A DNA stretch of 64,000 bases, from positions 1-64,000 of the forward strand of contig JAIOZI010000013.1 of assembly GCA_021740785.1 (NCBI GenBank). Reading direction: 5' to 3'. Position 1 is the stretch's first letter; every line of letters starts with the position of its first letter. Under the pieces are notes generated by a model. The model had not been told where the DNA came from. It saw nothing but the letters and a program-made list of their open reading frames with translations, and searched no databases. A program made the translations under genes and the position numbers. This document shows, piece by piece, positions 1-64,000 of the stretch. Source of the DNA: Melioribacteraceae bacterium. Lineage in GTDB: Bacteria; Bacteroidota; Ignavibacteria; Ignavibacteriales; Melioribacteraceae.

Positions 1-2
1 CT

Positions 3-125
3 CCTAGGTTTAACAGAGCGGCAAAACGATTGGCCGAATTATTAAATGAAACTCACACAATATTTCCGGGTACAAATTTACGCTTAATTTTCAAAACCAC
101 TGCACTTTCATTTTGCGGGGGGTAA
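3..125 (+). CDS. possible 3' end of a transposase-like gene (partial)
   Basis: From base 3 an open frame runs in from the left edge and stops with TAA at 123-125. The encoded tail contains RAAKRLAELLNE followed by FPGTNLRL, which resembles the C-terminus of some DDE transposases as I remember them; no catalytic part is inside the window. It overlaps the end of the minus-strand membrane-protein gene, so either the mobile element replaced that gene's 3' end or one of the two frames is not real. The family assignment is inference from a short tail and is weak. Confidence 0.3.
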   Translation, partial: PRFNRAAKRLAELLNETHTIFPGTNLRLIFKTTALSFCGG

Positions 126-553
126 GGTGTTCTGAGTTTTTCACGAACCGGAAGAAATAAGTCTTTAAATCCTAATCCACCACGAAAAGCGAAAATGAAA
201 TATGACAGTGTAAAAATTGCATCGATGATACCGGTGAACCAAAATGTAGATGGAAAACCTTCGTAAAATAACATATAGAGATAAAGTTGAATCACATAGA
301 AAATCCTTCCAATAATCAAACTGCCAACAACAAAAGTGTATCTCTCAATATTCAATGATGACATGAATTGTAAATAGGCAAAGCAGAAAAAGAAAGATGC
401 AAGGAAAATGCTATAAAAAGAGTGAGTGTGGGGACTGTCGATTAAACGCCCTGTACCAATGAAAAAGAGATAAAGAATACCGGCTACTGTATCCCATACT
501 CCACTTGCAGCAAATGTTACAGCTAAAGGTTTTAGACTATTTTTAGGGGTCAT
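53..553 (-). CDS. small multi-pass membrane protein, unknown function
   Basis: I do not recognise this 166-residue protein. It shows about four hydrophobic segments (around AVTFAASGVW, the FYSIFLASFFFC stretch, the VVGSLIIGRIFYV stretch and a FTGIIDAIFTLSYFIF stretch) and a basic C-terminus, so an inner-membrane protein is likely. I chose the ATG at 553 because AAGGA lies about eight bases upstream; the frame is open to a TTG at 592 without a ribosome site. The last 24 codons overlap an opposing frame that may be a transposase tail, so the natural C-terminus could have been altered. It is on the opposite strand from the carbohydrate genes and looks unrelated to them. Confidence 0.6.
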   Translation of the reverse strand: MTPKNSLKPLAVTFAASGVWDTVAGILYLFFIGTGRLIDSPHTHSFYSIFLASFFFCFAYLQFMSSLNIERYTFVVGSLIIGRIFYVIQLYLYMLFYEGFPSTFWFTGIIDAIFTLSYFIFAFRGGLGFKDLFLPVREKLRTPYPPQNESAVVLKIKRKFVPGNIV

Positions 554-893
554 TCGATATATCCTTACAGTAATAATAATTGGTATTAGCAATATAGCGT
601 AATTTACTCATGGGCATAAGGCGAAAATATATTTTGATTAAAAGAGTAACTTTTTACTGAAATGTTTTTTAAAACTATTACATCACAGCAAAACGGATCG
701 ACCTAATCGTACTCGGCTAACAGGTATGGTAGATTTAACGATGAGCGAAGGAATGTATTTCAACGGATGAGGAAGAGCTAATACTGCTGAGTAAATGTGA
801 AACCCGCCAAAATACATGTCGACTACAAAATTGAGGACGGGTCTTTAGTACTGTTTAGTAAATGACGGACAATTATAGAATTGGATCAGCAGG
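554..893. other. intergenic stretch without a convincing gene
   Basis: About 340 bases between two minus-strand membrane-protein genes. A 44-codon minus frame (683-817) exists but has no ribosome-binding site or recognisable motif. No tRNA, no strong hairpin with a T-run and no clear promoter were seen. Confidence 0.5.
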
Positions 894-2201
894 CTATTGA
901 AACCAAAAGACAAAAGGGAGCAAGAAGACAACTAAGAGCGTCCATATCAAATAGATGGTTATATATTTGACTAAAGAATTTTCGACTTGAGTAATTTTTT
1001 TTATTTCAACGAATGAATCGAAAAGATTAACTGCAATAATAATCAGGTTTACAAAAATCAATAAATTAGAGCCAAGCACGACAATTCTATTAGGAGTAAG
1101 ACCATAAGTTAATCTTGTGATAATAGCGACAAGGGCTATTGAATTAATTACAATAGCCAATAGAGCTAATAAAAATAAAATCAACACACTAATGTTTTTG
1201 TTTTTAGATTTATCAATTTCGGAAATAGAAAAAACTATAATTGCCAATACTGCCAATAGAACAATATTAAATAAAATTAGCAGATCTCTGTCCTCTACAA
1301 TTTTTGCACCGGAGAAGATATAGGATATTAAATACACAGATAGAGTTACAAAGACTAAAGGTGTGAAAACTCTTGCAATGACCGGAGCTATTTTACTTGT
1401 GATATTTGGATATAATAGAATAAGATAGTAAGAAACAATTGGAGCAGCTACACCGCCAAAAATTGCCACGTTTTGAATATAGAACTCTTCTATATTCATA
1501 TTAATAGCAGAAAACAATCCCAAAGTTATAGCAGTCAATAATCCACCGGCAAGAATAATTAATCCGGTCATAATCAAAAATTCTCCATTGAAGCGAATAA
1601 ATTCAATCTTTTTAGTAGTATCGTTATAATTGAATGAAATGAATGAGAGACCAAGTAAGCACCAAAGGAGAAGCGGGATATGAATTATAGCTACGTTAAC
1701 GGAATCAAGATTACCGTAGGGTAAAAGATTTACAAATAACAAAAGAACAATAATAGAGAAGATATAAAAAAAGATTTTAGATTTTTCAAAAATTTTATTT
1801 TGCCAAAAGACAAAAAGTATGAGTCCATTAAATACAATAATGGGAAGGTTTCTGAAGAAGAAAATCTCTTGATCTAATTGGCTGATAAAATCCGGAAGTT
1901 TTGCCAGCAAACCGGAGAAAATTGAGATTATAATTAAAATAAGAATATCCAATCTTAGGAAAGATATAAAATCATTACTCGAAGAATCGGCTAATCTAAT
2001 TTTCCAAAAGTGTACCAGATCCGAATCATAATCAGCTGAGACTTCGTCGAAGGAATTTGAAAAATCTTTTTTATTGCTTCGAAACAACAGTTCAAGTTTT
2101 TCGGGATTATTAATGTTCTCAATTATTTGCTGCTTCATAGATTTGCTCAATGGTATTAAAAATTCAATCAATAAAAATGCTGAGAATAAATTCAAAATCA
2201 T
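894..2201 (-). CDS. polytopic membrane protein, possibly DUF4153-like
   Basis: A 435-residue protein with a short cytoplasmic-looking N-terminal region (NNPEKLELLFRSNKKDF, then HFWKIRL) followed by about ten hydrophobic segments. The N-terminal pattern and the late TPNRIVVLGSNLL segment recall DUF4153-type membrane proteins of Bacteroidota; this is from memory and tentative. The function of that family is unknown. The ATG at 2201 adds a hydrophobic leader; an internal ATG at 2138 starting MKQQIIEN would remove it and would match family members that begin close to the NPEKLE motif. Neither start has a good Shine-Dalgarno. It is unrelated in strand and content to the glycan locus. Confidence 0.6.
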   Translation of the reverse strand: MILNLFSAFLLIEFLIPLSKSMKQQIIENINNPEKLELLFRSNKKDFSNSFDEVSADYDSDLVHFWKIRLADSSSNDFISFLRLDILILIIISIFSGLLAKLPDFISQLDQEIFFFRNLPIIVFNGLILFVFWQNKIFEKSKIFFYIFSIIVLLLFVNLLPYGNLDSVNVAIIHIPLLLWCLLGLSFISFNYNDTTKKIEFIRFNGEFLIMTGLIILAGGLLTAITLGLFSAINMNIEEFYIQNVAIFGGVAAPIVSYYLILLYPNITSKIAPVIARVFTPLVFVTLSVYLISYIFSGAKIVEDRDLLILFNIVLLAVLAIIVFSISEIDKSKNKNISVLILFLLALLAIVINSIALVAIITRLTYGLTPNRIVVLGSNLLIFVNLIIIAVNLFDSFVEIKKITQVENSLVKYITIYLIWTLLVVFLLPFVFWFQ

Positions 2202-2390
2202 AGTGCATTATTTAGCTTAGTATTAATAAGTGACGAATAAAACGATGTGATTTTGTGAAAAGTAAATAGTTTTTCTGGGGAAAATTATATGTGGTATAAA
2301 TTTATTTAGGAAATATTCATTTCAGTTTGCTAAAAAAGTCAAGCAGAACCCGGAAGAGTAGGGCAAGCGAGAGCGAAGGAAAGAAGCACC

Positions 2391-2666
2391 CTAGATAACC
2401 TCTTGCCATGAAAGAATAATTACAATTGCTGTGGTTGAAAAAATAGCAGTTATCCAATAACCAACCTTTAATTTTTTTTTCTCTTTTAGTTTGCCTTGTA
2501 CGATTTCAAACATTACCATTAAAAATGGAGGAATTGCTGACGGAAGGTAACCAATTGGATTTGGTAAAATACGTTTTGAAAAAATTGCCAGAATTATAAT
2601 GCATATCCCGGTTGCCATAGCTATTTGAATATGTGGTGATTTGATAAATTGTTTTACTTTTGACAT
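2391..2666 (-). CDS. small three-helix membrane protein, unknown
   Basis: This 91-residue protein has three hydrophobic segments (ATGICIIILAIF, the SAIPPFLMVMF region, and ITAIFSTTAIVIIL) separated by short Lys-rich loops such as KLKEKKKLK. No family was recognised. The ATG at 2666 has a weak GAG-type ribosome site. It lies between the large membrane protein and another very small membrane-protein gene, all on the minus strand, which suggests a row of housekeeping or hypothetical membrane genes rather than part of the sugar locus. Confidence 0.5.
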   Translation of the reverse strand: MSKVKQFIKSPHIQIAMATGICIIILAIFSKRILPNPIGYLPSAIPPFLMVMFEIVQGKLKEKKKLKVGYWITAIFSTTAIVIILSWQEVI

Positions 2667-2760
2667 CTCAGCAAACCTTATTGGCTAATGCTATATTTAC
2701 ATGTATCTCGTTATTACGAAAAAATAGTACGATTATTACAAATAATAAAGAAAAGAATTA

Positions 2761-2895
2761 TTATTTCAGCTTATCTTCTAAACTTTTGAGCAATTGTTTA
2801 ATTTCTTGATGTCTCTTTTCTTGCTTAATTGCCAGCAAAAATAATTGAAATGCAATAGGTACAAGAATTATAACAATAATTGCGGTACTAGTCAT
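2761..2895 (-). CDS. 44-residue single-pass membrane peptide
   Basis: A short frame begins with ATG at 2895 and ends at TAA 2763-2761. An AGGGG ribosome site lies six bases upstream, which is what makes me accept it. The first half is one hydrophobic helix (TAIIVIILVPIAFQLFLLA) and the second half is charged and helical with heptad-like Leu spacing (KQEKRHQEIKQLLKSLEDK), the form of a membrane-anchored short coiled coil. The function is unknown. It is the same strand as its left neighbour and has about 95 bases between them. Confidence 0.55.
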   Translation of the reverse strand: MTSTAIIVIILVPIAFQLFLLAIKQEKRHQEIKQLLKSLEDKLK

Positions 2896-3062
2896 AAATT
2901 TCCCCTAATAATATTTATTAGTTTCGTGCATTTTCAATGTCCGCATATTATGATGTGTCAGAATAAAAAACAAACAAAGCGCAATAATGTTTTACAGAAA
3001 ACATTTTTACAAAATTTATTTTACAAGATAATTATTTTCGCTTGGTCAACCCATAGTTTTTA

Positions 3063-3194
3063 GATGCGGGGACTTTTTACTTAAAATACGGTAATAGAAA
3101 AGGGAAATCATCAATATCAAAAAAAGGAAATAAATATCTGAGGAAAGCTGTCTTCACGCCCACTTTGTTAGCTTGTAGACTTATCAAAAAATGA
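3063..3194 (+). mobile_element. IS110-family transposase remnant
   Basis: A 43-codon plus-strand frame ends at TGA 3192-3194 and contains GKSSISKKGNKYLRKA followed by PTLLACR. The G-K-x-x-I-S-K-K-G-x-x-x-L-R-K-A pattern is characteristic of the C-terminal transposase_20 region of IS110/IS116/IS902 elements, where the helix-hairpin-helix part ends. Nothing upstream or downstream continues the protein, there is no start codon, and no element ends were identified, so this is a decayed fragment. It marks the left side of the scar between the membrane-protein genes and the glycan locus. Confidence 0.6.
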
Positions 3195-3662
3195 AAGAAT
3201 ATAATGCTTAAGTTGGAAAGTTACTTTTGAAGAAGTACTAATGTGAGTAAAACTAATCTGGAACACAATATATTTTGAAGCGATATCATTGACTTGAACA
3301 AAAGGGAGGTAATTAATGTCTTTGAACAAGAATAAATTTATTAGAGCAGAAAAAAAACTACAAAGCACAAACCAATGATTTAAGAAGATGTTGATAGTAA
3401 AATAATTTTAGACATTTTGAGACTGTACAGAAAGCCGCATCTTACTCAGTGAAGTGAACTGACTCCCTCACAACGGCAGATCCACCTCAAAATTGTGCAG
3501 TCTCTTTTACTTTCTCCTACAGTTTTGAATTACACAAAATAGTCTAAAACTGTTGTGCAGCAATGGGATACAAAAACTCATATGATTGATTTCTGACATA
3601 ATGTAAATTGGCTTGTAGAAATAATTATTAAGATGAGATAAAATTTTCTATTTGAGAGTTGA
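3195..3662. other. gene-free scar between two insertion-sequence fragments
   Basis: No frame of convincing length or composition is present. The stretch contains a 10-base imperfect inverted repeat (3420-3429 with 3494-3503) and scattered stops in all frames. It is best read as degraded mobile-element DNA. Confidence 0.5.
3420..3503. repeat. short imperfect inverted repeat
   Basis: AGACTGTACA at 3420-3429 is complemented with one mismatch by TGTGCAGTCT at 3494-3503, separated by 64 bases. It could be the ends of a small non-autonomous element inside the scar. No target duplication was identified, so this is only suggestive. Confidence 0.3.
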
Positions 3663-3806
3663 ATTTATTATCCCGACCAAATTATTGCTAATGCACTCAT
3701 GGACAGACTGTGCTATAATGCACTTCAAAATATCATTAAAGGTGGGTCGTTTAGAAGAAATCTTAATTCAAAACTATTTGAAAATATTTGCTGTTTTTTA
3801 AAATGA
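3663..3806 (+). mobile_element. IS21-family IstB ATPase remnant (C-terminal fragment)
   Basis: Translation from 3663 to TGA 3804-3806 gives PDQIIANALMDRL, then KGGSFRRNL. This matches the end of IS21 helper ATPases (IstB), where the consensus runs DPTIADAILDRL then a Lys-Gly-x-Ser-x-Arg-x-x-Leu motif. A TGA directly upstream closes the frame and no Walker motifs remain nearby, so most of istB and all of istA are gone. Together with the IS110 fragment it shows repeated insertion at the border of the locus. Confidence 0.6.
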
Positions 3807-3959
3807 CAATTTCTTAATCAGGGGTGGGGGAATACTTCTGAACCTGATGGTGGATTATTATGACCCGTGGACGGGTATGAAGCAGTTGTAAAATATTGAT
3901 TATATTTTCAACAGAATTGATATTTTATCATACAAAAAGATTTTTACACCCGAAAATTC

Positions 3960-3989
3960 TTGACAACCAATAATTTCTGCTCTTATATT
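3960..3989 (+). promoter_or_regulatory. putative sigma-70-type promoter of the LacI-family gene
   Basis: TTGACA at 3960-3965 and TATATT at 3984-3989 are separated by 18 bases and lie about 50 bases before the TTG start. The palindromic operator begins on the next base, so a bound repressor would cover the start-site region. The assignment is by sequence likeness only. Confidence 0.45.
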
Positions 3990-4005
3990 GCACAAAGGTT
4001 TGTGC
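3990..4005 (+). promoter_or_regulatory. LacI-family operator, autoregulatory
   Basis: GCACAAAGGTTTGTGC is a perfect inverted repeat with seven-base arms around GG. It sits between the -10 box and the LacI-family coding region, fitting autorepression. The same CnCAA....TTGnG pattern occurs at 5132-5147 before the sugar-binding lipoprotein gene, and the identical 16 bases recur inside a coding region at 29510-29525. Confidence 0.55.
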
Positions 4006-4039
4006 TAAACGCATTTTTTAATTTTCCCAGGCTAATATT

Positions 4040-5098
4040 TTGATCACTATTAATGACATAGCAAACCAAGTTGGAGTTTCGATCTCAACAGTTTCTAGAG
4101 TTCTAAATCATAAGTCCAAGAAATACAGAATCAGTTCCAAGACGGAAGAACAAATTTTAAAAGCAGCCGATGAACTCGGCTATAGACCAAACGAATTAGC
4201 AAGGGGATTGCGACTTAAAAAAACGCATTCAATTGGTTTGGTCGTTCCGGATATTGCAAACCCATTCTTCGCAAATGTTACCCAAATAATCCAAAAACAA
4301 GCTTATGAGGCGGGTTACAGCCTTATTGTTTGTAATACAAATGAAGATATTTCACTTGAAATAGAGCATGTTGAACTCCTCAGGAGGAAAGGTGTTGACG
4401 GTTATATTATTATGCCCGTGGGTACTCTTTTTGAACATATAGAAGATCTTGTTGAACATAAAAAACCACTTGTCCTTCTTGATCGTAACATTGAGCATAT
4501 TGATGCAAACTGTGTTGTTGTTGATAACTATAAAGGTGCTTTTCAAGCTACTAGTTATTTAATTGAAAATGGTCATACTAGAATTGCGATTATCCAAGGT
4601 CTGAGAAATACCTATACTAATAATGAGAGAGTAAAAGGATATTTGGATGCTTTGAGAAAAAACGGATTGGAAATTGATGAAACATTAATGGTTGGTAAGG
4701 ATTTCAGGAAAGAGAATGGATATATTGAAACAAAAATGCTACTCAATTTAGAAAATCCGCCAACTGCGATCTTTGCCTTCTCCGATCTGATTACACTTGG
4801 TACACTTCAGGCATTTTTAGAAGAGAGCATAAAAGTGCCGGAGGATATTTCCCTTATTACATTTGATGATATTGACTTTGCGCCATATTTGTTTTCTCCT
4901 TTAACAGCAGTTAGGCAGCCCAGACAAATGCTCGGAGAGGTTGCGGTTAAATTGTTGATTGATGATTTAAAATCAAAAGGGAGAATCGAGAGAAAAAAAA
5001 TTGTACTCGATCCGAAATTAATTACACGCAAATCAGTTAAACTGCTCACTCATGCAAGGGTTGATACAACTAAGATAAATATGATTAATCAATATTAA
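4040..5098 (+). CDS. LacI-family transcriptional regulator
   Basis: A 352-residue repressor of usual family length. Residues 2-23 form the LacI helix-turn-helix (TINDIANQVGVSISTVSRVL), followed by the hinge region (NELARGLRLKK, about 52-62) and a periplasmic-binding-protein-like sensor domain starting IGLVVPDIANPFF. The start is TTG; the only nearby ATG is out of frame. It precedes a sugar ABC importer and its own promoter carries a palindromic operator, so it most likely senses a sugar from the locus and represses itself and the importer. The effector is unknown. It is the only regulator seen among some 60 kb of plus-strand catabolic genes, which suggests either wide control or further regulators outside the window. 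Confidence 0.93.
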   Translation: MITINDIANQVGVSISTVSRVLNHKSKKYRISSKTEEQILKAADELGYRPNELARGLRLKKTHSIGLVVPDIANPFFANVTQIIQKQAYEAGYSLIVCNTNEDISLEIEHVELLRRKGVDGYIIMPVGTLFEHIEDLVEHKKPLVLLDRNIEHIDANCVVVDNYKGAFQATSYLIENGHTRIAIIQGLRNTYTNNERVKGYLDALRKNGLEIDETLMVGKDFRKENGYIETKMLLNLENPPTAIFAFSDLITLGTLQAFLEESIKVPEDISLITFDDIDFAPYLFSPLTAVRQPRQMLGEVAVKLLIDDLKSKGRIERKKIVLDPKLITRKSVKLLTHARVDTTKINMINQY

Positions 5099-5131
5099 AT
5101 AAAAAAAATAATAAAAGTTTTTTCCTATGTA

Positions 5132-5147
5132 GCACAAACGATTGCGT
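5132..5147 (+). promoter_or_regulatory. putative LacI-family operator before the sugar ABC importer
   Basis: GCACAAACGATTGCGT fits the half-palindrome CnCAAnC/GnTTGnG of LacI-type sites around a central CG. It lies in the only sizeable gap between the regulator and the binding-lipoprotein gene and overlaps a possible -35 (TTGCGT, 5142) with a -10-like TAAAAT 18 bases further on. It shares the left half GCACAAA with the autoregulatory site. Confidence 0.5.
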
Positions 5148-5206
5148 TAATTAAGAATCACAACATAAAATTCTTTAGGAATAACAAAGAAATGATCAAA
5201 AGGTGA

Positions 5207-6538
5207 ATGGTGAAAAAAATAACAATTTTTAGTTTGCTAATTTTAACCGCATTCATTTTATTTACTCAATGCGGTAAAGAAGAAAAATCGACAGATGGTA
5301 AAGTTCAGATAATATTTTGGCATAGCTTTGTATCTTCAACTATTCCGGCACTGAATGATTTGATTGCCGAATTCGAAAAGTCTCATCCTCAAATTACAGT
5401 TAAAGCTCAATACATTCCAACGGGTGAAGCCCTTATTCAAAAATTAATAACTGCGATTCAGAGTCAAACCGCTCCGGATATATCATGGCTTCATTCTGAT
5501 TATATGGAGGATTTAGTTGATGCAGATGCCATTTACCAAATGGATCATTTCATAAAAGGTGAAAATGGAATTTCTCAAGAAGACCTTGATGATATTTATC
5601 CTTCTCTAATTCAATATGCTTCCTGGAAAGGTACATTATACAGTTTACCCATGGAGGCCACTAATCTAGCACTTTTGTACAATAAAGATATGTTCCGCGC
5701 TGCCGGTCTTGATCCCGAGCATCCGCCCGCAACCTGGGATGAGTTGAAAACTTTTTCTGAAAAATTGACTTTTGATAAAAATAACGATGGGAAATATGAA
5801 CAAGTCGGTCTTTTCCTTCCAATATTTCCGGCAGCGGGTCCTCAAAGCGGATGGATGGTATGGCAATGGTATCCATATCTTTGGCAAGCAGGGGGTTCGG
5901 TTATTAATGACGAGCAAACCGAAGTGCTATATAATTCCGAAGCCGGCATTGATGCTCTGAGTTTGTGGAAAGATATTTACACTAATCTTAATCTTAGAAA
6001 TTTCACTACGGATTTTGATGTTGCTTTCGCTTCTAAACATTTGGCAATGGCAATGGATGGTCCGTGGAATCTTCCTCGTTATAAAGATTTACTAAAAGAT
6101 ATCGATTGGGGTTTCGCTCCTTTACCAAAAGGGACGGATAAGAAAGCCACTATCGTTGGGGGGGAATATCTGGCAATCTTTAAACAGAGCAAATATCCGG
6201 ATGAATCGTGGGAATTTATTAAGTGGATGATTAAACCTGAAACTCAGGCAATGTGGGCAATGAAAAGCGGTTATCTACCCATCAGACATGCAGTGCGTGA
6301 TGTTCCTGAATTTGAGGCTTATCTTGAGGAAAATCCAAATTTTAAAACATTTGTTGACCAGATGGATTACGGGATTGCTCAAAAACCCATTGATTACGGT
6401 GGTTTGGAAGTCGCTAGACATTTAGCAGAAGCTTTGGAAAAAGCAACAGTGGGAAATATGGATGTAAAACAAGCTTTGGATGAATCCGCAGCAAAATCAA
6501 ATAAAGTTCTTCAGGAAGAAAAAAATAAACAGAGATAA
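5207..6538 (+). CDS. ABC sugar-binding lipoprotein (family 1 solute-binding protein)
   Basis: A 443-residue periplasmic binding protein that delivers a sugar or oligosaccharide to the adjacent permeases. A lipoprotein signal ends at Cys22 (LFTQC), followed by the typical SBP_bac_1 opening IIFWHSFVSSTIPALNDL and the late segment SWEFIKWMIKPETQ. The ATG has AAAGG just upstream. It is six bases from the first permease gene. A paralogue about half identical by eye lies at 58018-59319. The locus's ATPase is far away at 55129. The operator at 5132 suggests LacI control. Substrate cannot be told from sequence. Confidence 0.93.
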   Translation: MVKKITIFSLLILTAFILFTQCGKEEKSTDGKVQIIFWHSFVSSTIPALNDLIAEFEKSHPQITVKAQYIPTGEALIQKLITAIQSQTAPDISWLHSDYMEDLVDADAIYQMDHFIKGENGISQEDLDDIYPSLIQYASWKGTLYSLPMEATNLALLYNKDMFRAAGLDPEHPPATWDELKTFSEKLTFDKNNDGKYEQVGLFLPIFPAAGPQSGWMVWQWYPYLWQAGGSVINDEQTEVLYNSEAGIDALSLWKDIYTNLNLRNFTTDFDVAFASKHLAMAMDGPWNLPRYKDLLKDIDWGFAPLPKGTDKKATIVGGEYLAIFKQSKYPDESWEFIKWMIKPETQAMWAMKSGYLPIRHAVRDVPEFEAYLEENPNFKTFVDQMDYGIAQKPIDYGGLEVARHLAEALEKATVGNMDVKQALDESAAKSNKVLQEEKNKQR

Positions 6539-6543
6539 AATTT

Positions 6544-7449
6544 TTGAAAACAACTAAAAAAAATAAACGGCTTTACAAAAAAGGAGACGGATTTGCTGCT
6601 TTTCTTTTTCTATCACCAACTCTTGTTGTGTTTGTAACATTCATTCTGTTCCCGGTTTTTTTCTCCTTCTATCTAAGTTTCCATCAGTGGAATATGTTTA
6701 GCAACGAAGCAACCTTTGTCGGTCTGGATAATTACCTTAAAATGTTCCAAAGTGAAGAGTTTTGGCAAGTCTTGAAAAATACGGCAGTTTATACACTTGG
6801 TACGGTTCCGTTAAATATGGCATTTTCTTTATTGCTTGCTTATGCATTACAGAGAAAACTTGCCGGTAAGAAATTTTTAAGGACAGCTTTTTTTGCTCCC
6901 GTAATTATATCACCTGTTGCAGCGGCATTGATTTGGAGATGGTTATATGATCCGAATTACGGCATAATCAACTATGCTATCGGAATATTTGGAATTGAAT
7001 CAGTCAATTGGTTGAATGAACCAACTTCCGCAATGTTTGCGCTTATTGTAATGGGGGTCTGGAAAACTTTCGGTATAAACATGGTATTGTTCTCAGCCGG
7101 TTTACAAGGAATTCCAGACACTTACTACGAAGCGGCAGAGATCGACGGAGCGGGCAGATGGTCAAAATTTTGGAATATAACAATTCCAATGTTGGGTCCA
7201 ACAATTTTCTTCATACTTGTTATGTCAATGATTACCTCTTTCCAAGTGTTTGATATTGTTTATGTGCTTACTTCCGGCGGACCATTAGGATCAACGAAAG
7301 TACTTGTTTTCTATGTTTATGAATATGCGTTTAAGTTTTTTGAAATGGGGTATGCATCTGCAGTAGCATATGTACTGTTTGCCATACTATTGATTTTAAC
7401 TCTTTTGCAGGTAAGATTTATGAAAAATAGGATACACACAGCCACATGA
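6544..7449 (+). CDS. sugar ABC transporter permease, MalF/UgpA type
   Basis: A 301-residue inner-membrane permease with about six helices. The EAA loop that contacts the ATPase is seen at residues 196-215 (EAAEIDGAGRWSKFWNITIP), with the characteristic Gly of CUT1 importers. The start is TTG. It is preceded by the binding lipoprotein and overlaps the second permease by ATGA, so the two are translationally coupled and should form the heterodimeric channel. No ATPase gene is adjacent. Confidence 0.94.
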   Translation: MKTTKKNKRLYKKGDGFAAFLFLSPTLVVFVTFILFPVFFSFYLSFHQWNMFSNEATFVGLDNYLKMFQSEEFWQVLKNTAVYTLGTVPLNMAFSLLLAYALQRKLAGKKFLRTAFFAPVIISPVAAALIWRWLYDPNYGIINYAIGIFGIESVNWLNEPTSAMFALIVMGVWKTFGINMVLFSAGLQGIPDTYYEAAEIDGAGRWSKFWNITIPMLGPTIFFILVMSMITSFQVFDIVYVLTSGGPLGSTKVLVFYVYEYAFKFFEMGYASAVAYVLFAILLILTLLQVRFMKNRIHTAT

Positions 7450-8285
7450 GTTCAAAACCAAACATAAAGAAAAAAATAAAATCCATATTGACTCATGTTT
7501 TGGTATACAGTGTTGCTATTTTAACATTGATGCCGTTCTTATGGATGATCCTGACTTCGGTGAAAGATATGTCTGAAATATTTACATATCCGCCGCAATT
7601 TTTCCCGTCGAAAATAAATCTTGATAACTATGTGAAAGCTTTTGAAGCCGCACCTTTCGGAAGTTACTACGTAAACAGCATGGTGGTCGCTTTCTCGGTT
7701 ACGATTGGACAACTTATTACATGTTCAATGGCGGCATTTGCTTTTGCCAGAATGAGATTCCGGGGAAAGGATGCATTGTTTTATATCTTCTTAGCAACGA
7801 TGATGATTCCATATAATGTGACAATGATTCCAAGTTTTCTCGTTCTGCATTGGTTGGGCTGGATTGATACTTACAACGCTCTGATTGTTCCAGGACTTGC
7901 ATCGGCTTTCGGTACATTTCTGTTAAGACAATTCTTCATGACTATCCCTAAAGAACTTGAGGAAGCTGCATATATTGATGGTTCGACACGGTTCCAGGTG
8001 CTTTGGAAAATTATTATCCCGTTGTCTAAACCTGCTTTGGCTACTCTGGCAATTTTCACCTTTATGGGTACGTTCAATGATTTTATCTGGGCATTGATTG
8101 TAATTAATTCTGAAGAATTGACCACTGTTCAGTTAGGGCTGTCCATTTTCAGGGATAGATATTTAACTCAATGGGATTTATTAATGGCAGGATCGGTTAC
8201 AGCAACAATCCCAATTCTGATTGTCTTCTTCTTTGCGCAAAAATATTTCATAAAAGGAATCGCACTTAGCGGTTTGAAAGGCTGA
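7446..8285 (+). CDS. sugar ABC transporter permease, MalG/UgpE type
   Basis: A 279-residue partner permease with about six helices and an EAA loop at residues 172-192 (EEAAYIDGSTRFQVLWKIIIP). Its ATG overlaps the stop of the preceding permease, and its own TGA overlaps the ATG of the GWxTD-protein gene, so four genes are tightly linked. It should pair with the upstream permease and, by inference, with the ATPase at 55129-56232. CUT1 carbohydrate uptake family; substrate unknown. Confidence 0.94.
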   Translation: MSSKPNIKKKIKSILTHVLVYSVAILTLMPFLWMILTSVKDMSEIFTYPPQFFPSKINLDNYVKAFEAAPFGSYYVNSMVVAFSVTIGQLITCSMAAFAFARMRFRGKDALFYIFLATMMIPYNVTMIPSFLVLHWLGWIDTYNALIVPGLASAFGTFLLRQFFMTIPKELEEAAYIDGSTRFQVLWKIIIPLSKPALATLAIFTFMGTFNDFIWALIVINSEELTTVQLGLSIFRDRYLTQWDLLMAGSVTATIPILIVFFFAQKYFIKGIALSGLKG

Positions 8286-9622
8286 TGAACCTAATTAAAA
8301 GTGTCATATTGATTTTGGTATTCTTTTGTTCCATTAATTTCGGATCAAACGATCTCCCGTTAGTAAGTAACGGGGATATCAAGTTTTATATTGATATAGC
8401 CGGATTCAAAAGTGAAGACGATTTAACATACCAAGAATTTTATCTAATGCTCTTCACTGATCAATTAAGTACTAAAGATGTTGAAGGAAGAGAAGAAGCG
8501 GCGTATTCAATTCGATTTTTCATAAATGACAATTTTGGAAAGTTAATAACATCAAAAGAGTGGGAGACCACTGTAAATTTACAGCAGAGGGATAATGAAA
8601 CTTTATCCCGGGCAATATATGATCAATGGGCTGAACTAATGGAAGCTGGATCATATAGGATTCAAATCAGATTAAAGGATATCCATACTGATCGTTATGG
8701 TACTGCAGAGGCTCAGATTACGATCAAGAAGTTTAATAATGTCGAATTCATTTCCAGTGAAATTGAATTTGTTTCGCAAATAAAAAATGATAATGGCAGC
8801 AGTCCTTTCGTAAAAGGAAATAAATCGGTTGTGCCGAATCCCTGGCGAAGATACGGCATATTAAATCCGGTAATTTATTTCTACTACGAACTTTATAATA
8901 TTCCTTCGATTGTTGGTGATAGCTTCAATGTACAATACCGGTTTGTTGATTTGAATGGTACCTCTTTAAAAACATTTCCAAAATCGGTGCTCCATATTCC
9001 GGGCGCTTCAATTAGTGTTATTCATGGATTGAATGTTTCAAATGTAGCGTCCGGAATTTATTTATTGGAAGTAGAAATAGTTGACTCGAATGATGAGGCG
9101 CTGCTGATAAATTCGAGACAGTTTGAAGTAATTCAGGCGGACTATATTTCTAAATCAACAGAGGCAAACGAAGCATTAGATATCTCTAAAAAAGTGGCAG
9201 AGTATTTATTGAGTCCTGATGAATTCAGCAAGTATGAAGATTTAAACGAAAACGGCAAACTTGAGTTCATGCTTAATTATTGGCGAAATCAGGATCCCAA
9301 TCCAGCTACTAAAGAAAATGAATATCTCAAGACGATAATTAATAGATATTTATTTGCGAACAAAAACTTCTCCTGGGCAAATATTGAAGGCTGGAGTACT
9401 GAACGCGGCAGAGTTTTGATTCAATTCGGTATCCCGGATGAAATTAATCGATTCCCGTTCGAAGATTTCCTAGCTCCATATGAAGTGTGGATTTATTCAA
9501 GAGAGAGGCAGTTCAAGTTTATTTTTGGAGACAAGAGATCCGACGGGCGTTATATTTTACTGCATTCCACTTTGGAAGGTGAAATATATAACTCAAACTG
9601 GATCGACGAATTAAGAATATAA
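8285..9622 (+). CDS. secreted GWxTD-domain protein
   Basis: A 445-residue exported protein with an N-terminal signal sequence (SVILILVFFCSINFG). The last 80 residues form a GWxTD domain: GWSTERGRVLIQFGIPDEI at 369-387, then YEVWIY and a FKFIFGD strand. The motif here reads GWSTE, with Glu in place of the usual Asp. The middle part contains an Ig-like beta-sandwich region (EVEIVDSNDEALLIN). GWxTD domains are common in Bacteroidota-Ignavibacteria-Acidobacteria proteins and have no established function. The gene overlaps the permease stop by one base, tying an envelope protein of unknown role to an ABC importer. It is followed after 28 bases by a lipoprotein gene. Confidence 0.85.
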   Translation: MNLIKSVILILVFFCSINFGSNDLPLVSNGDIKFYIDIAGFKSEDDLTYQEFYLMLFTDQLSTKDVEGREEAAYSIRFFINDNFGKLITSKEWETTVNLQQRDNETLSRAIYDQWAELMEAGSYRIQIRLKDIHTDRYGTAEAQITIKKFNNVEFISSEIEFVSQIKNDNGSSPFVKGNKSVVPNPWRRYGILNPVIYFYYELYNIPSIVGDSFNVQYRFVDLNGTSLKTFPKSVLHIPGASISVIHGLNVSNVASGIYLLEVEIVDSNDEALLINSRQFEVIQADYISKSTEANEALDISKKVAEYLLSPDEFSKYEDLNENGKLEFMLNYWRNQDPNPATKENEYLKTIINRYLFANKNFSWANIEGWSTERGRVLIQFGIPDEINRFPFEDFLAPYEVWIYSRERQFKFIFGDKRSDGRYILLHSTLEGEIYNSNWIDELRI

Positions 9623-9650
9623 TTTTCATAAAATTTTTTGGAAAAATTAA

Positions 9651-10607
9651 ATGAAAAAGAAATCTATAATCAAAAACATTTACAAACTGATTCTTATCGC
9701 TATTCTTTTTGCATGTTCCGAGAGTGATGATGCACTGGCGCCGTATGAAGGATCCCCTTCAATGTCAAATATCAACATAGAAGAAAATTCGTATAATCCG
9801 AAAATAACGTGGCTGGGCGGATATGTTTCGGTTGTCGGTGTTAATCAAGGAGATAAAGCCGCTCTGGATTCAAGTCTCATTTGGCTTATTCATTCTTCAG
9901 GGGATAACATTCAATATCCTGTTACCTATGGCAGTTTACCTTCTAATGCAGAAAGTTTACAAAGTGAATATGGCGGCAAGTTTATTGAAAGTCTTGTTGA
10001 GGATAATGGATATAATTTTTGGGTTTTAAAAGAAAATGCATGGAAAGAAATAAGTGGAACTAAGAATAAATATCTTGCCTTCGACTCATCAATTGTCAAC
10101 GGAGAGGTAATTCAGGTTGAGGATACTTTATTACTTTCGGATTATGAATTTACTAGTCTCAATTACTTTATTGATGCCTACGTAAATATAGACACATCAA
10201 ACGTACTTAGCGCCGGCAGACTGGCTCAAATCACTCTTCAAGAAACAGATACAAGTAACAGTTTAATAGTAGACTGGGAGATTGCACAAACCGGGATCAC
10301 CGATTCATTACTTTCCGCAGCAGGAATTTGTATAGGCGAACAGTATGATATTAATAAAGCGCTCTGGGAAGTATGGTCGGTTCATGAAGAGAACGGAGAA
10401 GCAGTTTATGGAAAAAGAAATGTTTTGAGCAAACCCTTTATTGTAGGTCAATCTTTTGACAGCACTCATGTGTTCGTTGAATTTCCTGAAACCGGTCTGG
10501 AACGTAATCAAAATTATTATATCTGGATAGCTTCTAAGGAATGGGATGGTGAAAGACGAGGCAGAACAGTTAATGGCTACGCATATATAAAGTTATCAAC
10601 ATGGTAA
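9651..10607 (+). CDS. surface or periplasmic lipoprotein, unknown
   Basis: A 318-residue protein with a lipoprotein signal ending at Cys22 (ILFACS). After the lipobox the protein is beta-rich with Asp, Asn and Ser-rich loops and a segment KITWLGGYVSVVGVNQG that looks like fibronectin-like sandwich folds. No catalytic motif was recognised. It lies between the GWxTD protein and a FadL-like barrel and overlaps the open frame of the latter, so an envelope complex with these neighbours is a reasonable guess. Alternatives are a glycan-binding lipoprotein standing in for SusD, or an accessory to the T9SS-exported protein downstream. No direct evidence separates these. Confidence 0.75.
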   Translation: MKKKSIIKNIYKLILIAILFACSESDDALAPYEGSPSMSNINIEENSYNPKITWLGGYVSVVGVNQGDKAALDSSLIWLIHSSGDNIQYPVTYGSLPSNAESLQSEYGGKFIESLVEDNGYNFWVLKENAWKEISGTKNKYLAFDSSIVNGEVIQVEDTLLLSDYEFTSLNYFIDAYVNIDTSNVLSAGRLAQITLQETDTSNSLIVDWEIAQTGITDSLLSAAGICIGEQYDINKALWEVWSVHEENGEAVYGKRNVLSKPFIVGQSFDSTHVFVEFPETGLERNQNYYIWIASKEWDGERRGRTVNGYAYIKLSTW

Positions 10608-10627
10608 AATTAATTCGTGGAGATAGC

Positions 10628-11923
10628 ATGATCTATCAAAATATTAAAAAAATAATCGTTCTTCTATTTGCTTCCAGTATAATTTTTGCAGGAGGAACAG
10701 ACTTCAATTCATTGAATGGTGGAAAAACTTCTTCGCTTAACGGAATTTATATCGCCGGTTTCGATGGAATCACCGGGATATTTACTAACCCAGCAAGTTT
10801 ATCCTCTTTAAGCGGTGCGGGTATAGAAGTTTTCATGTTCGATAAATTGGGCGAGCAGTATTTCAACAGCGAAAATAACGGTTATTTTCAGTCCTTTAGG
10901 GAAGACGATTTTTCAATCACCGGCGGTGCGTATTGGAGTTATTCGAATGAGTTAACTTTTGGCATTGGTTATTTTACTGCTGCGAGATATAACATCGATT
11001 GGGCTTTCACAACTATCCGCAAAAAGGGCTCAACTTCAATAATTTTAGCATTCGATTACATGAATACAATCAGAACTAATGTAATTGTGCCCGGATTATC
11101 CTATAAGCTGGGAAATTTATCGATTGGCGCTGCGGCAGCTATTTATAGAACAAGAGTCGAAACTGCTTTCCCAAAAGATAATTCATTGTGGATTGCTGAC
11201 AGCGGTTCGGCGGCATATCAACTCAGTTATGCTTCCACCGGCTGGGGATACGGTTTTATTCTGGGATTGGATTATCAATTTACACCCGGCTTTGTAATGG
11301 GTGTGAGTGTTAGATCAGGATTCAAAACCGAATTAGAAGGAATCGGTCATTCAAAATACTTGCAGGATATTCATGATGCATCCTCTTCGTCTGATCTAAC
11401 ATCAGATTATGAAATGCCATGGGTAATTGGTATCGGCGGCTTATATAATTTAACCGGTCAATTAGCATTGAATGTGGATTTTAGACTGAATCTGTGGTCA
11501 GGGATTGAAAATATTTTTCAGTATGAATTCAGCGATACTGCCTGGCAGGCTCAGTTAAAAGATGTTGATGCTGCGTTTGGATTGAGCGGTACGGATTTAA
11601 ATCCTCAATTCAAAGATGCAATGGATCTTGGAATTGGTGTAGAATACGTTTCAAATTCAAACTTGCACTACAGGATTGGTTACCGGTTTAGTGAATCTCC
11701 TATTAAACATTCATCCTTGAATATGTTGTTTTCTTCGGTCGATCAGCATTGGTTGTCGGCAGGGTTGGGTCTGAAACAAAATGAATGGGAGATCGATCTC
11801 AGCATCTCATACTCTTTGGGTGCCGAAAGAGAAATAATGAATAATGGAATACCATCACAGTCCGGGAAACATGATACATCAATATTTTTACCGGCTTTAA
11901 ATTTACGATATAATATTTACTAG
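10628..11923 (+). CDS. FadL/OmpP1-like outer-membrane beta-barrel protein
   Basis: A 431-residue outer-membrane protein. A signal peptide (IIVLLFASSIIFAGG) is followed by SLNGIYIAGFDGITGIFTNP, the N-terminal pattern of FadL/PorV-like barrels with an NPAS motif, and then many alternating strands ending in an aromatic-terminated strand (LRYNIY). I chose the ATG at 10628, preceded by GGAGA, over the ATG at 10601 that overlaps the previous gene and adds nine residues before the signal peptide. The protein could let hydrophobic or sugar ligands across the outer membrane, or act as a PorV-like partner for T9SS cargo. It closes the first operon-like block of six genes. Confidence 0.82.
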   Translation: MIYQNIKKIIVLLFASSIIFAGGTDFNSLNGGKTSSLNGIYIAGFDGITGIFTNPASLSSLSGAGIEVFMFDKLGEQYFNSENNGYFQSFREDDFSITGGAYWSYSNELTFGIGYFTAARYNIDWAFTTIRKKGSTSIILAFDYMNTIRTNVIVPGLSYKLGNLSIGAAAAIYRTRVETAFPKDNSLWIADSGSAAYQLSYASTGWGYGFILGLDYQFTPGFVMGVSVRSGFKTELEGIGHSKYLQDIHDASSSSDLTSDYEMPWVIGIGGLYNLTGQLALNVDFRLNLWSGIENIFQYEFSDTAWQAQLKDVDAAFGLSGTDLNPQFKDAMDLGIGVEYVSNSNLHYRIGYRFSESPIKHSSLNMLFSSVDQHWLSAGLGLKQNEWEIDLSISYSLGAEREIMNNGIPSQSGKHDTSIFLPALNLRYNIY

Positions 11924-11990
11924 CAAGGAATGTAGTTTCAAATGAACAACATAATTACAATTATTTCATCAATAACAATTTGGAGGTTAC

Positions 11991-13946
11991 ATGAGTAGAT
12001 TAAATCTACTTTCCGTAATTTTTCTTTTCCTCTTTGTTTCACTAACTCTAGCTCAGGATTATACCAGAAAGGAAGTCACCGTTCCTAAAGTAGATCCTTC
12101 TGCAATTACTCTCGACGGTCAGATGGATGAACCTGAGTGGCAGGACGGCGCGCAGGTTAATTTGGTCACGGCTACGAGTTATGAAATGTTTGCTCTCTAT
12201 TATTATAGAGACGGCTTAACCGAACCTGATTTTGACGAATATTACGGTCGTTTATTATGGACTGAAGACACTCTTTTCGTCTTCATGCATATTGACGAAT
12301 TCGTAAATGATTCGACAAATCTGTACTGGAATGGTAAATGGACGGGCGACCAGCTTTTTGTGAGTCTCTCAAGCCGTTTATCAACTAACATGATGGGCTG
12401 GTATGACGGTAATTCGTACTTAGCTCCTGAAGGTCCTTATCATTATTGGATTTTTGGTGATCAGGTTACATTAAACGGTGGAGATACTTCCTTCATCCCC
12501 GAACAATACCGCGGCTGTTATGAAGATTCACTAAAAGCGTTTGACGCTGCCGATAATGTTGAGTGGGCAACTTTTATTGATACCACAACCGGTGTTTGGA
12601 ATATTGAAATGAGAATTTATAATCCTCATGTTGAAGCTCAATCAGCCGTAGGTTTTAATGTCGGCGGTAGTGTCGGTTCACGCCAAACAGATGAAGAGTT
12701 CGGTGATGCCTATGCATATTATACATGGCAGCCGAATATTCCCGACGATCCGTTTGCCGATCCTTTCGGTAATGGTGATCCGGGTTATTTCAACTTAGCT
12801 AATGCCGACTATTGGGCTGTACTTCACTTCGAAGAAGGCGACGATGATTATTCCCGCAAAAAGGTTGATGTACCTGCAGTTCAACCGGGAACAATTACAG
12901 TTGATGGTGTAATGGATGAAGCAGCTTGGGAAACAGCAGGTGAAGCAAATTTAGTAACACCAACAAGTTACGAAATGTTCGCTCTTTACTATTACCGCGA
13001 TGGTTTTTCAGAACCTGAGTATGATGAATATTACGGAAGATTGCTCTGGACAACCGATACTCTTTACTTATTCTTACACATTGATGAATATGTAAATGAT
13101 TCCACAGGACTTTACTGGAACGGCAAATGGGTGGGCGATCAGTTGTTTGTAAGTCTTTCCGATAGACTAGCGAGAAATATGATGGGATGGTATGACGGTA
13201 ATTCTTATGCCGCTCCCGACGGTCCTTATCATTTCTGGATTCTCGGTGATGATATAACGCTTAACGGCGGAGATACGACTTATGTTCCGTGGGAATATAG
13301 AGAATGTTTCGATTTCTCGGATTCATTAATGACAAATCCCGATCCATCTGAATTTGCTCGTTGGGCGACCAATATCAATTATGAAACAGGCGTTTGGGAT
13401 CTTGAAATGGCTATTTATAATCCGAACGTAACTTCACAATCAAGGTTGGGATTTAATATCGGTGGAAGTAACGGTTCACAGCAGACGGATGAAGAATTTG
13501 GAGATGCTTATGGTTATTATACATGGCAGCCGAATATTCCCGATGATCCGTTTGGCGACCCGTTTGGTAACGGTGATCCAGGCTTCTTTAATTTAGCTAA
13601 TTCCGAATACTGGGCAGTCCTAAACATGGTTGGTACTGTTACAAGTGTAGGGGAAGGTTTAATTAGTGATGAAGTACCAACTGATTTTCAGTTGAAACAG
13701 AATTATCCGAATCCGTTTAACCCAACAACTACAATTCAATTTGCAGTTGCTGAACAAAGCCCAATTTCTATTAGGATATATAATACTCTCGGTCAGTTGG
13801 TTGAAACTCTTATAAATAGAGAAGATATGTCAGCCGGTACGTATTCAATTAATTGGGATGCTTCAAGACTTGCGAGCGGTGTTTATTTCTACACATTGGA
13901 AACTAACAAAACTCTATTATCAAGAAAAATGATCTTATTGAAGTAA
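11991..13946 (+). CDS. T9SS-exported protein with two CBM9-like repeats
   Basis: A 651-residue secreted protein with three parts: signal peptide (1-21), two highly similar halves (about 22-283 and 287-549), and a type IX secretion C-terminal sorting domain (566-651, YPNPFNP at 572-578). Each half opens with a DG.MDE..W motif typical of family 9-like carbohydrate-binding/DOMON sandwiches, followed by conserved runs such as TSYEMFALYYYRDG and MMGWYDGNSY. No catalytic site was recognised, so glycan binding at the cell surface is the likely role. GGAGG eight bases before the ATG is a strong ribosome site. A terminator-like hairpin follows the gene. Confidence 0.85.
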   Translation: MSRLNLLSVIFLFLFVSLTLAQDYTRKEVTVPKVDPSAITLDGQMDEPEWQDGAQVNLVTATSYEMFALYYYRDGLTEPDFDEYYGRLLWTEDTLFVFMHIDEFVNDSTNLYWNGKWTGDQLFVSLSSRLSTNMMGWYDGNSYLAPEGPYHYWIFGDQVTLNGGDTSFIPEQYRGCYEDSLKAFDAADNVEWATFIDTTTGVWNIEMRIYNPHVEAQSAVGFNVGGSVGSRQTDEEFGDAYAYYTWQPNIPDDPFADPFGNGDPGYFNLANADYWAVLHFEEGDDDYSRKKVDVPAVQPGTITVDGVMDEAAWETAGEANLVTPTSYEMFALYYYRDGFSEPEYDEYYGRLLWTTDTLYLFLHIDEYVNDSTGLYWNGKWVGDQLFVSLSDRLARNMMGWYDGNSYAAPDGPYHFWILGDDITLNGGDTTYVPWEYRECFDFSDSLMTNPDPSEFARWATNINYETGVWDLEMAIYNPNVTSQSRLGFNIGGSNGSQQTDEEFGDAYGYYTWQPNIPDDPFGDPFGNGDPGFFNLANSEYWAVLNMVGTVTSVGEGLISDEVPTDFQLKQNYPNPFNPTTTIQFAVAEQSPISIRIYNTLGQLVETLINREDMSAGTYSINWDASRLASGVYFYTLETNKTLLSRKMILLK

Positions 13947-13956
13947 TTTATGAATA

Positions 13957-13984
13957 GGCGGCGAGGCTAAACTGCTTCGCCGCC
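13957..13984 (+). terminator. GC-rich hairpin terminator
   Basis: GGCGGCGA at 13957-13964 pairs with TCGCCGCC at 13977-13984 across a 12-base loop, and GAATTTATTTT follows. It sits in the 61-base gap after the CBM9-like gene. The T-run is broken, so termination may be partial. Confidence 0.6.
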
Positions 13985-14007
13985 GAATTTATTTTCGGAG
14001 AAGAAAG

Positions 14008-14961
14008 TTGAAAGCAGCAATTTTATACGGCGCACATGATTTTAGAATTGAGGAAATCGAAACGCCATCAATTAATGATGATCAATGTTTAGTTGATGTG
14101 AAAGCCTGCGGTGTCTGTCATTCGGAAATTCACCAATGGGAAAAAACCTTAGATGGACTCGAATATCCGAGGTTTATCGGGCACGAAATTGCAGGCATTA
14201 TAAAAGCAACAGGAAAAAACATAAGTGAATTTAATGTTGGGGATAGAGTTGCTGTCTGGACCGACGGAACAGGCTATGCTGAACAAGCGGCGGTAGACAG
14301 CAGGTTCATATTTAAACTGAATGATGAAATATCTTTTGCAGAAGCTCTTGCAGAACCGATCGGATGCACAACTAACGGTGTATTAAAAGCCGGATTGGAA
14401 TTAGATCAAACTGTTGCCTTAGTCGGAACCGGATTCATGGGATTAATAATGATCCAAGAACTGAAATTAATGGGATTAAAAAAAATTATTGCAATTGATG
14501 TACGAAAGGAAATGCTGGACTTGGCTGAAAAGCTGAGCGCGGATGTTGTACTAAATCCACTAAAGGAAGACGCTAATGCCGCAATCAAAAATTTAACAAA
14601 TGGTAAAGGAGTTGATGCTGCCTTTGAAGTTGGCGGAAATGAAAAGACATTAAATATGGCGGCGAACATAACACGGATGGAAGGAAAATTAGTGATATTC
14701 GGTTTTCACCCCGGTGCAAGAAAAATTGATGATTTAGGTTATTGGAATTGGATGGCTTTTGATATAGTAAACGCGCATTTCAGAAATGTTGATACAATTT
14801 ATAAAGGTACGAAGATCGGAATGAATTTATTGAATGATCGTAAAATTAATATGAAACCGTTGGTCACTCACTCGTTTGAGTTGAAAGAAATAGAAAAAGC
14901 ATTTGAAGCAGCAAACACTAAACCCGAAGGATTTGTAAAAGCGGTTATTGTAAATGAATGA
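14008..14961 (+). CDS. zinc-dependent alcohol dehydrogenase-like protein (MDR family)
   Basis: A 317-residue cytoplasmic NAD(P)-dependent oxidoreductase. The catalytic zinc ligands are seen as Cys37 (CGVCHSE) and His59-Glu60 (GHE), and a Rossmann motif VGTGFMG follows in the middle. The structural-zinc four-cysteine lobe is missing, since after GDRVAVW the chain goes straight to TDGTGYAEQ, making it shorter than typical 340-350-residue members. TTG start with GGAG upstream. It lies directly before the TonB receptor gene and is the only cytoplasmic enzyme in the envelope block. Sugar-alcohol or threonine-dehydrogenase-like activity is possible; the substrate is not evident. Confidence 0.85.
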   Translation: MKAAILYGAHDFRIEEIETPSINDDQCLVDVKACGVCHSEIHQWEKTLDGLEYPRFIGHEIAGIIKATGKNISEFNVGDRVAVWTDGTGYAEQAAVDSRFIFKLNDEISFAEALAEPIGCTTNGVLKAGLELDQTVALVGTGFMGLIMIQELKLMGLKKIIAIDVRKEMLDLAEKLSADVVLNPLKEDANAAIKNLTNGKGVDAAFEVGGNEKTLNMAANITRMEGKLVIFGFHPGARKIDDLGYWNWMAFDIVNAHFRNVDTIYKGTKIGMNLLNDRKINMKPLVTHSFELKEIEKAFEAANTKPEGFVKAVIVNE

Positions 14962-15015
14962 AAATTGTTTGAATAAATGGATTCAAAATATAAACAAATG
15001 ATAATAAGGCTGTAT

Positions 15016-17889
15016 ATGAAAAGTCTAAGAATATTATTTTCGACAACCCTTACATTATTCGTCGTAACATTATTATCCGTCAGTACATTTGCTGCCGGAG
15101 GAAAGATTACCGGGAAAATTACTGATACTGAAACCGGTGAATTATTACTTGGTGTTAATGTTTTGCTCGAAGGAACATCAATGGGCGCAGCATCTGATGT
15201 AAACGGAGAATATTTCATACTCAATATTCCGCCCGGCAAATATAATTTGATTGCAACTATGGTCGGTTATAAAAGAACCGTAATACAGGATATTGAAGTC
15301 AGTCAAAATCATACGACGGAAGTAAATATTGAAATGCACGAAACCGTAATGAAGATTGACGAAGATATTGTTGTTGTTGCCGATCGACCGTTAGTTGAGA
15401 GGGATCAGACATCAACACGGCATTTTGTTGATTCGGAAGAAATTTCAACACGACCAACAAGTCAGTTGATGGAAATCCTTACAACATTACCTGGTATTGA
15501 TCAAAATCCCGGCGGTGAACTGGTTGTGCGGAGAGGTACTCTTGATCAAGTAGCGTTTTTAATTGACGGTGTACGTGCAAGAAATCCACTTGATTTTCAA
15601 CCATATACAAATGTGAATTTAAGTTCAATTCAAGAACTGGAAATTATAACCGGCGGTTTTGATGCTGAATATGGCGAAGCACAATCAGGTGTGTTCAATA
15701 TTGTAACGAAGGAAGGATCGAATAAATTACAAGGTTATACAGAATTTCGTTATACGCCTCCCGGGTTGAATCATTGGGGGACAGCTTTCTATGATTACTC
15801 AACTGATATTTACTGGGAAAACTCCCATGCGCGCCATCTACAATGGTGGATTGATAATCCCGATCAGTGGGTTGATGACAGCGGAATTAAAGGAAATGAT
15901 CCGTCATCCATTTGGACGCCTCAGGAGGCTTATGAGAATTATATGCAAACACATCAACCGTTAAATGATTATACGGAAAGAAGCGGTTATCAGGCAGAAA
16001 TGTCTATCGGCGGACCTACATTCATCCCCGATCTCTTTTTCTTTGCTTCAGGTAAATATCGAACCGATCCTCCGATAACCGGAAATAGTTATCGTAACAT
16101 GGGAGAATGGCTTGATATATCGGGTAAAATCACTTATAAAATTAATAGTGATCTAAAATTAATGCTTTCGGGATTTTATAGTGATGAGAAGTCCGGATAC
16201 GGGATGGATTATTTACAGCTTGGAGCAGGTTTAGCAAATAAATATGCATATTATGATTTTGCCGGGTTTCCCACTTACTCTGTACAAGGACAATCAATAA
16301 AGTTGACTCATCTTCTTTCTCGAAATACATTCTATGAACTGCAGTTCAACAGAATATTTACCAGAAGAGCACAATCAATTTTCCCTGATGATCCGTACGG
16401 CTGGGAAGACGGATCCCCGGTTTATGATAATTTGCGTGCCGTTGATTCCTTGGGCTCTCCGATAGATGGAGGACATAGTAATATTATCGGGCTTAACACA
16501 ACCGGTTATTATTATAGAGGTTCAGATGAAAATACCGACTATACATTTAGCGGGGATTTAACCAGTCAAATAAATCAAAGATGGCAATTAAAGACAGGTT
16601 TTGATTTAACTTATTACAATCTCAAAAGGTATCAGCAAGGTAAAGCTTATGAGATTGTTGAGGATGATATTTATAATCCTTATGAAGGTGACATATATGC
16701 TCAAAGTAAATTGGAATTCGAAGGATTAATTGTTAATGTCGGTCTCAGGTATGATTTCTACAACCCAAACGATTATGTCTATCTAAATCCCTTCGATCCC
16801 TTCGGTGAAATAGAAGCTTTTGAGACAGAAGAACCAGCCGAAGCAGAAAAAGAGAAAACAAAAATTGAAGGGCAGCTTTCACCCAGGATCGGAATTTCAC
16901 ATCCTATTTCTGAAAATACAGTTTTGCATTTTTCGTACGGACATTTCTTTCAAAGAGCGCCGTTCGGAAACTATGGCGAAGGAACCGGCGGTGATGCGCC
17001 AATGCAAAATGTAACGGGAATACTTAATAGTTATTTAATCGATAGTGAAACAGGCGTAACTGTTCCTTATAATTTAGGTAACAGAAATTTAAAACCGAGA
17101 AAAACAGTTGCTTATGAAATTGGCATCGAACATAATTTTGCAGGTATTGTTACTGATATAACCGGTTTTTATAAAGATATAACAAACAATATCCGGACCG
17201 TAAGGGTCTTTATGTCCGACGGAAATTCATATTTAACAACCGGAAATTCAGATTATGCCGATGCAAAAGGTGTAGAAATTTCTTTGAGAAAACCGCTGTC
17301 AGGTTTCTGGGGCGGATATTTAAATTACTCATGGAGTACGGGAATTGTCGGCAGATCCGGCGACCCTGATGTAATTGCCGCTCCCAACAGCGGTGTTCAA
17401 ACCAGGCTCGATAACCCAATCGGTGATGATATTCAATATGATCCACCAAGAATGAAGTTCGGATTAGTCTTCGCTACTCCAAAAGATTTCAACTTACTTG
17501 GCGGTGTTCTTTCCAATATGCAATTCTCAATTGACTATCAAATTTATTATCCTCACGAACAATTAGTCTGGGATAACTTTAGTTACGGCGGGAAATCTTT
17601 CATGCGACCACCGGATAAGAATGCCGACCTTAGAATAAGAAAAGAGATAAATATACTTGGCGCGATGGCTTCTCTATTCGTGGAAGTCAGGAATGTATTT
17701 AATGATACGTGGATAAACTTACAGTCAATTAATTCGGCAACAGCCGCCCAGAAAGATATAGTTGCTTTTGTAAATTCGGGATTCAATGTGTACCCGGAAA
17801 GAAAACCTGACGGAGGACCTTTCCCGGATCAATTAAGTTACCGTAATCTACCACGAAGAATCATATTTGGATTCGCGTTGGGTTTTTGA
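15016..17889 (+). CDS. TonB-dependent outer-membrane receptor
   Basis: A 957-residue energised outer-membrane importer. In order: signal peptide (ending STFAAGG), a carboxypeptidase-regulatory-like beta-sandwich (GKITGKITDTETGELLLGVN to about residue 110), a plug domain (PTSQLMEILTTLPGIDQNPGG and a FLIDGVRARNPLDF stretch, then GGFDAEYGEAQSG), and a 22-strand-type barrel ending FGFALGF. I chose ATG 15016 with AAGG upstream; an ATG at 14977 would prepend 13 residues. No SusD homologue is adjacent; instead a large secreted protein and a PorV-like protein follow. Uptake of an oligosaccharide from the locus's target glycan is inferred from neighbours. Confidence 0.93.
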   Translation: MKSLRILFSTTLTLFVVTLLSVSTFAAGGKITGKITDTETGELLLGVNVLLEGTSMGAASDVNGEYFILNIPPGKYNLIATMVGYKRTVIQDIEVSQNHTTEVNIEMHETVMKIDEDIVVVADRPLVERDQTSTRHFVDSEEISTRPTSQLMEILTTLPGIDQNPGGELVVRRGTLDQVAFLIDGVRARNPLDFQPYTNVNLSSIQELEIITGGFDAEYGEAQSGVFNIVTKEGSNKLQGYTEFRYTPPGLNHWGTAFYDYSTDIYWENSHARHLQWWIDNPDQWVDDSGIKGNDPSSIWTPQEAYENYMQTHQPLNDYTERSGYQAEMSIGGPTFIPDLFFFASGKYRTDPPITGNSYRNMGEWLDISGKITYKINSDLKLMLSGFYSDEKSGYGMDYLQLGAGLANKYAYYDFAGFPTYSVQGQSIKLTHLLSRNTFYELQFNRIFTRRAQSIFPDDPYGWEDGSPVYDNLRAVDSLGSPIDGGHSNIIGLNTTGYYYRGSDENTDYTFSGDLTSQINQRWQLKTGFDLTYYNLKRYQQGKAYEIVEDDIYNPYEGDIYAQSKLEFEGLIVNVGLRYDFYNPNDYVYLNPFDPFGEIEAFETEEPAEAEKEKTKIEGQLSPRIGISHPISENTVLHFSYGHFFQRAPFGNYGEGTGGDAPMQNVTGILNSYLIDSETGVTVPYNLGNRNLKPRKTVAYEIGIEHNFAGIVTDITGFYKDITNNIRTVRVFMSDGNSYLTTGNSDYADAKGVEISLRKPLSGFWGGYLNYSWSTGIVGRSGDPDVIAAPNSGVQTRLDNPIGDDIQYDPPRMKFGLVFATPKDFNLLGGVLSNMQFSIDYQIYYPHEQLVWDNFSYGGKSFMRPPDKNADLRIRKEINILGAMASLFVEVRNVFNDTWINLQSINSATAAQKDIVAFVNSGFNVYPERKPDGGPFPDQLSYRNLPRRIIFGFALGF

Positions 17890-17919
17890 TTTTATGATAA
17901 ATTAAAAAGAGATCTTGCT

Positions 17920-20115
17920 ATGAAAAGAAATCAAATTTGTATTATTAGTATAATTTTAATATTGCTGGTTATTGCTGATCCAATTTATTCTCAGAGGGAT
18001 CTAGCGACTCATACCAGGGGGAAATTGTGGGAAACATTAATGAATTATGGTTTTATCGGCTCACCTGGGGCATGGGATTATAATGAAGTAACCGGTATAG
18101 GATTTTATCCCGGTTTCCAAGGTTATTTTTTCCCGAACCATGAAGAAAAAGCGAATGATCCGGGAGAAGTTACTAATGCTAATTTTCATAATTTTGCAAG
18201 CGGACCTGCAATTATGGTAAAAGATGCAATGAACTTAGTCCCACCGGATTATAAGCCTAAACCTATCGACTATCTTTTTTATCAGGCTCCCATGGCTGGT
18301 TCAAACGGCACAATATTTAACTATCATAAATGGGAAAGAACTGAAAATTATATAGAATCAAATGAATTTAATTCTTCACTCCCAGAAGAAATGTTATTTA
18401 CATATTTCCCAACCGTTACCGGCGTTACAGTCAAACTCAGAACTATGCAGTGGGGATTCCCGCTGTATGACGATTTTATAATCTATGATTATACCTTTGT
18501 TAATACAGGGGATCAAGTTATTACTGCATTAAACGATACAAAAGTATTGGAGCAGACCTTGAATGAAGTGTGGCTGGCTTTTCAAAGCGGAATATCAGTC
18601 TCAACAAAAGGTACGCTGAATTTTCATTATAATGATCGGAGATTTGAAGATTCGGCAGCGCCGGCGGGAGGATTTGGCGGATATCAAAATCCCGGAACAG
18701 ATGTTTATTCCGTAAACAATCTTGAACCCGATGGAAAAGGATTGTTCTATTACAGCAGGGATTACAACGGTGGTAAAAGTCCGTTAGATTGGACAGGTTA
18801 CGCCATAAAATCCAATTGGGAAAATCTTCTAAGAGTTCGCCCGGAGTGGGAACCTGAACTGCAGGACCCGGCATGTTTCGGATTCGTTTTTCTTTATATG
18901 GATCCTATACCTGACGGAGGTGCGTCAATGGAAGTTGATCCTTCTCATTTTAGCGTTTACAACGATGAGGGAAATTCTTTTCAAGGTAAATCTCTCGATT
19001 TTAATGAATTCTTCGGACCCCGGTCATTCAAAAATGATTTCATTTATAATTTTCTCAAACATGATTTCCAAACCGCTAATGACGGAAAGGTCTATGCTTG
19101 GTACACCAGCTCATTCGGTCCATATACATTAGCTCCCGGTGATTCAATAAGATTGGTAATTGCAGAAATTGCAGGTCAAATGGATATGGTGGATGTGGTA
19201 AAAGGAGATCCGAACGGATATTTTCCGGATAGCTCAATTGCTGAAATTGAACGGAATGTTGAAGCGGTAAGAAATGCGGTGAAATGGGGAATAGGCGCTA
19301 CGGTTGATGGAATAAACCTAGCCGCGGATGTACCTGAAAGCCCGCCCGCTCCTAACTGTATAGCGGCAACTACATCTATCGGCGCTGATACAGCAATAAT
19401 ATCTGTAACATGGGATAAAATAGCAGAAGAAAAAATTATCGAAGATGCATCCGGTTCCGTTTTCTATGATGGTTCGTCAGATTTATCCGGTTATCGAATC
19501 TTCCGGGGAATTGATGGTGAAAAAAGAGGTGCATGGGAGCTTTTAAAAGATATACCACTTGCAAATTTTGATGAATATTGGAATGATGAACTAGAGCTAT
19601 ATCAATATAAAGATAGAGATATTCAGTTCGGTGACGAATTCTATTATTATGTTCAAGCATATAATTCTACACCAAAGCAATGGACATCGGCAAACGGTAC
19701 GGTTGTAAATAATCTCCCGGAACTTGCCAGCGGTGATTATAATATGACGGAGATTACAAATGCACAGCCGGGTCCCGTATCTATTAATGAGGGGTGGGAT
19801 GTGTTTGTTGCACCCAATCCATATATAGAAGGTGATCCGACACATAGCTTTGCCGGTTCGAATACCCGCAAAATTGAATTTAGGAATCTTCCCGAAAAAA
19901 TAAAGATAAAGATTTTTAATATAGCCGGGGAATTAGTAAAAACTTTATACCACGGACCTGATAAATTCGGAAATTTAACCGGAAGTGAAATCTGGGATCA
20001 ACGTTCTGATGCGGGTCTTTTGGTGGCTCCGGGTCTTTATATATACGTGCTGGAGTCAGAAACCGAAGGTACAATTGGAAATAGAAACACCGGCAAATTT
20101 ATGATAATCCGTTAA
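17920..20115 (+). CDS. large secreted protein with C-terminal FlgD-like/T9SS-type domain
   Basis: A 731-residue protein following the TonB receptor by 30 bases. It has a signal peptide (IILILLVIADPIYS), a long N-terminal region rich in aromatic residues that I do not recognise, a fibronectin-like stretch (about 465-600, PPAPNCIAATT onward) and a terminal beta-domain with IKIFNIAGELVKTLYHG and GLYIYVLES, the pattern of FlgD-Ig-like/T9SS type A sorting domains. No glycosidase motif was seen. Proteins of this form beside SusD-less TonB receptors in FCB-group genomes may be surface ligand-binding partners, but that role is inference. Confidence 0.75.
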   Translation: MKRNQICIISIILILLVIADPIYSQRDLATHTRGKLWETLMNYGFIGSPGAWDYNEVTGIGFYPGFQGYFFPNHEEKANDPGEVTNANFHNFASGPAIMVKDAMNLVPPDYKPKPIDYLFYQAPMAGSNGTIFNYHKWERTENYIESNEFNSSLPEEMLFTYFPTVTGVTVKLRTMQWGFPLYDDFIIYDYTFVNTGDQVITALNDTKVLEQTLNEVWLAFQSGISVSTKGTLNFHYNDRRFEDSAAPAGGFGGYQNPGTDVYSVNNLEPDGKGLFYYSRDYNGGKSPLDWTGYAIKSNWENLLRVRPEWEPELQDPACFGFVFLYMDPIPDGGASMEVDPSHFSVYNDEGNSFQGKSLDFNEFFGPRSFKNDFIYNFLKHDFQTANDGKVYAWYTSSFGPYTLAPGDSIRLVIAEIAGQMDMVDVVKGDPNGYFPDSSIAEIERNVEAVRNAVKWGIGATVDGINLAADVPESPPAPNCIAATTSIGADTAIISVTWDKIAEEKIIEDASGSVFYDGSSDLSGYRIFRGIDGEKRGAWELLKDIPLANFDEYWNDELELYQYKDRDIQFGDEFYYYVQAYNSTPKQWTSANGTVVNNLPELASGDYNMTEITNAQPGPVSINEGWDVFVAPNPYIEGDPTHSFAGSNTRKIEFRNLPEKIKIKIFNIAGELVKTLYHGPDKFGNLTGSEIWDQRSDAGLLVAPGLYIYVLESETEGTIGNRNTGKFMIIR

Positions 20116-20158
20116 GTCAATATTGTTGACTTTATTTGAATAATCGGAGGTTATTAAA

Positions 20159-21139
20159 TTGAAACGAACAACAATAATCATAATATCTATCTTACTTAAT
20201 ATTTCAGTTCAAGCCCAGTTTAATAAAGTAGGTAGAACAGCATTACAGTTTTTGAAAATAGGAAACGGCGCCAGACAAGTTGCACAGGGCGAAGCCGGCA
20301 TAGCGAATGCCAATGATATAAATGCGGTTTTTTGGAATCCTGCAGCAACAACCGGGATAGATTTGGCAGAAGCATCTTTTAATTATACAAGCTGGATTGC
20401 CGATCTGAAAGTTTTATCCGGGGCTGTCGGGATGAACTTTGAAGGTATTGGTGTTTTTTCATTCAGTTTTATTAAACTGGGATACGGCGACCTTGATGAA
20501 GCATTAGTTACAAGCTCAACGGGCGGTTTAGATACAAGAACCGGCAATACTTTCACCGGGGGTGATCTTGCCTTGGCTTTTTCGTATGCCAGATATTTTA
20601 CCGATAAACTTTCTATCGGTATAAGTGCAAAATATCTTGAAGAAGAATTATATAATTTCAGCACCTCTCTCTGGGCATTCGATGTCGGCAGTTACTATGA
20701 AACCGGCTGGAAGGGAATAAGATTAGGTATGAGCGCTCAGAATTTTTCATCCCAGGCAAGGTGGATGCATACACTTGAAGAAGCACAGCAGTCGTATGAA
20801 ATTCCAATTATGTATAGAATCGGGGCTTCAATGGATGTGATGGGCGGTGAAAACCTTTTGCTGGGGGGAGATCCGGAAATGCATAAACTTACGTTTAGTT
20901 TGGATGCAATTCATTCAAATGATTACGGTGAAAGAATGCACTTTGGCGCTGAATATTATTTTATGAATAGATTTGCCCTCCGCGGCGGCTATAAATTGAA
21001 TTATGATGAAGGTAATTTATCTTTTGGTATTGGTGTTCAACAGGAGTTGTCAGGGATTTCTTTTCAATTCGATTACGCTTATGTAAAGTACGACTACCTT
21101 GAATCACCACATAGGTTTACTATTACACTTGCATATTAA
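20159..21139 (+). CDS. PorV/PorQ-like outer-membrane protein
   Basis: A 326-residue outer-membrane barrel protein. After a signal peptide ending in VQAQ comes ALQFLKIGNGARQVAQGEAG and NDINAVFWNPA, the signature N-terminus of PorV/PorQ family proteins, which in type IX secretion hand cargo to the attachment complex. Barrel strands run to the C-terminus. The start is TTG with a strong CGGAGG seven bases upstream. Its position after a T9SS-type secreted protein suggests a dedicated partner for exporting or anchoring the locus's own cargo. No core T9SS genes (porK-N, sov) are in the window. Confidence 0.85.
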   Translation: MKRTTIIIISILLNISVQAQFNKVGRTALQFLKIGNGARQVAQGEAGIANANDINAVFWNPAATTGIDLAEASFNYTSWIADLKVLSGAVGMNFEGIGVFSFSFIKLGYGDLDEALVTSSTGGLDTRTGNTFTGGDLALAFSYARYFTDKLSIGISAKYLEEELYNFSTSLWAFDVGSYYETGWKGIRLGMSAQNFSSQARWMHTLEEAQQSYEIPIMYRIGASMDVMGGENLLLGGDPEMHKLTFSLDAIHSNDYGERMHFGAEYYFMNRFALRGGYKLNYDEGNLSFGIGVQQELSGISFQFDYAYVKYDYLESPHRFTITLAY

Positions 21140-21243
21140 TTGTATGTAGATACAAAGAAGCTTTTATGATGCGGCATTTTTTCGAATAGCGATGCTTGTA
21201 AATTCCAAAATATCATTCATTAAGTTTATAACGGAGTAATTGC

Positions 21244-24200
21244 ATGGGTTTTGCTCAGGTACTATTAAATGGTGAAAAATTAACTAAAAATAATTTTGCT
21301 GATCCTCCAAAAGCAATGGGCGTTTTACCGTTCTGGTTTTGGAATGGTGAAATGGAAGAAGAAGAGATGCGATGGCAGATGAAGGAATATCATTCAAAAG
21401 GTATCTCGGGATTATTCATTCACGGACGGTTTGGTGAGTCTATTGGATATTTATCCGACACATGGTTTGAAAGAACTAAACATGCCGTAAAAATTGCAAA
21501 AGAAATCGGAATCGATGTTTGGGTATATGATGAAATGAATTGGCCGAGCGGAAGCGCTTATAGAAAAGTACCCAAAGAAAATCCGAAACTCCGGCAAAAA
21601 TATTTAGAGATGGTAGCACTACCTGTTCCCGGACCTATATTCACCTTTCTTGAAGCAACAGATGATCGATATGTAAACACAGGGGATTCAAAACCAATAG
21701 TTGCTTATGCGTGTTCGGAAGATGAGTTTAATGGCAATCTTAACCCCGATACATTAATAGATCTAACGCCAAATTTATCTTTTAATGCGGTAATTCCCTG
21801 GGAAGCCCCAAAGGGAAATTGGCGTCTGCTTTATTTTCTGGAAAAAGAGATTGATTATTATATAGATGCATTAAATCCGGATTCCACAAAAAAATTCTTG
21901 GATGAAACTCACGAAAAATATAAATCGGCAGTTGGTGAAGAATTTGGCGGCGTAATGCCGGGTTTTTATACCGATGAACCGGCAATGCATTATTACCACG
22001 TTGGTATGCAGAATCAAGTTATTCCTTGGACTACTCAAATGTTCAAAATATTTAGAGAAAGAAGAGGATATGATTTGAAACCGTATCTCCCTGCACTCTT
22101 TTTAGATATGGGTGAAAAAACCGCACAAGTACGTTTCGATTTTTGGAAGACTTTAACCGAGCAGTATTCAGAATCTTATTATAAACAGATTCGGGACTGG
22201 TGTGAAGCCAACAATGTTTTATTCACGGGTCACTTGCTCGGTGAAGAATGGATTTGGATGCACTCACGATGCGAAGGAAATATATTCAAACATCTGAAAC
22301 ATATGCACATAACCGGTGTTGATCATCTTTACCCTATTGTTGGTTCTAAAGATGCGCCGAGCCAGCATGTAGCACTTAAGATTGCCAGTTCTGCGGCACA
22401 TCATTACGGAAGCAGTCAGCTTCTTTGTGAATCAATGGGCGGAACTTATTGGGACTGCACATTGGAAAGAATGAAATGGATTGCAAACTGGGAATATGCG
22501 CTCGGAGTAACAATTTTTAATAACCACGGTTATCATTATTCGATTGAGGGTGAACGGAAACGGGATTGGCCGCCTTCGCAATTTTATCATCATACCTGGT
22601 GGAAGTATTATGATCATTTCGTGAAATACATGTCGCGATTAGGGCACATGCTTTCAGGGGGAAAACATGTTGCGAAAATTTTAATGCTTTACCCGATTAA
22701 CAGCGCATGGGCAAATTATAAACCCAGCGGTCCTACCGGCTTATTTAATCTAATGCAGTCTGATTTTGATTACTTAACTGATCTGTTTCTGCGTCTTCAT
22801 TATGATTTTGACTATACTGATGAAGATATTCTTGCGGACGCCGAAGTGGTTGACGGTAAACTTAAAATCAATCAAGAGGAATTCTCCGTAATATTTCTCC
22901 CACCCATAACTGCTCTACAGAAAAGTGCATTTGATAAGTTAAACGAATTTGTATCAAAGGGTGGAACTTTAATCGCTGATACAATAATTCCAAATACTCT
23001 GCTTGATGAAGAACCGCCGGATTACAATGAGAAAATCAGAGAATTATTTGGCAAAGACCCCGCCGAATTATTGATGAATTTAACCAACGGGAATTCCTTT
23101 AATATAAGCAAGTCGAACAGCATCGGTGAAGGCTCGGTATACCTGATTGAAGGAAAAGGGTTATCATCAGAAAAGAAAGAAGCAGAAATTAAAAATCTAT
23201 TAGATCAGGTAGTAGTTCCGGATATAACAATCAGTGAAGAAGATGTTTTTTATTTACACAAAATAAAAGACGATTTCGATTTGTATTTCCTAACCAATAC
23301 TCAACAGAAAAAGTTGGGTCAAGTTGAAATAACATTTGAAAAGGTTGGAACCCCGGAATTATGGAATCCTGAAACCGGTGAAATTGAGAAAATGAATATC
23401 TATTCTGTTGAGAATAATAGGTTGAAATTAACACTTCCGTTCGATTCAACCCAATCACATTTTATAATTATTAGAGATGAACTTGAAAGACCGTATGTAA
23501 CGTCAACCAATCTGCTTATTTCAGAATTAACTAACGGCATGTTAAAAGGTTATGCAATAGACAAAATTGATAAAGCAACAGCGGAAGTTGTTACAGAAGC
23601 AGGCAAGAAAACAGTTAGCGTGGAATCAATAGAAAAATTGGACGATATAAAACTTGATGGAAATTTTTCATTCAATATTACAGAAGATAATGTTTTGTGT
23701 ATTGGTAAATATAAAATGATGATGGAAGATGAAAAATCAAATGTTGATGATATAGTTAAGGAAGATTACGACGACAATAATTGGCTTAATGTTACAATGG
23801 GTGCATGGGAAATGCAGCTTCCGCAGGAACGAGACGATGCATCATACCCGGTTACACTTTGGTACAGAACATCTTTTGTGATTGAAAATGTTCCGGATAA
23901 TCCAAGAATATTGATTGACGGGTTTAGCGGAAAGGAATATCAATTATATATCAACGGTCAGGAAGTTAAGGACAAAGGCAGCAGAAGTAAAATCGATGCC
24001 GAGATAAAGCAAGTTGATATAAAGAATTTTGTTAAAGAAGGAAAGAATATTATTGCTGTTAAACTTGTCGCTGTCAGAAGAACAGACGGACTTCTCGATT
24101 TAATAAAGATAGTCGGAGATTTTACATTGAACAGTAATAATAACATTTACACAATTGGTGAAAAGGTTGATAAGATTAGTCTGGGTGATTGGGCAAAGCA

Positions 24201-24522
24201 GGGTTATCCATTTTATTCCGGTACCGGGGTTTATAAAACTGAATTCAATCTGCCGAATGATTATTTAAAGGGCAGACTTTTCCTAGATGTTAATTGCGGA
24301 GAGGATGTTCTCGAAGTGAAGGTTAATGAAAGCGACTCTAAACTCGCGCTTTGGAATCCATACCGGCTTGATATAACAGAAATGGTAAAAAAAGGAAATA
24401 ATAAAATTGAGTTAAGCGTTACAAATACATTGATCAATATGCTGGAAGCTGTTGAAAAGGAATCCGGAATATTTCAACCCCCAGTAATTATTCATGCACC
24501 GGAATATGAAATTGAATTTTAG
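21244..24522 (+). CDS. GH106-like glycoside hydrolase (possible alpha-L-rhamnosidase)
   Basis: A 1092-residue protein with no signal peptide, so cytoplasmic unless exported unusually. Residues 24-90 (PFWFWNGEM, GISGLFIHGR, then DVWVYDEMNWPSG) match the TIM-barrel opening of GH106-type proteins. Acidic candidates lie in YTDEPAM (about 240) and CESMGG (about 398). A GATase-like segment follows (GGTLIADTIIPN), and two GH2-type jelly-roll modules occupy the last 230 residues (LWYRTSFVIENVPDN; GTGVYKTEFNLP). GH106 members are mostly alpha-L-rhamnosidases, but this is a distant relative, so rhamnose is only suggested. CGGAG precedes the ATG. The gene starts a new run after the envelope block. Confidence 0.65.
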   Translation: MGFAQVLLNGEKLTKNNFADPPKAMGVLPFWFWNGEMEEEEMRWQMKEYHSKGISGLFIHGRFGESIGYLSDTWFERTKHAVKIAKEIGIDVWVYDEMNWPSGSAYRKVPKENPKLRQKYLEMVALPVPGPIFTFLEATDDRYVNTGDSKPIVAYACSEDEFNGNLNPDTLIDLTPNLSFNAVIPWEAPKGNWRLLYFLEKEIDYYIDALNPDSTKKFLDETHEKYKSAVGEEFGGVMPGFYTDEPAMHYYHVGMQNQVIPWTTQMFKIFRERRGYDLKPYLPALFLDMGEKTAQVRFDFWKTLTEQYSESYYKQIRDWCEANNVLFTGHLLGEEWIWMHSRCEGNIFKHLKHMHITGVDHLYPIVGSKDAPSQHVALKIASSAAHHYGSSQLLCESMGGTYWDCTLERMKWIANWEYALGVTIFNNHGYHYSIEGERKRDWPPSQFYHHTWWKYYDHFVKYMSRLGHMLSGGKHVAKILMLYPINSAWANYKPSGPTGLFNLMQSDFDYLTDLFLRLHYDFDYTDEDILADAEVVDGKLKINQEEFSVIFLPPITALQKSAFDKLNEFVSKGGTLIADTIIPNTLLDEEPPDYNEKIRELFGKDPAELLMNLTNGNSFNISKSNSIGEGSVYLIEGKGLSSEKKEAEIKNLLDQVVVPDITISEEDVFYLHKIKDDFDLYFLTNTQQKKLGQVEITFEKVGTPELWNPETGEIEKMNIYSVENNRLKLTLPFDSTQSHFIIIRDELERPYVTSTNLLISELTNGMLKGYAIDKIDKATAEVVTEAGKKTVSVESIEKLDDIKLDGNFSFNITEDNVLCIGKYKMMMEDEKSNVDDIVKEDYDDNNWLNVTMGAWEMQLPQERDDASYPVTLWYRTSFVIENVPDNPRILIDGFSGKEYQLYINGQEVKDKGSRSKIDAEIKQVDIKNFVKEGKNIIAVKLVAVRRTDGLLDLIKIVGDFTLNSNNNIYTIGEKVDKISLGDWAKQGYPFYSGTGVYKTEFNLPNDYLKGRLFLDVNCGEDVLEVKVNESDSKLALWNPYRLDITEMVKKGNNKIELSVTNTLINMLEAVEKESGIFQPPVIIHAPEYEIEF

Positions 24523-24538
24523 TATGGCGGAGTTATAG

Positions 24539-25462
24539 ATGAATACAGATGGTGTTTTGGTTGTCGGCAGTGTGAACATGGATATGGTAGTTTCGACAAA
24601 CAGGTTTCCGAAACCGGGTGAAACGATCTTTGGTTCCGACTTCAAAATGTTTCCCGGAGGTAAAGGAGCAAATCAGGCGACAGCTTGCAGCAGGCTTGGT
24701 GCAAAAACGTTATTCCTTGGTAAACTCGGCAATGATGATTTTGCAAAATCTCTTGGTAAATCTATGTCCGAAAATGGAATTGACCCGAAGTATTTGATTC
24801 ATTCGGATGATGTTCATACCGGAATGGCAATGATTACGGTTAATGAAGAGGGGGAAAATGAAATCGTTGTAGTCTCCGGTGCAAATATGAGTATTACTCC
24901 CGGGGAAATTGAAAGAACAAAACATGCATTCGGCGAAGTAAAGATTGTTGTAACTCAATTTGAAGTGCCTTACGATGTTGTAAAAAAAACGGCTGAGATA
25001 ACAAAAGAATTTGGACATGTATTTATTTTGAATCCGGCTCCTGCAGCGAAAATTAAAAATGATTTATATGAATTGATCGATTTCATTACTCCAAATGAAA
25101 ATGAATTGCAGTCGTTAACAGGAATAAAAGTTAATAGCAAGGAAACTGCAGAGTTAGCTGCGCGTGAATTGATTTCACTTGGCGTAAAGAATGTTATAGT
25201 GACAATGGGTTCAGCCGGGTCATTATTTGTAAATTCAAAAACATCAAAAATTTTTACGACTGATAAAGTTCATGCAATTGATACAACCGGGGCAGGCGAT
25301 ACATTCAATGGTGCTTTAGCATTCTCACTTGCAAATGGATATGATATTGATAAGGCAATAAAAATTGCAAACAAGGCAGCATCAATTGCGATCACCAAAA
25401 TGGGAGCGCAAAGTTCAATGCCGTACTTATCGGAAATTGAAGACTTTTTAACAAAATTATAA
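24539..25462 (+). CDS. rbsK: ribokinase
   Basis: A 307-residue PfkB-family kinase that phosphorylates ribose, or a related sugar, at the 5-position in the cytoplasm. The substrate-binding glycine motif GGKGANQA is at 40-47, and the anion-hole and catalytic base motif TTGAGDTFNGA has Asp254 as the base. The opening VVGSVNMDMV is typical of RbsK. GGAG precedes the ATG. It is 16 bases from the GH106-like gene and followed by a ribose-pyranase gene, which supports ribose as substrate. A nucleoside hydrolase at 57123 could supply ribose. Confidence 0.93.
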   Translation: MNTDGVLVVGSVNMDMVVSTNRFPKPGETIFGSDFKMFPGGKGANQATACSRLGAKTLFLGKLGNDDFAKSLGKSMSENGIDPKYLIHSDDVHTGMAMITVNEEGENEIVVVSGANMSITPGEIERTKHAFGEVKIVVTQFEVPYDVVKKTAEITKEFGHVFILNPAPAAKIKNDLYELIDFITPNENELQSLTGIKVNSKETAELAARELISLGVKNVIVTMGSAGSLFVNSKTSKIFTTDKVHAIDTTGAGDTFNGALAFSLANGYDIDKAIKIANKAASIAITKMGAQSSMPYLSEIEDFLTKL

Positions 25463-25481
25463 ATTGCCGGGAAATTTTCTA

Positions 25482-25886
25482 ATGAAAAAAATCGGTGTTT
25501 TAAATGCCCCTTTATCTAGGGTAATTGCATCAATGGGACACACGGACAAAATAGTGATTTGTGACAGCGGATTGCCAATACCTAAAAATGCTGATGTTGT
25601 TGACCTAGCGCTAACAAAAAATATTCCTCGTTTCCTTGACGTTCTTAGAATAATTCTAGAAGAACTCGAAGTTGAAAAAGCAATTATTGCGAAAGAACTG
25701 GTTGAGGGTAATACCGTCTTGTTCCAGGAAATACAGAAGTTATTGCCAAATAAAGAAATTGAGGAAGTTCAACATGAGAATTTTAAGAAACTTTCTCGCG
25801 AAAACGGTGACGTTGCTTTTGTACGTACAGGCGAAGCTACGGCTTTTGCAAATATAATTCTCATATCCGGAGTTACATTCGGTTAA
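25482..25886 (+). CDS. rbsD: D-ribose pyranase
   Basis: A 134-residue RbsD-family mutarotase that converts pyranose to furanose ribose so ribokinase can act. The invariant catalytic His is at residue 20 (ASMGHTDKI), followed by the signature DSGLPIP, and the C-terminus FVRTGEATAFANIILISGV is family-typical. I chose ATG 25482 because family members begin MKK just before GVLN; an upstream TTG at 25464 would add six residues. It follows rbsK directly and precedes a wrecked sulfatase gene. Confidence 0.92.
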   Translation: MKKIGVLNAPLSRVIASMGHTDKIVICDSGLPIPKNADVVDLALTKNIPRFLDVLRIILEELEVEKAIIAKELVEGNTVLFQEIQKLLPNKEIEEVQHENFKKLSRENGDVAFVRTGEATAFANIILISGVTFG

Positions 25887-25902
25887 TAGCTGATAAAAAT
25901 TT

Positions 25903-26194
25903 ATGAGAATAATTTATTTCGACATTGATTCATTGCGACCGGATCATCTTGGATGTTGCGGATAGCATCGTAATACTAGTCCGGCAATAGACAAAATTGC
26001 GGATGACGGTATTCGGTTTAATAATTGCTATACATCCGCAAGATTCTATGTGGCTTGTTATAAAAGAAGGCGGACCTATGCATACTCGTTTGGGTGTTAA
26101 AGACTATATAAAAAGATTAAAAGAAACAGGAAGAGAAAAACAAGCTGCGATAATGATAAATAAACATCCAGATTTGGCTGAAGAGAAAGAATGA
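25903..26194 (+). pseudogene. sulfatase gene remnant with internal deletion
   Basis: The first part reads MRIIYFDIDSLRPDHLG then CCG, an in-frame TAG, HRNTSPAIDKIADDGIRF and NNCYTSA. This is the N-terminus of formylglycine-dependent sulfatases, with the TAG replacing the Tyr expected in GYHRNT. After about 50 codons the homology jumps to a different frame: DSMWLVIKEGGPMHT, then DYIKRLKETGREKQA up to the stop at 26192-26194, which is the usual sulfatase C-terminus. The C-x-P/S-x-R active site and some 350 residues between are gone. The stop overlaps the start of the next gene. The remnant implies that sulfated sugars were once a substrate of this locus. Confidence 0.82.
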
Positions 26195-27174
26195 AATATA
26201 GAATGTTTGGAAATATGAAATGGGAAGTATCGGAAATCGGATTCGGCGGCTGGGCAATCGGCGGTGGCTGGGGACCGCAAAGTGATGAAGATTCTGTAAA
26301 AGCTTTGCATCGCGCAATTGATTTGGGAGTAAATTTTATTGATACCGCTCAAGGTTACGGTGATGGTAAAAGTGAAGAAATAATCGGTGAAGTTTTGAAA
26401 GAGAGAAGTGAAGATATTTTTGTCGCAACCAAGGTCCCACCTAAAGAATTTGATTATCCGCCAAGAATAGATTTCGATGCAAATAAAGCTTTTCCCAAAA
26501 ATTATTTGATTGAAGAATGTGAAAAATCATTAAAAAGATTGAAACGTGATTATATAGACGTTTATCAACTGCATACATGGTCTGCTAAGTTTAATATTAA
26601 TGATGAGCTTTTCGAGACATTTGAAAAATTGAAAAATGACGGAAAGATTAGAGCTTCGGGAGCTTCAGTTCCCGATACGGCGCCTCATTATATAATCGGT
26701 GCGTTAGTTGACGGCAAAATTGATTCAATACAACTGATCTATAATTTGTTCGAACAATTTCCTGCATGGAATACTCTGAAAGTATGCAAAGATTACGACA
26801 TCGGCGTGATTGTGAGAGTGCCGTTTGATGAAGGAGCATTAACCGGCAAATATGATGAAAATACTATCTTCAGTGAAGGTGATATCAGAAATCATTATTT
26901 CAGAGGTAATAATTTGAAAATTGTTTCTGAAAAAGTTAATGAGATAGTAAAATTCAAAGCTGAAAAATTTCCGGAATTATCAATGGCTGATTTCGCACTC
27001 AAATTCTGTCTCAGTAATAACACGGTTTCAACTGTTATTCCCGGTATTCGTAATATTCATCAGGCTGAAATGAATACCTCAGTTAGTGATGGAAAATATT
27101 TTACTAGCGATGAATTAAAGGAATTATCAAAATTTGCTTGGCGAAAAGATTTTTGGAATGAAGAAGTAAGTTAA
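26191..27174 (+). CDS. aldo/keto reductase
   Basis: A 327-residue NADPH-dependent TIM-barrel reductase of the cytoplasm. The catalytic tetrad is visible: Asp51 and Tyr56 (DTAQGYGDG), Lys81 (ATKVPP) and His128 (YQLHTW). The cofactor-binding end shows CLSNNTVSTVIPGIRN. The ATG overlaps the stop of the sulfatase remnant by ATGA. A second, different aldo/keto reductase is encoded at 53528-54556. Sugar or keto-sugar reduction is likely from context; the exact substrate is not evident. Confidence 0.92.
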   Translation: MKYRMFGNMKWEVSEIGFGGWAIGGGWGPQSDEDSVKALHRAIDLGVNFIDTAQGYGDGKSEEIIGEVLKERSEDIFVATKVPPKEFDYPPRIDFDANKAFPKNYLIEECEKSLKRLKRDYIDVYQLHTWSAKFNINDELFETFEKLKNDGKIRASGASVPDTAPHYIIGALVDGKIDSIQLIYNLFEQFPAWNTLKVCKDYDIGVIVRVPFDEGALTGKYDENTIFSEGDIRNHYFRGNNLKIVSEKVNEIVKFKAEKFPELSMADFALKFCLSNNTVSTVIPGIRNIHQAEMNTSVSDGKYFTSDELKELSKFAWRKDFWNEEVS

Positions 27175-27205
27175 ACAAGATCTATTGTTTCAGTAAGAAG
27201 ATTAT

Positions 27206-27307
27206 CATTCCGAAGGAGTCGTTTTGTAACGGCTGAGGAATCTAAATTTACAGTTTGAAAATACTTTAAGAAAAGATTCTTCTCTTTATTTCGTTTCGCT
27301 CGGAATG
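27206..27307. repeat. inverted-repeat element A, copy 1
   Basis: The outer arms CATTCCGA (27206-27213) and TCGGAATG (27300-27307) are exact complements. The inner arms GAGGAATCT (27235-27243) and AGATTCTTC (27274-27282) pair with one mismatch. The same layout occurs at 38503-38609. It lies in the 192-base gap between the aldo/keto reductase and the lipoprotein glycosidase, which otherwise holds only the GGAG ribosome site of the latter. Confidence 0.75.
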
Positions 27308-27366
27308 GCAAATTTTAAGGCAATTACTGATTATAAGTTTCAATCAAATACAAAACGGAGAAGACA

Positions 27367-28824
27367 ATGAAAAAAATACTTTTAATCATTTTAACCGGCA
27401 TACTTCTTTTCGGATGCGGACAAAATGAAGAAGAAGGGATTCAGGATAAGCTGATGTATGACAAATTATTGACTAAGAATAACTCGGAATATTATCAAAT
27501 GCCATTGGGACTTTGTGAAGATTGGCCTGAAGAATCAACTACCAGAGATATTTACGTTAATGATTTTAAATTGCTGCAAAGGTCGGGTATCAAATATCTC
27601 AGAATTTCATTTGGCTGGGATGCAATTGAAAATGAGAAGGATAAGTACGACTGGCTTTTCTGGGATGATTTCGTAAAAACCGGTGTTGAAGAATATGGTA
27701 TTACAATGGTTCCTTATATCTGCTATACTCCTGCTTGGAATTCACCCGAACCTGTCGATTCAGCTTACTACTGGAATAATCCTCCGATTGATATGGAAGA
27801 GTTCGGTGAATTTATGTTTGATCTTGTTACTCGTTATAAGGATTACATTAAAACTTGGGAAATATGGAATGAGCCTGATATATCAATATATTGGCGCACA
27901 CAGGATGTTGCTCAATTTGCAGAGTTTCATAAGATTGGAGCCAAAGCAGTAAGAAAAGCCGATCCTGAAGCAAAAATTGTTTTGGGCGGAATTGCATATC
28001 GACCCGAGTGGATTGAATCACTCTTTAAAGATCACGGTGTTAGTGAATACACTGATATAGTTAATTGTCACAATTATTTTGAAACGTGGCATCACAATCC
28101 GGTTGAAGAGATTGCTGATTATATTAATGATGTATATAATGTAGTTAATGAATACGGAAACGGACAGCCAATTTGGATGGCGGAGGTCGGGTATAGTACA
28201 TTCAAACAGGGCTCGATGGTTTCGACTTCGTATACTGCTTATTATAACTATGAACATACGCCTGAATATCAAGCTGTAGATTTAGCAAAGAGAGTTGCGT
28301 TAGTAAGATCCACCGGAAAAATAGACGCAATGGCGTGGTATGAAATTAAAGATCTTCCCCCGAGTGATGAAGTAATCGGAGATATTTATAACAACAAACA
28401 TCTTGGCATTGCATATGCCGATCATTCACCAAAACCAGCCAACAAAGCATTGATGTTCGTGAATGAATTGTTGATGGCGCCTGCTAAAAGTATCGGAGAT
28501 AAAGTCGTATCTGATGCAATAGAAGGAACGGATAGCCGGTTTGTTGCATTCGAAAGAGAAAACGGCGATGTATTGTTATTTGCATGGCTTCAAACAGTTC
28601 AGTACGATAAAAGAAGCGATGACGATACCGGTGAAGTAAAGGATGAAAGAATTGAGACGGTGAGCTTCACTGTACCTGCATCATTAAACGGAAAAGCAAC
28701 ACTTTACAATGAACTTGGTGAAGGCGCAGAGTTTATGACTGTTGAAAAATCTAACAGCCAAACAATTGTGAAAGATGTTACCCTTGAAGGCGGGAAGATA
28801 GCTGTAATTGAAATTAAAAAATAA
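27367..28824 (+). CDS. lipoprotein glycoside hydrolase, clan A (GH39/GH5-like)
   Basis: A 485-residue lipoprotein (Cys17, LLFGC) with a TIM-barrel glycosidase domain. The acid/base is Glu169 in TWEIWNEPD on strand 4 and the likely nucleophile is Glu273 in WMAEVGYS on strand 7, which fits a retaining clan GH-A enzyme. RISFGWDAIENEKDKYDW and YICYTPAWNSP are barrel segments typical of GH39-like and related families. A small beta-domain forms the last 90 residues. It probably acts at the outer or inner membrane surface of the periplasm. GGAG precedes the ATG. The exact family and linkage are uncertain. Confidence 0.82.
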   Translation: MKKILLIILTGILLFGCGQNEEEGIQDKLMYDKLLTKNNSEYYQMPLGLCEDWPEESTTRDIYVNDFKLLQRSGIKYLRISFGWDAIENEKDKYDWLFWDDFVKTGVEEYGITMVPYICYTPAWNSPEPVDSAYYWNNPPIDMEEFGEFMFDLVTRYKDYIKTWEIWNEPDISIYWRTQDVAQFAEFHKIGAKAVRKADPEAKIVLGGIAYRPEWIESLFKDHGVSEYTDIVNCHNYFETWHHNPVEEIADYINDVYNVVNEYGNGQPIWMAEVGYSTFKQGSMVSTSYTAYYNYEHTPEYQAVDLAKRVALVRSTGKIDAMAWYEIKDLPPSDEVIGDIYNNKHLGIAYADHSPKPANKALMFVNELLMAPAKSIGDKVVSDAIEGTDSRFVAFERENGDVLLFAWLQTVQYDKRSDDDTGEVKDERIETVSFTVPASLNGKATLYNELGEGAEFMTVEKSNSQTIVKDVTLEGGKIAVIEIKK

Positions 28825-28936
28825 ATTATGAATAGAACGCAGATGATGCAGAAAAAGCAAATTGCCGCTGAATTTAAATCTGATTAATAAGCGTCATCTG
28901 TGTTCTATTGTTTTTATTAACGAAGCGAAAATTAAT

Positions 28937-29413
28937 ATGATTACAATAAACACAAAGCAAATAACCGAAGACAACTTTAAAAAATTCGGGAGAGTGGTAA
29001 AATCGCCAAAAGGTGAACCAACTGCACAAGCGAATGATTTCAAATTTTGGTCGGATATTACTGACTATGAAATTGACGGCACAACAGAAATTGGGATTTG
29101 CACAGTGTACAAGCAGCCGAAAAATATCATTAACGGAATGGAGCGGCATTTACTTACACCCGAAATATTAATCCCGATCGATGCGCCGTTTGTTCTTCCC
29201 TTGCTGAAGGAGGGCGACAGCGGGGAAAATGCTGAGGCATTCCAAGTTGATATAGGCGAAGTTGTTATTATAGATAATTCAGTTTGGCACGGTGCATGTC
29301 TCCCGGTTGAGAAAATTGAAGCATCTTATTTCGTGATATTCAAAAAAGGAACTCCGCAGGACGATGTTTACAAAAAGCAAATAGAAGAATTCGAAATTCA
29401 TTTTGAGATATAA
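28937..29413 (+). CDS. ureidoglycolate-lyase-family cupin
   Basis: A 158-residue cupin-fold protein. The opening ITEDNFKKFGRVV and the motifs GMERHLLTPEILIPI and DNSVWHGA resemble the ureidoglycolate lyase family (PF04115-type), which releases urea or ammonia from ureidoglycolate in purine breakdown. In a glycan locus the protein may instead act on a sugar acid, so I do not assign a gene name. I chose ATG 28937; the frame is open to a TTG at 28862 that would add 25 residues unlike the family. Two bases separate it from the next gene. Confidence 0.7.
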   Translation: MITINTKQITEDNFKKFGRVVKSPKGEPTAQANDFKFWSDITDYEIDGTTEIGICTVYKQPKNIINGMERHLLTPEILIPIDAPFVLPLLKEGDSGENAEAFQVDIGEVVIIDNSVWHGACLPVEKIEASYFVIFKKGTPQDDVYKKQIEEFEIHFEI

Positions 29414-29415
29414 AT

Positions 29416-31092
29416 ATGGATAATTTGGCAGCTCAAATTCAATCTGATTCATTACGAATCGATTTTGCAGAAGACTTATCAATTGATGGTCTTTTTGTTT
29501 TCCCAAAAGGCACAAAGGTTTGTGCGAATGGAAAGCAGAAAATAATAATCCGGACGCACAATGCAGTATCCGATCCGGTCGTACTCGAAAAGATCACTTC
29601 TTCCGAAATTACTAACGATACTGTTACAATTCAATTCGATGATAATAATCACTATTCCGCAAAAATATTTTTTAGTAAAAGTAACCGCGGAGTAAAAGTA
29701 TTAATCAGAATCAATTCTGCAAAACCAATTTGGCTGGTTGAATGGGAACTAAGTGGTCTTGTACTTGATGAGGTTTTAGTACCCGCTCTTGGAGGTCAGT
29801 CTATTAGTAATAATATGCCGGCTGGTAAGACTCTCTCATATAAATATCCCTTCTGGTGGAATTCGCAATTTGTTGTTGGTAAAATTAATGATGGAGGGAT
29901 AGTTATCCGCTCCGAGGATAAATCAAACGACTTAAAATTGCTGAGGATTAAAAGAGAGGAAGATAGTTTCGCTGTTACATACGGATTTGAAGCCCCGGCG
30001 CCGTTAACATCAAATAAATTGGAAGGTGAATTCATTATTGAAGGATTTGAGGGTGATTGGAAAAATGGTGTTGATCTTCATAAAAGATGGATGCAAGAAA
30101 ATTTTAACCTGGTGAATTATAAAAGTCATCCGCATTATCCTGAATGGATGGAAAATATTAATATCATACTCGAGCTTTGGGGCGCCCGCAAAGGGCAGAA
30201 AGCTCATCACACTTTTGAACAAATGATTGAACGAATTAAGAAATGGAAGGAATTTCACAACCCGGAAGAAACACTTCTCTACTTACCCGGTTTCGCTCAA
30301 AATGGTGTTGATTCGAATGCTCCGAATTATGACCCAAGCGAGCAATGCGGCGGTCCGGAAAAATTTAAAGACCTTATTGATACCGCACATGAACTCGGTT
30401 ACAAAATCATGATTCACACTAATATTTTGGCAATGACATTCGTGCATCCACTATATGAGGAGTTTAAGAAATACACTACTATTGATCCATGGGGGAGAGA
30501 ACTGACATGGGGTCATGATATAGATGGTGACTGGCTTCCCGAACCGTTTTTTGCATATATGAATCCCGGCTATAAAGAATGGGGCGACTTGATGACTAAA
30601 ACTCTCGGCGATCTGATAACCAAGTACAATCTCGATGCTGTTTTTATTGATCAAACCCTGCTTGCTTTTAACAATAGCAAGGGCCCTAATTTTATTCAGG
30701 GTATGCATGATCATATTAAAAGGCTGCAGGAATCAAATCCAAACATTTTGTTTGCCGGCGAAGGTATTAACGAAAGAGTTCTGCCAAGACTGCCGGTTGT
30801 ACAGATTCACGGGATTGACAGTATTGCCGAGGTTCACGGGATGGATGACAGAGTACAGTGGCGGACGGTGCATCCAATATCTTCTTATTTGTTTGGGGAT
30901 TTTACAAAATTTACGGCGCATCTTTTAACCAAACATCCATCAGATCCGATATTTAAGCTGCAAGAAGAATCATATGCAAAATTAAATGTTATTCCCTCAT
31001 TGAGTCTTTACGGTTATGATCAGGAAATGGATACTCCCGAAACTTATAAGATGATTGATCGGGCGAAGAAGTTAAACGAGGAAAAATTATGA
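29416..31092 (+). CDS. TIM-barrel glycoside-hydrolase-like protein (possibly DUF6259)
   Basis: A 558-residue protein without signal peptide. Residues 1-215 form a beta-sandwich (VEWELSGLVLDEVLVPALGG and a PFWWNSQFVVG stretch), and residues 230-550 a TIM barrel with LGYKIMIHTN, AYMNPGYKEW and LDAVFIDQ. Asp412 in VFIDQ and Glu in FAGEGIN sit where alpha-galactosidase-like (clan GH-D/GH13-like) barrels carry catalytic acids. I recall DUF6259 proteins with this layout but cannot confirm it. The gene lies between the cupin and the Gfo/Idh/MocA gene (ATGA overlap), so it is part of a cytoplasmic catabolic run. A perfect copy of the LacI operator lies within its early codons. Confidence 0.65.
   Translation: MDNLAAQIQSDSLRIDFAEDLSIDGLFVFPKGTKVCANGKQKIIIRTHNAVSDPVVLEKITSSEITNDTVTIQFDDNNHYSAKIFFSKSNRGVKVLIRINSAKPIWLVEWELSGLVLDEVLVPALGGQSISNNMPAGKTLSYKYPFWWNSQFVVGKINDGGIVIRSEDKSNDLKLLRIKREEDSFAVTYGFEAPAPLTSNKLEGEFIIEGFEGDWKNGVDLHKRWMQENFNLVNYKSHPHYPEWMENINIILELWGARKGQKAHHTFEQMIERIKKWKEFHNPEETLLYLPGFAQNGVDSNAPNYDPSEQCGGPEKFKDLIDTAHELGYKIMIHTNILAMTFVHPLYEEFKKYTTIDPWGRELTWGHDIDGDWLPEPFFAYMNPGYKEWGDLMTKTLGDLITKYNLDAVFIDQTLLAFNNSKGPNFIQGMHDHIKRLQESNPNILFAGEGINERVLPRLPVVQIHGIDSIAEVHGMDDRVQWRTVHPISSYLFGDFTKFTAHLLTKHPSDPIFKLQEESYAKLNVIPSLSLYGYDQEMDTPETYKMIDRAKKLNEEKL
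29510..29525 (+). promoter_or_regulatory. exact intragenic copy of the LacI operator sequence
   Basis: GCACAAAGGTTTGTGC, identical over 16 bases to the palindrome at 3990-4005, occurs within codons 32-37 of the TIM-barrel gene. Flanking bases differ. It may be an auxiliary or roadblock site of the same regulator, or chance. Confidence 0.35.
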
Positions 31093-32249
31093 AGAGAATA
31101 AAAACTGCTGTTATCGGCTCAGGGTTTATGGGCTCGGCGCATGTAGAAGCACTTCAAAGAATCGGCGGTGTTGAAGTTGCAGCAATTTCTTCAAATGATG
31201 TTGATGCTGCGAATGAAATTCAAGATCGCTTTTCGATTGAAAAATTTTATGAAGATTGGCATGATGTGATGAAGGACGAAGAAATTGAAGTTGTTCATAA
31301 TTGCACGCCGAACTTTCTTCATTTCGAAATTAACAAAGCCGCTATTAATTCCGGAAAACATATTCTATCAGAAAAACCATTGACGATGACATCACTCGAA
31401 TCTGAAGAATTGTTGAGCTTGCTGAAATCAAATAATGTAGTTAACGGAATTAATTTTAATTACAGATTCTATCCGTTGATTCAGAATGCAAGAGTTGAAG
31501 TAGAGAAGGGGAATCTTGGTGAAATATTTTTAGTGCATGGAAATTATTTACAGGACTGGCTGTTCTTTGATACAGATTATAACTGGCGATTGGAAACCGA
31601 ACAGAGCGGGTATTCACGGGCAATTGCGGATATCGGCTCACATTGGTGTGATATGGCTCAGTTTGTTACGGGTCAAAAAATAAAACGTGTCTTTGCAAAC
31701 TTGGTTACAATTCATCAAAAGAGAAAAAAACCGGTAGTAAATGTCGCAACTTTTAAAGGTAAGGAGGAGTCCGGTTCTATTGATTACAATGAAATTACTG
31801 TAAATACAGAAGATGCCGGATCAGTGTTGATTGAATTCGAAAGCGGAACGCATGGCGTATTTACAGTTTCACAGGTTAGCGCCGGAAGAAAAAATCATTT
31901 CAGTTTTGAAATTGACGGGAGCAAGAAGGCTGTTTCGTGGAATCAGGAAAGACCAAACGAAATGTGGATCGGTTACCGTGAAAAGCCAAATGAGATAATT
32001 ATTAAAGACCCGGCTCTGATAGATAAATCCGTTCGCAAATATGCTCATTATCCCGGTGGACATCCCGAAGGTTACCCGGATGGACCCAAAAACTTGTTTA
32101 ACAATTTTTATCAATTCATTCGTGATGGAAAAGATCCGCAAAAAGATCAAACTGATTTCCCAACGTTTGCCGATGGGCATATTGAAAATAAAATTGTTGA
32201 AGCAATTTTAAAGAGCAATAAAGAACAAAAGTGGGTTGAGGTTGATTGA
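31089..32249 (+). CDS. Gfo/Idh/MocA family oxidoreductase
   Basis: A 386-residue NAD(P)-dependent sugar oxidoreductase. The dinucleotide motif is GSGFMG (10-15), the conserved EKP triad is at 95-97 (LSEKPLTM), and DIGSHWCDMAQ supplies the usual catalytic Asp/His region around residues 180-190. Cytoplasmic. The ATG overlaps the stop of the TIM-barrel gene. Family members oxidise C2, C3 or C6 hydroxyls of sugars or glycosides, and with the isomerase/epimerase after it could form a keto-sugar route. A second family member begins at 63638. Confidence 0.92.
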   Translation: MKRIKTAVIGSGFMGSAHVEALQRIGGVEVAAISSNDVDAANEIQDRFSIEKFYEDWHDVMKDEEIEVVHNCTPNFLHFEINKAAINSGKHILSEKPLTMTSLESEELLSLLKSNNVVNGINFNYRFYPLIQNARVEVEKGNLGEIFLVHGNYLQDWLFFDTDYNWRLETEQSGYSRAIADIGSHWCDMAQFVTGQKIKRVFANLVTIHQKRKKPVVNVATFKGKEESGSIDYNEITVNTEDAGSVLIEFESGTHGVFTVSQVSAGRKNHFSFEIDGSKKAVSWNQERPNEMWIGYREKPNEIIIKDPALIDKSVRKYAHYPGGHPEGYPDGPKNLFNNFYQFIRDGKDPQKDQTDFPTFADGHIENKIVEAILKSNKEQKWVEVD

Positions 32250-32276
32250 TTAGATTGTTCATTTGCCGTCTGATTC

Positions 32277-32403
32277 AGAGCTTGTGTGAAAATTGTAGAG
32301 CGAAATTTATTTCGCTCTAGGATGTTGTTTAAATGTGCTAAATTCATAATTAGCGAGATGAATCTCGGCGTCAGACGGGCTCTACAATTTTCACACAGAC
32401 TCT
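32277..32403. repeat. nested inverted-repeat element B, copy 1
   Basis: Outer arms of about 25 bases (32277-32301 with 32379-32403; GTGTGAAAATTGTAGAGC core) enclose two hairpins: a perfect 20-base palindrome GAGCGAAAT/ATTTCGCTC at 32298-32317, and CGAGA/TCTCG with a TGAA loop at 32354-32367. A second copy in reverse orientation lies at 42048-42160. The element fills the gap before the isomerase gene and leaves only its GGAG ribosome site free. Confidence 0.85.
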
Positions 32404-32457
32404 AAAACCGAAGGCAAGTAGTGAAATAGAAATTGTAAATAATAAACGGAGTTCAAA

Positions 32458-33384
32458 ATGAAATTAGGTTACATAACTGCATGCTTTCCACAGTTGAGTT
32501 TAGAAGAAATGGTTAAGTGGTCGGCTTCGGCAGGATTTAATACCTTGGAACTGGCTGCATGGCCGGTCGAAAGCGAAAGAGACTATCAAGCGAGACAGAT
32601 TGATGCGGCAAACTTTAATAAGGATGAAGCTGAGCGTGTTAAAAATTTATTCGCCGAACATAACATGGAAATTTCAGCAATGGCATTCTATGAAAACAAT
32701 CTTCATCCCGATATAGAGAAGAGGAGTTATTTCATCAATCATTTGAAAAGAGTTATTGATACAGCCGAGATGCTGGATGTGGAATTAGTTGGAACATTTG
32801 TTGGGAGCAGACCCGATAAATCTCCTGCCGAAAACATTTTTGAAATCGGGGATGTCTTTCGAGATATTATGAAATATGCTGAAGATAAAGGCAGAAAGAT
32901 TATGATTGAAAACTGCCCCATGGAGAATTGGGTAAAGTTCGGGATGCCGGGCAATTATGCTTATTCACCGGAGCTTTGGGATGCGTTGTTCAATGAAATT
33001 CCCAGTGATAATTTCGGACTCAATTTCGATCCATCTCATTTATATTGGTTGGGGATTGATCATCTCACGGCGGTAAGGGACTTCAGTTCGAAAATATTTC
33101 ACGCACATGCAAAGGATACGGAAATTTTGGATGATGGACTTTACAGTTATGGAGTTTTCGGTGAACAGGTTGATCCGACACCTTGGAAATCGGGCTGGTG
33201 GCGTTACCGTATGCCCGGATGGGGGGAAATTGATTGGCAGTTGTTTATCTCAACACTTCAAGAAGAAGGTTATGATAGTGTGCTTTCGATAGAACACGAA
33301 GACCCAATTTGGGAAGGGTCGGTTGAAAAAACTAAGAAGGGGTTACAACTGGGACTTAAACATCTATCTCAATTTGTGATATAA
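32458..33384 (+). CDS. sugar phosphate isomerase/epimerase (xylose-isomerase-like TIM barrel)
   Basis: A 308-residue protein of the AP-endonuclease-2/xylose-isomerase-like TIM-barrel family. Metal-binding acidic and His residues are visible in IMIENCP (Glu), GLNFDPSHLYW (Asp, His), HAHAKDT and VLSIEHEDP (Glu). There is no signal peptide, so cytoplasmic. GGAG precedes the ATG. It is 18 bases before the GH42-like gene and follows the Gfo/Idh/MocA gene with repeat B between them. Such pairs are known to interconvert or cleave keto-sugars; the substrate is not evident. Confidence 0.9.
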   Translation: MKLGYITACFPQLSLEEMVKWSASAGFNTLELAAWPVESERDYQARQIDAANFNKDEAERVKNLFAEHNMEISAMAFYENNLHPDIEKRSYFINHLKRVIDTAEMLDVELVGTFVGSRPDKSPAENIFEIGDVFRDIMKYAEDKGRKIMIENCPMENWVKFGMPGNYAYSPELWDALFNEIPSDNFGLNFDPSHLYWLGIDHLTAVRDFSSKIFHAHAKDTEILDDGLYSYGVFGEQVDPTPWKSGWWRYRMPGWGEIDWQLFISTLQEEGYDSVLSIEHEDPIWEGSVEKTKKGLQLGLKHLSQFVI

Positions 33385-33401
33385 AAATTACGGAGTTATT
33401 A

Positions 33402-35540
33402 ATGCGAAATCTGTTAAAAGAAAATTACTTTCCATTCGGTTCACAGTATTATAGAGCACCTTCTCCACATAGAGAGGATTGGGATAGTGATTTAAAAAAT
33501 ATGTGTGAACTCGGATTTAATATGGTCAAATATTGGGTTCAGTGGCGGTGGAATAATCCCGGTGAGGATGAATATTATTTTGATGATATCGATGAGTTGA
33601 TGGATTTGGCACAGAAATACAATTTGAAAGTAATGCTGAATACTATTTTTGATGTTGCCCCGGCCTGGATTTACCAAAAATATCCTGATGCTTCAATGAT
33701 AACACTCGGTGGCAAACAAATTGGTCCGCAATCTCAACCGCACAGACAAATCGGAGGATTAGGTTATTGTTTTAATCATGATGGTGTAATTGAACACTTC
33801 TATGAATTTTTAAGCGCTGTTATAGAAAGATACAAAGAACATCCTTCACTTGAAATTTGGAATGTAGGAAGTGAACCTGAATTGACAAGCAGTATGGCTG
33901 AAATGCGTGCTTATGCCGATAATGCAGAAAAGATTGACGATATGTTGTGTTACTGTGATAACTGTAAAAGAAAATTCAGAGGCTGGCTGAGTGAGAAATA
34001 TCAAAGTATTGATGAATTAAATGAATCGTGGAATCGCAATTACAAATCTTTTGAGGAAGCCGAATTACCTAAAACTCGGAACACATTCAATGATATTATT
34101 GATTGGAGAATGTTCTTCGTTCATACGCTTGGAGAAAATGTAAAGAAGAGATTTGAAGTCGCAAAGGGTATAGATGAAGGCAGACATCCGTTAATGTGTC
34201 ACCACGTATTTATTCAAGGATTCCCCATCACATCAACTGCGAACGATCCTTGGAATGTTGGTCAATACGGAGATCTTCACGGCTTTACGCAAATGGATGA
34301 TGCCGCGATGATTGATATATTAAGATCCTGCGCAAAAGATAAACCAGTAATATCGGCAGAGATGCTTATGCTCCCCGGATACACACTGGATCTTCCGAAC
34401 AGTATAGATGAAAATGATATAAAACGTTTCATTTTTAGTGGTGTTGCAGGTAATCAAAAGGGATTTATTTTTTGGCAGTACCGACCGGAGATTCTCGGAA
34501 GGGAAGCTCCAACTTGGGGATTGACAACTTTAGACGGTAAACAGACCGGGTGGTTGAAGTCTTTCGCTGAGATTGGACAGGTTCTTCAAAAAAACAAAGA
34601 CTTACTTTTTGATGGTAAACCGGAAAAAGCTGAGGTTGCAATTCTCTATAACCCTGAGAATATGATATTTGCCTGGGCATCAACCGGTAATGAAAAGAAT
34701 GCCACCGATTCGTTGCTTGGATATCACAGAGCATTGCACGAATATAATTATAATGTCGATTTTATTCATCCGGTGGAATTTGATAAGGATATCCTTTCTA
34801 ATTATAAGGTGTTGGTTGTTCCGTTTCCTTATGTAATTAATAAAGCTATAGCTTCTGCTATTAAAGGATTTGTTGAAAACGGCGGCTTGCTGATCGGGGA
34901 AAGTTATTTCGCAGGATGGAATGTTGAACATGGACACCATGAAAAAGTTGTGCCCGGTTATGGAATGAATCAAGTGTTCAAAGTTTATCAGGGTGTTGTT
35001 GATCCCGCAGATAAAACTGATGGTGTCAATATCAAATTAATGGAAAGCTTATCAAAGGTGAATAAAGGAGATATCATAAAAGGAAGATTGTCATTAGAGA
35101 GATTAGTTCTAAACGGGGCAGTTAAGCTTGCTGAATTTGAAGACGGATCACCTGCTGTAACAATCGCTGAATACGGAAAAGGTAAAGCAGCTGCCATCGG
35201 TTCATATATCGGGCTGCCTGTTCATAGAGAGAACAACTTAGGTAATGCAAAATTTATTGCAGGACTCGTTGATACATACGGAAATATTGAAAAAACAAAA
35301 GTAGATGGTGTTAACAGAATACGAGTTGATACTTTATATGATACGAATCAAAACTTAATGCTCATAATTCAGAATAAAGAAAGTGAGCCGGTTAAAACCA
35401 AAATAGAAATGAAAATTAACATCGAAAGAAATCTTAAAGAACAATTTGGGAAGGGAAACCTATCCTTAAATAAAACTGATACCGGTTGTGAATTTGAAGT
35501 TGAGTTGAAAGCTAAAGAGGTTAAGGTATTCTGTGGTTAA
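33402..35540 (+). CDS. GH42-like beta-galactosidase family protein
   Basis: A 712-residue cytoplasmic glycosidase with GH42 architecture: TIM barrel (1-390), a GATase-like trimerisation domain (about 400-610, LVVPFPYVINKAIASA and GGLLIGES), and a C-terminal small beta-domain. The likely acid/base is Glu158 (IWNVGSEPE) and the nucleophile Glu320 (VISAEMLML). The cysteine cluster CYCDNCKRKF at 183-192 matches the zinc site of GH42 enzymes. The segment around HRQIGGLGYCFNH is typical. GGAG precedes the ATG. Its end overlaps the MFS gene by eight bases, suggesting that the carrier brings in its substrate. Confidence 0.87.
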   Translation: MRNLLKENYFPFGSQYYRAPSPHREDWDSDLKNMCELGFNMVKYWVQWRWNNPGEDEYYFDDIDELMDLAQKYNLKVMLNTIFDVAPAWIYQKYPDASMITLGGKQIGPQSQPHRQIGGLGYCFNHDGVIEHFYEFLSAVIERYKEHPSLEIWNVGSEPELTSSMAEMRAYADNAEKIDDMLCYCDNCKRKFRGWLSEKYQSIDELNESWNRNYKSFEEAELPKTRNTFNDIIDWRMFFVHTLGENVKKRFEVAKGIDEGRHPLMCHHVFIQGFPITSTANDPWNVGQYGDLHGFTQMDDAAMIDILRSCAKDKPVISAEMLMLPGYTLDLPNSIDENDIKRFIFSGVAGNQKGFIFWQYRPEILGREAPTWGLTTLDGKQTGWLKSFAEIGQVLQKNKDLLFDGKPEKAEVAILYNPENMIFAWASTGNEKNATDSLLGYHRALHEYNYNVDFIHPVEFDKDILSNYKVLVVPFPYVINKAIASAIKGFVENGGLLIGESYFAGWNVEHGHHEKVVPGYGMNQVFKVYQGVVDPADKTDGVNIKLMESLSKVNKGDIIKGRLSLERLVLNGAVKLAEFEDGSPAVTIAEYGKGKAAAIGSYIGLPVHRENNLGNAKFIAGLVDTYGNIEKTKVDGVNRIRVDTLYDTNQNLMLIIQNKESEPVKTKIEMKINIERNLKEQFGKGNLSLNKTDTGCEFEVELKAKEVKVFCG

Positions 35541-36825
35541 TCACTTTAGGTTTCGCATCAATGATAAAAATTACATTAAGAGAAATTTCTTCCTGAATGT
35601 TTTAGATGGTTCTGTTTTCGCATTTGGAATAAATTTCGTTTCATTAACAACAATTTTGCCCCTGCTGGTAAAACAAATTGGTGGGACAAATATATCAGTA
35701 GGATTGATACCTGTGATTTGGACGATGGGATTTAATTTCCCCCAAATATTCATAGCGAACTTTACAAGAAAACAGTTGAAGAAGAAACCGGTGGTTTTAA
35801 AGACGGCTTTTATTCAAAGATTACCATGGCTTCTGCTCGGCGTTATTACCTTGTTATTTTTCGATAATGTATCGCCGGATACTGGTCTGATTTTGTTTTT
35901 TGCTGGATTTGCATTAGCCGCCGTCGGCGGTTCAGTTAACATGCCCGCATGGTTTGATTTGGTCTCTAAAGTTACTCCCGTAAATTTGAGAGGCAGATTA
36001 TTTGCGGTAAGAGTTACACTTGGCGCAGTCTTCGGAATTTTCGCAGGATACATTGCTAAACAAGTTTTGGATACAATGGTATTCCCGGAAAGTTATTCGC
36101 TCTTATTTTTTGTCGCATTTATTTTTATGATGAGTTCATATGTTTTTATAATTTTCCTAAAAGAAGAGACAATAAACCCGTCAAAGCAAGTGATAAGGTC
36201 AAAAGATTTCCTGCTTAGCCTGCCGCAAATATTGAGAAGTGAAAGAAATTACCGGAACTACTTAATTTCTGATGCATTGATGATAATGGCGGGAATGTCT
36301 CATGGTTTCTTTACTGTTTACGCTTTCGATAAATTTATACTATCTCCGGGATATGCAGGTTCATTCACTATTGTAATGACTTTAGCAACGGTGTTTGGAA
36401 GTATTCTCTTCGGTTTCCTTGCCGATAGAAAAGGTCATCGTGTGAATTTAATGTTTGCGGCTTTATTTACTTTAACAGCTTGCGTAACAGCAATAATTGT
36501 TAACCAAGTTGAGTTATATTATTTGGTCTTTGTGTTTTCCGCATTAACAATATCCCTAATACAAGTATCCCGGCTGACTATAATCGCAGAACTCAGTAAT
36601 GATGAAGAGAGACCAACCTATGTAGCATTAACCAATTTGATAACCGTACCGTTTACATTAATCGGAATTGCCGGAGGTGTAATCGCAAATAATTACGGCT
36701 ACGAACCGGTTTTTATTATCTCGGCAGTTTTCGCGCTTCTCGCATTTTTCTGGATCAAGTATATGATGTATGAACCAAGAAAGAAACAGCATGCAACATT
36801 TCTATACGAGGAAAACAATGGATAG
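35533..36825 (+). CDS. MFS transporter
   Basis: A 430-residue inner-membrane carrier with about twelve helices. The conserved loop motif appears as GFLADRKGHRVNL after helix six, and the first half has GRLFAVRVTLGAVFG. The start is GTG inside the last codons of the GH42-like gene, and its stop lies inside the first codons of the first GH10-like gene; each overlap is eight bases, so translation of three genes appears coupled. The likely cargo is the oligosaccharide or sugar acted on by the neighbouring enzymes (inference). Confidence 0.9.
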   Translation: MVNHFRFRINDKNYIKRNFFLNVLDGSVFAFGINFVSLTTILPLLVKQIGGTNISVGLIPVIWTMGFNFPQIFIANFTRKQLKKKPVVLKTAFIQRLPWLLLGVITLLFFDNVSPDTGLILFFAGFALAAVGGSVNMPAWFDLVSKVTPVNLRGRLFAVRVTLGAVFGIFAGYIAKQVLDTMVFPESYSLLFFVAFIFMMSSYVFIIFLKEETINPSKQVIRSKDFLLSLPQILRSERNYRNYLISDALMIMAGMSHGFFTVYAFDKFILSPGYAGSFTIVMTLATVFGSILFGFLADRKGHRVNLMFAALFTLTACVTAIIVNQVELYYLVFVFSALTISLIQVSRLTIIAELSNDEERPTYVALTNLITVPFTLIGIAGGVIANNYGYEPVFIISAVFALLAFFWIKYMMYEPRKKQHATFLYEENNG

Positions 36826-38485
36826 AAGAAACTTCATTAGGAATTCTTTGATAGGCAGTATTGGAGCTGTTGCTGCAGCTAATTCAATATTTTCAGCACC
36901 GGAAATCCTAACGAAATCGAGGACTGCTCGAAGTACTGCTGCGGGTGAACTTTTATTTAAACCGGTTATTATCCAAAAAGGCATGGGACCGCATATTTAC
37001 GATTTGGTTTGGACAACCGATAATGATTGGGATACTTTTTATTCAAATATTTCACTCACATCTCAGGGGATAAAGCTTTCGGATACTAAAGGAAAGAGGA
37101 AGTTTGGAATAAACGCAAGATGGAATGTGGAAGGATTCGGATATACGAATATTACTGCCGATAATGGCGGGGAATTTTATGAGCTGCCGCCGAATGGAAA
37201 GTTAAAAGAATACATCCTTCAATTCGAATTTGCCAAGAGCCGCATTGTAAGAAATGAAAAACGAATTGAACTTCATTCGAGAAATGGTTGGCAGCCCGCG
37301 TCTGAAATATCCGGACTGCATTCATTATCCCGTAATCTTTTTGAAGATGCTTCGAAGATTATTAATGATACGGAAAAGTGTGCACGGCTTGCTCAGCAAA
37401 GCTTGATGTATGCACTTTGGGCAGGTGAAAAACTCGAATTGGATAAGGCAAATTTTGAAATAGAAATGATGGGAAAAAGAAATGATTTTTTTATCGGCTG
37501 CGACGCCAGAGCTTTTTACCAGATGGATCAAGATATCTTTTTAGAAAATTTTGTGCCTCTTTTTAACTATGCCAATATCACCTTCGTTCCTCAAAGTAAT
37601 AATGCAGTCAATAGAGATTTTGAACCTCAAATGGGTAAGCATAATTATGCAATTCGTGATCATTTAATCGATACGCTGGCGCAGCATGGAATTAAATCTC
37701 AAGGCAGGTTGCTTTACTGGTACCATGATTGCTGTATGCCGGATTGGATGCGTGGAATGAGTTATGATAGTTTATTGAAATATGTTGAAAGAAATACTAA
37801 AGAAGTGCTTGAACATTTTGGAGATAGAATGTATGCATGGGAAATGGTAAATGAGCTCCATGACTGGGCAAACGAATTTCATCTTGTTCATAATCAAATA
37901 AATGAATTAACCGGAATCATAACCAATGCTGCCAAAGCAGCCGTACCAAATGTAAAGCGGACAATTAACAATTGCTGCCCGTTTGCCGAATACGTTGGAA
38001 TGAAAAGATATTCGGGAAGCGCCGCTGTTCACCCTCAGAGAACGCCAATCCAATTTACACGCGATATTTTAGCTGCCGGAATTGATATCGATATAATTGA
38101 ACAGCAGATGTATTTCCCGTATAGAGATTTGCAGGACACAATTATGCTGATTGAACGTTATGAAGAGTTTGGCAAACCAATGCATATTTCGGAAATCGGT
38201 TGTCCAGGCGGACCTACTGAATACTCCGTTAAAATGGGAAGCGAACCGTTCCCGCCTGGCGAACCTTATTTGTGGCATCATCATTGGGACGAAGAAACAC
38301 AAGGTGATTGGCTTGAACAGTTTTATACTTTGATATATAGTAAACCTTACATAAAAGCAGGCAACTGGTTTGATTTTGTCGAGCCGCATTCATATATGCA
38401 GAACGGAGCGCTATTAAAAAACATAAAAGGTGAGAAGAAAGCATCGTACCATAGATTTAAAAAAGTGGTCGATAGGTTTATCTAA
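36818..38485 (+). CDS. divergent GH10-like glycosidase 1 (Tat signal)
   Basis: A 555-residue exported enzyme. MDRRNFIRN at the start followed by a hydrophobic stretch is a Tat-type signal. An N-terminal domain (about 40-215, NVEGFGYTNITADNGGEFY) precedes a GH10-like barrel. The acid/base is Glu346 (YAWEMVNEL) and the nucleophile Glu459 (MHISEIGCPGG). The canonical GH10 ENxMK, GHTLVWHSQ, NDYN and QGH motifs are replaced (YANITFVPQ, GRLLYWYHDCCMPDW, INNCCP, EQQMYF). I chose ATG 36818 behind GAGGAAA because the RR signal begins there. First of five consecutive paralogues. Substrate unknown; plain xylanase is doubtful. Confidence 0.85.
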   Translation: MDRRNFIRNSLIGSIGAVAAANSIFSAPEILTKSRTARSTAAGELLFKPVIIQKGMGPHIYDLVWTTDNDWDTFYSNISLTSQGIKLSDTKGKRKFGINARWNVEGFGYTNITADNGGEFYELPPNGKLKEYILQFEFAKSRIVRNEKRIELHSRNGWQPASEISGLHSLSRNLFEDASKIINDTEKCARLAQQSLMYALWAGEKLELDKANFEIEMMGKRNDFFIGCDARAFYQMDQDIFLENFVPLFNYANITFVPQSNNAVNRDFEPQMGKHNYAIRDHLIDTLAQHGIKSQGRLLYWYHDCCMPDWMRGMSYDSLLKYVERNTKEVLEHFGDRMYAWEMVNELHDWANEFHLVHNQINELTGIITNAAKAAVPNVKRTINNCCPFAEYVGMKRYSGSAAVHPQRTPIQFTRDILAAGIDIDIIEQQMYFPYRDLQDTIMLIERYEEFGKPMHISEIGCPGGPTEYSVKMGSEPFPPGEPYLWHHHWDEETQGDWLEQFYTLIYSKPYIKAGNWFDFVEPHSYMQNGALLKNIKGEKKASYHRFKKVVDRFI

Positions 38486-38502
38486 TGTGTAATACCAAGA
38501 CT

Positions 38503-38609
38503 GTCATTCTGATGGAGCGAAGCGACTGAAGAATCTCAATCTAAGTAATTCGAAAAATATTAATGTGAGATTCTTCGCCCCGATAAAAAACATTGGGACT
38601 CAGAATAAC
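38503..38609. repeat. inverted-repeat element A, copy 2
   Basis: Outer arms GTCATTCTGA (38503-38512) and TCAGAATAAC (38600-38609) pair with one mismatch, and inner arms GAAGAATCTCA (38528-38538) and TGAGATTCTTC (38566-38576) pair perfectly. The layout matches the copy at 27206-27307. It sits between the first two GH10-like genes. Confidence 0.78.
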
Positions 38610-38650
38610 AATAGTGAATGATTGTAAACAACACAAAAGGAAAAATAAAA

Positions 38651-40312
38651 ATGAGAAGACGGGATTTTCTTCGCAACACAATGCTCACGGGTGTTGGATT
38701 ATCGGTTGGTTCAACAATAATGGGAGCTCCAACTGTTATCACTTCGAAACGGACTCCGACCAACACTGAAAAAGGGGAGTTGATCTTTAAGCCTGTATTT
38801 GTGCAGAGGGGTAAAGGTCCGCATTTACTTGATTGGGCTTATGCTTCGGATAATAATTGGGATGCATTCTATTCAAATATTGCTGCGAATAATAATGGCG
38901 TAGTAATTAGCGACACCGGGGGAACAGAAAAATTTGGAATCGATGTTCGGTGGCATGTTGAAGGATTCGGTTATATTTTTATAACTGCAGATAATGGCGG
39001 CGAATTCTATTCACTCCCGGAGAATGGTAAATCAAAGGAACTTAATCTCAATTATGAATTGGCGAAGAGCCGGGTATTTAGAAATAGAAAAAGAAAAGGG
39101 AATTATTCACCATCGAGGGAAACAGCAGCCCTTCTTGACTTATCGGAGCAGTTACTTGAAGATTCACAAAAATCATTAAATGATGAGCTGAGGTTTTCAA
39201 AGCTTGCTCAAACTTCTCTCTATTATGCAATGACAGCAGGTGAAAAACTCGAAATTGAGAAAGCGGAAAGTATAATTAATAATGTTGGTTACCGTCCCGA
39301 CTTTTTTATCGGGTGTGATGCAAGAGGATATTTACAAATGGATCCTGATTTGTTTATGGATTTATTTGAGCCAGCGTTTAATTATGCAACCATCACGCAT
39401 TATTTGAAAAGTGAAAAGTATCAAGACTTTGAACCGCGTGAAGGTGAGAAGCAATTCAATCTAAGAACGGCGCTTCACAAAGAATTAAGAAAGAGAAATA
39501 TAACAGTTGAAGGCAGACCCCTTTTCTGGTTTTATAGAACGGTTACTCCCGATTGGCTGAGAAACAAATCTTATCATCAGTTATTGAAATATGTTGAATC
39601 GCATACAAAGGAAGTTGTTGGTCATTATGGAGATGAAATGTATGCATGGGAAGTTATGAACGAAGCACATGATTGGGCAAATGAGCTTCAGTTAACTCCC
39701 GATCAAATTGTTGAAGTTACAAAGCTTGCATGTGATGTTGCTAAGGATACTAATCCAAAAGTCCACAGGTTGATTAATAATTGCTGCCCCTTTGCCGAAT
39801 ATGTTCAACTGAAAAAGTGGGGAGAACTTGATGCAAAATATCCTCAGCGCACACCCGTTAAATTTATGCGGGATTTGGTTGATGCAGGTGTTGAGTTTAC
39901 GATAACCGGGCAGCAAATGTATTTTCCTTATCGTGATTTACAGGATACAATAATACTTATCGAACGTCACGAGCAATTCGGCAGACCGGTTCAACTTACC
40001 GAAGTTGGCGCTTCTTCGGGTCCGACTAAAGAATCCGTAAATGACGGCAGGTTGGCAATTCCTAATGAACCTTATATTTGGCATCGCAACTGGGATCAAG
40101 ATCTTCAGGCTGATTGGCTCGAAGGACTTTACACCCTGGCTTACAGCAAACCGTGGATCGAAGCTGTTAATTGGTATGATTTCGTTGACCCGTATTCATG
40201 GATAAAAGAAGGCGGATTAATACAATCTCCGAACGGAGAAAAGAAAGAAGCTTACAATCGAATTATTGATTTGCAAAATAAATGGAAATCTTTGGGAATT
40301 AAGAAAGGGTAG
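38651..40312 (+). CDS. divergent GH10-like glycosidase 2 (Tat signal)
   Basis: A 553-residue paralogue with a Tat-type start MRRRDFLRN. The N-terminal domain carries HVEGFGYIFITADNGGEFY; the barrel has Glu338 (YAWEVMNEAHDW) and Glu451 (QLTEVGASSG) as acid/base and nucleophile. The altered subsite motifs are shared: ATITHYLKS for ENxMK, GRPLFWFYRTVTPDW for GHTLVWHSQ, INNCCP for NDYN. I chose ATG 38651, preceded by AAAAGGAAA; the frame extends to an ATG at 38618 that would put eleven residues before the RR motif. Two bases separate it from the next paralogue. Confidence 0.85.
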   Translation: MRRRDFLRNTMLTGVGLSVGSTIMGAPTVITSKRTPTNTEKGELIFKPVFVQRGKGPHLLDWAYASDNNWDAFYSNIAANNNGVVISDTGGTEKFGIDVRWHVEGFGYIFITADNGGEFYSLPENGKSKELNLNYELAKSRVFRNRKRKGNYSPSRETAALLDLSEQLLEDSQKSLNDELRFSKLAQTSLYYAMTAGEKLEIEKAESIINNVGYRPDFFIGCDARGYLQMDPDLFMDLFEPAFNYATITHYLKSEKYQDFEPREGEKQFNLRTALHKELRKRNITVEGRPLFWFYRTVTPDWLRNKSYHQLLKYVESHTKEVVGHYGDEMYAWEVMNEAHDWANELQLTPDQIVEVTKLACDVAKDTNPKVHRLINNCCPFAEYVQLKKWGELDAKYPQRTPVKFMRDLVDAGVEFTITGQQMYFPYRDLQDTIILIERHEQFGRPVQLTEVGASSGPTKESVNDGRLAIPNEPYIWHRNWDQDLQADWLEGLYTLAYSKPWIEAVNWYDFVDPYSWIKEGGLIQSPNGEKKEAYNRIIDLQNKWKSLGIKKG

Positions 40313-40314
40313 GA

Positions 40315-42018
40315 ATGAAACGAAGAGACTTTATCAGGAACTCAGCTTTAGTTGGTGTAGGTGGATTAGCTGCTGCAAATTCAATTTTTTCAGCCCCGAC
40401 AATTTTAACCGAACGAAGAGTTCGAAAATCTACTGAAAAAGGAACAGCGATTTTTAAACCCTACATTGTGCAGTCTGGGTCAGGACCCCACTATGGAATG
40501 GTAAATTCATTAAAAACACTTGGCGAAAAAGATTGGGCATTGCCGCAGTGGGCATTCGCAAGCGATGAAAATTGGGACGCTTTTTATTCTAATATTTTTG
40601 CTTATCCGGATGGTGTGAAAATTTCGGATTCCGAAGGAAGAAAAAAGTTCGGTATTAATGTTAGATGGAATGTTGAGGGTTTCGGATTTATTTATATGAC
40701 TGCGGATAACGGGGGAGAGCATTACGAACTGCCTCCTGTCGGAAACGAAATAAAATTCAATTTGAATTTTGAACTTGCGAAATCAAGACTGGTTAAAAAT
40801 AGAGAAAGGTACAACCAATTTATTGAAGAAGGATATAAACCCGAGAAAGATGTACAGGCATATCTTGATTTGAGTGAAGAATATTTTCACGATGCGCAAA
40901 GAGTCTCAGTTGATGAGTGGAAAAGAGCGCAGTTGGCTCAGAAATCATTGTACTATTCAATGTGGGGCGGAGAAAAATTAGAACTTGATAAAGCTAGAAA
41001 AGAGATTGTAATTCGTGGTCATCGTCCGGACTTTTTTATCGGATGTGATACAAAAGGCTATCCACATATGGAAAAGGATTATTTCCTGGATATGTTCAGT
41101 GATGTTTTTAACTACGCAACTATCACACACTATTTACCGAGATTTGAAAAAGAAGAAGGAAAGTATACTTATCTCGATAGAGATGAACAGGTTCGGGAAC
41201 TGAGAAAAAGAGGTGTTACAGTTGAGGGTAGACCGATATTTTGGTCGGCGGATTGCTGTATGCCCGACTGGATTATGAAGAAGAGTTATCCCGAATTATT
41301 AAAATATTTAGAAAAACATACGCGTGAAGTAGTGGGGCATTACGGAGAACAAATGTATGCATGGGAAATTATTAACGAAGCTCACGATCCGGGCAACCCG
41401 CTAAAATTAACTCCGGATCAGATGGTTGAAGTAGCAAAGTTAATTGCCGATGTTGCAAAAGATACCAATCCAAATGTACACAGATTAATAAATAACTGCT
41501 GCCTTCAGGGGGATTACGTTCAATTAATGGATTGGAGTACGGTTGATAAAAAATTTGATATCATCACTCCGCATAGATTTATAAAAATGTGTCATGAAGC
41601 AGGAGTTGATTTTGATATAACGGGTCAGCAGTTGTATTTCCAATATACGAACCGTGATTTAGCGGATAATATTAGAATGACAGAAAGATTGAAAAAATAT
41701 GGAAGACCCATACAAATAACAGAAATAGGTACCACAGCCGGTCCGACAAAAGAATCTGTTATGTCCGGAGAAGTTGGAATACCTGAACTGCCGTATTCTT
41801 GGCATCGGCATTGGGATAATGAGCTTCAGGCTGAATGGATGGAACAGATTTATACAATTTTCTATGCAAAGGATTGGGTGGAAGCAATTAATTGGTATGA
41901 TTTTGTCGATCCGTATTCTTTTATAGATAACGGCGGATTTTTAAGTTCACCCGAAGGTCCGGCAAGACCGATTTATGAACGATTAAAATCCATGCAGGAT
42001 AGCTGGAGGAAATTGTAG
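40315..42018 (+). CDS. divergent GH10-like glycosidase 3 (Tat signal)
   Basis: A 567-residue paralogue, the longest of the five because of an insertion near residue 60 (HYGMVNSLKTLGEKDWALP). The Tat-type start is MKRRDFIRN with SIFSAP at the likely cleavage region, as in copy 1. Acid/base Glu355 (YAWEIINEAHD) and nucleophile Glu470 (IQITEIGTTAG). After the acid/base the sequence is PGNPLKLTPDQ where the other copies have WANE, and the Trp-His region reads WSADCCMPDW, so its active-site rim differs from copies 2, 4 and 5. GGGTAGG precedes the ATG and overlaps the end of copy 2. Confidence 0.85.
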   Translation: MKRRDFIRNSALVGVGGLAAANSIFSAPTILTERRVRKSTEKGTAIFKPYIVQSGSGPHYGMVNSLKTLGEKDWALPQWAFASDENWDAFYSNIFAYPDGVKISDSEGRKKFGINVRWNVEGFGFIYMTADNGGEHYELPPVGNEIKFNLNFELAKSRLVKNRERYNQFIEEGYKPEKDVQAYLDLSEEYFHDAQRVSVDEWKRAQLAQKSLYYSMWGGEKLELDKARKEIVIRGHRPDFFIGCDTKGYPHMEKDYFLDMFSDVFNYATITHYLPRFEKEEGKYTYLDRDEQVRELRKRGVTVEGRPIFWSADCCMPDWIMKKSYPELLKYLEKHTREVVGHYGEQMYAWEIINEAHDPGNPLKLTPDQMVEVAKLIADVAKDTNPNVHRLINNCCLQGDYVQLMDWSTVDKKFDIITPHRFIKMCHEAGVDFDITGQQLYFQYTNRDLADNIRMTERLKKYGRPIQITEIGTTAGPTKESVMSGEVGIPELPYSWHRHWDNELQAEWMEQIYTIFYAKDWVEAINWYDFVDPYSFIDNGGFLSSPEGPARPIYERLKSMQDSWRKL

Positions 42019-42047
42019 TCTAGTAAAATTAACGTCCGCCTCAACCG

Positions 42048-42160
42048 GCTGTGTGAAAATGTTAATTGTAGAGCGAGATTCATCTCGCTAAGTTTGAAAT
42101 TAGCATTATTTAGCTGGATTTTTGAGCGAAATAAATTTCGCTCTACAATTTTAACACAGC
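42048..42160. repeat. nested inverted-repeat element B, copy 2 (reverse orientation)
   Basis: Arms beginning GCTGTGTGAAAA (42048) and ending TTTTAACACAGC (42160) enclose the hairpins AGCGAGA/TCTCGCT with a TTCA loop (42072-42089) and the palindrome GAGCGAAAT/ATTTCGCTC (42124-42143). Its reverse complement aligns with copy 1 at 32277-32403 over most of the length. The 263-base gap it occupies between GH10-like genes 3 and 4 shows no other gene. Confidence 0.85.
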
Positions 42161-42281
42161 ATCTTCAACGGACGGACTAAAAACATAGAAATTATTCTGA
42201 GCTTTAGCCCCATTGAAATTTTAGTAATGTGACTAGAGCCGAAATAAAAAGTAATTTATTCACAATCCATCGATTAAACCG

Positions 42282-43865
42282 ATGGCAAAATTTACAAACA
42301 AAAACTTATATACTATGTCCAAATCAAAATTATTATTCAAACCACACTTTGTACAAAACGGAAGAGGTCCGCACATTGAAGATTTCATATTTGCGACTGA
42401 TCAATACGGGGACGTTTTCAAATCAAACATAAAATTAGATAAAGAGGGAATTGTAATAACAGATTCCGCAGGAATTGAAAAGTTTGGAATAAACTTACGC
42501 TGGAACGTAGAAGGCTACGGATACCTGTTCATCGGCGCCGATAACAGGGGAGAGTACTATTCGATTGAAAAAGATAAAAAATATACGTTCAATCTAAACT
42601 ATGAATTAGCAGGGTCACGTGTAACAAGAAACGAAAAAAGACTAGAAACTTTTTTAAAAGATGGATTTATTCCATCGCGCGAGATTGCGGCTCTTCACAA
42701 TTTATCGCAAGAATATTTATATGATGCAGAAAAGTCAAAGGATAAAAATGAAAATGCTGCGGCTATAAAATCACAGACTGCATTAAAACATGCCCTCTGG
42801 GTAAGCGATCTGCTGGAACTGGAAAAATCAAAATTTGATGTAGAAAAAATTGGTTATAGAAAAAACTTTTTATTCGGATGTGATACCCGTGGATACTTTC
42901 AAATGGATAAAAATATATTCATGGAAACATTTACGGAGCTATTCAATTATGCAACGATTACACATTATTTAAAAGGGGATGTAATTGATTTTGAACCTGA
43001 AGAGGGCAATAAAAAATTCGGAGAGAGAGAGGAACTACTTGATAAGCTGTTGGAAAAAGGAATCACTGTGGAAGGAAGACCACTATTTTGGGTTCATGAC
43101 TGGGTAACCCCTGATTGGTTGAAGAAAAAGACATATAAAGATTTATTGAAATATGTAGATGAACATGTCAGGGTGGTCGTCGATCATTACGGAAGTAAGA
43201 TAAAGGTTTGGGAAGTTGTAAATGAGATGCATGACTGGGCGAACGAACTTCAGCTCAATCAAGAACAGACAATTGAACTAACGAAAATAGCGTGTGAAGC
43301 TGCCCGCGAAACTAATCCCAGTATTGAAATATTAATTAATAATTGCTGCCCGTTTGGAGATTATGTCCAAAAAGGGAAATGGCACAACATTGAAGCAAAA
43401 TACCCGCAGCGAACTCCGCATCAATTCACTAAACAGATTATTGAAGCCGGAGTTGATTTCGATATTATAGGTGTTCAGGTTTACTTTACACACCGTTCTT
43501 CAGCAGATCAAATTTTACAGATTGAACGTTATAAAGAATTTAATAAAAAAGTACATCTTGCCGAAGTTGGATCGCCATCAATTGGAATTAAGCAAGAATT
43601 TATTGATGAAGATAAAGGAAGCTTTTCTCAACATCCGTATGAATGGCACAGGCATTGGGATGAGGAACTGCAAGCCGATTGGCTTGAAAACACATTTACT
43701 TATGCATACGGGCAAGAATTTATTGAAGCCGCTAATTGGTATGATCTTGTTGATCCTTACGGATTTTTAAAGAGTGGAGGTATACTTCGTTCACCGCAAG
43801 GTAAAAGAAAGACTGCTGTCGACAGGCTTTTGAAGCTGCAAGAAAAATTTAAATCGTTAAAATAA
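42282..43865 (+). CDS. divergent GH10-like glycosidase 4 (no signal peptide)
   Basis: A 527-residue paralogue that lacks the Tat-type leader present in the other four. Acid/base Glu315 (KVWEVVNEMHDWANE) and nucleophile Glu428 (VHLAEVGSPS). The barrel opening FLFGCDTRGYFQMDKNIF and GRPLFWVHDWVTPDW are intact, so the enzyme looks functional but cytoplasmic. The second strand region reads IIGVQVYFTHR. The start is unsure: ATG 42282 and ATG 42315 both lack a good ribosome site, and repeat element B ends about 120 bases upstream. Loss of the leader through insertion of the repeat is one explanation; a deliberate cytoplasmic version is another. Confidence 0.8.
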   Translation: MAKFTNKNLYTMSKSKLLFKPHFVQNGRGPHIEDFIFATDQYGDVFKSNIKLDKEGIVITDSAGIEKFGINLRWNVEGYGYLFIGADNRGEYYSIEKDKKYTFNLNYELAGSRVTRNEKRLETFLKDGFIPSREIAALHNLSQEYLYDAEKSKDKNENAAAIKSQTALKHALWVSDLLELEKSKFDVEKIGYRKNFLFGCDTRGYFQMDKNIFMETFTELFNYATITHYLKGDVIDFEPEEGNKKFGEREELLDKLLEKGITVEGRPLFWVHDWVTPDWLKKKTYKDLLKYVDEHVRVVVDHYGSKIKVWEVVNEMHDWANELQLNQEQTIELTKIACEAARETNPSIEILINNCCPFGDYVQKGKWHNIEAKYPQRTPHQFTKQIIEAGVDFDIIGVQVYFTHRSSADQILQIERYKEFNKKVHLAEVGSPSIGIKQEFIDEDKGSFSQHPYEWHRHWDEELQADWLENTFTYAYGQEFIEAANWYDLVDPYGFLKSGGILRSPQGKRKTAVDRLLKLQEKFKSLK

Positions 43866-43876
43866 ATGGAAACATA

Positions 43877-45529
43877 ATGAATCTTAATAGAAGAAATTTT
43901 GTAAAGCGTGGGTTGCTTGCTTCGGCGGCAATCTCAGCATCGCCATTATTAAGTAATGCTGCAACTATATTTCCACAAACTTCCGGCAGCCTTGAAATTA
44001 AAGCTTATCCTCACCCATGGATGGGTCAGCCTACATGGGTTTACCTTACGGATGAAAATGTTGACCCATTTAAATCCCCGGTTAGATTTAATCAAAACTC
44101 AGTTGTTATTGATGATCCGACTGAATTGTTAGGTAAAAGATTTGCAATTAATGCTATTTGGTTTATCGAAGGTTTTGGAAACATTGTACTCGATGCAACT
44201 AATGGCGGCAATCTATATGCAATCGATGATTTCCCCAAAAACTCAAATTTAAATTTTGAGTTTGCCAAATCAAGAGTTGTTAGAAATCGAGAGGTAAAAA
44301 AGAGATATGAAAAAATGGGGACTCATTTTTCAAAAGAAGTTGAACATCTTACAGCTCTCGGCGAAGAATTATTTGAAGATGCGGGGAGTAAATTAACCGA
44401 CGGAGCATTGAGCGGAGAAATTGCCAATAATGCATTGAACTATTTACTCTGGGCGGGCGAAAAAATTGAACTTGAACATGCAAGAAATCAAATCAAGGTT
44501 CAGAACAGAAAAGATGAAGTGCACTTCGGATGTGAATCACGTCAATATATTTGGGCTAAATCAGAGGATATGACAAAACGATTTGTTGAACTTTTCAATT
44601 TTGCAACTGTCACTCATTATGTTTGGGATACATGGTATCCGCTGTTTGAGCCAAAAGAAGGCGATCATAATTTTGGGATTAAGGATGAAATTGTTGATTG
44701 GCTGACCGACAATAATATTCAAATCGAAGGAAGACCTTTGTTCTGGTTTCATCCCGTTGTTACTCCCGACTGGTTAAAAGAGAAAAATTTTAAACAGCTC
44801 AAAGATTATGTTATTAAACATACAGAAGAGGTTGTAGGTCATTACGGAAATAAGATAAGCAGTTGGGAAGTTGTGAATGAATATCACGATTGGGCAAATA
44901 TTCATCACCATTCACCTGAACAGATAACTGAAATTACTAAACTTGCTTGCGATACTGTTAAGGAGGTCAATCCAAATGTAAAAAGATTAATTAATAACTG
45001 TGCGCCCTGGGCTGAATATGCAGCAAGGGGAAGGTATGCAAGATCAAAGGAACAGGCTGAAAGACCTTTACGCTCACCCAGAAAATATATTGAAGATTTG
45101 TTAGATGCCGGAGTTGATTTTGACATTCTCGGAATTCAAGTTTATTTCCCTTATAGAGATCTTTCAGATATTGTGAGAATGCTCGAACGGTTCGAAAAAT
45201 TTAACAAACCGATTTATATAACCGAAATAGGCGCAAGTGCTGGTTATTATGAGCAAGGAATAAAGCTTGATGAAATTAATATCGAAGATGTTCCGTATGA
45301 TTGGCATAGACGCTGGGATGAAGAACTTCAGGCAGATTGGCTCGAAGAGGTTTATAATATTTATTACGCACGAAAAAATATTCATGGAATTAATTGGTAT
45401 GATTTCTCAGACTTCAGACCGTTTATTCGTCACGGTGGATTAGTTAGAGAGGATGCTGCTCCCAAAAGATCGTTTTTTAGATTGCAAGAATTACTCAATT
45501 CATGGGGAAGATTACCTAAAAAATCATAA
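43877..45529 (+). CDS. divergent GH10-like glycosidase 5 (Tat signal)
   Basis: A 550-residue paralogue and the most divergent of the five at its N-terminus (LEIKAYPHPWMGQPTWVYL in place of the FKP..VQ.G.GPH pattern). Tat-type start MNLNRRNFVKRG. Acid/base Glu335 (SSWEVVNEYHDWAN) and nucleophile Glu450 (IYITEIGASAG). GRPLFWFHPVVTPDW, INNCAPW and GIQVYFPYRD show the same replaced subsite motifs as the others. GGAAA precedes the ATG. It ends nine bases before the amylase-like gene. Specificity unknown. Confidence 0.85.
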   Translation: MNLNRRNFVKRGLLASAAISASPLLSNAATIFPQTSGSLEIKAYPHPWMGQPTWVYLTDENVDPFKSPVRFNQNSVVIDDPTELLGKRFAINAIWFIEGFGNIVLDATNGGNLYAIDDFPKNSNLNFEFAKSRVVRNREVKKRYEKMGTHFSKEVEHLTALGEELFEDAGSKLTDGALSGEIANNALNYLLWAGEKIELEHARNQIKVQNRKDEVHFGCESRQYIWAKSEDMTKRFVELFNFATVTHYVWDTWYPLFEPKEGDHNFGIKDEIVDWLTDNNIQIEGRPLFWFHPVVTPDWLKEKNFKQLKDYVIKHTEEVVGHYGNKISSWEVVNEYHDWANIHHHSPEQITEITKLACDTVKEVNPNVKRLINNCAPWAEYAARGRYARSKEQAERPLRSPRKYIEDLLDAGVDFDILGIQVYFPYRDLSDIVRMLERFEKFNKPIYITEIGASAGYYEQGIKLDEINIEDVPYDWHRRWDEELQADWLEEVYNIYYARKNIHGINWYDFSDFRPFIRHGGLVREDAAPKRSFFRLQELLNSWGRLPKKS

Positions 45530-45538
45530 GGAGAAATT

Positions 45539-47887
45539 TTGACTTATTATAATAAGCTGGTAGTTGTTATCGCATTAATTGTTTGTCAATCTATTGTTGC
45601 TCAACAAATTTTAATTAATAAACATGATGCTGAGGTTTGGACACAATCATTATATATCAACGGTGAGTTAATTGATTTTACAAATACCGAAGGAACGGTT
45701 TCGGTGAATGGTATTGAATCACAATATAATATTATTGATGATTTATTTACAGTAAATGTAAAATTAACGGAAGGTGAAAACTTAATATTCTTTACAGTAA
45801 TGAATGAGGGAACATCAATCATTTCCGATTCGTTGATACTTGAATTGGCTTATAATATCAGACCTGAGTTGTATGCTTATGCCTCGGTGGAGAATGACCT
45901 TGTATATCTTCACGCTCAGATTGTTGATAACCCGGATAGCAGTACATTAACTTACGAGTGGAGCGCAGGACAGCAAAATCCTGCTGAACTTTCAATTTCA
46001 AATCCTAATGATACCCTGGCGTCAGTAACATTCCCGGCAAGTGCTCCGAACGGCGAATATTATTTTAATCTTTTTTCCCTCACATCAAACGGTGATACTG
46101 TTCGAGCGGCAACGTTTGTTACTGTTAAGGGGGATTCAATAATTCAATTTCATATTAAACATGATCATGCAGCTTGGATAGATTCCGCAATAATCTATGA
46201 AGTGACACCGTATATTTTCACAGTCCGCGGATCATTCAATGATATCAATAATAAAGTTGAGGATTTTGTTCGCTTAGGAATTAACACTTTATGGATACAA
46301 CCTGTTTTCGGTACTGCAAACGGCGGACAAGGTTACGACATAACTAATTATTTTAAAGTTAGATCCGACCTTGGTACAAAAGCCGAATTAAAATCTCTAA
46401 TTGATAATGCCAAAGCTCATGGATTAAGAGTAATATTCGATTTCGTTCCGAATCATAGTTCGATTCACCACAGGTACGCACAGAATACGATAACTTACGG
46501 GGAGGACTCACACTATTGGGAATTCTATCAAAGAGTGGAAGATGATGTTCCTTATTCTCAGCATTATCATCACAACGGAAATTTTATATATTATTTCTGG
46601 ACAGAACTTCCTAATCTAAATTATCACAACCCGGAAACAAGGAGATGGATTTCCGAAGCTGCCCGGTATTGGGTTGAGGAATTTGATATCGACGGATACC
46701 GTTTCGATGCAGTGTGGGGAACGAATGCACGTAATCCTGATTTCATGAAAGAGTTAAGATTGACTCTGAAGAGATTGAAACCTGATGTATTAATGCTTGC
46801 CGAAGATAAAGCAACATGGGAATCGACATTTGATGAAAACTTTGATCTCGCTTTTGATTGGACACCCGAAGAGAGTTGGGTCTCGCACTGGGTGTGGCAA
46901 ACCAGTTACAGCGAAACCGGGAACCCGACAATTTTCAATTATCCGCTTGAAAATATGCGATCACAATTGCTGCGCGAATCTCTAACTAATAACGAGAACG
47001 GATACTCACCGACTGCTAAAATTCTTAGGTTTATCGGTAATAATGATATCTATCATTTTATTACACATCATGGATTAGAGCGGACTAAAATGGTTGCAGC
47101 AATGATGTTCACTCTACACGGTGTGCCTATGATTTATAACGGTCAGGAAATTGGTGTTGAAGGGCATCCTTATGAAACCGAGTTTCTCTTTTTTCCTGGG
47201 TTCCCAATCGATTACAATGATCCCTATAACTTGTTTCCATTTTACCAAAGACTGATTGAAATCAGAAAAGAATACCCGGCATTAACTAGTGACAATTTTC
47301 AAGAAGTTATAGTTAGTCCCGATAACACAGTTTTCTCATACAGAAGATGGACCGGTGATGAAAACATTTTTACAATCATAAATATGAAATCCGCTTCAGT
47401 TTCTGCTGCTGTACAAATTCCGGTTGATGCTCTTTCGCTCGATTCGTCAAAGACTTATTATATGACCGAATTAATCTCAGGTGAAATAATCAGCGGAATG
47501 CCGGATGAACTTTATTCAGTAAGTATTGATATGGATAGATTCAGTACCAAAGTATTTGTTCTGGCAGACAGCATAGTGCATGTTACGGATATCGAAGAAC
47601 GGAATTATGATTCCGGTATTGTATATGAATTCGATCTTAAGCAAAATTATCCGAATCCTTTTAATCCATTAACCAACATTGAATTTTCATTGCCGAGCAT
47701 TGCGGATGTTAAGCTTGAGATTTATAATGTCATTGGCGAACGGGTGAGAACACTAGTTGATGCTAATTTAAATGCCGGGGTACACAGGGTTCAGTTTAAT
47801 GCTTCAACCTTACCGAGCGGAGTATATCTTTATAGAATCACTAATCAAAATAATTCATTAACGAAGAAGATGATTTTAATCAAGTAG
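45539..47887 (+). CDS. GH13 alpha-amylase-like protein with T9SS sorting domain
   Basis: A 782-residue secreted protein: signal peptide, an Ig-like N-terminal part (about 20-205), a GH13 barrel (about 215-600), and a T9SS C-terminal domain (about 698-782, QNYPNPFNPLTNIEF). GH13 catalytic residues: nucleophile Asp390 (GYRFDAVWG), acid/base Glu422 (LMLAEDKA) and stabilising Asp503. The last lies in FIGNNDIYHF, where most families have NHD, so the transition-state His is Asn. The start is TTG behind AAGGAG. It would cut alpha-glucans at the cell surface, an odd neighbour for GH10-like enzymes and a hint that the target contains alpha-linked glucose. Confidence 0.88.
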   Translation: MTYYNKLVVVIALIVCQSIVAQQILINKHDAEVWTQSLYINGELIDFTNTEGTVSVNGIESQYNIIDDLFTVNVKLTEGENLIFFTVMNEGTSIISDSLILELAYNIRPELYAYASVENDLVYLHAQIVDNPDSSTLTYEWSAGQQNPAELSISNPNDTLASVTFPASAPNGEYYFNLFSLTSNGDTVRAATFVTVKGDSIIQFHIKHDHAAWIDSAIIYEVTPYIFTVRGSFNDINNKVEDFVRLGINTLWIQPVFGTANGGQGYDITNYFKVRSDLGTKAELKSLIDNAKAHGLRVIFDFVPNHSSIHHRYAQNTITYGEDSHYWEFYQRVEDDVPYSQHYHHNGNFIYYFWTELPNLNYHNPETRRWISEAARYWVEEFDIDGYRFDAVWGTNARNPDFMKELRLTLKRLKPDVLMLAEDKATWESTFDENFDLAFDWTPEESWVSHWVWQTSYSETGNPTIFNYPLENMRSQLLRESLTNNENGYSPTAKILRFIGNNDIYHFITHHGLERTKMVAAMMFTLHGVPMIYNGQEIGVEGHPYETEFLFFPGFPIDYNDPYNLFPFYQRLIEIRKEYPALTSDNFQEVIVSPDNTVFSYRRWTGDENIFTIINMKSASVSAAVQIPVDALSLDSSKTYYMTELISGEIISGMPDELYSVSIDMDRFSTKVFVLADSIVHVTDIEERNYDSGIVYEFDLKQNYPNPFNPLTNIEFSLPSIADVKLEIYNVIGERVRTLVDANLNAGVHRVQFNASTLPSGVYLYRITNQNNSLTKKMILIK

Positions 47888-47895
47888 GATTTGTT

Positions 47896-48942
47896 ATGAA
47901 AGTATTGATGATAGGCGGTACGGGATTTATAAGCAGCAACATTGTAAAAAAACTTATTGAAGAAAATCATGAAGTTACTTTAGTTACACGCGGTGAATCA
48001 GAAATAAATTTATTCGATAAAGGGAAAGTGAAATTTGCTTACGGCGACAGGCATGATAAAGAATTTCTAAACAGAATTATTGATACTGATAATTTCGATG
48101 TTCTTTTTGATATGATCGCATACACAGCCGATGAATCTCAAACAATTATTGAAGTTTTCGGAGGTAAAATTCCGAGGTTAATTCACACAAGTACAATCTC
48201 TGTTTATATGGTTTCTGATGTAATTAAAAATCCAATACTCGAAGAAGAGGACAAGCATCCATTAATGAAATTTTGGGATCGTAATCCATTTGGGATGCAG
48301 TATGGAATAGATAAACGGAAATGTGAAGATGTACTTTGGAAAGCACATAATGATGGTAAGTTCGAAGTGTCAATGATCCGAGCTCCTTATGTCTGTGGAC
48401 CGTATGATCCGATGAAGCGTGATTACTTTTGGATTCAAAGAATCTTAGATGGTTCGCCTTTACTCATTCCCGGCAGCGGTGATTACGCCTCACAGCATAT
48501 TTTTGTTGAAGACCTTGCAGAAGCATTTGTTGATTTACTCAAGTATGATGTAACCAAAGGTAAAGCATACAATATAGCATCAGAGGAAATATTTTCACTT
48601 AATGATTATCTAGACGCACTCTGTAATTTACTCGGAAAAAATTCAGAAAGAGTCAATGTTGATTTGGAAGCATTTGAAAAGCTGCCGTTTAGTGTAAGTC
48701 CGGAAGGACATGCGTTTCCTTTCAACACTTACCGCACCGCAATTTTTAGTACAGACAGGGCAAAAAAGGATCTGCAGTTTTCTTCAACACCCTTCGAAGA
48801 TTGGATGCCCGGAACTATTGATTGGTATCTGAATATTTATAAAAAGCCTTCTGTTGGATATGGAAATCGTGATAATGAAATTAAATTTATTGAGAAATGG
48901 AAAAAGTATAAAAGAGAGTTTTTGAAGAAGGTAATTCAATAA
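47896..48942 (+). CDS. NAD-dependent epimerase/dehydratase (extended SDR)
   Basis: A 348-residue cytoplasmic Rossmann-fold enzyme. The glycine motif is GGTGFIS (7-13), and Tyr136 with Lys140 (QYGIDKRK) makes the YxxxK pair. HTSTISVY holds the catalytic Ser/Thr. Family members epimerise or dehydrate nucleotide sugars, or oxidise free sugars. AGGA precedes the ATG, eight bases after the amylase-like gene. The long C-terminal helical part (PFEDWMPGTIDWYLN) is typical. Substrate unassigned. Confidence 0.88.
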   Translation: MKVLMIGGTGFISSNIVKKLIEENHEVTLVTRGESEINLFDKGKVKFAYGDRHDKEFLNRIIDTDNFDVLFDMIAYTADESQTIIEVFGGKIPRLIHTSTISVYMVSDVIKNPILEEEDKHPLMKFWDRNPFGMQYGIDKRKCEDVLWKAHNDGKFEVSMIRAPYVCGPYDPMKRDYFWIQRILDGSPLLIPGSGDYASQHIFVEDLAEAFVDLLKYDVTKGKAYNIASEEIFSLNDYLDALCNLLGKNSERVNVDLEAFEKLPFSVSPEGHAFPFNTYRTAIFSTDRAKKDLQFSSTPFEDWMPGTIDWYLNIYKKPSVGYGNRDNEIKFIEKWKKYKREFLKKVIQ

Positions 48943-49016
48943 ACTCTAACATAGTTAATTCGTCATTCTCTTTCGATTCAAAGGGATATAAGGAAATAAG
49001 TTTTTACTAATAATAA

Positions 49017-51701
49017 ATGGAAGTTGGCTTGCATAAACCCATATTAAAAATATTTATTATGATGCTTGGGGTAACTAATTTAATTAACTCACAAATAAAA
49101 ATTTCACTCGACGGGCATTGGCAATTTCAATCTGACAGCAGCATTGTTTTGAATATTGACAATATCGACAACCATAAAAACTGGGCGGAAGTTAATGTCC
49201 CCGGTTCATGGCATCTTTATTCGGATGAATTGCTTGACTACCAAGGCATCGGCTGGTTTAAGAAAGTATTCACTATTGACGAAATTGATCAAACCAAACG
49301 TTTCATAATTAAATTCGATGCAGTCGATTATTTATCCGAATTGTTCATCAATAAAAAATTTGCAGGGAAACACGAAGGTGGTTATACACCGTTTTGGTTT
49401 GATATAACTGAATTTATTGATGAAGGCAGCAATGAATTACTATTGCGTGTAAATGATCCGGCGACGACAGAAGAGGGAACCGAGGGAATTAGCTATTGGC
49501 ACATCCCGCACGGGAAACAAAGCTGGTATATTCAAACAAGCGGTATTTGGCAATCGGTTAATATATTTGAGAAAGAGAAAGTGTTTTTTAATTCAATCAA
49601 AGTAACTCCGGAAAACTCCGGACGCTTTTCTATTAATCTTACTCTTAATAATAATCATGATTCCAACCTTAATAGAGAACTGCTGATAAAAATAGTGTCA
49701 CCTTATAAGAAAACCTTATACGAAGAGATATACAATATTGACTCAAATGAAGTAACGATTGAAGGTAAAATTGATAATCCCGAATTATGGGATATCGGCA
49801 AACCGAACCTTTATGAAGTTATTGCGAAGATTGGTGATGATGTAATTGAAGAAAAATTTGGTTTCCGCGAGTTTATCAAAAAGGAAGGCAAATTTTATTT
49901 GAACGGGAAACCGTTTTATATGATATCTGCATTAGATCAAAATTTCTATCCCGAAACAATTTATAAAAGTCCCGGCAAAGATTACATTCGCAATGAAATG
50001 CAGAAAGCAGTTGAGTTGGGAATTAATACAATGCGTTGTCACATTAAAATTCCGGAGAAAGAATATTTGGATGCAGCCGATGCAATAGGGATACTTGTTT
50101 GGTATGAGATACCAAATTGGGATTTATTTAATGACGGTGTTAAAGAACGGGCAAGATACACACTCCATAAAATGTTGTCGCGTGACTGGAATCATCCTTC
50201 ACTAGTGGTATTGAGTTTAATAAACGAAAGCTGGGGTATTGATTTATCAAAAGCGGATCAAAGAGAATGGCTGATTAATGAATTTGATTATGTAAAGAAA
50301 AAAGCTGCCGGAAGGCTTATAGTTGATAACAGCGCCTGCTGGGGCAACTTCCATCTTAAAACAGATATTAATGATTATCATATTTACTGGGCAATGCCTG
50401 AAAATTATAAGAAATTTTCTAATCAGGTAAAGGAGATTAATACTCGTCCCAAATGGTTATTTAGTGAATATGGCGATTCACATGAAACCGGTGAAGAGGT
50501 TTTAATGATTTCTGAATTCGGAAATTGGGGTTTGCCCAGTCTTCCTGATGAATTGCCATTCTGGTTCGCAAGGGAATTTTATGATGACTGGATAACACTT
50601 CCTGCCGGTGTTGAAAAGCGTTTTACGGATTTCAAATACGATAGAATATTTCAAAACTATGACGAACTCGCTGAAGAAAGTCAGATCGCACAAACAAAGG
50701 CGTTGAAATATGAGATAGAGGAAATTCGTTTAGCCGGTGAAATCCAAGGTTACTGTGTTACGGAATTCACAGATATAAATTGGGAAGTTAACGGGCTGCT
50801 GGATATGTGGAGAAATTTCAAATCAAATAAAGAAGTAATGCAGATGATTCAACAGCCAGACGTATTAATTCCACGTTCACAGAAGTATAATTTCAATTGT
50901 GATGAGGAAATTAATATCGATGTATTCTTTTCATATTACAGCGGAAAAAAATTATCAGATCTGAAGTTGAGATGGAAAGCTGATGATTATGCTGCGGGCG
51001 AAATTGCTATTACTGAAAAGATTGAACTAACCGATGTGAAAAATATTTGTACAATCTCTTTTAATATTGATGAATTAAAACACCCGGAAAAAGTACAAAT
51101 TGAATTTGACCTAGTTGACGGCGAGACTGTCATTGCTGAAAATTTTATTGAAGTATTTGTCTTTCCTAAGAGTAATGTGCCGGATGCTGCCGGAGATATT
51201 TTAGTTACTAGTAAAATTGATTCATCTGTTTTGGAGCAAATTTACAATGGTAAAAAAGTATTGTGTATTGCAGACAGCTCCGATGCCGTGCCGGAAACAT
51301 TTCCCTTTAAAATTGTTTCTCGTGAAAGCGATTGGCTGGACGGCAACTGGGCTTCCGCATTGAATTGGTATAATCCGGATCATTATGTTTTTCAAGACTT
51401 GAATTTTGGTAAATCATTTGGATTTGAGGCATACGAAGTAATACCCGGTTATGTAATAAGTGATATTGCGCCTGAGGATTTCGAATCAGTTCAAGCCGGT
51501 TTATATATCGGCTGGGTTCATTTGAATTCCGGTTATATGATCGAAATGAAATACGGTACAGGGAGTATTCTCTTAACCACGTTTAATTTAACAAACTTAG
51601 ACGATCCCTTTGCTGCAACGTTATATGAAAACATAATAGATTATGCAACAAGCGAAAATTTTCAACCAAATTATGAATTAAAATTAAGAGCAGGTAAATA
51701 A
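49017..51701 (+). CDS. GH2 family glycoside hydrolase
   Basis: An 894-residue enzyme with GH2 layout: sugar-binding jelly roll (about 35-190, VNVPGSWHLYSDELLDYQGI), Ig-like immunoglobulin domain (about 195-290), TIM barrel (about 290-620) and C-terminal beta-domains. The acid/base is Glu404 (LSLINESWG) and the nucleophile Glu500 (MISEFGNWG). The first 26 residues (KPILKIFIMMLGVTNLINS) look like a signal peptide, so periplasmic. No clear ribosome site precedes ATG 49017; an ATG at 49059 is possible. Members include beta-galactosidases, glucuronidases and mannosidases; which one cannot be told here. Confidence 0.87.
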   Translation: MEVGLHKPILKIFIMMLGVTNLINSQIKISLDGHWQFQSDSSIVLNIDNIDNHKNWAEVNVPGSWHLYSDELLDYQGIGWFKKVFTIDEIDQTKRFIIKFDAVDYLSELFINKKFAGKHEGGYTPFWFDITEFIDEGSNELLLRVNDPATTEEGTEGISYWHIPHGKQSWYIQTSGIWQSVNIFEKEKVFFNSIKVTPENSGRFSINLTLNNNHDSNLNRELLIKIVSPYKKTLYEEIYNIDSNEVTIEGKIDNPELWDIGKPNLYEVIAKIGDDVIEEKFGFREFIKKEGKFYLNGKPFYMISALDQNFYPETIYKSPGKDYIRNEMQKAVELGINTMRCHIKIPEKEYLDAADAIGILVWYEIPNWDLFNDGVKERARYTLHKMLSRDWNHPSLVVLSLINESWGIDLSKADQREWLINEFDYVKKKAAGRLIVDNSACWGNFHLKTDINDYHIYWAMPENYKKFSNQVKEINTRPKWLFSEYGDSHETGEEVLMISEFGNWGLPSLPDELPFWFAREFYDDWITLPAGVEKRFTDFKYDRIFQNYDELAEESQIAQTKALKYEIEEIRLAGEIQGYCVTEFTDINWEVNGLLDMWRNFKSNKEVMQMIQQPDVLIPRSQKYNFNCDEEINIDVFFSYYSGKKLSDLKLRWKADDYAAGEIAITEKIELTDVKNICTISFNIDELKHPEKVQIEFDLVDGETVIAENFIEVFVFPKSNVPDAAGDILVTSKIDSSVLEQIYNGKKVLCIADSSDAVPETFPFKIVSRESDWLDGNWASALNWYNPDHYVFQDLNFGKSFGFEAYEVIPGYVISDIAPEDFESVQAGLYIGWVHLNSGYMIEMKYGTGSILLTTFNLTNLDDPFAATLYENIIDYATSENFQPNYELKLRAGK

Positions 51702-51702
51702 A

Positions 51703-52902
51703 ATGAGCGAGAAGAAAAAACTTATTGCGGATGTGATCAAAAAAAATGAAGGTATAATAAGACTAAAACCAGCCTGGGTTGCACGTGATTTTCTTCCACC
51801 GGGGAGAAGACTCGGATTACCGGAGGGGCAGTACGAACTAGGTGAAAGAGGTGCCATCTGCGAAAGATGGATTGGTTCAACTACGAAAGCCGATAATAAA
51901 ATCTCAGTGCCGAATGAAGGGCTTAGCGTACTTGATATCGAGAGTGAAGAAGATATCACATTAAAAGAAGCAGTTGAAATTATGCCGGAGGAAATTTTAG
52001 GAGCCGAATATTCAAAGGTTCATAATAGTTTAAAATGTCTTCCCAAAATATTTGATTATAAATTCCGGCTGCCGTATCACATACATCAAATGCAAAAGCA
52101 TGCAAAGCTGGTTGGCTGTAATTCTAAAGAAGAAGCTTATTATTTCCCGGAGGATGTTGACTTAGGTGAAGAAGCCGAGACTTACTTCGGAGTGCATCCA
52201 TACATTGCAAAACAAAAGAAATATGATGTTCTTTTGCGGCACATGATCGATTGGAAGGATGATTCAATTTTACAGCACGCAAAAGCATTCAAGCAAATAC
52301 CCGGCGATGGTTTTCACGTACCTTCAGGAACACTTCATGCACCGGGATCAGCATTAACAATTGAACTCCAGGAAGATTCTGATGTGTTTGCGATGCTGCA
52401 AGCAAAAACCGGCGGGAAAATAATTGATAAAGAGCTTTTATGGAAAGATGTAACGGAAGAAGATAAAAAAAGTAAAGCCGAAAAAATAATTCTCGATATG
52501 ATTAACTGGAAGATCAGCGGCGATCCGTATTTTTATGAAAATCGTCACACACCTCCGCTATTAATTAATGAGACGAAACAAGATGGCGGTGAGGAGTACT
52601 GGATATTTTATAACACTAATAAATTCAGCGGTAAGAAACTTGTTGTGTCTCCCGGCGATGTGTTTGTTGGAAAAGATAATGGCGTGTATAATATTTTAGT
52701 ATGGCGGGGAAAGGGTTTGTTTGCCGGACTTGAAATTGAAGGTGAAAATTTTGCAAAGGATGAATTGATTATCACTCATGACCGTGCCGTCAAAGAATTG
52801 AAAGTAGAAAATACTGGAGATAGAGATTTGATAATCTATAAGTTTTTTGGTCCCGACGTTAACCCGGATGTTCCTTTCCTAAAAAAATATGATGGTAATT
52901 GA
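51703..52902 (+). CDS. class I mannose-6-phosphate-isomerase-like protein
   Basis: A 399-residue cytoplasmic cupin-fold protein related to type I phosphomannose isomerases. Metal-site candidates are His in PYHIHQMQKH, Glu in EEAYYFPE, and His in GDGFHVPSGTLHAPGSALT. The C-terminal 120 residues form a second cupin. It begins right after the GH2 stop and is followed by a small cupin gene with near overlap. Interconversion of an aldose and a ketose (phosphate), such as mannose and fructose, would suit the GH92 mannosidase-like gene in the same locus, but some homologues act on other sugars. Confidence 0.82.
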   Translation: MSEKKKLIADVIKKNEGIIRLKPAWVARDFLPPGRRLGLPEGQYELGERGAICERWIGSTTKADNKISVPNEGLSVLDIESEEDITLKEAVEIMPEEILGAEYSKVHNSLKCLPKIFDYKFRLPYHIHQMQKHAKLVGCNSKEEAYYFPEDVDLGEEAETYFGVHPYIAKQKKYDVLLRHMIDWKDDSILQHAKAFKQIPGDGFHVPSGTLHAPGSALTIELQEDSDVFAMLQAKTGGKIIDKELLWKDVTEEDKKSKAEKIILDMINWKISGDPYFYENRHTPPLLINETKQDGGEEYWIFYNTNKFSGKKLVVSPGDVFVGKDNGVYNILVWRGKGLFAGLEIEGENFAKDELIITHDRAVKELKVENTGDRDLIIYKFFGPDVNPDVPFLKKYDGN

Positions 52903-52904
52903 TA

Positions 52905-53525
52905 ATGCCGGTTTTGAAATCATCGAATGAAAAATTTCCGGACTGGTCTGAAGTGAAATACTATGAAATACTGGGACTTAAAGCCGGACAGGTTATTGAA
53001 GTTGAGATGAAATATCAACGGGAAACTCTTTTTGTTGTAAAGGGGTCATGTGAAGTTATTAAGAAAGGGTTGAGTTCAATTAAACAGTATGGAGGTAAGA
53101 TTGAATTTGCTGAGATCGAAAAATATAGCATAAATGCATTGATAGAAGATTGTGCGGTAATTCGTATAGCAGGCAAATGGGGTGATGAGTGCGGCTTTTC
53201 AGGCGTTTTTGAATTAAGCAATAGTTCCAATCCCCAGAATACCGGTGACAGTACAAATTACGAACATCTGCGAAAGACAGATTTTGATAATCACTTTCAT
53301 GATTGCGACGAGTTCTGGATCATTTATAACGGAAAAGGTTTGATAGCAATAGAGAATAATTTGTTTGAAGTTAATCCCGGTTACTGCGCAGCAACTAAGA
53401 TAGGAGATCATCATGATTTTATTGATATAAATGAAACATTTACCGGCGTTTACTTCGAAACTACATTGCGTGGAAGGAGAAGGCAAGGGCATCTTTGGAA
53501 TCATACACATTCAAATAGAGGATAA
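52905..53525 (+). CDS. small two-domain cupin protein
   Basis: A protein of about 206 residues with two cupin-like halves: LKAGQVIEVEMKYQRETLFVV near the start, and HFHDCDEFWIIYNGKG with GDHHDF in the second half, where His and Glu would bind a metal. No enzyme class was recognised; sugar isomerases and sensors share this fold. I chose ATG 52905, which begins three bases after the preceding TGA; a TTG at 52899 would overlap that stop. Two bases separate it from the aldo/keto reductase gene, so it belongs to the same operon. Confidence 0.75.
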   Translation: MPVLKSSNEKFPDWSEVKYYEILGLKAGQVIEVEMKYQRETLFVVKGSCEVIKKGLSSIKQYGGKIEFAEIEKYSINALIEDCAVIRIAGKWGDECGFSGVFELSNSSNPQNTGDSTNYEHLRKTDFDNHFHDCDEFWIIYNGKGLIAIENNLFEVNPGYCAATKIGDHHDFIDINETFTGVYFETTLRGRRRQGHLWNHTHSNRG

Positions 53526-53527
53526 TT

Positions 53528-54556
53528 ATGAATTATAGAAGATTGGGAAACAGCGGATTGTTTGTTTCCGAAATATGCTTCGGTGTTATGACATTCACCG
53601 CAAATAAAGGATGGACACATGTTGGAAATATTGAACAGCCGACTGCAAATAAACTTGTTAATTATGCTTTGGATAATGGAGTTAATTTTTTTGATACTGC
53701 CGATGTATATTCAAACGGTATCTCTGAGATAATGCTCGGTAAAGCTTTAGGAAAGAAGCGGAGAGATGCAGTAATAACAACGAAGGTTGGATTTCGAATG
53801 GAAGACGGCATCAACGGTGACGGACTTTCGAAGAGAAGGATTTTAAAAGCGTGTGAAGACAGCTTAAAACGATTGAATACGGATTACATTGATCTATATG
53901 TGATTCATTCAGATGATTTTTCTACACCCATAGAAGAAACTCTTTCCGCTATGGATCAATTGGTAAGAGATGGAAAGGTTAGATATACCGGCTGCTCAAA
54001 TTATACTTCATGGCAGTTAGTAAAAGCAATGTATGAAGCGGATAAACACGGATACCAAAAATTTATAAATCTTCAAGCTTATTACACACTGCTCGGTCGG
54101 GAGCTTGAACTCGATATTCTGCCTGCTTGCATAGATCAAAAAATTGGGGTGACGGTTTGGGGTCCTTTACACGGCGGTATTCTCAGTGGTAAATATCACA
54201 ATGTAAAAAAATGGCCTCGAGGAACGAGAATCAAATCAAACGAGTTTAATCGTCCGCATAGTAAAGAAACCGAATTAAAAGTCCTGAATGAATTAGAGAG
54301 AATTAGTAATGAAAGAAGTATGTCTATTGCACAGGTATCACTAAATTACCTTTTGAGAAAAAAAGGTATTGCATCGGTAATAATTGGAGCAACAAATCAA
54401 AAACAACTCAGGGAAAACATTAAAACATCCGATTTTGAATTGAGTAAAGAAGAGGTGAAAATTCTTGATGACATTACAGAACCGGCGCCATACTATCCGC
54501 ATTGGTATTTTAATGTATACAGGAAAGATAATTATGAAAAAAATTATAAGATATAA
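53528..54556 (+). CDS. aldo/keto reductase, voltage-gated K-channel beta-subunit type
   Basis: A 342-residue NADPH-dependent reductase. Catalytic tetrad: Asp56 and Tyr61 (DTADVYSNG), Lys86 (TTKVGFR) and His127 (YVIHSDD). Opening YRRLGNSGLFVSEICFG and AQVSLNYLLRKKGIASVIIG are typical of the family. AGAGGA precedes the ATG. It lies between the cupin and a flavodoxin gene in a closely packed run that ends with the ABC ATPase. Sugar aldehyde or keto-sugar reduction is likely. Confidence 0.92.
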   Translation: MNYRRLGNSGLFVSEICFGVMTFTANKGWTHVGNIEQPTANKLVNYALDNGVNFFDTADVYSNGISEIMLGKALGKKRRDAVITTKVGFRMEDGINGDGLSKRRILKACEDSLKRLNTDYIDLYVIHSDDFSTPIEETLSAMDQLVRDGKVRYTGCSNYTSWQLVKAMYEADKHGYQKFINLQAYYTLLGRELELDILPACIDQKIGVTVWGPLHGGILSGKYHNVKKWPRGTRIKSNEFNRPHSKETELKVLNELERISNERSMSIAQVSLNYLLRKKGIASVIIGATNQKQLRENIKTSDFELSKEEVKILDDITEPAPYYPHWYFNVYRKDNYEKNYKI

Positions 54557-54565
54557 GGTGAAGAG

Positions 54566-55090
54566 ATGAGAGAAGTATTAGTTTTATATCATTCGAATTC
54601 CGGGAACACAAAGAAAATGGCAGCTTATGTGTATCAGGGTGTTGTTAAAAATCCAGAGGTTAACGGTAAACTGAAATCAATCGAAGAAGCAGTAGCTGCG
54701 GACATTATGAAAGCAGATGGAATTGCACTTGGCTCTCCGACTAATATGGGAATTCTTTCATGGCAGATGAAAAAATTCTGGGACGAGATAGGGGATGAAC
54801 TCTGGGGTAAAGTAGATGGAAAAATCGGTTGTGCATTTTCTTCCTCAGGAGGATGGGGAGGCGGCAATGAATTAACATGTCAATCACTCTTAACTGTTTT
54901 AATCAATTATGGATTTCTTGTGTTTGGAGTAACTGATTACGTTGCCGATAAATTTACATTGCATTATGGTGCGGTAACTGCGGGAGAACCACGCGAACAA
55001 AAAGAAATAGATGCATGTATCCGGCTCGGTGAAAAATTATCCGATTGGGTAGTTAAAAAAACCGTAAGCAGTGATATCAGGTTTTATTAA
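54566..55090 (+). CDS. flavodoxin/WrbA-like flavoprotein
   Basis: A 174-residue FMN-binding protein. The phosphate loop is YHSNSGNTKKMA near the N-terminus, and GSPTNMGILSWQMKKFWD and SSSGGWGGGNELTCQ line the flavin site as in WrbA-type quinone reductases and long-chain flavodoxins. It is cytoplasmic, with GGTGAAGAG before the ATG. In this operon it may recycle electrons for an oxidoreductase, but no specific partner is obvious. Confidence 0.87.
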   Translation: MREVLVLYHSNSGNTKKMAAYVYQGVVKNPEVNGKLKSIEEAVAADIMKADGIALGSPTNMGILSWQMKKFWDEIGDELWGKVDGKIGCAFSSSGGWGGGNELTCQSLLTVLINYGFLVFGVTDYVADKFTLHYGAVTAGEPREQKEIDACIRLGEKLSDWVVKKTVSSDIRFY

Positions 55091-55128
55091 TAAAAATACA
55101 TTAACGAAATTTTATAAGAAGGTGACTA

Positions 55129-56232
55129 ATGGGCGAAGTTATATTGAAAAATATCACAAAGATTTATGAAGACGGAACACTTGCAGTTAAAAATGCAAAC
55201 ATAGAAATAAAGGATAAAGAATTTGTTGTGCTCGTGGGTCCATCGGGATGCGGTAAATCTACTACTTTACGAATGATTGCGGGACTGGAAGATATAACGG
55301 AAGGTGAACTATCCATTGATGGAAAAATTGTAAATGATGTTCCCCCCAAGGAAAGAGATATTGCAATGGTTTTTCAAAATTATGCGCTCTATCCGCACAT
55401 GAGTGTTTATGATAATATGGCATTCGGATTAAAATTGAGAAAATTCAAAAAAGCTGAAATCGAAGAAAGAGTGAAGTATGCGGCGAGTATTTTGGATATA
55501 GAAGATTATTTGGATAAAAAACCAAAATCACTTTCCGGAGGGCAGAGGCAGAGAGTTGCCGTAGGCAGAGCAATTGTTCGTCAACCCACCGTATTTCTAT
55601 TTGATGAACCGTTAAGTAATCTTGATGCTAAATTGAGAGTGCAGATGCGTACGGAGATATCCAAATTGCATCGGAAGCTTGGTGTAACGATGATATATGT
55701 TACTCATGATCAAACCGAAGCTATGACGATGGGTGATAGAATTGTAATTATGAAAGATGGCGATATACAACAAATTGACACACCGCTGCATTTATATAAT
55801 AATCCTTCAAATAAATTCGTCGCGGGATTTATCGGAAGTCCTGCAATGAATTTTATTTCCGGTAAAGTAATAAAAGAAGATGGTTTCATTTTTCGGAATG
55901 AAGATGAAACCTTCGTGATTTCACTCCCGGATAAATTTAAGGAAATGGGGGACAAATACGTTGACAAGGAAATAATTCTCGGAGTTCGACCGGAAGATAT
56001 ATCAATATTCAACAATTCGGATGATAAATTTAGGAATAAAATAAAAGTAACATTGGAAGTGGTTGAACCAATGGGCAATGAGATATTTATTTACTTCAAA
56101 GTTGACGACGTACAGGTAACCGCCCGTATCCCGGCGATAGAAGACGTTAAAGAAACCATGGAGCTTGAATTGAAGGTAAATATCAATAAAATACATTTAT
56201 ATGATAGTATAACAGAAGAAACAATCATATAG
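55129..56232 (+). CDS. sugar ABC transporter ATP-binding protein, UgpC/MsmK type
   Basis: A 367-residue ATPase of the CUT1 class. Walker A GPSGCGKST (37-45), signature LSGGQ (135-139), Walker B with Asp159-Glu160 (FLFDEP) and the switch His193 (YVTHDQ). A TOBE/OB-type regulatory domain makes up the last 130 residues (GVRPEDISIF). No permease gene is adjacent; the only ones in the window are at 6544-8285, and such ATPases can serve several importers. Two binding lipoproteins (5207 and 58018) may share it. AAGGTG precedes the ATG. Confidence 0.95.
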   Translation: MGEVILKNITKIYEDGTLAVKNANIEIKDKEFVVLVGPSGCGKSTTLRMIAGLEDITEGELSIDGKIVNDVPPKERDIAMVFQNYALYPHMSVYDNMAFGLKLRKFKKAEIEERVKYAASILDIEDYLDKKPKSLSGGQRQRVAVGRAIVRQPTVFLFDEPLSNLDAKLRVQMRTEISKLHRKLGVTMIYVTHDQTEAMTMGDRIVIMKDGDIQQIDTPLHLYNNPSNKFVAGFIGSPAMNFISGKVIKEDGFIFRNEDETFVISLPDKFKEMGDKYVDKEIILGVRPEDISIFNNSDDKFRNKIKVTLEVVEPMGNEIFIYFKVDDVQVTARIPAIEDVKETMELELKVNINKIHLYDSITEETII

Positions 56233-56242
56233 GATGTTTTAT

Positions 56243-56264
56243 CTTTGTTTATCAATAAACAAAG
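56243..56264 (+). promoter_or_regulatory. perfect 22-base palindrome overlapping a ribosome-binding site
   Basis: CTTTGTTTAT and ATAAACAAAG flank a two-base centre between the ABC ATPase stop and the PhyH-type gene. The right arm ends inside the AAAGGAG ribosome site, so an RNA hairpin would mask translation initiation; as DNA it could be a repressor site. There is no T-run, so a terminator is less likely. Confidence 0.5.
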
Positions 56265-56272
56265 GAGAAAGT

Positions 56273-57028
56273 ATGAATAACTTACCAAAAATTGAGATCA
56301 CAAAAGAGCATGTTTCTCAATATGAAAATGACGGGTTCTTTATTCTTGATAAAGTAATCCCGGATGAAATATTAGCCACGCTGCGATCCGAATGCAATTA
56401 TCTCATTGAGCAGCAGAACAAAGAAATGGATGAGCATGGTGTTGATGAGTTAAATCTAAGTCGAAGAAACAGTCGATATTTTGTGTTCCTCTCTTACAAA
56501 GAAAGAAAGCAGCTTGGGCAATTTATTTTCAGTGATTTGATGGAATCAATCTGTAAGTCAACTATCGGGGAAAATGCTTACCTCTTTTGGGAACAGTTTG
56601 TTGTAAAGGGCACTGATCAGAAAGGTGCAGAATTTACATGGCATCAGGATTCCGGTTATGTAGACGGAAAGCATAAGCCATACGTAAACTGCTGGATTCC
56701 TTTAGACGATGTTAATGAAGAAAACGGGACAGTTTATTTACTCCCTTATTCAAAAGCAGGCACAAAGGAAAAAGTTGAACATAAAATAATTGATGGATCG
56801 AGTGATCGAGTAGGATATTTCGGAGATGATCCGGGAATTGCGGCAGTGGCAAAAGCCGGTTCAATTGTGGTCTTTTCAAGTACAACATTCCACAGGTCGG
56901 GTGCAAACAAGACCGATAAATTCAGAAGAGCCTGGGCGATTCAATATTCACCTGAAATAATTTATGAACCGGACGGTTCACTTAAGGGTTTGGATGAAAA
57001 GTTTCTCGAGAATGGAAGTAGAGTATGA
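56273..57028 (+). CDS. phytanoyl-CoA dioxygenase (PhyH) family protein
   Basis: A 251-residue Fe(II)/2-oxoglutarate-dependent oxygenase-like protein. The iron ligands are suggested by HxD in TWHQDSGYVDG and the distal His in STTFHRSGANK, with an Arg (KFRRAW) placed to bind 2-oxoglutarate. The opening YENDGFFILDKVIPDEIL is family-typical. I chose ATG 56273 behind AAAGGAG; the frame is open back to 56234. PhyH-family members hydroxylate many small substrates, and in sugar loci their targets are mostly unknown. Its ribosome site is embedded in a palindrome. Confidence 0.87.
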   Translation: MNNLPKIEITKEHVSQYENDGFFILDKVIPDEILATLRSECNYLIEQQNKEMDEHGVDELNLSRRNSRYFVFLSYKERKQLGQFIFSDLMESICKSTIGENAYLFWEQFVVKGTDQKGAEFTWHQDSGYVDGKHKPYVNCWIPLDDVNEENGTVYLLPYSKAGTKEKVEHKIIDGSSDRVGYFGDDPGIAAVAKAGSIVVFSSTTFHRSGANKTDKFRRAWAIQYSPEIIYEPDGSLKGLDEKFLENGSRV

Positions 57029-57122
57029 TGATTTTTGTTTTACGATTCTCTTGTGTTAGCATGAATTTGATGCGCAGACTTATTACAGCGAAAGTAAATA
57101 TCAATATTGGCGGAGATAATTT

Positions 57123-58004
57123 TTGAAACAAAAAATTTTACTTGATACGGATATCGGTACCGATGTTGATGACGCAATAGCTCTTGCATATTTACTCGCT
57201 AAACCGGACTGTGAGCTGCTTGGCATCACCACGGTAACAGGGGAATCTGTAAATAGAGCAATGCTGGCAAGTGTGCTTTGTAAAATTGCCGGTAAGAAAA
57301 TCCCCATTTATCCCGGGATTGAAAAACCGATTGTGATCAATCAATTACAGAAGGCAGCTCAGCAGGCGAGGGCTCTTAAAAATTGGGATCATGATAAGAA
57401 TTTCCCACAGAATGAATCGATTGAATTTTTGCGCGCCACCATTAGGTCGAACCCGGGTGAGATAATTCTGCTTACAATCGGACCGTTAACAAATATTGGA
57501 CTGCTTTTTTCAATTGATCCGGAAATCCCATCTCTCTTAAAAGGAATTGTCAGTATGGCGGGCAAGTTTGATTTAACAGCTCCCGCATACAGTAATATTG
57601 AATGGAATGCAGTGGGTGATTATCATGCAGCCGATATTGTGTACAGAGCCGATTGTAATAATCACCGGTCCATTGGTATTGATATCACATCAAAGGTAAC
57701 AATGAATTCCGAAGAGTTTAAGAAAATTTGTAATCACGATTTATTAAAGCCGGTTTTGGATTTTTCGGATATATGGTTTGAGGAGTGGGACGTGATAACT
57801 TTTCACGACCCGCTTTCTGCCGCCGTGATTTTTAATGATTCAATCTGCACTTATGAAAAAGGTAATGTGAAAATTGAGATTGAAGATCCGGATAAAAGAG
57901 GAATGACAATATGGCAGCCGGATAAAAATTCCGGTAAGCATGAAGTAGCAGTGGGTGTTAAAAAACATAATTTTTTCAAGGAATATCTATCTGTCTTTTA
58001 TTAA
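57123..58004 (+). CDS. inosine/uridine-preferring nucleoside hydrolase family protein
   Basis: A 293-residue enzyme that, in characterised members, hydrolyses the N-glycosidic bond of nucleosides to give ribose and base. The calcium-binding motif is DTDIGTDVDD at 8-17, with LTIGPLTNI and a further Asp in TFHDPLSAA. Cytoplasmic, no signal. TTG start with GCGGAG upstream. With rbsK and rbsD at 24.5-25.9 kb it could feed ribose catabolism; homologues in glycan loci may instead cleave other ribosides. It is followed after 13 bases by the second sugar-binding lipoprotein. Confidence 0.9.
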   Translation: MKQKILLDTDIGTDVDDAIALAYLLAKPDCELLGITTVTGESVNRAMLASVLCKIAGKKIPIYPGIEKPIVINQLQKAAQQARALKNWDHDKNFPQNESIEFLRATIRSNPGEIILLTIGPLTNIGLLFSIDPEIPSLLKGIVSMAGKFDLTAPAYSNIEWNAVGDYHAADIVYRADCNNHRSIGIDITSKVTMNSEEFKKICNHDLLKPVLDFSDIWFEEWDVITFHDPLSAAVIFNDSICTYEKGNVKIEIEDPDKRGMTIWQPDKNSGKHEVAVGVKKHNFFKEYLSVFY

Positions 58005-58017
58005 ATACGGTACTATT

Positions 58018-59319
58018 TTGAAAACACAAATTCATAAAAGCATTAGTCTGTTCATTTTATTGTCGTTTGTAATTTTATCATGTTCGGATACTACAAAGGA
58101 AGACAAAATAGTAGTTACCTTCTGGCACAGTTTTGTGTCAAATACAATTCCCGCACTCGATAAACTTATTGATAGATATGAAAGTGAAAATCCAGGTATA
58201 AAAATAAATGCTCAATATGTTCCTTCCGGCGATCCTCTGATTCATAAATTGATCACTGCCATCCAAAGTGGAACGACACCGGATCTTGCCTGGGTGCATT
58301 CGGATTTTTTGGATAAACTTGTCTCATCCGGTGCAATATATAAAATGGATCATTTCATAAATGGAATTAATGGATTTACTAAAGAAGAATTGGACGATTT
58401 CTTCCCACAGCTTATTCAAAATGCAAAATGGCGCGATACTTTATATGCTTTGCCGATGGAAGCCACTACATTGGCATTACTTTATAATAAGGATAAATTC
58501 AGAGAATCCGGAATTGATCCGAACAAACCGCCGGAAACCTGGGAAGAATTAAAAGAATACAGTTTCAAACTAACATTGGATCGTGATAATGACGGCAAAC
58601 GCGATCAGTACGGTTTTTATGTCCCGGTGTTTCCTGCTTCCGGACCATTAAGTATCTGGATGCTCCTACAGTGGGAACCGTTTCTATGGCAAGCCGGGGG
58701 ACAGCTTCTGAACGATAATCAAACTGAAGCGGTTTTTAATTCCGATGCCGGTGTCGCAGCGTTAAATATTTGGAAAGAAATTTACGATGAGTTGAAATTC
58801 AACTCATTTTCGATCACTCATGATATGGCATTTATATCCGGTGCATGCGCAATGATAATGGACGGTCCGTGGGATCTTCCGGGTTTTCGCCGGATAACAA
58901 AATTTGATTGGGGAATTGCACCCCTCCCGGCAGGTCCTGAAAAAAGCGCAACGTATCTCGCCGGTGAGCACTTTACAATATTTAAGAACTCAGAGAACCC
59001 GGAAGAATCGTGGAGATTCGTTAAATGGTTTACGAGTCCGGAAACTCAAGCCCAATTCTCAATTGAATCAGGTTATATGCCGGTTAGAAAATCTACCCTG
59101 GAACTTGAGAGTTACAAAAATTATTTACTTACAGATCCGTATCTCGCCATGTTCGTTGAACAGTTTAAGATTGGTTACGCACGCCAAAATATTGATTATC
59201 ATAGAGTTGAAATTAATCAAGCAGTTGCCGGTGCGGTCGAAAATTCTTTGCTGGGTGATGTAGATCCGAGAGAAGCCTTAAATAAAGCTGCAGAAAGAGT
59301 AAATGAAATTTTGAAATAA
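58018..59319 (+). CDS. second ABC sugar-binding lipoprotein
   Basis: A 433-residue paralogue of the binding protein at 5207-6538. Lipobox Cys22 (VILSC), then VTFWHSFVSNTIPALDKL and matching segments along the whole length (MDHFI, LPMEATTLALLYNKD, FLWQAGG). No permease or ATPase gene is adjacent, so it probably shares the channel at 6544-8285 and the ATPase at 55129, adding a ligand range. I chose TTG 58018, which places a normal signal peptide; the frame is open to 57955 inside the previous gene. Confidence 0.9.
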   Translation: MKTQIHKSISLFILLSFVILSCSDTTKEDKIVVTFWHSFVSNTIPALDKLIDRYESENPGIKINAQYVPSGDPLIHKLITAIQSGTTPDLAWVHSDFLDKLVSSGAIYKMDHFINGINGFTKEELDDFFPQLIQNAKWRDTLYALPMEATTLALLYNKDKFRESGIDPNKPPETWEELKEYSFKLTLDRDNDGKRDQYGFYVPVFPASGPLSIWMLLQWEPFLWQAGGQLLNDNQTEAVFNSDAGVAALNIWKEIYDELKFNSFSITHDMAFISGACAMIMDGPWDLPGFRRITKFDWGIAPLPAGPEKSATYLAGEHFTIFKNSENPEESWRFVKWFTSPETQAQFSIESGYMPVRKSTLELESYKNYLLTDPYLAMFVEQFKIGYARQNIDYHRVEINQAVAGAVENSLLGDVDPREALNKAAERVNEILK

Positions 59320-59333
59320 AAATTATCAATATC

Positions 59334-60365
59334 ATGAAAACAATTAAACTGATCGGTAAAGGTAAGTTTCAAGTATCTGACGAAGAAGCTCCGAAATTAG
59401 CCGGTGATAATAACGCATTAATAAAGATCAGTTCTGTTGGTATTTGCGGTTCGGATATGCATTACTTTAAAGAAGGTGGAATTGGCGATCAAAAAGTGAA
59501 ATTCCCTTTTGTTATCGGGCACGAAGCTGCAGGCTATGTAGCAAGTATTTCCGGCAAAGCGAATATTAAAGAAGGCGATTTGGTTGCTATTGATCCGGCA
59601 GTATCATGTGGGAAATGTGATCAGTGCAGAGCTAACCGTAAACATACATGTAGAAATTTACTTTTCATGGGAGCCCCAGATCAGTTAAACGGTTTGATGT
59701 GTGAGTTTGCCATAATTCCGATTGAAAATCTTTTTCCCGTGCCGGCAAATTTTACAATTCCGGAAACGGTTTTCATAGAACCACTTTCGATTGGTGTATA
59801 TTCTGTTAAACTTTCTAATGTAAGTCGAAATGATGACGTTTTAATATTCGGTGCCGGACCGATTGGTTTAAGTGTCGTTATGACTTTATCTTATCATGGA
59901 ATTGAAAATGTTGATATGATAGAAAAGCTCGAATACCGGCTCCAACTATCGAAAAAAATTGGAGTAAGAAGTACAGCTCATTTTAATAATCACATCCAAA
60001 TGGGAAAATTTGCAGACAATAATAAATTAGGTTATGATGTTGTGTTCGAGTGTTCAGGCGATCAAGCAGCTATCGATTCGGCAGTTGAATTCTTGAAGCC
60101 CGGAGGGAAATTGATACTCGTCGGAATCCCTTCCGAGACTCATATTAGATTTGATATTAGCAAACTCAGAAGAAAAGAAATAACAGTTATTAATGTCAGA
60201 CGGCAAAACAATTCGATGGAAAAAGCCATTGAAGTTATGAGACAATTTAAGAGCAAATCGAATTTGATTTTAACCCATCAATTTGAATATACGAAAACAC
60301 AATCGGCATATGATTTAGTAGATAATTATGAGGATGAAGTCATAAAAGCTGTTGTAAAATTTTAA
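59334..60365 (+). CDS. zinc-dependent sorbitol-dehydrogenase-like oxidoreductase
   Basis: A 343-residue MDR-family enzyme. Catalytic zinc ligands Cys38 (GICGSDMHYF) and His63-Glu64 (GHEAAG); structural zinc Cys92, 95, 98 and 106. The Rossmann motif is FGAGPIGL. The G-I-C-G-S-D-x-H pattern is typical of polyol (sorbitol/xylitol) dehydrogenases, which convert a polyol to a ketose with NAD. It retains the structural-zinc lobe that the shorter relative at 14008 lacks. It lies 14 bases after the second binding lipoprotein. Confidence 0.92.
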   Translation: MKTIKLIGKGKFQVSDEEAPKLAGDNNALIKISSVGICGSDMHYFKEGGIGDQKVKFPFVIGHEAAGYVASISGKANIKEGDLVAIDPAVSCGKCDQCRANRKHTCRNLLFMGAPDQLNGLMCEFAIIPIENLFPVPANFTIPETVFIEPLSIGVYSVKLSNVSRNDDVLIFGAGPIGLSVVMTLSYHGIENVDMIEKLEYRLQLSKKIGVRSTAHFNNHIQMGKFADNNKLGYDVVFECSGDQAAIDSAVEFLKPGGKLILVGIPSETHIRFDISKLRRKEITVINVRRQNNSMEKAIEVMRQFKSKSNLILTHQFEYTKTQSAYDLVDNYEDEVIKAVVKF

Positions 60366-60370
60366 CATAT

Positions 60371-61396
60371 ATGATGAAAATAATTACACGGATATTCTTT
60401 TATCTAGTTTTTGGCAATTTCATTTTGTCTGCACAATGTGAATGCATAAGGGATTTAATCGACGGGAAGTCGACGGTTATCCCAAAGTATGCAATTGCCG
60501 AAAAAATATTCAGTGATGCTCAATTTACCGAGGGTCCGGCTTCTGATCTGCATGGTAATATTTATTTCAGTGATTTGACTTTTACTTACAGTGGATCGGG
60601 TGAACAAGGACATATTTACAAGTATAACATCATTAATAATTCAGTTGAATTGTTCATGTCGCCGAGCCGAATGTCAAATGGATTGCTATTTGATCTTGAC
60701 GATAATTTATTAATATGTGAAGGGGCTGATACCGGCGGAAGACGAATTATAAAGTTCAATACTAACTCTGAAACTATTGAGATTATAGCTGATAATTATA
60801 ATGGAAAAGCTTTTAACTCACCTAATGATTTAGCTATGGATATAAATGGGAATATATATTTTACAGATCCCCGTTATACCGGTGATGAAGAAATTGAACA
60901 GCCGGTAAATGGAGTTTACAGAATTGATACAACCGGAAATGTGACATGTTTGATTGATAATATCAGTATGCCGAATGGTATTGCTATTTCTCCCGATCAG
61001 CAAAAATTATACGTAGGATGTTTTGATGAATCAATAGGTGGATTTCATGAAAACGGTGGAGTTTATACCGGGACGTTCATATTAGAATTTGATATGGTTG
61101 ATGATTCATTGAGATTCAGTAAAAAATTCTTTGAGTTTTGGGAAGAAGTTGGTCCCGATGGATTGACCATTGATACCAACGGAAATATTTATGCGGCTGT
61201 TAGAAATGAGAATGATCCGGCGGTTTGGGTTTTTAATCCCGGTGGAGAAGTGTTGGAATTAATTCATCTGCCCGAAGTACCGAGTAATGTTGAGTTCGGC
61301 AGGGGTAACTCGAAAAGAATATTATATATAACAGCAGGAAGCAGTTTGTATAGAATTGATACCAGTCAAAAAGGTTTTCATCCGGCTGATATGTAA
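60371..61396 (+). CDS. SMP-30/gluconolactonase-like protein, exported
   Basis: A 341-residue protein with a signal peptide (IFFYLVFGNFILSAQ) and a six-bladed beta-propeller of the SMP-30/gluconolactonase family. Typical blade motifs are FTEGPASDLHGNIYFSD, SPNDLAMDINGNIYFTDPRY and MPNGIAISPDQQKLYV; metal ligands are the Glu in EGPA, the Asn in SPND and the Asp of a later blade (VGPDGLTID). It should open sugar lactones in the periplasm, which fits a route in which an oxidoreductase makes lactones. It starts six bases after the polyol dehydrogenase. Confidence 0.9.
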   Translation: MMKIITRIFFYLVFGNFILSAQCECIRDLIDGKSTVIPKYAIAEKIFSDAQFTEGPASDLHGNIYFSDLTFTYSGSGEQGHIYKYNIINNSVELFMSPSRMSNGLLFDLDDNLLICEGADTGGRRIIKFNTNSETIEIIADNYNGKAFNSPNDLAMDINGNIYFTDPRYTGDEEIEQPVNGVYRIDTTGNVTCLIDNISMPNGIAISPDQQKLYVGCFDESIGGFHENGGVYTGTFILEFDMVDDSLRFSKKFFEFWEEVGPDGLTIDTNGNIYAAVRNENDPAVWVFNPGGEVLELIHLPEVPSNVEFGRGNSKRILYITAGSSLYRIDTSQKGFHPADM

Positions 61397-61426
61397 AATC
61401 GAATTATAATTCAATTGGAATGGACT

Positions 61427-63637
61427 ATGAAATGCATGTTTTATTTATCCGGCATCTTCCTTCTGTTTTTAGGTTTAAGCAGCGGCATTGCACAAGATCA
61501 AAAAAGGCTTATCGATTACGTTGATCCTTTCATCGGAACAGGCGGTTGGGGCAATACTTTTCCCGGGGCAGTTGTTCCTTTCGGTATGATTTCTATTAGT
61601 CCGCATAATATGCCCGGCGCCGCATCGGGATATAAGAAAGAAGGAAAACATTTTTATGGATTTGGTCACAATCATTTGAATGGAACAGGCTGCGCAGATT
61701 TGGGAAGTATTATAGTTACATTCATGAAAGATAAGGTATCAACTAATCCCGAGGAATATAAGACCACTTTTTCTAATGAGACAGCTTCCCCGGGTTATTA
61801 CAGCTTGAAATTAGATAATCTCGGATTAACAATTGAATCAACGGTTACAGCCAGATCCGGGATTTATAATATTACTTCAGATGAAACGACTGAAATTATT
61901 TTATTAATTGATGCCGGAAGATCATTAGCCATTGAAGGAGGCGGCAGCATTTATTTAAATGAAGACAACTCAATTTCCGGATCAAATATAAGCGGAGGAT
62001 TCTGCGGAGAGATAAACAGGCAAACCCTTTATTTCTATGCAGAGTTGAGTAAATCTCCAACTCTGAAAGAGATTTGGTTTGATAATCATAGACTTGATTC
62101 AAGCAGCAAAGCGACTGTTGATACAAATATTACAGCAGCCGTTACATTGAATATGGAAAGCGGCGTACCGTTACAGTTAAAGATTGGTATTTCATACACG
62201 AGTATTGAAAATGCAAAAGAAAATCTTTATCGTGAAATTCCTAATTGGGATTTTGAAAGTATCAAGGCATCCGCAGAAGAAACATGGGAAGAATATTTAT
62301 CCAGAATAATAATCGATGATAAAAACAAAGAGAACCTTGTAAAATTTTACACTTCTCTCTATCACACATTGATACATCCTAATATTATTAATGATATAAA
62401 CGGAGATTATCCATTGATGGGAAGAAGGGGGACCGGGAATTATTCAAACCGCAGCCGGTATTCCGTTTACTCACTTTGGGATACTTACAGAACAACACAT
62501 CCGTTTTTCACCTTGGTCTATCCCGACATTCAAAATGAAATGATTCGAACAATGATTGATATGTATAAAGAAAATGGTTATCTCCCCAAATGGGAATTGA
62601 CTGGGAATGAGACCTTTATGATGGTGGGCGATCCGGCGGTTCCGGTAATTGTCGATAGTTATATAAAGGGGATTCGTGATTTCGATATTGAAACAGCTTT
62701 TGAGGCGATGCTGAAAACCACGCAATTAAATGAAGGTCAAAAAGCCGCGCCTGTTCGAGCAGGTTATCACCAAATGCTTGAGTATGAATACATTCCGTTT
62801 GAGCAAGATTGGAGCGAAGACTGGTGGGTTTGGGGACCTGTTTCAACAACCTTGGAATATTGCCTGGCAGATTGGAATATTTCTGTATTGGCAAAATCAT
62901 TAGGTGAAGAGAAATATTATAATGAATATCTTCAGCGTTCCATGTATTACAAAAACTTGTTCGATAAAGAAACGAGATTTATCAGACCGAAATTAAAGAA
63001 TGGTGATTGGATCGAACCTTTCGATTCGCTTACTCTGGAGGGTTCGGGTGATTGGCAGTGGTCGGGCGGTCCGGGATATGTTGAAGGTAATGCATGGCAT
63101 TATACATGGTTTGTTCCTCATGATATTCCCGGTTTAATTTCTTTATTTAAGGATGAAGCCGAGTTTGTACAAAGATTGAAAAAGTGTTTTGGCGATGGGC
63201 ATTTTACTGTTTCGAACGAACCTGACTTTGCCTACCCGTATCTTTTTAATTATGTGGAAGGTCAAGATTCACTAACCCGCTATTATGTTAAAGATGTGTT
63301 GGAGAAAGACTTTGGATTAGGTCCTGAAGGATTACCGGGAAACGATGACTGTGGAGCAATGTCTGCATGGTATATTTTCTCCTCCCTTGGATTTTATCCC
63401 GATTGCCCAGGCTCGGTGAATTATCAGCTCGGAAATACATTATTTAATAAGGTTGAAATTAAACTTGACGCAAAATATTATTCGGGGGAAAGTTTAATCA
63501 TAAAATCAATTGTTAATACTCATGACGATTTTAAAGTAGAATTGAACGGGAAAATTATCACGGTAAATTCAATTAATCATGAGGAATTAACAGGCGGCGG
63601 TGAATTGATTTTTTATTCCAAAGAAAACGGAAATTAA
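61427..63637 (+). CDS. GH92 family alpha-mannosidase-like protein
   Basis: A 736-residue exported enzyme with a signal peptide ending GIAQ. The GH92 signature is present: VDPFIGTGGWGNTFPGAVVP near the start, FYGFGHNHLNGTGCADLG, and GNDDCGAMSAWYIFSSLGFY near the C-terminus. GH92 enzymes are calcium-dependent exo-alpha-mannosidases that invert configuration and act on mannan or N-glycan branches. I chose ATG 61427, just before the signal peptide; a TTG at 61415 adds four residues. Periplasmic or outer-membrane location. It suggests alpha-mannose in the target. Confidence 0.92.
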   Translation: MKCMFYLSGIFLLFLGLSSGIAQDQKRLIDYVDPFIGTGGWGNTFPGAVVPFGMISISPHNMPGAASGYKKEGKHFYGFGHNHLNGTGCADLGSIIVTFMKDKVSTNPEEYKTTFSNETASPGYYSLKLDNLGLTIESTVTARSGIYNITSDETTEIILLIDAGRSLAIEGGGSIYLNEDNSISGSNISGGFCGEINRQTLYFYAELSKSPTLKEIWFDNHRLDSSSKATVDTNITAAVTLNMESGVPLQLKIGISYTSIENAKENLYREIPNWDFESIKASAEETWEEYLSRIIIDDKNKENLVKFYTSLYHTLIHPNIINDINGDYPLMGRRGTGNYSNRSRYSVYSLWDTYRTTHPFFTLVYPDIQNEMIRTMIDMYKENGYLPKWELTGNETFMMVGDPAVPVIVDSYIKGIRDFDIETAFEAMLKTTQLNEGQKAAPVRAGYHQMLEYEYIPFEQDWSEDWWVWGPVSTTLEYCLADWNISVLAKSLGEEKYYNEYLQRSMYYKNLFDKETRFIRPKLKNGDWIEPFDSLTLEGSGDWQWSGGPGYVEGNAWHYTWFVPHDIPGLISLFKDEAEFVQRLKKCFGDGHFTVSNEPDFAYPYLFNYVEGQDSLTRYYVKDVLEKDFGLGPEGLPGNDDCGAMSAWYIFSSLGFYPDCPGSVNYQLGNTLFNKVEIKLDAKYYSGESLIIKSIVNTHDDFKVELNGKIITVNSINHEELTGGGELIFYSKENGN

Positions 63638-64000
63638 ATGAAGAAGATTAATCTTGGAATTATCGGAACGGGGATTGCTGCAAGAAATTTACACCTGCCG
63701 GCTTTACAAAAGTTGAAAAGTAAGTTTAATATAAAAGCTGTATGTAATCATACTGAAAAGAAAGCAAAAGAATTTTCACATATCGCAGGCGAAGTTCCAT
63801 ACACGCTGGATTACAAGGATATTCTCGCCGATCCTTCAATAGATGCCGTCGATATTATTCTTCCGCTTGATCTTAACTATAAGGTAACAAGAGACGCTTT
63901 AAAAGCAGGCAAACATGTTATTGTTGAAAAACCACTGGCTGCCAATATGAAAGAAGCAAATTTGATGCTCGATTTAAAGGAGAAATATAAAGACTCAATT
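63638..64000 (+). CDS. Gfo/Idh/MocA family oxidoreductase (N-terminal part)
   Basis: The start ATG directly follows the stop of the GH92 gene, and the frame remains open to the window edge (121 codons). GIIGTGIAARN near the N-terminus is the dinucleotide motif and HVIVEKPLAANMKEA carries the conserved EKP. The rest of the gene lies outside. It is distinct from the family member at 31089 and would extend the oxidative branch of the locus. Confidence 0.92.
   Translation, partial: MKKINLGIIGTGIAARNLHLPALQKLKSKFNIKAVCNHTEKKAKEFSHIAGEVPYTLDYKDILADPSIDAVDIILPLDLNYKVTRDALKAGKHVIVEKPLAANMKEANLMLDLKEKYKDSI

Follow-up and report, generated by a model that had tools for sequence, protein, structure and literature searches.

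A tandem array within a catabolic gene island

The window analysed here, 64,000 nucleotides from a Melioribacteraceae genome, carries five consecutive plus-strand genes for GH10-like proteins at 36818-45529, and all five reading frames claimed there by the first-pass annotation are present. GH10L-1 (36818..38485), GH10L-2 (ORF 2; 38651..40312), GH10L-3 (40315..42018) and GH10L-5 (ORF 5; 43877..45529), the last of which belongs to the deepest-branching group, encode a Tat leader, an N-terminal domain and a GH10-like barrel; the leader reads MDRRNFIRNS in the first and MRRRDFLRN in the second. The product of GH10L-4 (42315..43865) is without leader and predicted to be cytosolic. The start codons are the likeliest ones, picked by comparison with orthologues. 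The longest open reading frames of genes 1, 2 and 4 begin at 36770, 38618 and 42282, and for gene 1 the start at 36818, already proposed before, is better than the mechanical one. GH10L-2 to -5 are paralogues of GH10L-1 with 37-50% identity. The architecture described earlier, a shared N-terminal domain followed by a GH10-like barrel, was recovered: the N-terminal region is found in all five, and all five lie above the curated cut-off of the Pfam GH10 profile (PF00331; 47.6-80.9 bits versus 22.1), with partial coverage of the profile. With the Pfam profiles of GH113 and GH53 the array proteins stayed below the cut-offs (best 22 versus 27 bits and 17.5 versus 24 bits, respectively). Their own genome (4.85 Mb, 99.9% complete) gave no GH10 match other than these five, and a canonical xylan cluster was rejected, since the genome is without further GH10.

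The array forms the core of a colinear island that spans about 50 kb and holds some 30 genes; the genes listed here are likewise on the plus strand. The window contains a LacI-type regulator (4040..5098), an ABC sugar importer made up of a solute-binding protein and two permeases (5207..8285), a TonB-dependent receptor with a carboxypeptidase-regulatory-like domain (14977..17889) and, adjoining the receptor, a conserved protein of 731 amino acids (17920..20115) for which Pfam and PDB sequence searches gave no match. This protein is conserved across phyla at 42-64% and may replace SusD, for which there was no Pfam match among the window proteins scanned. Then follow a GH106-like protein of the alpha-L-rhamnosidase family (21244..24522), a PfkB kinase above the NCBIfam ribokinase cut-off (24539..25462), a GH39/GH42-like GH-A hydrolase (27367..28824), a DUF6259 protein weakly similar to GH101 (29416..31092), and a Gfo/Idh/MocA dehydrogenase together with a xylose-isomerase-like TIM barrel (AP_endonuc_2; 31089..33384), the latter being the most conserved island gene across phyla. 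A GH42-like hydrolase and an MFS transporter (33402..36825) lie directly upstream of the array, and a GH13 protein with a T9SS sorting tail (45539..47887) directly downstream. An NAD-dependent epimerase/dehydratase and a GH2 protein (47896..51701) come next, and the remainder (51703..63637) encodes a cupin that by inspection resembles phosphomannose isomerase, a further cupin, an AKR, a flavodoxin, a MalK-type ABC ATPase, a PhyH dioxygenase, a nucleoside hydrolase, a solute-binding protein, a Zn-alcohol dehydrogenase, an SMP-30 lactonase and a GH92 protein.

A GH10 barrel behind an unusual N-terminal domain

AlphaFold2 models of ORF 2 (pLDDT 92) and ORF 5 (pLDDT 86) both contain a GH10-type (beta/alpha)8 barrel of about 330 residues, and the PDB matches listed for them are GH10 enzymes or designs on a GH10 scaffold. 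The top structural match of ORF 2 is the GH10 enzyme XynA (PDB 7d88/7d89; 7d89 with Z 32.1 and rmsd 2.4 over 305 residues), and AcXyn10A (8b73) matches it with Z 32.0; ORF 5 matches 8b73 with Z 29.9 and rmsd 2.7 over 299. XynA shows about 20% identity and retains His80 in its GHALFW motif; one of its helices ahead of the barrel also aligns.

The barrel is preceded in the models by about 90 residues of strands followed by three helices. The N-terminal domain of ORF 2, excised for sequence searches (38786..39289, plus strand), matched nothing convincing in Pfam (best E 0.048, one member only), and the best PDB sequence match, with E 0.1, was an unrelated channel. By sequence, the domain matches no known carbohydrate-binding module or other described family in Pfam or PDB. 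Among 58 related genomes searched, the domain is restricted to the array family.

A conserved active site with a rebuilt -1 surround

For residues E43 to E233 we use what we take to be the Cex numbering. Motifs were compared between 28 clade members and 16 canonical GH10 enzymes of the same phylum, and invariance was scored over 81 homologues from Ignavibacteria, KSB1, Neomarinimicrobiota and Rhodothermia. The glutamate on beta-4 that serves as acid/base, preceded by Asn (E349 in ORF 2), and the nucleophile glutamate on beta-7 (E462) are invariant in all 81; their retention in the five array proteins, noticed at first inspection, thus extends to all these homologues. Equally invariant are Asn348, Arg300, Gln433, Tyr435, His351, Asp352, Asn387, Cys233 and Cys389.

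The first-pass annotation had further claimed that the motifs contacting xylose at -1 and -2 are replaced by a consistent set. For most of them this was confirmed: His80 is Arg (R300) and His205 is Tyr (Y435) in 28/28 aligned members and 81/81 overall, E43 is T in 26 of the 28, N44 is H, Y or F in all 28, and K47 and Q87 are not kept, so that all -2 contacts are gone. The supposed loss of the NDYN motif did not stand, since N169 and Y171 are kept in 28/28, with a six-residue insertion between them, after beta-5. Within the -1 set of GH10 (His80, Trp84, Gln203, His205) both histidines are thus replaced, and Trp84 (78/81) and Gln203 (81/81) are retained; Asn126, Glu127 and Glu233 are also kept in the 28 members. 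At the position of Trp273 a conserved Trp of the clade (NWYDF) aligns one residue off, and Trp273 is therefore not counted among the lost residues. The residues that differ between paralogue groups beside the catalytic residues are 306, 432, 434, 461 and 528. Group-specific positions are not clearly enriched in the active-site loops (40/183 versus 26/148 in the rest of the barrel).

The loss of the classic substrate contacts could also be read as decay, the paralogues being kept as non-catalytic glycan-binding proteins. A short GH10 signature ending TE[LIY][DN] is found in 0/81 homologues, in keeping with that reading, although the test is weak, as only 13/20 canonical enzymes match. However, both glutamates, the Asn that precedes the acid/base residue, Gln203 and the positions around them are invariant 81/81, and dN/dS against the nearest orthologue is 0.03-0.08 for ORFs 3-5 (dS 2-3, saturated); for ORFs 1 and 2 dS lies beyond the estimator, so the estimates cover three of the five. 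On the invariant catalytic residues and these ratios, with dS saturated, decay of the array was rejected and we regard such a role as very improbable. The earlier argument that a shared replacement is not decay is borne out by this strong constraint.

The array in other genomes

Ignavibacteria, KSB1, Neomarinimicrobiota, Rhodothermia and unclassified Bacteroidetes MAGs all yielded homologues. Full-length matches occur in 6/296 genomes of Bacteroidota, 8/82 of the KSB1-type phylum and 6/245 of Neomarinimicrobiota, and their carriers always have at least two copies, in tandem. They fall into five orthologous groups, with SH support of 0.986 for group 1 and 1.0 for groups 3, 4 and 5. Since tandem copies in several phyla sort into five orthologous groups, the array is not an oddity of one genome. 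The gene order 1-2-3-4-5 is usual, genes 1 and 3 being at times moved or missing; in the genomes covered, group 3 is confined to Ignavibacteria and allied Bacteroidota MAGs. A twin-arginine motif is present in 12/17 members of group 1, 14/18 of group 2, 9/10 of group 3 and 20/21 of group 5, and in 0/15 of group 4, the assignment being based on the motif and not on a trained predictor; the predicted split between export and cytosol is thus kept between groups across phyla.

PF00331 scores in 13 carriers are bimodal, with 23-87 bits for the clade and 186-352 for canonical GH10 enzymes. Nine of the 13 are without canonical GH10, and carriers with true xylanases keep both kinds. Carriage on plasmids was rejected, as only distant xylanases matched (23-24% identity), and so was viral carriage: no relative was found, and the viral fold matches were other hydrolases.

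Relation to AcXyn10A and canonical xylanases

The array proteins form a monophyletic clade (UFBoot 100), and its sister is AcXyn10A together with one Bacteroidota homologue (UFBoot 100), in a tree that holds few characterised enzymes and in which the PDB rows are fragments from profile-alignment output. A separate, well-supported clade that shares the changed residues in many genomes, as had been anticipated, is therefore real. Among solved structures AcXyn10A is also the nearest by sequence profile (E 8e-28), and by fold it ranks first or close to first; its solved chain has 413 residues versus 512-570 in most clade members. Like the clade it lacks E43, N44, K47 and Q87, and both have a W-[WY]-D-F-V-D motif; unlike the clade it keeps His80 and His205 and is without the beta-5 insertion. 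Canonical GH10 xylanases (Cex, TmXyn10B, Mros_2091) share with the clade the (beta/alpha)8 fold, the catalytic pair, Trp84, Asn126 and Gln203, but have E43, N44, K47, Q87, His80 and His205 and far higher Pfam scores. By fold, Pfam score and catalytic pair the array proteins are members of GH10.

Fsa02490Xyn, 41% identical to AcXyn10A, is a demonstrated endoxylanase that also acted on gellan gum, and its export is predicted to take place in the folded state (PMC12485897); another paper states that the A. clariflavus enzyme itself had not been biochemically characterised (PMC11966585). Because AcXyn10A shares the loss of ENxMK and its 41% relative is a proven endoxylanase, this loss alone cannot exclude xylan as substrate, and by analogy it may be compatible with xylan activity. 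The step from replaced motifs to a new specificity, taken in the first-pass annotation, is therefore not carried by the ENxMK contacts, which the nearest AcXyn10A-type enzymes also lack. Structure prediction and the comparison of aligned residues agreed with it on the GH10 fold and the altered -1 surround; the loss at -2 is not unique, and as a set peculiar to the clade the replacements shrink accordingly. Judged from the alignments, what sets the clade apart from AcXyn10A is Arg300, Tyr435 and the insertion only, and the loss of the -2 motif probably preceded the other changes.

An island shared by several phyla

Between about 12 kb and 63.6 kb (11991-63637) the window has a gene order that recurs in Ignavibacteria, KSB1 and Neomarinimicrobiota (loci L116-L135). 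The recurring order starts with a T9SS-tailed protein, alcohol dehydrogenase, TonB receptor, 731-aa protein, PorV, GH106, ribokinase-type kinase, aldo-keto reductase and GH39-like protein; it continues with a ureidoglycolate-lyase-like protein, DUF6259, Gfo/Idh, TIM-barrel isomerase, GH42, MFS and the GH10-like array, and ends with GH13, epimerase, GH2, cupins, AKR, flavodoxin, ABC, PhyH, nucleoside hydrolase, solute-binding protein, lactonase and GH92. In individual genomes one gene or another is absent or displaced.

RpoB identity to the window genome is 81-82% in two genomes of other Ignavibacteria-type lineages, 64-65% in KSB1 and 57-59% in Neomarinimicrobiota. For the island genes the values within the Ignavibacteria-type lineages and across phyla are 68-69% versus 69-77% (isomerase), 62-64% versus 61-72% (GH42) and 66-68% versus 65-71% (GH10L-2); GH10L-5 and the epimerase drop in some Neomarinimicrobiota. 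Because the island is no less identical across phyla than between lineages within a class, we conclude that it spread horizontally; inter-phylum transfer would be the simplest reading of these comparisons. This makes the island a clear case of a large catabolic unit that crossed phylum borders with its gene order kept.

Some neighbouring genes occur in single lineages. A protein of about 780 amino acids without Pfam match (L007:5939-8278, L015:1597-3915) is paired in five loci with a PIG-L deacetylase; as a rule it lies between the MFS transporter and the array. One KSB1 genome has an aminoglycoside-adenylyltransferase-like (AadA_C) gene just upstream of the array (L012:9135-9953), another locus, also from a KSB1 genome, a pyruvate-formate-lyase-like glycyl radical enzyme near the island (L011:18524-20752).

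Clues to the substrate

The GH106 protein indicates that the glycan probably holds alpha-L-rhamnose. In 15 genomes an MtaA/CmuA-family methyltransferase is encoded near the array, usually right behind it (for example L015:14921-16066, L016:14978, L019:15258 and L025:13438), and its HxC...C motif is kept in 7/7 checked. An MtaB-family protein was found in four loci, a PIG-L deacetylase in eight and a related Pfam sulfatase in two, labels that come from a Pfam scan of one or few members per cluster. These neighbours suggest a glycan with O-methyl, N-acetyl and sometimes sulfate groups in several lineages. At L025 the additional MtaB-family protein lies at 15262-16638, and its small neighbours may be MtaC. 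The island methyltransferase is absent from the window island, and the window's own genome has only 19-29% matches and no orthologue; several genes of the URO-D/methyltransferase family, 25-29% similar to it, lie elsewhere in that genome (G000:C19:27387-33564). The PhyH dioxygenase family represented in the window could act in oxidative demethylation. An Arg at -1 would suit an acidic, charged or otherwise non-xylose sugar, and the gellan activity in the sister group would fit, as a weak hint by analogy, an exopolysaccharide bearing rhamnose and uronate.

Could the array proteins nevertheless belong with AcXyn10A, as xylanases or beta-1,4-glucanases that grip the xylan chain in another way, the copies serving dosage or variously decorated xylans? 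The sister position of AcXyn10A, the same missing -2 residues and the measured endoxylanase activity of its relative, predicted to be exported folded, speak for it. However, His80 and His205, kept by AcXyn10A, are changed throughout the clade, partner genes of the xylan type are unmatched in the island (no Pfam match to GH43, GH11, GH51 or GH67 among the window proteins scanned), true xylanases are kept alongside where they occur, and genes for a rhamnosidase, mannosidase-type and methyl-transfer enzymes are ill-suited to plain xylan. We consider this explanation unlikely, and main-chain xylan an unlikely substrate; in this respect the genomic setting speaks for the new specificity suggested at first inspection.

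GH10 tomatinase is a precedent for the trimming of small glycosides, and exo-acting or small-glycoside hydrolases that trim plant or microbial glycosides such as rhamnosyl-saponins or flavonoids, rather than a polymer, would be consistent with the lost -2 contacts. Pairs of Gfo/Idh and AP_endonuc_2 proteins are typical of 3-keto glycoside routes, and the pair in the island, whose best NCBIfam match, below cut-off, is levoglucosan dehydrogenase, points in the same direction. TonB receptor, T9SS-tailed GH13 and the further hydrolases indicate a large glycan instead, and we rate small glycosides as somewhat less plausible still than xylan.

Discussion

GH10 is regarded almost exclusively as a family of xylanases, and for this reason annotation would call the array proteins endo-1,4-beta-xylanases. 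The data presented here rather lead us to favour, with some reservation, a catabolic island that spread horizontally and serves the breakdown of a single complex heteroglycan, in which the array would supply retaining beta-glycosidases to periplasm and cytosol. The array probably dismantles a complex sugar other than xylan, and most likely the enzymes each cleave their own bond in a single glycan that bears rhamnose and is probably O-methylated. Five distinct specificities are suggested mainly by the retention of the copies in tandem, as an enrichment in the loops is not clear.

In such a pathway the TonB receptor and its partners would bind the glycan and bring it in, and the Tat-exported enzymes 1, 2, 3 and 5 would cut it in the periplasm by double displacement, each at its own beta-linkage or differently substituted residue, assisted by GH106, GH42, GH2 and GH92. 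Fragments could then enter via the MFS and ABC transporters, and enzyme 4 would finish them in the cytosol together with the oxidoreductases, isomerase and kinase.

The clade is a genuine and conserved GH10 branch that has apparently not been described before. No description of clade or island was found in the literature searched, nor do the passages retrieved from the genome papers on KSB1 and Melioribacter contain one; the word undescribed in the first-pass annotation is fair for both. It is tempting to go further and propose a new glycosidase group, to be ranked as a subfamily within GH10 or as a distinct family of GH-A, with four or five members split between periplasm and cytosol, acting on a rhamnose-bearing O-methylated glycan and encoded on an island of about 50 kb that passes intact from phylum to phylum, but taken together this is tentative, with chances a little below even. 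A multi-copy clade with an altered -1 site and a fixed gene set offers testable enzymes for an unnamed glycan, in lineages that are mostly uncultured.

Like polysaccharide utilisation loci of Bacteroidota, the island brings together a TonB receptor, many hydrolases, a regulator and a transporter. It differs from them in the lack of a SusD match, in the combination of T9SS and Tat export, in uptake by ABC and MFS transporters and in its colinear copies in KSB1 and Neomarinimicrobiota.
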